In this document: positions 1-20,042 of the stretch, in pieces | How the letters are laid out: every line of letters starts with the position of its first letter | How positions within the stretch are numbered: the stretch's first letter is position 1 | DNA from: a virus | DNA length: 20,042 bases | IMG/VR virus record: IMGVR_UViG_3300049783_001710 | Span: 1-20,042 of that record | Direction: 5' to 3' (one strand) | Position numbers and translations under genes: made by a program | Notes under the pieces: model-generated | What the model was told of the DNA's origin: nothing | The model's input: the letters and a program-made list of their open reading frames with translations, nothing else | The model's database searches: none

Positions 1-3000
1 AAGGCCACCTGACAGCACCGGAGCACACCTGATGCCGATTGTCAGCATGTCGATAGTTTCGATGTAACCGTCAACTATCAAGTCACCGTCTGCACGAATA
101 AACGCCTCAGTAAGGGCCGCTTGGAACGCGGTGTCCGTACCCAGACCGTAACGAACAGCAGCAGCAGCATAAGCAGCGTTAGGCGTCGTGTGTGTTTCAA
201 GCGCCCAGTGTTGCAAGTAAGAAGGCAACGCCCTAGCAGGACGCCAGAAGCGCACAGGGCTGGTGCCAGTTCTCAAGGCAGGGCTAGCGGCGGTTGGCTC
301 ATAGCATAAGTATGTCCCACTGTCTGTAGCAACCCAGAGCATGCTCACGTCTGCCGATACAGTAGCATTTTCAGCCTCTGGTCGTGTGTCGAACACACGA
401 CCAGCAAAAGCATCGCGCCACTCACCAGCCGTTCCTCCTGCGTTAACAGTAAGAACCTGATTTGCTACGCCCAGCGTAGCAGGAATAGATTCTGCTATAT
501 CTACACCATCAACAGTTCCGGTGACTGTGATATTACCTGTTACGCCAAAGCCGAGTGGCATTGTAAGTGCACCTGCGCTGGATATTCTCATAGGAATGAT
601 AGCACCTGCACGGAAACGTAGGCTGTCACCCCCATCAACGTCAATGGTTTGACCATTAGTCCCGTTTACAGCTTGAAACTGTAATTCGCCGCCCTCCGCG
701 CCGAAGTTACCGAGTGTAAGCCTACCGTCGATAATAGCACTACCGAAACTTACATCATCATCTGTCGCGAGGCCTTGGTTTATAGCGTCAAGTTTTGTAC
801 CATCAGCACTTAGATTACGGGTGTCAACAGTACCAGTAACTGCAATGTTACCAGCAATGTCTAATTTTTCAGTAGGGACAAGCACTCCAATACCAAGGTT
901 ACCATTGTCGAAAACAGCCCACTCTTGGTTGTTAGCGACGTCGCCTTCTCCAAAAGCAATCGCATTGTCTGTTGTACCAGTCCCAGAGCGTAACTCAATC
1001 CACTGTTGGGCTGTACCACTAGTGTCTACACCTGACTCCAGTCTGATAGCTGTGTTGTGCCATTTGGTTGTAGCCGCCACCGCGTTTCGAACGGTGCTTA
1101 CGTTAAAGCTTCGTTCGTTAGGGACGGCTCCCTCAAATCTAGCCAGTGGGACTTCGGAGTCATCAGCGTCATTAATAGTTGTAGGATTATTGACGTGGAA
1201 TAGCCCAGCTACCTCAACACCCTCTAAAGCTGACAGAGTGCCGTTCACCCGAGTTAAAGCAACACCATCAGCATCATCGCTGGCAACACCTAAGTTAAGT
1301 GTACGTGTCGAAGCGTCTATCTGAAACGGGTAAAATAGTGCACCAGTGCCGTCCGTTGCACCAATGTATAAGTCGTCGTTGGTTTCTCTATGACGCAAGT
1401 AGAATGCGCCCGCGTTTTGAACATTTATTGCTCCTGCGTACATGGCTAGGTTGCTGTATAAAGCAGCGTTGGTGTCATCTAGAGTAAGCAACGCACTGCC
1501 GCTGTTAGTTTTGACTCGCAGGCGGTTCGCTGTACCGAGGTCTAAGACAACATCATCAACACTTTGCCATAAGATAGCATCACCAACCGAAGAGCCTAAT
1601 GATAGTGTACCATCGAGCGTGATGTCGCCGCCGAGCGTAGTGTCACCGTCTACAGTGAGATTAGTAGTAGAATACATACCAGTGAGGCCGATGCCGCCTG
1701 TCAGAACACCACCTCTATAAACGTACATACCCTCGCCTATATTGGGGTCAACGTTGGTTGCAGTTCCACGGTTCCAGCGCAAGCCGTAAGCAACCCCTTT
1801 AGTGGAAGTTGAGCTCCCGTCGTCTCCAGAATAGCCAGTATCCATACCCCAAATTGGGCCAGCCCAATCACCGTTGCCGGCTGCGGGGTCTTTGTCGCGA
1901 TAGTTACTGATGAGTCCGGCGGGCGACTGGATTGTTCCGGTTGCCTCAATCAGGCCTGTCACAACAATCCCAGTAGTTGTGACAGTCGCCTTAACTTGGT
2001 TATTTGCCCAAAGCTCTAGGATGCCGTCGCCGTTTTGTGCAATACCCGTGTCGCTGTCGCCTATTGCTAAGGCCGCGTTACGCGCGGCAAATGTTCCTCC
2101 AGGAGTAGCACCACCGATGCCTGCATTACCGCTTACTAGGATATCGCCCGTTACATCAACACCCGTGGCCTGAGTTACGAGCTTCTGAGCACCGTAATGA
2201 TAAAGGCGAACTTTACCCGTTGCGCCGTCTAGCCTGATGTAATCGGTCAGGCCGAGTGAGTTATCGTCTCCTTGAAGGATGGTATCTCCGCCAGTAGCGG
2301 CGTTGTTGATAAACAGATCGCCAGTGTCGCTAGCGATATAACTATTAGTACCATCATGTCGTAGGGACAGGTCAGGACCGTCGCCGATGTTGACGCGGGA
2401 GTTGTCACCTACGCCTATGTTACCAGTGACACCTAAGTCTCCGGTTATATCAACACCGCCAGCAGATAATAGTCGCATGGACTCGCTTAATGTGCTGCGG
2501 TAAAACACTGTGTCGTTTGCAAGTGTGCCACCTGATGCGTAAATTTCTAAGTCTTTGGTAGTGACGTTTTTACCTATTGACGCACGGTCTTGCCCAACAC
2601 CTATAGCAGTACCAACAGTTATAGTGGTGTCAGCGCTAGCACCAAAAACACTCAAGTCACCCGATACATCCACACCCGTGGATTTGGTTGCGAACTTCTG
2701 AATGCCATAGTGATAAAGGAGAACTTCGCCGGACGCGCCGTTCGCGATGAAGTAATCTGTGAAGCCGCCTGCACCATTATCAGATTTGATGCGGACGTCT
2801 TGATTATCCGCGTTGTTCTGTATGGTCAAATCACCAGTTGAGTTCAGGATAATGCTGTTGGCTTGGTCGTGGTACAGTCGTAAGTCGTTGTTATTGCCGA
2901 TGTATATGCGCGAGTCGTCAGGGACGTATACATCTCCTGTAACATCGAGATCGCCCGTAACAGTAACTCCATTGACATCAACGCGTGCCTTCTCGACACC

Positions 3001-6000
3001 ACCAACTGCAAACGTAGTGAGTGCGGATATGATCTCAAGTTGTGCAAGATCAACTGTGCCCCAACCCGAAAGTATCAGATTCCCGTTATCAGTAGCGCCT
3101 CCAGGTGCTTGGGCTTGAATATATAATTTGCCGCCCGAAGCCACTATTCTGTGTGTGGCTGAGTTATCGGTCTCGCTGAAAATAAGCTTTGGCTGCGCCG
3201 ATGAGATTGTTATGTCGCCAGAAGCAATGGTACCTGTTAAGGCAATGTTACCGGCAATGTCTAATTTTTCAGTAGGGTTAAGTACGTTGATACCGAAGTT
3301 ACCATTGTCGAAAACAGCCCATTCTTGGTGGAAGCCGGCGTCGCCTTCTCCAAAAGCAATCGCATTGTCATTTGTGCCGTTACCGCTTCGGAGTTCAATC
3401 CACTGTTGGGCGGCGTCGGTGTCACCTACATTTGATTCTAGTCTGATAGCTGTGTTAAACCATCCGTCAGAAATCAACTCGTTTCGGCGGGTACTTACTT
3501 TGAATTTTCGTGGGTTGGGGACAACTCCCTCAAACGTAGCCAGTAGAATTTCGGAGTCAGCAGCATCACCAATAGCGGTAGGATTATCGACGTGAAGTTG
3601 GTCTGTTAACGTCGCCGTCGCGAAACTTACATCATCATCTGTCGCGAGGCCTTGGTTTATAGCGTCAAGTTTTGTACCATCAGCACTTAGATTACGGGTG
3701 TCAACAGTACCGGTGACAGTGATGTCACCTGTGACGTCAAATCCAGTAGCCTTGGTTGCGAACTTCTGAGAACCGTAGTGATAACCACGGAGTTCTCCAG
3801 TTGCGCCGTGAGCCAATAGGTAGCTCACGACACCATCATCAGTTACATTATTTCCTTGGATCACTACGTTTGCATTTACAGTGGTATTAATGAGAAATAA
3901 ACTGCCGGTAGTACTAGCTATGACGCTATTTGTTCCATTATGCTGGATGGAGAAGTCGTTACCCCCACCCATGTAAAGGCGTCGACTGTCGTCTAGGAAC
4001 AAATTCCCAGTAAGATCGATGTCATTAAAGATAACATCATCTGTCGTCGAAACTCCTTGGTCAAAGCCAAGGGTAGCTGGAGTAAGAGTGGTTGATGCAA
4101 GACCGGTAATATGCCCATAAGTATCAAGGGTCACGTCTTGAATGACGGTTGCGGCGCTGTTATTAACTGAGGACTGACTGGAAGTATCTGTATGGCTAAA
4201 TACAGTTCCTGTAAGATCCAACCCAGCACCTGCGGTGAAAACAGCGGTAGAGGATATCTGAATAAATGTAATGTTAGTAGTACCAAACGTGATCGTACCG
4301 GGGGTGTTGCAGACGTATAGCTCACCAGCAGCAGTGTCGCCTTCGCTGACGAAGAACGCATCACCTTGACCCAAAGAGTCTGGGTCACTTGGAGCGTAGG
4401 AGTCGGTGTCTGCGGTACGAGTGAGTACCCAGTTTGTACTGGCAGAGCCTACAGTGGTTACACCGTAAATACCGTTTTGCGTGCCATCGGTTTGTCCATA
4501 GACCAAGACGCGGTCTTGAGCATTCAGAGATATCCCATCAGCTACAAAGGCAACCTGTGTGCCGGCGTTAGTCAGCGTTGCACCTACACCAGAAGACCCG
4601 TTGTTGTAGGTGCTTGTCTGATTGCCGATAGTTTCCGCTCTAACTGCCGTATGATAATGTATACCAGCCGCAGCAATTGTGTCAACATATGACTTGGTAG
4701 CAGATTGTAGTGCAGTAGTCGGATCAGCGTTTAGAATTAGGTTGCCAGTCATAGTCCCGCCAGTGAGCGGAAGGAGTCCGGCAAGTGCTGAACCATCGCC
4801 GGTGAAGTCTGTAGCGTTAACGTTACCATCAACGTCGAAATTGCCCAAGTCGTCAAGCGTAGCGCCGGGGTTTGAGCCGGTATCAACACCGGCTGTGACG
4901 TTTTCCCAAACAGAGAATCGCATTCTCGCGCCCGTGGTATCATCAGTATTAACGTCGATACGAGCAGCATTACCATCTTGACCGGGAATTTCATCCGCTT
5001 GGTTGAACGTGATGCTGGCGTTACCACCACCGTCGTTATTCGTTAGAGCCACTTTGTTCGCTATGACATTACCCGCAGAATACATACCAGCGACGCCGAT
5101 GCCACCGCGTAGTGTTCCGCCCGTATAGACATATAGACCCTCAGCGACTTCGGGAATCGCAACCGACGACCCTGCTCGGTTCCAACGCAATCCAAAAGCG
5201 CCGGTAGCTAGTGAGTTCGCACCGCCAGTTTCACCAGTAAATCCATCATCCATACCCCATATTGGGCCACCCCAAGTATTGTTGTTTGTGTCATCATAAT
5301 TGCCGATAAACCCGCCTTGAGCTTGAAATTGACTTGATGCACTAATTCCGAAAGTTGTGACAGTCGCCCTAACTTGGTTATTTGCCCAAAGCTCTAGGAT
5401 GCCGTCGCCGTTTTGTGCAATACCGGTGTCGCTGTCGCCTATTGCCAAGGCTGCGTTACGCGTTGCCAAAGTTCCTCCAGGGACAACACCCAAGCCTACT
5501 TGGCCTTGATCGAAGAGCGCTGTGGCAGCGACCGTATCTACGTCAAATAAGCTGGCGTTCACCGAATCCCGAAGACGGAAACGGGAAGTTCTCAAAAAGG
5601 ACTCATCGGGTGTAGTTGCGTGTGAACCACCGAAGAGTTGAAGCAAAGCACCTGTGCCGGTGGTTGAACCCCATAAATTAAGACTTGAAGCGGCGCCGAT
5701 CTGACTGATAGTAGTAGTGTTGATCGCATTGAAAGTTACAGTATTGGTCGTCGCAAGACCTTGATTGATGAGGTCAAGTTTTGTTTTATCTGCCCCAGTC
5801 ATTAATCCTGCAAGTGATATGGTTGCTGCCGGAAGTGTTGCATTTGTTCCATCACTTGATGTAATTGTGCCCGACGACGCCGCGGCAGTGTAGCCCAGAT
5901 TAGTCGTAACATTTGTTGCTTTTGCGGTGTTTAATGCAACTGCACTATCTATATCGGATAAAACAGACGAAAGAAATCCAGCTGTCGAATTTGCCAGAGT

Positions 6001-6189
6001 AGAAGAATCTACTACAAGATTATCTTCCGTAACTTCTTTTATAGTGACGATGGTTTCTGCGCCATCATTTTTTTTGATAAATATGGTGCCGTCAAATGTA
6101 TTGATAGCAACTTCGCCCAAATCAAGCTGCAGTGTAGTAGGAATTTTCCCTGACACGGCACTTCTGCGCAGTTTAATGTCTGTAGTCAT
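1..6189 (-). CDS. giant modular tail fibre / adhesin, 3' end cut by window edge
   Basis: An ATG at 6189 opens a frame that I translated codon by codon to base 1 without a stop: 2063 codons, with the C-terminus outside the window. An AGAGGG ribosome site lies four bases upstream. Residues 1-45 form a fibre-anchor type N-terminus (LRRSAVSGKIPTT, then GEVAINTFDG). Residues about 474-655 hold a module common in marine phage fibres, with PLTGGTMTGN, ATKSYVDTIAAAGIHYH and QGDAFFVSEGDT. The rest is built of repeated beta-type modules: GDSDTGIAQNGDGILELWAN (about 240-280 and 1362-1407), GPIWGMD..GLRWNR (305-373 and 1440-1517), QWIELRSG..PTEKLDIAGN (864-989 and 1663-1800) and YHYG.QKFATK (three copies). 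Residues after about 1914 are not repeat-like. Likely role is host attachment, as part of a long fibre; that is inferred from modules. DNA from about 5700 leftwards is GC-richer than the baseplate genes. No chaperone or cleavage domain is visible before the edge. Confidence 0.85.
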   Translation of the reverse strand, partial: MTTDIKLRRSAVSGKIPTTLQLDLGEVAINTFDGTIFIKKNDGAETIVTIKEVTEDNLVVDSSTLANSTAGFLSSVLSDIDSAVALNTAKATNVTTNLGYTAAASSGTITSSDGTNATLPAATISLAGLMTGADKTKLDLINQGLATTNTVTFNAINTTTISQIGAASSLNLWGSTTGTGALLQLFGGSHATTPDESFLRTSRFRLRDSVNASLFDVDTVAATALFDQGQVGLGVVPGGTLATRNAALAIGDSDTGIAQNGDGILELWANNQVRATVTTFGISASSQFQAQGGFIGNYDDTNNNTWGGPIWGMDDGFTGETGGANSLATGAFGLRWNRAGSSVAIPEVAEGLYVYTGGTLRGGIGVAGMYSAGNVIANKVALTNNDGGGNASITFNQADEIPGQDGNAARIDVNTDDTTGARMRFSVWENVTAGVDTGSNPGATLDDLGNFDVDGNVNATDFTGDGSALAGLLPLTGGTMTGNLILNADPTTALQSATKSYVDTIAAAGIHYHTAVRAETIGNQTSTYNNGSSGVGATLTNAGTQVAFVADGISLNAQDRVLVYGQTDGTQNGIYGVTTVGSASTNWVLTRTADTDSYAPSDPDSLGQGDAFFVSEGDTAAGELYVCNTPGTITFGTTNITFIQISSTAVFTAGAGLDLTGTVFSHTDTSSQSSVNNSAATVIQDVTLDTYGHITGLASTTLTPATLGFDQGVSTTDDVIFNDIDLTGNLFLDDSRRLYMGGGNDFSIQHNGTNSVIASTTGSLFLINTTVNANVVIQGNNVTDDGVVSYLLAHGATGELRGYHYGSQKFATKATGFDVTGDITVTGTVDTRNLSADGTKLDAINQGLATDDDVSFATATLTDQLHVDNPTAIGDAADSEILLATFEGVVPNPRKFKVSTRRNELISDGWFNTAIRLESNVGDTDAAQQWIELRSGNGTNDNAIAFGEGDAGFHQEWAVFDNGNFGINVLNPTEKLDIAGNIALTGTIASGDITISSAQPKLIFSETDNSATHRIVASGGKLYIQAQAPGGATDNGNLILSGWGTVDLAQLEIISALTTFAVGGVEKARVDVNGVTVTGDLDVTGDVYVPDDSRIYIGNNNDLRLYHDQANSIILNSTGDLTIQNNADNQDVRIKSDNGAGGFTDYFIANGASGEVLLYHYGIQKFATKSTGVDVSGDLSVFGASADTTITVGTAIGVGQDRASIGKNVTTKDLEIYASGGTLANDTVFYRSTLSESMRLLSAGGVDITGDLGVTGNIGVGDNSRVNIGDGPDLSLRHDGTNSYIASDTGDLFINNAATGGDTILQGDDNSLGLTDYIRLDGATGKVRLYHYGAQKLVTQATGVDVTGDILVSGNAGIGGATPGGTFAARNAALAIGDSDTGIAQNGDGILELWANNQVKATVTTTGIVVTGLIEATGTIQSPAGLISNYRDKDPAAGNGDWAGPIWGMDTGYSGDDGSSTSTKGVAYGLRWNRGTATNVDPNIGEGMYVYRGGVLTGGIGLTGMYSTTNLTVDGDTTLGGDITLDGTLSLGSSVGDAILWQSVDDVVLDLGTANRLRVKTNSGSALLTLDDTNAALYSNLAMYAGAINVQNAGAFYLRHRETNDDLYIGATDGTGALFYPFQIDASTRTLNLGVASDDADGVALTRVNGTLSALEGVEVAGLFHVNNPTTINDADDSEVPLARFEGAVPNERSFNVSTVRNAVAATTKWHNTAIRLESGVDTSGTAQQWIELRSGTGTTDNAIAFGEGDVANNQEWAVFDNGNLGIGVLVPTEKLDIAGNIAVTGTVDTRNLSADGTKLDAINQGLATDDDVSFGSAIIDGRLTLGNFGAEGGELQFQAVNGTNGQTIDVDGGDSLRFRAGAIIPMRISSAGALTMPLGFGVTGNITVTGTVDGVDIAESIPATLGVANQVLTVNAGGTAGEWRDAFAGRVFDTRPEAENATVSADVSMLWVATDSGTYLCYEPTAASPALRTGTSPVRFWRPARALPSYLQHWALETHTTPNAAYAAAAVRYGLGTDTAFQAALTEAFIRADGDLIVDGYIETIDMLTIGIRCAPVLSGGL
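744..834. repeat. direct repeat copy 1 (91 bases identical to 3621-3711)
   Basis: These 91 bases are identical, base for base, to 3621-3711. Both encode the segment TRNLSADGTKLDAINQGLA followed by TDDDVSF, in the same frame of the giant fibre gene. The distance between copies is 2877 bases, exactly 959 codons. Confidence 0.95.
841..1200. repeat. imperfect repeat of 3241-3597 (QWIELRSG module)
   Basis: The block aligns with 3241-3597 at an offset of 2400 bases, changing to 2397 near 1084 through a one-codon difference. Long identical stretches occur (for example 29 bases beginning at 930), separated by clusters of changes. It encodes the HVNNPT...QWIELRSG...AIAFGEGD...PTEKLDIAGN module. Confidence 0.9.
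1976..2105. repeat. near-identical repeat of 5354-5483 (ALAIGDSDTG module)
   Basis: Matches 5354-5483 with only a few changes, including an uninterrupted run of 55 identical bases. Encodes NAALAIGDSDTGIAQNGDG followed by ILELWANNQV. Copies are 3378 bases (1126 codons) apart. The neighbouring GPIWGMD..GLRWNR segment is also shared, but more diverged. Confidence 0.95.
3241..3597. repeat. imperfect repeat of 841-1200 (QWIELRSG module)
   Basis: Other copy of the module, encoding HVDNPT...QWIELRSGNGTNDN...PTEKLDIAGN. Changes are concentrated in a few clusters, as expected if older divergence is mixed with conversion between copies. Confidence 0.9.
3621..3711. repeat. direct repeat copy 2 (91 bases identical to 744-834)
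   Basis: Second copy of the 91-base identical repeat. In the protein it precedes the QWIELRSG module, whereas the other copy follows the second QWIELRSG module, so the two copies flank a large in-frame block. Confidence 0.95.
5354..5483. repeat. near-identical repeat of 1976-2105 (ALAIGDSDTG module)
   Basis: Upstream copy (in transcription sense) of the ALAIGDSDTG module within the giant fibre gene; same frame and direct orientation as the other copy. Confidence 0.95.
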
Positions 6190-6205
6190 AAGACCCTCTC
6201 TTTTT

Positions 6206-6229
6206 AGTTCTTTGGTATATACCAGAACT
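6206..6229. promoter_or_regulatory. inverted repeat in the gap before the giant fibre gene
   Basis: The 51-base gap between the 512-residue gene and the giant fibre gene contains arms AGTTCT..GGTAT and ATACC.AGAACT, pairing over 11 bases with a two-base bulge, and a perfect 12-base palindrome TGGTATATACCA in the centre (6213-6224). It lies just upstream of the ribosome site. No run of U follows on the transcribed strand, so it does not look like a standard terminator; it could be an RNA hairpin that affects processing, stability or translation. Confidence 0.5.
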
Positions 6230-6240
6230 GTTTAATGTAT

Positions 6241-7779
6241 TTAGTAAGATCCTCCGTCTACTGCGGTAATAGTAACAGCTCCAGCAGCAACAGCGAAATT
6301 AGCAGAGTTGAAAGATGCAACACCTTTGACCGAATTAGTAGCGCTAATTCCTGCCAGAGTGACGGCAGCATTTTCCCCAGTTCCTGTGACACTCAATCCC
6401 GTTCCCGCAGTCACCGCGATACTACGGACATAGTTACCAGTAGTATCGGTTCCAAGTGCAATTGAATTTGGCTGAATGGTGGTCACCATATTGACATTAC
6501 CCGAGCCATCAAAGGATACTGCTGCTGCAACTACATCTCCGGACATAGAAAAGTTTCTGCTTGTAGCAAGAGTGGTAGCAGTAGAAGCATTGCCCGTCAA
6601 TGCGCCCTCGAATGATGTAGCTACGAATGTTTCGGCGCCGACGGTCCATTTTTCAGCAGTTTCATCCCATACAAGAGTTTTATTAGGAGAAGTACCTCTT
6701 TCGATCTCGATTCCGCCGTTCTGAGAAGGTACTCCCGCTTCGTCGCTATTAAGCAATATTATAGCATCGCCGATATTGACTTCATTGGAATTGACTGTGA
6801 ATGTGGTACCATTAACTATCAAATCGCTCGAGATTGTTACCGTGCCAGTTCCATTTGGCGTAAGTACAATGTCGCCGTTAACATCCGTAGAAGATATAAT
6901 ATTCCCGTCGATTGCAATGTTATCTACCGCGAGACTCGTAAGGCCACTTACATCGCTGTCAAGTGAGTAACTGACCTGGTTATTAGTAACGGTAGAAGTA
7001 ATATTATTTCCACCGTCAAATGTCAATGTATCTGCGCTTGTTACAGTATCAGTGCCGGTATCGCCCGCTATTAAAAGATCGGTTGAGATCGAAGCTGTGC
7101 TTACTGCGGTCAGTCGTCCTTGCTGATCGACAGTAAATGTTGGAATTTGAGTCGTTGATCCATATGACGCAGGGGTTACAGCGGTATCATCAAGATCAAC
7201 GAAGATAGAATTGTTGGCTACCGTTGTCGTGATACCCGACAGACCGATAAAGTCGAGTGTTTGTCCGTATCCTATAGAATCCGCAGTTCCAGTATCTGCG
7301 GCAACAGTAAAGATAACAGCACCAGTCGTTACATCATCTACATATTGCTTTGTTGCAGCATGTTGTGGTGCAGTGGGATCAATGACATTTATTATCTGCG
7401 AAGTGCTTGCATCAATCGAGCCCGTACCGGCAGGAGAAAGTACAATGTTGCCGTTTGTGTCTGTCGACGCTATGGAATTTCCGTTGATAGTTATATTATC
7501 AACATTTAAAATGTCAATTTTACTATTAGAATCGACAATAATAGCACTATTTGCTGTCAGTGTTCCTGGTGTGTGATCTAATTTGCTTGTGAAATATTTA
7601 CCACCGATTATTTCAATGTTGGCGGCGTCTCCTGCAGTTTCTACCCCAGTTCCTATATACAAACGGTCGCCGCCATTTGACGGCGTTCCCGCTAAATAAG
7701 AATAAGCAACTTCGCCTTGAGCGAGTGAAGTAGGCGATCCTGTTGCGGCCGACCGTTTAACTCTAATAATTGATGCCAC
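6241..7779 (-). CDS. fibre-like virion structural protein, 512 aa, GTG start
   Basis: The protein starts with GTG in a TAGTG overlap with the stop of the preceding gene; a strong GGAGGTC site seven bases upstream supports this start. The N-terminus (IIRVKRSAATGSPTSLAQGE, then DRLYIGTG) has the same plan as the start of the giant fibre downstream, and is typical of marine phage virion proteins. Further along are ATKQYVDD (about residue 140), a GGIEIERGTSPNKTLVWDE segment (about 350) and a C-terminus ending in VKGVASFNSANF..TAVDGGSY. Two internal modules are duplicated: VDN.xI.GN.I.STD.NG.IVL.P.GTG (about 92-125 and 284-317) and a DTGT..TLxF.G..xIT.TV.NN segment (about 157-195 and 234-274). Low complexity, rich in Thr, Ser, Val and Asn, no membrane segment. 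Likely a fibre or fibre-connector component; exact position in the tail is unknown. Confidence 0.85.
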   Translation of the reverse strand: MASIIRVKRSAATGSPTSLAQGEVAYSYLAGTPSNGGDRLYIGTGVETAGDAANIEIIGGKYFTSKLDHTPGTLTANSAIIVDSNSKIDILNVDNITINGNSIASTDTNGNIVLSPAGTGSIDASTSQIINVIDPTAPQHAATKQYVDDVTTGAVIFTVAADTGTADSIGYGQTLDFIGLSGITTTVANNSIFVDLDDTAVTPASYGSTTQIPTFTVDQQGRLTAVSTASISTDLLIAGDTGTDTVTSADTLTFDGGNNITSTVTNNQVSYSLDSDVSGLTSLAVDNIAIDGNIISSTDVNGDIVLTPNGTGTVTISSDLIVNGTTFTVNSNEVNIGDAIILLNSDEAGVPSQNGGIEIERGTSPNKTLVWDETAEKWTVGAETFVATSFEGALTGNASTATTLATSRNFSMSGDVVAAAVSFDGSGNVNMVTTIQPNSIALGTDTTGNYVRSIAVTAGTGLSVTGTGENAAVTLAGISATNSVKGVASFNSANFAVAAGAVTITAVDGGSY

Positions 7780-8075
7780 TAGAAATGACCTCCATTGACT
7801 GTTTGTTTTTCAAGTAATGTTGTGGCCAAGAATTTTTCTTCTATTTCATCATATACTAGTACTGATCCGTCAACCGCGTTGCTGGTATCTACGTCCACCA
7901 AGGCGCCCAATGTACGCCCAAAAAGATTAGATTGATTCATACTGACTTGATTTCTATTAGTAGGTTCTGAAACTACTGTTCTCGGCGACGTGGATTTTAC
8001 TTTTAATGATCCGTCATCCGCGCTAAGTCCTGAAACTACTGTTCTCGGTGATGATGATTTTACTTTTACCGGCAT
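7779..8075 (-). CDS. small virion protein with tandem N-terminal repeat, 98 aa
   Basis: The ATG at 8075 is preceded by TAGGAG at a normal distance. The N-terminal third is a 21-residue tandem duplication: KVKSSSPRTVVSGLSADDGS followed by KVKSTSPRTVVSE. The C-terminal half (LGALVDVDTSNAVDGSVLVYDE..) matches a segment I recognise from small structural proteins of marine T4-like phages, in which a 'L.DVD...DG..LVYD' strand pattern leads to a short tail ending in NGGHF. The gene sits between the 111-residue protein and the GTG-start fibre protein, overlapping the latter by one base, which suggests coupled translation and a shared structure. The function is not established; a linker or adaptor in the tail is only an inference from position. 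Confidence 0.75.
   Translation of the reverse strand: MPVKVKSSSPRTVVSGLSADDGSLKVKSTSPRTVVSEPTNRNQVSMNQSNLFGRTLGALVDVDTSNAVDGSVLVYDEIEEKFLATTLLEKQTVNGGHF
7787..7793 (-). promoter_or_regulatory. strong ribosome binding site for a GTG start
   Basis: GGAGGTC on the minus strand, seven bases before the GTG at 7779 and inside the end of the preceding gene. It fixes the start of the 512-residue protein at a non-ATG codon and supports coupling with the overlapping TAG stop. Confidence 0.8.
7967..8068. repeat. 63-base tandem duplication in the 98-aa gene
   Basis: The 39-base core at 7967-8005 recurs at 8030-8068 with few changes. The period is 63 bases, or 21 codons, giving the duplicated KVKS.SPRTVVS segment. 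Confidence 0.9.
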
Positions 8076-8091
8076 TACTGTATACTCCTAT

Positions 8092-8427
8092 CTATAAAGA
8101 AACAGTAGGAATGATTGTCAGTAACCCTTCCATCAATTTTGTTTTTATAACGCTGTCATCCATTATTAAATCATACCTATATTTACCAGGATTGATGGAC
8201 AGCGTAGAAGCAGATGGTATGTTTAAAATAAGATTATTAGGATCGCCGTCTCCTAAATCTACGATGATATCTATACTAAAGGCTACTGTTGAAGCATATA
8301 TTTTTTTTGCTCTACACGTGAAAGTTTGATCGGAAATTACAATTTCCGCATTATTAATATCAAAGGCGTCAACGTTTATCGAATAATCAATGCCTTGATC
8401 TACATATAAATTTACATTTGTGGTCAT
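8092..8427 (-). CDS. small virion structural protein (Ig-like/BppU-N-like pattern), 111 aa
   Basis: First gene after the late promoter, with a TAAGGA site before its ATG. The pattern NLYVDQG.DYSINVDAFD..., then a middle CRAKKIYAST.. segment, then INPGKYRYDLIMDDS..K.KLMEGLLTIIP resembles a family of about 110-residue proteins found among marine T4-like phage tail genes. It also resembles the N-terminal fold of baseplate upper proteins (BppU-N type), an all-beta domain. This similarity is by eye, not by a profile search. No signal peptide or membrane segment. It ends 16 bases before the 98-residue gene, and the two probably act together in attaching the fibre proteins downstream. Confidence 0.75.
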   Translation of the reverse strand: MTTNVNLYVDQGIDYSINVDAFDINNAEIVISDQTFTCRAKKIYASTVAFSIDIIVDLGDGDPNNLILNIPSASTLSINPGKYRYDLIMDDSVIKTKLMEGLLTIIPTVSL

Positions 8428-8455
8428 TGAGAAATCCTTAGCTCTTCTATAATTC

Positions 8456-8463
8456 TATTTATA
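8456..8463 (-). promoter_or_regulatory. T4-type late promoter box TATAAATA
   Basis: An exact TATAAATA on the minus strand sits in the 81-base gap between the 155- and 111-residue genes, 28 bases before the ATG at 8427, with the ribosome site in between. It is preceded by a T-rich run (GTTTTTTATAAATA). TATAAATA is the established -10-like recognition sequence of T4 late transcription, read by gp55-type sigma with gp33/gp45. Its position in the only large intergenic gap supports function; transcription would begin near 8450 and cover the whole distal fibre block. Confidence 0.75.
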
Positions 8464-8508
8464 AAAAACTGTTCCGTCGATATACGTGTTAGAGTTTTAA
8501 TAAGTTCA

Positions 8509-8976
8509 TTATAATGTCGCTTGCTCTGCAATTATCCAAGCTGCTTTGATAGCAGCTTCAGATAGGTCCGCATCTGGCGCAACCCTAGAAACAGTTTCTG
8601 CAAATATCGCCACTAATCCAATTGTTTTTGATTGTGAGAATGTTGCTGCGCTGCGCTGCGCTTTAATCTGCGCGTACAATGCGCGATCAGTAGATTTCAA
8701 TTCTGTTTCAAGTGCGGCCCACACGTCGTCTAGTCCCGTGTATGCAAGCAGGTATTCAAATCTGCGAGTCGACAGGTTGCTGGGGTAGTATGTTGGTGGA
8801 GTTGGCGCAATGTAAACGGAGGCGTTCGGACTCATGTCATCAAATAATGCTACCACATCAAACTCCGCACCATTATCGAGTGGGTCGCAAGTAAACGGTA
8901 TCCAACCATATATAGGGTGTTTAATCTCGCAATCAATTAAACCGTGTTTTGTGAATGTAGGGTTGCGGTACTTCAT
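8509..8976 (-). CDS. tail-fibre accessory/assembly-like protein, 155 aa
   Basis: The start overlaps the stop of the 481-residue fibre gene by one base (TAATG), so the pair is probably translationally coupled. The N-terminal part (NPTFTKHGLIDCEIKHPIYG, then WIPFTCDP) is of the sort seen in small proteins encoded just after tail-fibre genes. After a Pro/Tyr-rich linker (IAPTPPTYYPS, about 57-67) comes a helical C-terminus (STRRFEYLL...GLDDVWAALE..) with a pattern recurrent in phage fibre-accessory proteins: an Arg-rich start, a 'GL.D.V.A.L' helix, and an Ala-rich end. The coding DNA is markedly richer in G+C than the baseplate genes, like the 3' half of its partner. Likely helps fold, cap or attach the preceding fibre; that role is inferred from position and pattern only. 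Confidence 0.75.
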   Translation of the reverse strand: MKYRNPTFTKHGLIDCEIKHPIYGWIPFTCDPLDNGAEFDVVALFDDMSPNASVYIAPTPPTYYPSNLSTRRFEYLLAYTGLDDVWAALETELKSTDRALYAQIKAQRSAATFSQSKTIGLVAIFAETVSRVAPDADLSEAAIKAAWIIAEQATL

Positions 8977-10421
8977 TATGATATCCTCAGGAATAATGTG
9001 GCGCGGTTATAATCAGAAGCAGTACTTAAGGTTACTGAGCCCATCGCGCGCCAAGTCCCCGTGTTGTACGCGTCACCGCGTGCTAGTCCAGTCGATGTAC
9101 CAGCTATTGTTGTGTTAAGTGTTGTCGTAGAAGCTGTGCCGTTTACACCAGAGTTCAAGAGCGTCGAGCCCGCATAAGTGTTGCCTGCGACAACACCACC
9201 GGTACCTGTGCGGACCAAGAAAGCATAAGTTCCAACGGCACCAAACGAGAGTGCGGCATTAAGCACTCCGATATCTATATCAGCGATTGCTGCTTGAACA
9301 AAACTAGCGGTCGCAATTTGTGTAGTGTTTGTCCCAAGTGCTGCTGTTGGAGCAAGCGGTGTGCCGGTGAAGTTAGGACTGATTTTAGGAGACTTCGAAT
9401 CCAATTGAGATTGAATGTTAGCTGTTACGCCTTGTGTTCGGTTCAAGTCCGTAAAGGTTGCAGTAACGCCGTCTAACGAATTAAGTTCCGCTGCTGTTGC
9501 GGTCACTCCGTCTAGTATGTTAAGTTCCGCTGCTGTCGCTGTTACGCCTGCAAACAGATTGAGTTCCGCAGTGGTTGATGTCACGCCGTCTAGTATGTTA
9601 AGTTCCGCTGATGTCGCTGTTACGCCGTCTAGTATGTTAAGTTCCGCTGATGTCGCTGTTACGCCGTCTAGTATATTCAACTCACCGGCAGTAGATGTGA
9701 TCACTGTGCCGCCAATAGACAAAGAACCGCTAATTTCAACATCGCCAACTACATCTAGTTCAGATGAAGGGCTGGGGTTATGAATACCTACTCGACCCAA
9801 ACTAGTTATAACAAAGGGGTTGGTATCAGGGGTAAAACTATCCTCAACAACGAAGGCATTGCCTGTGCCTGTCTGAGTAATGCGCACCGCATCGGAGGAA
9901 TCGTCTACCTCTAGTCTAACAACACTAATCAAATCAAGTATGCCATCTGTGCTTGAAAGATTTCCATTCAACAGTATATTGGTCGCAGATAGAGTCAGAT
10001 CATTCACTGTAGTTAAAGTAGTCGAGTCCGAAGTAAGTGAAAATGATTGAGATGTTGCTGTTATGACATCTGTACTTAGTACGAAAGTATTAGCAGTAAT
10101 AGAATTACTGGTGTGATTTGATATCGTTTCAAGTGCTGTGAAATTAGTGTTTGCTGTAAATGATGCGGCAGATATTATAGATAATGCAGCTGGTGTTGTT
10201 ACGGTACCTCCTCTTAAAGAAGTTCCCACTGCAACTACAGAAGCGGAAAATATTCCTACTAGAGATGTGTTACCAGTAGTGGTTCCGCCAGAAACAGTTG
10301 TTTCGGCGGAAAGTACTTTCGAGCCCATATCACTTGATAAATTATTTGTTCTTTCAAACCAATCGCCAAAGGTATTGACATTTTTATCTAGTACATTGCT
10401 GAGGTAGGAAGGTATAGCCAT
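8976..10421 (-). CDS. tail fibre-like protein with 13-residue repeats, 481 aa
   Basis: The ATG follows directly on the stop of the 80-residue gene (TAAATGG). Residues 1-45 (MAIPSYLSNVLDKNVNTFGD, then WFERTN) are an anchor-like start; residues about 45-190 are Ser/Thr/Asn-rich beta-type sequence. A GRVGIHNPSPSSELDVVGD motif (about 210), frequent in phage fibres and trimeric adhesins, is followed by seven 13-residue repeats of the form AELNILDGVTATS (about 240-330). Then comes NFTGTPLAPTAALGTNTTQI (about 350), a well-known tail-fibre motif, and a C-terminus ending TGTWRAMGS...ATLFLRIS, seen at the ends of phage fibre proteins. Probably a homotrimeric short fibre or fibre tip. Its 5' part is AT-rich and its 3' part GC-rich, suggesting a swapped distal end. 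Confidence 0.85.
   Translation of the reverse strand: MAIPSYLSNVLDKNVNTFGDWFERTNNLSSDMGSKVLSAETTVSGGTTTGNTSLVGIFSASVVAVGTSLRGGTVTTPAALSIISAASFTANTNFTALETISNHTSNSITANTFVLSTDVITATSQSFSLTSDSTTLTTVNDLTLSATNILLNGNLSSTDGILDLISVVRLEVDDSSDAVRITQTGTGNAFVVEDSFTPDTNPFVITSLGRVGIHNPSPSSELDVVGDVEISGSLSIGGTVITSTAGELNILDGVTATSAELNILDGVTATSAELNILDGVTSTTAELNLFAGVTATAAELNILDGVTATAAELNSLDGVTATFTDLNRTQGVTANIQSQLDSKSPKISPNFTGTPLAPTAALGTNTTQIATASFVQAAIADIDIGVLNAALSFGAVGTYAFLVRTGTGGVVAGNTYAGSTLLNSGVNGTASTTTLNTTIAGTSTGLARGDAYNTGTWRAMGSVTLSTASDYNRATLFLRIS
9442..9714. repeat. 39-base tandem array (seven units) in the fibre gene
   Basis: Units begin at 9442, 9481, 9520, 9559, 9598, 9637 and 9676, a strict 39-base period. 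Each encodes 13 residues of the form AELNILDGVTATS. Units at 9598 and 9637 are virtually identical, while the outer units are degenerate, which suggests slippage expansion from the middle. Confidence 0.95.
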
Positions 10422-10664
10422 TTATGTTTCTTCCATTTTTATTAATGTTTTTATTTTTTTCAGTAGAGTTTTCATTTCTGAGATTTCGATTTTCATTTCC
10501 GAGATTTCGGTTTTCAGTACATTGAAATTTTCCGAAGCTATCCTCGAATTCTGTATAATTGTTTTTTGCTTTCTATAGGCATTTAGTTTATTTATATCTT
10601 TATTTACAATAGCACCAGATTTTCTATCTTTATATATGCCACTCATATCGGTTTTTTCAAGCAT
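10422..10664 (-). CDS. small coiled-coil structural protein, 80 aa
   Basis: The start at 10664 is supported by an AAGGA site that overlaps the stop codon of the preceding giant gene. The first 30 residues (MSGIYKDRKSGAIVNKD from residue 7) match a small protein I know from T4-like marine phages next to tail genes. The C-terminal half is a heptad-type helix with a local tandem repeat (KTEISEMK / KIEISEMK) and many Lys, Glu, Ile and Leu, ending LLKKIKTLIK: a probable coiled coil of about 40 residues. It touches the fibre gene that follows without a spacer. Role unknown; a trimerising or bridging piece between the DUF4815-type protein and the fibre is possible but unproven. Confidence 0.8.
   Translation of the reverse strand: MLEKTDMSGIYKDRKSGAIVNKDINKLNAYRKQKTIIQNSRIASENFNVLKTEISEMKIEISEMKTLLKKIKTLIKMEET
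10589..10596 (-). promoter_or_regulatory. candidate intragenic late promoter box
   Basis: Exact TATAAATA on the minus strand inside the 80-residue gene, about 170 bases before the start of the 481-residue fibre gene. It lies in AT-rich coding DNA, so chance is a real alternative. Confidence 0.3.
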
Positions 10665-10673
10665 TTTATTTCC

Positions 10674-13600
10674 TTATTTCTGAAGTGCTATTGCTCTTAA
10701 GCTACTTGCTCTTGGATATATCGCAGTATTGGTACTGGACATGCCTATCTTAAGTTGGAATTCACTATACCGGCTGTATATCTCCTCTATTGCGGGAGAC
10801 ACCGTACCATTACCGTCAGAAGGCCCAGTTGCAGTAAATGTATCACCCACGACATTTGACCCCGCTCCAAAGTCAGTAAAGTCTGTCGACCCAGTTGTCA
10901 CTATTATATAATTTGTACTTGCAGTCATTCCAGAACCTTCTATAACTGCAGGATTGCCTGATGTTGTATATTGGATGACTCCAGTATCGCCTTCACCAGT
11001 GAGAAATTCTACCGGTACTGTATAAGTTGTATCGATGAAATTATCTCTATTCACACTAGAAGAAACTGCGTTTTTACTAGAATACATTTCAAACCACGGT
11101 CTATCATTCAGTTCCGTTATATCAGCATTATTTTTAATTCTAGCCCATACTTGTATAGCAGTGCCTTCAGGTCGATATTCTTGTAGCTGTACAAGTAAAT
11201 CCTCCGCAATATTATCATCGGACAACTCAATAATTTTTGAAATGTATTTACTGTTAAGATTACCGCCCTTTGGAAGCAATTCACCAGTTGTGTCATTGTT
11301 CAATTGGTTGCCTGTTAATACAACACCCAAAATTGCTTCGTCCAATACTGGAGATAAATACTCAGATTCAGATGTAATTGACGCATCTATCGAAAGTGAT
11401 TTCGCGCCGCTGAGAAGTCTCACTTCTTCCGATCTTGAAAGTACATTTTTAACAGTAGAAAACTCGTAATCCTCGTTTGGATAAATTGATATTTTAGAAC
11501 CTATGGTAGTTCCTTCTGTAGCCACAATTTCAAATTGTATATCAGTAAGTCCGTCGAATTTTAGATAAGATGGTCTTATTGTCGCGGATGAATATTCGTG
11601 AACGCCAAATTGGTCTATGGTATGTGCAGGAACGAGTGTTGTGTTTGCCAACGCCAGTCCAACTGGTAACGTTATAGTACCAGTAGGTGCGTACGGGTTG
11701 GGAACAGATGAACCTGCGCCTGCATATGTTACTGATAGTTCTGTGCCGTTCAATATAGTCTTATGGCGATCAGGAAGAATTGATCTTATAGATGAACCGA
11801 CAAAAAACTTACCGTTTGAGTGGGTAATATCGAATTTGAAATTAGTTGTATCTATACTGTCAACTATACCTGTGCCGAAATCGACTGAAGATATAACACC
11901 TGTATCTCTTACTGTAGCAGTAAGCCCTTCATATATAGTCACGGTAGAATTAGCAATAAAATCAAATCCGCCCATGAAAATATCGGTGCCGTCTATATTT
12001 ATGATTGTCGACGATGTATTACTTGTTCCATCCACAATAGTATCACCAACCTGCAGAATACCAGCACCATCAATTGCTATATTGAGTATTTCTGCGCCTC
12101 TGACGGGTTCGCCTTCTCTAAAGAACACTGTCGGAAATGCATCATTGTCCGTGATGAATTCCACGTCTTCTATATAAAAATTGGCTACCGAAGTTATTGG
12201 AGCTGTCGCTGTCGCACCAGTACTCATGCGATTGAACCTGATTTTCAAATCAATATCAGGAACTATGTCCCAGTTTAAGTTATTATTTGTGGTATAGAAT
12301 GTTCCAAATTGCCCACGGTTTGTTACAGGATTGCCCGAAGCAACATCAGTTCCGCCAAGACGAGATACCCAGAAATACGTGTCGGGGTTGAGACCTTCTG
12401 TGTGTATAACAAAGGCGTATTGTGTATTGTTATATAGGAATACAGGCGAGTCAAAGTTTACATTAGTTGCGTTTGCAATACCGTCGTTGCTGATATTCAG
12501 TCGGGTGTCATTGCGATTCATCCATACAACACTATACGGAATAGTAGTTCTTGTAATGCCACCCGCACTATTCATTTCACGAAGTTCAAACCAAACGCCG
12601 AGGCTTGGGTGGATTGCAGAAAGCCAGATATCTATTGAACTTAAGAAAACGCCCTCGACATCTTCGTCCTCGTCTACAAATATCGAATACGCCGCGCAAG
12701 ACGGTCCGACTTCGAACCAGCCCGCAGGAGACTTGGTAGATCTTTGTATCGATCTGGTTCTGCTGTCAATAACTTCTCTTCTTTCGACACTTTGTGTTTT
12801 AGTAGAGATAATTGTATTCTGTTTTTGCAGATTCAATCCTGAAGCAATAAAAGAACCTTTACTGTAGCTCGAAGCATCCGTATCATTTGTAGGACTATCT
12901 GTTATTATGATTTCCTTTTCGCCAACCCGGAACCGCTTGTTGGTACCGTTAGGTAATCTCATGAATATAAGAACTTCGCCGTTGCTGTTTGAAAATACAC
13001 TCGATCCCTCAGTTCCTATATTCGAAAGATCAGTATCATAATCAAGATAACCTGTGGTTTTATCTTGACTTGCATCAAAGTATTGCGACACCACTACTGG
13101 AGCAGCAAAGTCATTCATATTCTCACCGTCAAAAAAGACATGGTATCGTGTATTTGGTTTTAGGCCATAAGAATATAGCTTTAAAGTTTGTGCTCTTATA
13201 TATGGTATCAGGGAAATATCTGTTACAAAATTACCTAGGTCGTATGACTCGGTTTCAGTAGAAATAGTGGTTTCGATATTTGTTCTTTGTTCTTGTATTG
13301 TTTCTTCTGTGGTTACTTTACCACCATAAACAATGAACATGCGGGTCGATGAATAATCATCAATTTGGTTCCGGAAAGATATATCTTCGAATGTTGAGCC
13401 ACTGTCTATTTTGGCTTTTACTGACGCAACAGCGTCGCCTCTAAAACGGCCTCTCGCCGCTACAAATTCTGTAACTTCTTGGATTGTGCTGAATGTTCTA
13501 AGTAATTTTTCATTGCCGTTGAAGTGCTTAACGCCGCCCTCGCGATGGTAAACTTTATAGACATTGGATGAAGTACCAGATATGGCACCCGTGCCTATTT

Positions 13601-16600
13601 TTTGCCAAGCACCTATTTCAGTCGAAACTACTCTTGACTCTGGCACGTCATTGCCAAAATCAAAAGTTTTATCTACGGTCGTTGTGTCCGCCCAAGTATC
13701 AATATCAGGATATACACTCATGCCACCAATAAAACGATAAGAACTAAGTTCCACATTTCTTGTAGTCGTCGCGAACAGTTGTTCTTTCAAGACCTTTTCG
13801 ACATACGGTATATGAACCAGAGCTCCGGTCTTTGCAGCAGTGAACGCGCCACCTGCATTGGGGTTAAATCTGGTATCAAATCCCTCCACCACAATCGGAG
13901 GTTGGATAGATTTATCTTTTCTATTCACAGCAATGTTATAATCTGAATTTGTTATATCTGAAAGTGTATGATCGACGAAAGGGTTGATAAACACGCCATT
14001 TTTAAATCTATCAAGTCCATTCTCGTCTAATACTAAAAGATCAAGAGTATTTTTCTCAAGTAAACTAAGAGCATTATAATACTCAAGGTTCTTTACTCTT
14101 TGTTTTATAGCGCCAATATCGGACATTGTATGTCTGCTGAATGTTATTTTATCAGAAACAACACCTTCTTCTTTTCTTCCTAATATCTTAGCATAGTTTT
14201 CAGACAGAGAAGGAAACGGTGGGATGAAAATGTTTGCAATGGACATATATGTCTCAGGAACAGTAGGAAACATAGGATATATGCTAGACTGACCTTTGAA
14301 AACTTTAAAATCGCCATTCGGTTTGACTGCAAGAATATCTCTTCTTGCAAGATAATATGAATAATCGAACTTTAGATTTGTCCCGGGTACTGGTGTTTTA
14401 TATCCGCCGGCGGGTATAGTAAATGCAACAGATTCTACTGGGTTGCTAGGAGCAGTTCCTATTGAAGTTCCTGTTACTACGGTTGGAGCTGTGACTGTAC
14501 GGAAATCTATGTAATTTCTCTGTATTGTATCGAGATCTTCTGTCTTCACGGTCGTGTTAGATTCTATAGCATCATCGATAGGATAAGAATCTATAGAGAA
14601 ATACGATCCACTGCCAGCAAGATCAGGCTCATAGTAATCAAAGATGATTAGGAGATGATCCGATGTGGTAATAGGCGTATCAGTTACTGTAAAAGATGTG
14701 CCGTATGAAAATTCGCTTTCATTTTTTCCTAAAACAAATCTGCTCGTTACATCTTCGCCGTCCGTGATTAGCGTGATGTCAGAAGTATGTTTTCTTACTT
14801 GGCGTATTTTTATAGCATCAGGTACTCCTAGGAAGAACTTCTCAAGACTTCCATAACTAGAACCATCAATTTTAACATATCTACTTGATCTGATGGTCTT
14901 TGATCTCTCTGATGTCAGATCTTTAATTGCGCGATATGAAAGCTTACTCGCTGTTGCGATAGAGAAGGTTTCTCCCAAATCAATCGAAATAGAGGTCGGA
15001 GTTGCTGTTACGACTCTTATCGCGCCCGTTCCATATCCTTTCGAATTTAAATCTATCAAATCTCCAGAAACATAACTCTTCGTCCATGCTGCTCCAGACG
15101 CGGTCGAAATAGCATTTGAAATAAGTGTCATTGACAAGTTACTCTCGATGCTTTGAATGATATAAGAGTTTGTAGCTATAACGAATCTGTCGCCCAGATT
15201 TAGATTGTTAAAGTTTGTTCCGACACCAGTAACAATAGGCGATCCTGTAGTCACGGAAACTGTTCCCGTGCCGGTAATAGTCACGCCGCCTGTGACATGC
15301 AGAATTATAGTTTCCTTTGCAAGAGATGCGAGGGTACCCGTGCCGTAAATGAGTGTTTCATTCACGCCCAAAGAAACAACGCCTGATAGAAGACCTGCTG
15401 TGCTTATAGTACCCGTTCCTTGCTTCATAAAAGTAAGAGTAGTGTCGGGGTCGCCTAGGTCATTCTTCACACTTTTAGTATAATCATTACCCACATATAT
15501 TAATCTGGATAAATTGGCCGAATCGTAAAGAATAGCTGCTCCATTTTCGAGTTTCACATCAGCAAAGAAATTCGACGTTTTAATCGCTCGAACACTAGCA
15601 AAAATCTGCCCAGCATTCATTTTTATATCGCCAAGATAAAATCTTACTGTTGCTGATGGCTGGCCATATTGCCCGCTTTCTTCAACAAAAGAAATAAGTC
15701 TTGCCGTGCCTATCTGCGTTCCTGCTGCCGCATCGTCAAAAGCGCTTGAGTAAGTTATACGATTCTCAGCAGTATCATAGAGTTGAACTGTATTGTATGA
15801 ATCAGGTTCTGGCATACCCATAATCTCGTTAGCAAGAACATGAGCGCCAGAAGGAATGAATGAATATTGATTATCTATGAAAACAGAACTGGATGATTTA
15901 TCTGTTTCTATAGGTCTAGTAGAAACGGTTTCTACTTCATAACCTTTCACATAAGCAAGACCCTTTTCAAGTTCTATGACTAATTTATCAGAGTCTCCGC
16001 CCTCGGTTTCCGAAAATCTACCACCATTTGAACCGGTGTTCAAATGCTCTCTAGTTCTAATGTCCCATCCTCTCACGACATAATCGCCTGATTCGTTGAA
16101 AGTTCTTTTTGCAAGATCGTCAGCAATTTCATTATATATTGTCTTTTCACTTTTGATATAGATCTGGCCTTCACGAAGTTCTAAAAGAACAAAATTGCTG
16201 TCATCCGCGAGGTCTACGTCCAAATTAGATACATTCAGTGTCAGGTTGCATCGAAGTCTATCCGCGCCTGGTGCGTTGAAGTTATTATAACCCTGTGCAT
16301 TATCTAATAGAGTACTATCTTCATCAGAATTGACCGTGACGAATTCTGCACTCATATACACGCGCTTGTTTGCTTTTGAATTGAAAGTATCTATAGCAAT
16401 TTTTTGCGTGTCGAATTTAACAAAGAACCCATTTACATAAAGAACACCCTCGGTGATGCCAAATATGGAACCTTTGCCTGTTATATTTACAAAAGTCGTA
16501 CTAAAAGAGCCTGTAGCGGTCGCCGTTGTATATGAAATATTCTCGCTTGTAAAAGCAACTACCGATTCGCTATTATTCAAATCCGTGTAATTTATAAAAA

Positions 16601-16952
16601 GAACAGATACGCCAACTTCAGAAGGATCTGCTTCGGCATGAATTACTCTTGCTTTCAATCCCGTGACTGCACCTACCAATTCGCCGCCTACCATATCAGG
16701 AATATCGTTGATGTTAATTTGAACACGGACGTAATCTACTGGATCTTGGGGGTCGAAAGTGCCACCCAATACCCGCGATCCATTTTGGAAGATATGATCA
16801 CCGAATCTTTCAACCTGATTTTGAAGTATTGTTTGAAGTTGAGTTAATTCTCTCGCTTGTACCGCAAGCCCTGGCTTGAAAAGAACCCGGTGATAATTTT
16901 TATCTTCGTCGTAATCATCGAAATACGGTAATCTGTTTAGATCTATTGTCAT
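10674..16952 (-). CDS. DUF4815-type giant tail/baseplate structural protein, 2092 aa
   Basis: The N-terminus (LNRLPYFDDYDEDKNYHRVL, then FKPG.AVQARELTQLQTILQ) is the hallmark of the DUF4815 family of large phage tail proteins. The second family hallmark follows at about 939-970 (SRHTMSDIGAIKQRVKNLEY), leading to LSLLEKNT and DRFKNGVFINPF. In between, about 561-625, is a GTGTVSV..SPIVTGVGT.F module. Residues about 1408-1576 look like a beta-sandwich with SSIDIWLSAIHPSLGVWFEL and a later PVFLYNNTQYAFVI strand, a pattern shared with other marine phage tail proteins. The C-terminus (EFQLKIGM...LRAIALQ) is also typical, but it is interrupted by an extra repeat (see findings). No transmembrane or signal sequence. 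Position after gp8 fits a baseplate-attached fibre or whisker-like structure; in T4 this place is held by gp9-gp12, to which no clear similarity is seen. Confidence 0.85.
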   Translation of the reverse strand: MTIDLNRLPYFDDYDEDKNYHRVLFKPGLAVQARELTQLQTILQNQVERFGDHIFQNGSRVLGGTFDPQDPVDYVRVQININDIPDMVGGELVGAVTGLKARVIHAEADPSEVGVSVLFINYTDLNNSESVVAFTSENISYTTATATGSFSTTFVNITGKGSIFGITEGVLYVNGFFVKFDTQKIAIDTFNSKANKRVYMSAEFVTVNSDEDSTLLDNAQGYNNFNAPGADRLRCNLTLNVSNLDVDLADDSNFVLLELREGQIYIKSEKTIYNEIADDLAKRTFNESGDYVVRGWDIRTREHLNTGSNGGRFSETEGGDSDKLVIELEKGLAYVKGYEVETVSTRPIETDKSSSSVFIDNQYSFIPSGAHVLANEIMGMPEPDSYNTVQLYDTAENRITYSSAFDDAAAGTQIGTARLISFVEESGQYGQPSATVRFYLGDIKMNAGQIFASVRAIKTSNFFADVKLENGAAILYDSANLSRLIYVGNDYTKSVKNDLGDPDTTLTFMKQGTGTISTAGLLSGVVSLGVNETLIYGTGTLASLAKETIILHVTGGVTITGTGTVSVTTGSPIVTGVGTNFNNLNLGDRFVIATNSYIIQSIESNLSMTLISNAISTASGAAWTKSYVSGDLIDLNSKGYGTGAIRVVTATPTSISIDLGETFSIATASKLSYRAIKDLTSERSKTIRSSRYVKIDGSSYGSLEKFFLGVPDAIKIRQVRKHTSDITLITDGEDVTSRFVLGKNESEFSYGTSFTVTDTPITTSDHLLIIFDYYEPDLAGSGSYFSIDSYPIDDAIESNTTVKTEDLDTIQRNYIDFRTVTAPTVVTGTSIGTAPSNPVESVAFTIPAGGYKTPVPGTNLKFDYSYYLARRDILAVKPNGDFKVFKGQSSIYPMFPTVPETYMSIANIFIPPFPSLSENYAKILGRKEEGVVSDKITFSRHTMSDIGAIKQRVKNLEYYNALSLLEKNTLDLLVLDENGLDRFKNGVFINPFVDHTLSDITNSDYNIAVNRKDKSIQPPIVVEGFDTRFNPNAGGAFTAAKTGALVHIPYVEKVLKEQLFATTTRNVELSSYRFIGGMSVYPDIDTWADTTTVDKTFDFGNDVPESRVVSTEIGAWQKIGTGAISGTSSNVYKVYHREGGVKHFNGNEKLLRTFSTIQEVTEFVAARGRFRGDAVASVKAKIDSGSTFEDISFRNQIDDYSSTRMFIVYGGKVTTEETIQEQRTNIETTISTETESYDLGNFVTDISLIPYIRAQTLKLYSYGLKPNTRYHVFFDGENMNDFAAPVVVSQYFDASQDKTTGYLDYDTDLSNIGTEGSSVFSNSNGEVLIFMRLPNGTNKRFRVGEKEIIITDSPTNDTDASSYSKGSFIASGLNLQKQNTIISTKTQSVERREVIDSRTRSIQRSTKSPAGWFEVGPSCAAYSIFVDEDEDVEGVFLSSIDIWLSAIHPSLGVWFELREMNSAGGITRTTIPYSVVWMNRNDTRLNISNDGIANATNVNFDSPVFLYNNTQYAFVIHTEGLNPDTYFWVSRLGGTDVASGNPVTNRGQFGTFYTTNNNLNWDIVPDIDLKIRFNRMSTGATATAPITSVANFYIEDVEFITDNDAFPTVFFREGEPVRGAEILNIAIDGAGILQVGDTIVDGTSNTSSTIINIDGTDIFMGGFDFIANSTVTIYEGLTATVRDTGVISSVDFGTGIVDSIDTTNFKFDITHSNGKFFVGSSIRSILPDRHKTILNGTELSVTYAGAGSSVPNPYAPTGTITLPVGLALANTTLVPAHTIDQFGVHEYSSATIRPSYLKFDGLTDIQFEIVATEGTTIGSKISIYPNEDYEFSTVKNVLSRSEEVRLLSGAKSLSIDASITSESEYLSPVLDEAILGVVLTGNQLNNDTTGELLPKGGNLNSKYISKIIELSDDNIAEDLLVQLQEYRPEGTAIQVWARIKNNADITELNDRPWFEMYSSKNAVSSSVNRDNFIDTTYTVPVEFLTGEGDTGVIQYTTSGNPAVIEGSGMTASTNYIIVTTGSTDFTDFGAGSNVVGDTFTATGPSDGNGTVSPAIEEIYSRYSEFQLKIGMSSTNTAIYPRASSLRAIALQK

Positions 16953-16967
16953 TTCATACCTTCTTTT

Positions 16968-18998
16968 TTAGAACTTTACTATTATTTTTACATTTTCAGA
17001 CGTTGCGCCCGAGCGATCTAGATGCGACATGTTTTCTATATACATTACATCGCCACTGTTATCAATTACCTGTTTTTCCCCAATATTTGTAACAAGGGAC
17101 CGAGCTCCACTCACATTGCCTATAATTACATCACTCGTATTTGTAGTGAAACTACCAAATACCATAACTATATTTATAACACTTGGAGAGCTTTTTGCTA
17201 TAATTCCGGTCGCATTGCTGTTAGTTTGAGTTATTGTTTCGCCTACTGTAAAAGTACCTATAATCGGAGATATAGTAAGTGCTATGTCATTGTTAAACAA
17301 ATCAGATGATCTATTTATCGATGTTATAACAGAAGTCGTAGCAGTATTACCTGTGATAGTGTTATTTGCACTTACTACAAAATCGCCAAACACATCTGAT
17401 AAAGTGAGCACATTGCCGACCGTATCAATGTTTGAAATTGTTGCTCTAGACTTTTCATTCAACTGCGTTATTTCTTCGCCTACTGTATACTCATTGTCTA
17501 CTAAAGTGTTTAATGTGAGCTTGATATTATCTTGTAGTAAATTTCTAACGAGTGCAATTTTAGAAAAAGATACATAATCAAGAACTTCCGAGCCTGAAAA
17601 AGAAACTGACACGCCAATGTTACTTGCATATAGCTCTTCTAATGGATCGGAACCGTGCCCGCCTGGTGGCGCTATTATAGGTCTTAATAAAGCATTATCT
17701 GTTATGATCGGATTGCCGTTTGCTGATATTATGCCAGTATTTCCCGAAATGGTAGCATTGGCGTAGGAATATCCGGAACCTCTATCTATAATAATGACAT
17801 CAGATATAGAATTGGCGGCAGGATTTATTTCAGGTAAAGCAATCGCACCCGTCCCGTCTCCTATTATAGATATTTTAGGTAGAATACTAAAGGTTGAAGT
17901 AAGATCCAATGTACTAGTAAAAACACTGTCGACTGTAATTATTCTATCATTTCCTATTATTTCGTAATCTGTCACCGTTCTAATTTGACCTGCACCAGTA
18001 CCGCCTCTTATATAGAAAACTGCGTTCTTATAAAAGTTGTTATTGTTCGATAGAACAGGAAGATTTTCTTCTTGTATAGCAACGACATCTGCAGTTACAG
18101 TATTACTTGAAACAGTTATAGTATTTGAAGTAGCAACGGTCGACTGTGTTATATTTTGCGTATTGGCACTAACTTCAACAGAAATTGTCAATGCACTTGT
18201 TTTATATATCGCGGCATCAACCGTAGATTGACCCGGAACATTAATTGTTATAACATCGCCTTCTGAAAATGTGGTGTTACTCGCATAAACAAGATCGTAT
18301 GTTTTAACGATTAATACATCATCAGATTTAACAGCATACTTAAGAGTACTATTATTATAATTAATTTCTTTAACTGATCCGTAAGCATAATTATTATATC
18401 CGGAACCAATGTCTTCTGTCAACACGGCATCAATAGTACCAGACACGGCAGATGAAATAACAGTAGCATTGAGTGTTACAGGAATATAATTCAAATTCGC
18501 GAATTTTTGATATGCGACTGAATCAATTGCAAACATCAATTTCCAGTGGTAGCCATCGCCCGTGATGTAAACTTCGTCTGCTGGATTTGTTTGATTTACC
18601 AAAGGCTTATAAACAGATACCGGATCGTCTACGGGATTTTTATATAAGCATTTAAATACACCGTATGAACCGTCTCCTTGATCTGATACCACGAAGAAAG
18701 AATTTGACTGTATGTCATTATCATTATCGTCATACATATCATATCTTAGTCCAGAGGTCCATGGTATATTACGGATCATGAAACTTACGTCTTCTGGTTG
18801 TATTCTTTTTCCGAATAACATTTCATCATATGTTCTATAGAAAGTCTCATGTACACCGGCACCAGGTACTGGTACTGTATTCGCAAATGGCTCTGATTTA
18901 GCACCAACCAAATGAAAAGTCGAATCACCGCTTTCGGAAAGAGCAAATTCAAATTGCTCTGCGAGCAACATTTTGAATTTATTTGTTAAAATTTCCAT
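16968..18998 (-). CDS. gp8: baseplate wedge protein, T4 gp8-like, 676 aa
   Basis: The first 180 residues carry the gp8 pattern: TNKFKMLLAEQFEFALSES at the start, then MIRNIPWTSGLRYDMYDD (74-91), VFKCLYK (114-120) and TGDGYHWKLMFAIDS (146-160), which correspond to the 'I.R..W', 'Y.CL' and 'GDGY.W.Y.F' landmarks of T4 gp8. In T4, gp8 is part of the baseplate wedge and contacts gp7 and gp10. The protein is about twice the T4 length (334 residues); the extra part holds 'GSGY' strands (DIGSGYNNYAYG, DRGSGYSYANA) and two copies of a 'VGE.ITQ.N' module (about 503-550 and 583-637). A TAGGA site precedes the ATG and the gap to the upstream gene is 12 bases. Assignment rests on the N-terminal pattern and on gene order. 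Confidence 0.75.
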   Translation of the reverse strand: MEILTNKFKMLLAEQFEFALSESGDSTFHLVGAKSEPFANTVPVPGAGVHETFYRTYDEMLFGKRIQPEDVSFMIRNIPWTSGLRYDMYDDNDNDIQSNSFFVVSDQGDGSYGVFKCLYKNPVDDPVSVYKPLVNQTNPADEVYITGDGYHWKLMFAIDSVAYQKFANLNYIPVTLNATVISSAVSGTIDAVLTEDIGSGYNNYAYGSVKEINYNNSTLKYAVKSDDVLIVKTYDLVYASNTTFSEGDVITINVPGQSTVDAAIYKTSALTISVEVSANTQNITQSTVATSNTITVSSNTVTADVVAIQEENLPVLSNNNNFYKNAVFYIRGGTGAGQIRTVTDYEIIGNDRIITVDSVFTSTLDLTSTFSILPKISIIGDGTGAIALPEINPAANSISDVIIIDRGSGYSYANATISGNTGIISANGNPIITDNALLRPIIAPPGGHGSDPLEELYASNIGVSVSFSGSEVLDYVSFSKIALVRNLLQDNIKLTLNTLVDNEYTVGEEITQLNEKSRATISNIDTVGNVLTLSDVFGDFVVSANNTITGNTATTSVITSINRSSDLFNNDIALTISPIIGTFTVGETITQTNSNATGIIAKSSPSVINIVMVFGSFTTNTSDVIIGNVSGARSLVTNIGEKQVIDNSGDVMYIENMSHLDRSGATSENVKIIVKF
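17171..17178 (-). promoter_or_regulatory. candidate intragenic late promoter box
   Basis: Exact TATAAATA on the minus strand within the 3' part of the gp8-like gene, about 220 bases before the start of the DUF4815-type gene. Coding constraint and low GC content could explain it by chance. Confidence 0.25.
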
Positions 18999-19010
18999 TT
19001 ATAAGTCCTA

Positions 19011-20042
19011 TTATGTTTGTTCAATGTAACTCTCCGATGTTATAAGAGGATCAACTGCAGTAGATTTTACTAAACTACCAAAGAATTGAGTTCCCGCCAC
19101 GTGAAGTATATCTAATACTATACTTCTATAATTTTCGACATTAATGGACGATTTTATATCATATGAGTAATCTTGATAGTATTTATTATCATGTAAACGC
19201 TTTTCAGAGTTTAAATGCGAAGTTCTAGAATTCCAATAACCTGGCGAAACGCCTTGAGTCTCAACATTTACAATTCCGTTTATGGTAGAATTTCCACCTA
19301 TTTTTTCCAATATTACTTCTTCGTTATCCTGGTAGCCAAACCCGGAATTTATAACTTTAATTGATTTCACGACGCCAGTCTTTATATTTACTTCGTTCGT
19401 GATAACGGCGTTTTTGCCCATTAGAAGATCTTCATTTATATACCCTACCGACACTGTGTCGGCCTCAGTAAGACTATCTGTGCCGGTTATCGTCAAACCG
19501 GAAATAAAATCCTCTGTGAAGGAAGTATTCTTTACTACAATCGCCGTCGTGTTTGCTGTTCTAACTACACCCTCGGCAGCAGTATTTGCTTGTGTTATTA
19601 TCTCTCCGATTTCAAAAACGCCTGTTCTGTTTGATATGTTTATTATTTGATCTCTTCTTTTATAAGGAATAATCGTAGGATTTTCAATTTTCAGTACAGG
19701 AGTTCTTCCGTAAAACTCGCCTGGTCTATTTTCAATGAGAGAAGATATTGTTCCTATTTCATAAGAAATAGTTGATAGAGCATCTGCAATGATAGTATTC
19801 GATCCTGCATATACTTCTTTCGGAAATCCATATCCGTAAATCATATTTACATTAAAAGTCGCACTTGCGCCGTCAGCAACTGAAATAGTTGGAATTTCAT
19901 GATAACCTTCGCCTATTTCAGTAATCGTCATTGAAGTGATTATGCCAGATACATCAGTAGTAACCGTTGCCTTTGCTTCGATTAACGGGTTCTGATTTAA
20001 GTAACCGCCCCCTGTGAATGTCACAATAGAACTGTTGCTATA
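19011..20042 (-). CDS. baseplate/tail structural protein, 5' end cut by window edge (gp7/gp6 position)
   Basis: The frame is open through the right edge (343 residues visible). A GTG at 20024 could be mistaken for a start, but it lies within continuous coding sequence (YSNSSIVTFTGGGYLNQNP) and has no ribosome site in the visible bases upstream. The fragment contains repeated 'G.GY' beta motifs (GGGYLNQNP, EIGEGYHEIP, NSGFGYQDNE) and one 'GEIITQANTAAEG' module of the same kind as in the gp8-like protein. The C-terminal segment (about 281-325) with RLHDNKYYQDYSYDIKSSI and LHVAGTQFFGS matches a conserved ending of large wedge proteins in marine T4-like phages. By T4 gene order it should be gp7 or the end of gp6; the sequence alone does not decide. 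It is 12 bases from gp8 and surely co-transcribed. Confidence 0.7.
   Translation of the reverse strand, partial: YSNSSIVTFTGGGYLNQNPLIEAKATVTTDVSGIITSMTITEIGEGYHEIPTISVADGASATFNVNMIYGYGFPKEVYAGSNTIIADALSTISYEIGTISSLIENRPGEFYGRTPVLKIENPTIIPYKRRDQIINISNRTGVFEIGEIITQANTAAEGVVRTANTTAIVVKNTSFTEDFISGLTITGTDSLTEADTVSVGYINEDLLMGKNAVITNEVNIKTGVVKSIKVINSGFGYQDNEEVILEKIGGNSTINGIVNVETQGVSPGYWNSRTSHLNSEKRLHDNKYYQDYSYDIKSSINVENYRSIVLDILHVAGTQFFGSLVKSTAVDPLITSESYIEQT

Follow-up and report, generated by a model that had tools for sequence, protein, structure and literature searches.

In-frame repeats in a giant modular tail-fibre gene of a T4-like phage and their plausible role in changes of fibre length

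The fibre locus

The window considered here is an entire IMG/VR virus record of 20,042 bases, itself a fragment, in which a giant tail-fibre ORF starts at position 6189 of the minus strand and leaves the contig at position 1. The gene is thus 3'-truncated; at least 2063 aa are encoded and the C-terminus is absent. Partial tblastn matches link the ORF to annotated tail fibres of Roseobacter, Synechococcus, Prochlorococcus, and Pelagibacter phages. Alignment of its N-terminal domain gives 77% identity to the contig L004 and 64% to L005, and the domain is also present in hundreds of other contigs. Homology to annotated tail fibres, a conserved N-terminal domain of the attachment type, and internal module families in several copies (A twice, B three times, D twice, and linker E three times) identify the product as a modular tail fibre, with joints of the VTGxIxVTGT type recurring between modules. 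The fibre genes are accompanied by a baseplate wedge gene and by tail genes of the T4 type, which places the source among T4-like (Straboviridae/Kyanoviridae-type) myoviruses, and the other neighbours in the window are fibre and fibre-assembly-like proteins. The gene preceding the giant ORF, which served as the query for related loci, has 397 relatives in IMG/VR, the best being L004 at 75%; a plasmid search with the same gene gave no matches. The features are as follows.

1..6189, minus strand: giant tail-fibre ORF (from the ORF list), 2063 aa seen; N-terminal virion-attachment-like domain, then beads and linkers
5725..5796, minus strand: linker E copy 1, diverged, TKLDLINQGLATTNTVTF; 64-65% nucleotide identity to copies 2 and 3
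5354..5483, minus strand: module A copy 1, conserved first part, GGT..RNAALAIGDSDTGIAQNGDGILELWANNQV; 92.3% identical to 1976-2105; full module extends to about 5053 at lower identity
3724..4011, minus strand: module B copy 1, aa 727-822; self-matches; phrog_29834-like region
3621..3711, minus strand: linker E copy 2, aa 827-857, GTVDTRNLSADGTKLDAINQGLATDDDVSF; flanked by a B and a D module; 100% identical to 744-834
3223..3600, minus strand: module D copy 1, aa 864-989, about 126 aa; follows linker copy 2
2632..2919, minus strand: module B copy 2, aa 1091-1186; self-matches; phrog_29834-like region
2119..2406, minus strand: module B copy 3, aa 1262-1357; self-matches
1976..2105, minus strand: module A copy 2, conserved first part; full module extends to about 1645
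823..1200, minus strand: module D copy 2, aa 1664-1789; followed by linker copy 3
744..834, minus strand: linker E copy 3, aa 1786-1816; immediately follows the second D module
744..3620, minus strand: block of 2877 nt (959 codons) that would be lost or doubled by one crossover at the identical linkers
6241..7779, minus strand: preceding fibre or structural gene, phrog_15769-like
10674-16952: DUF4815 protein, by DUF4815 match
16968-18998: baseplate wedge subunit, phrog_438 match (E 1.6e-71); nearest are Caulobacter phage Cr30 and the Sinorhizobium phiM12 group

AlphaFold models of the modules (pLDDT 44 for module A; 61 for B-E-D, with the linker at about 42) are too weak for fold claims, and the B-E-D model hints at a shaft that may consist of beta-rich beads joined by short linkers. 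Within the fibre, a segment at 4195-4733 (aa 486-665) has about 70% protein identity to the tail fibre of Roseobacter phage CRP-603 and is common to many marine phages; from its sequence, this module looks horizontally exchanged. Smaller repeats lie elsewhere in the window. A 481-aa fibre-like ORF at 8976-10421 holds an array of 39-nt (13-aa) tandem repeats of the ATSAELNILDGVT type at 9409-9720, and a small ORF at 7779-8075 contains, at 7961-8068, a duplicate of 45 nt (87% identity) spaced by 63 nt, giving two SSPRTVVS-type segments.

Repeated modules within the fibre gene

The initial annotation drew attention to two pairs of direct repeats, both of which sit inside the single minus-strand fibre ORF. 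The first, 744-834 and 3621-3711, is exactly as described, with 91 of 91 bases identical and a spacing of 2877 bases, or 959 codons. The second pair, 1976-2105 and 5354-5483, has the reported spacing of 3378 bases (1126 codons), but it agrees at 120 of 130 positions (92.3%) with a longest exact run of 55 nt, and the term near-identical is fair for its middle only. That both spacings are whole numbers of codons is true and carries no information, because two stretches of one ORF that specify the same peptide necessarily share its frame, so that their offset is always a multiple of three; the in-frame spacing is therefore not evidence of design. Further paralogy, absent from that annotation, comprises the module D pair, three copies of the roughly 96-aa module B, and the diverged third linker at 5725-5796. 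The D copies match each other in a blastn self-comparison at about 76% (75.7%) over 371 nt with gaps, at an offset of about 2400 nt, with dN of 0.25 and dS of 0.63.

The pairs can be set against a survey of exact repeats of at least 30 nt, lying at least 90 nt apart, in 341 distinct ORFs of at least 500 aa drawn from 170 related loci and the window. Such repeats occur in 54 of these ORFs, each time at an offset divisible by three, and the two longest are those of the window (91 nt) and L004 (92 nt), at unusually large spacing. Given the same peptide and the codon usage of this gene, 30 identical codons in the 91-mer have a probability of about 10^-14. The window repeats exceed chance.

Fibre length among relatives

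The annotation proposed that recombination within either pair would keep the frame and produce shorter or longer fibres, and it suggested comparing fibre lengths among related phages. Lengths do vary: the 82 complete ORFs that carry this N-terminal domain encode fibres of 148 to 2625 aa (median about 466), and the fibre of L005, whose N-terminus is 64% identical, has 833 aa. In-silico removal of the 2877-nt or the 3378-nt block leaves a frame that is open, without stops, for 1104 or 937 aa, respectively, of the 2063 seen, and a few relatives do differ by a repeat unit.

The tempo of these changes can be gauged from contig pairs that share a repeat-bearing ORF, counting a change as at least 20 nt; the pairs are not independent of one another. 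Length changes occur in 0 of 25 pairs at 99% identity or higher, a comparison in which contig consensus hides minor variants, in 6 of 8 pairs at 95-99%, and in 11 of 13 at 88-95% (17 of 21 over 88-99%). Eighteen distinct indels reach 20 aa or more. Direct repeats flank three of them, each of which amounts to one repeat unit (L068, 70 aa; L045, 46 aa; L074, 34 aa), all in tandem units; the clearest is one extra 138-nt unit between L040 and L045. Random placements inside tandem arrays also land on repeats in a shuffled-position control, and flank similarity was used instead: it is 0.93, 0.80, and 0.67 at the three events, versus a background of about 0.4-0.5. Because the other 15 of the 18 indels have no flanking repeats, length may change mostly through illegitimate recombination or through exchange between phages. 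Among the 18 events, none is bounded by a dispersed repeat pair of kilobase scale. One apparent natural variant was set aside: L054 (2676-5633, 986 aa) seems shorter than L053 (3699-7223, 1175 aa), but its DNA is full length and 99.9% identical, and the shorter ORF reflects a premature stop from a small sequence difference, without deletion.

These observations bear on whether the repeats act as a live length switch, with populations holding long and short fibres that differ by 2877 or 3378 nt. The 91 nt of perfect homology between the linkers are ample for phage recombination systems, the recombination products are open, and long reads from populations of the Enterococcus phage EfV12-phi1 contained mixed copy numbers (PMC6365445). 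Against this stand the 25 near-identical pairs of equal length, a weak objection insofar as consensus would hide minor variants, and the lack of any kilobase-scale repeat-bounded deletion; no deletion variant of the window fibre, and no other short-fibre form of it, was found among IMG/VR contigs. A live switch is thus considered unlikely. The frame-keeping route to altered fibres stands as plausible and is supported over evolutionary time; present-day variability, the other half of the original proposal, is not supported, and a present-day switch is unproven.

Recent copying or conversion of the linker

Silent positions carry the evidence on the age of the linker pair. Synonymous divergence (NG86 dS) between copies reaches 1.6 or saturation in module B, against 0.83 in A and 0.63 in D; the 91-nt linker shows no such divergence. 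At least 120 viral contigs match a pattern written for the linker family, and nine other ORFs with two linkers have peptides that are alike, yet their DNA is 64-88% identical and lacks a long exact run. Protein-level constraint is thereby ruled out as the cause of the identical DNA. Since the same linker peptide diverges silently in other phages, the identity in the window points to recent copying or conversion, and the suggestion of recent duplication or ongoing conversion made from silent identity is borne out to this extent, with the nine control ORFs diverging freely at silent sites.

Among the two-linker ORFs compared, identical pairs occur only in the window and in L004, its closest relative. 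The latter has its own exact linker pair of 92 nt (14703-14794 and 16791-16882, VKALNQGVATTDSPTFAGATVTGDLGVSGNI), 2088 nt apart and of the same linker family. Over 72 nt, linker copies are 94-97% alike within each phage (94% in the window) and about 47% alike between the two. Likeness within a phage and difference between phages are what internal copying or conversion after divergence would predict. The parallel falls short of strict proof of concerted evolution, since position-by-position orthology between the window and L004 copies is unproven. A stronger version, in which ongoing gene conversion keeps the linkers identical in each phage so that they would serve as in-frame exchange points for beads in a self-maintained, permutable fibre in both the window and L004, is a doubtful extension of these data.

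A single segmental duplication does not account for the arrangement. The offsets differ among module A (3378 nt, 1126 codons), linker E (2877 nt, 959 codons), and module D (about 2400 nt, about 800 codons), and the order is swapped from E-D at the first site to D-E at the second, which together rule out one such event. Acquisition of the same donor segment twice from other phages, in place of internal copying, has some appeal: the first 40 or so residues of module A are found by themselves, at 65-83% amino acid identity, in ten further viral contigs, and the 70% identity of aa 486-665 to the CRP-603 tail fibre indicates that horizontal module exchange is real here. No donor is visible for the linker, however. 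A scan of 2.9 million viral contigs gave no exact match to its 41-nt core and none to its degenerate peptide pattern, and the greater likeness of the window copies to one another than to those of L004 is as internal copying predicts. No relative carrying the window's own repeats was found in IMG/VR by whole-fibre, D-module, or exact and degenerate linker searches. Double acquisition is accordingly rated quite improbable as the origin of the pairs.

Both contigs stop inside their giant fibre genes (window position 1 and L004:18581), and repeats breaking the assembly are possibly the cause. A mis-joined or collapsed gene arising from a short-read graph tangle at the 91-nt repeat, such as a tandem 2877-nt array read as one unit, would suit a metagenomic contig that ends in this way, as L004 does, and short-read assemblers cannot count copies of units longer than reads, but the reading frame stays open through both repeats over 2063 codons, the flanks of the two copies are different and coherent module sequence, and the independent contig L004 shows the same kind of pair, making an artefact very improbable.

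A model for fibre remodelling

The reading that best accommodates these results, and one in which confidence is fairly high, is that the ORF encodes a giant modular T4-like fibre shaft whose modules are copied, reshuffled, and exchanged, that the repeats are the most recent copies, and that recombination alters fibre length as strains diverge. On this reading, modules have repeatedly been copied and reshuffled within the gene and traded with other phages, and the 91-nt and 130-nt repeats are the latest copied, or gene-converted, pieces, corresponding to a linker and to the first part of a bead, respectively. Any two such copies could provide an in-frame site at which homologous recombination deletes or duplicates the intervening block. 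Fibre length and bead content would shift over the time scale of strain divergence, and selection on host attachment would presumably sort the resulting variants. For the particular pairs in the window, we infer both the recombination itself and its relevance to attachment.

Long in-frame repeats in giant fibre genes would ease changes in length and bead content, and they mark where to seek the fibre variants that decide which hosts can be attached to. The observed tempo, with no change at 99% identity or higher and change in most pairs at 88-99%, offers a rough clock of fibre remodelling in uncultured phages. The same kind of repeat also suggests a testable cause for a laboratory result published without a stated mechanism, namely that in EfV12-phi1.

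Comparison with known systems

A laboratory precedent comes from EfV12-phi1, in which an in-frame tandem duplication of 1.8 kb arose within a 6.6-kb tail-fibre gene (EFV12PHI1_98) during coevolution and was followed by MinION sequencing (PMC6365445). Each of the four coevolving replicates gained it and the phage controls did not; a single duplication was present in 852 long reads and none in 134, and two, three, and four duplications were counted in 32, 2, and 1 molecules, respectively (PMC6365445). The text of that paper makes no mention of recombination and gives no mechanism or junction coordinates (PMC6365445). Analysis of the ancestral gene itself (L176:4817-11434) reveals four clear internal repeats, at offsets of 405, 1403, 1866, and 3270, among them an in-frame direct repeat of 65% identity at 2582-2886 and 4448-4752 (L176:7398-7702 and 9264-9568), 1866 nt apart. 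The nearness of this spacing to the reported 1.8 kb makes the repeat a candidate cause of the duplication, possible but unproven. Like the window, EfV12-phi1 has a giant myovirus tail-fibre gene with internal in-frame direct repeats; unlike it, EfV12-phi1 belongs to an unrelated phage family with an unrelated host, its 1866-nt repeats are just 65% identical, and the changes recorded in it were duplications, whereas none was observed for the window phage.

Other systems differ in the scale and arrangement of what is duplicated. A 1996 study by Tetart et al. (J Mol Biol 258:726) is said to have found that duplication of a small domain within the gene for a T4-type long tail fibre changes host range. 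The duplicated gp37 domain is small and lies in the receptor-binding tip, whereas the repeats of the window belong to shaft modules and linkers and are separated by thousands of bases. In the accounts that cite this work, gp37 domain duplications widen host range (Tetart et al. 1996, as cited in PMC9004378 and PMC6957217). The crAssphage BACON tandem repeats in tail-associated proteins (PMC6949934) resemble the window fibre in that fibre-associated proteins have grown by repeated domain duplication, but they form a head-to-tail array of one named domain, stable at eight copies, in contrast to the dispersed and mixed modules here. Literature searches on variable length of tail fibres and on shuffling of their linkers brought up no closer system. 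The repeat-rich tail fibres of marine T4-like phages and relatives (IMG/VR loci L004-L173) share with the window the N-terminal domain, the gene neighbourhood, and the repeated-module architecture, and the window fibre is a well-marked example of the already known evolution of modular tail fibres by internal duplication and recombination.
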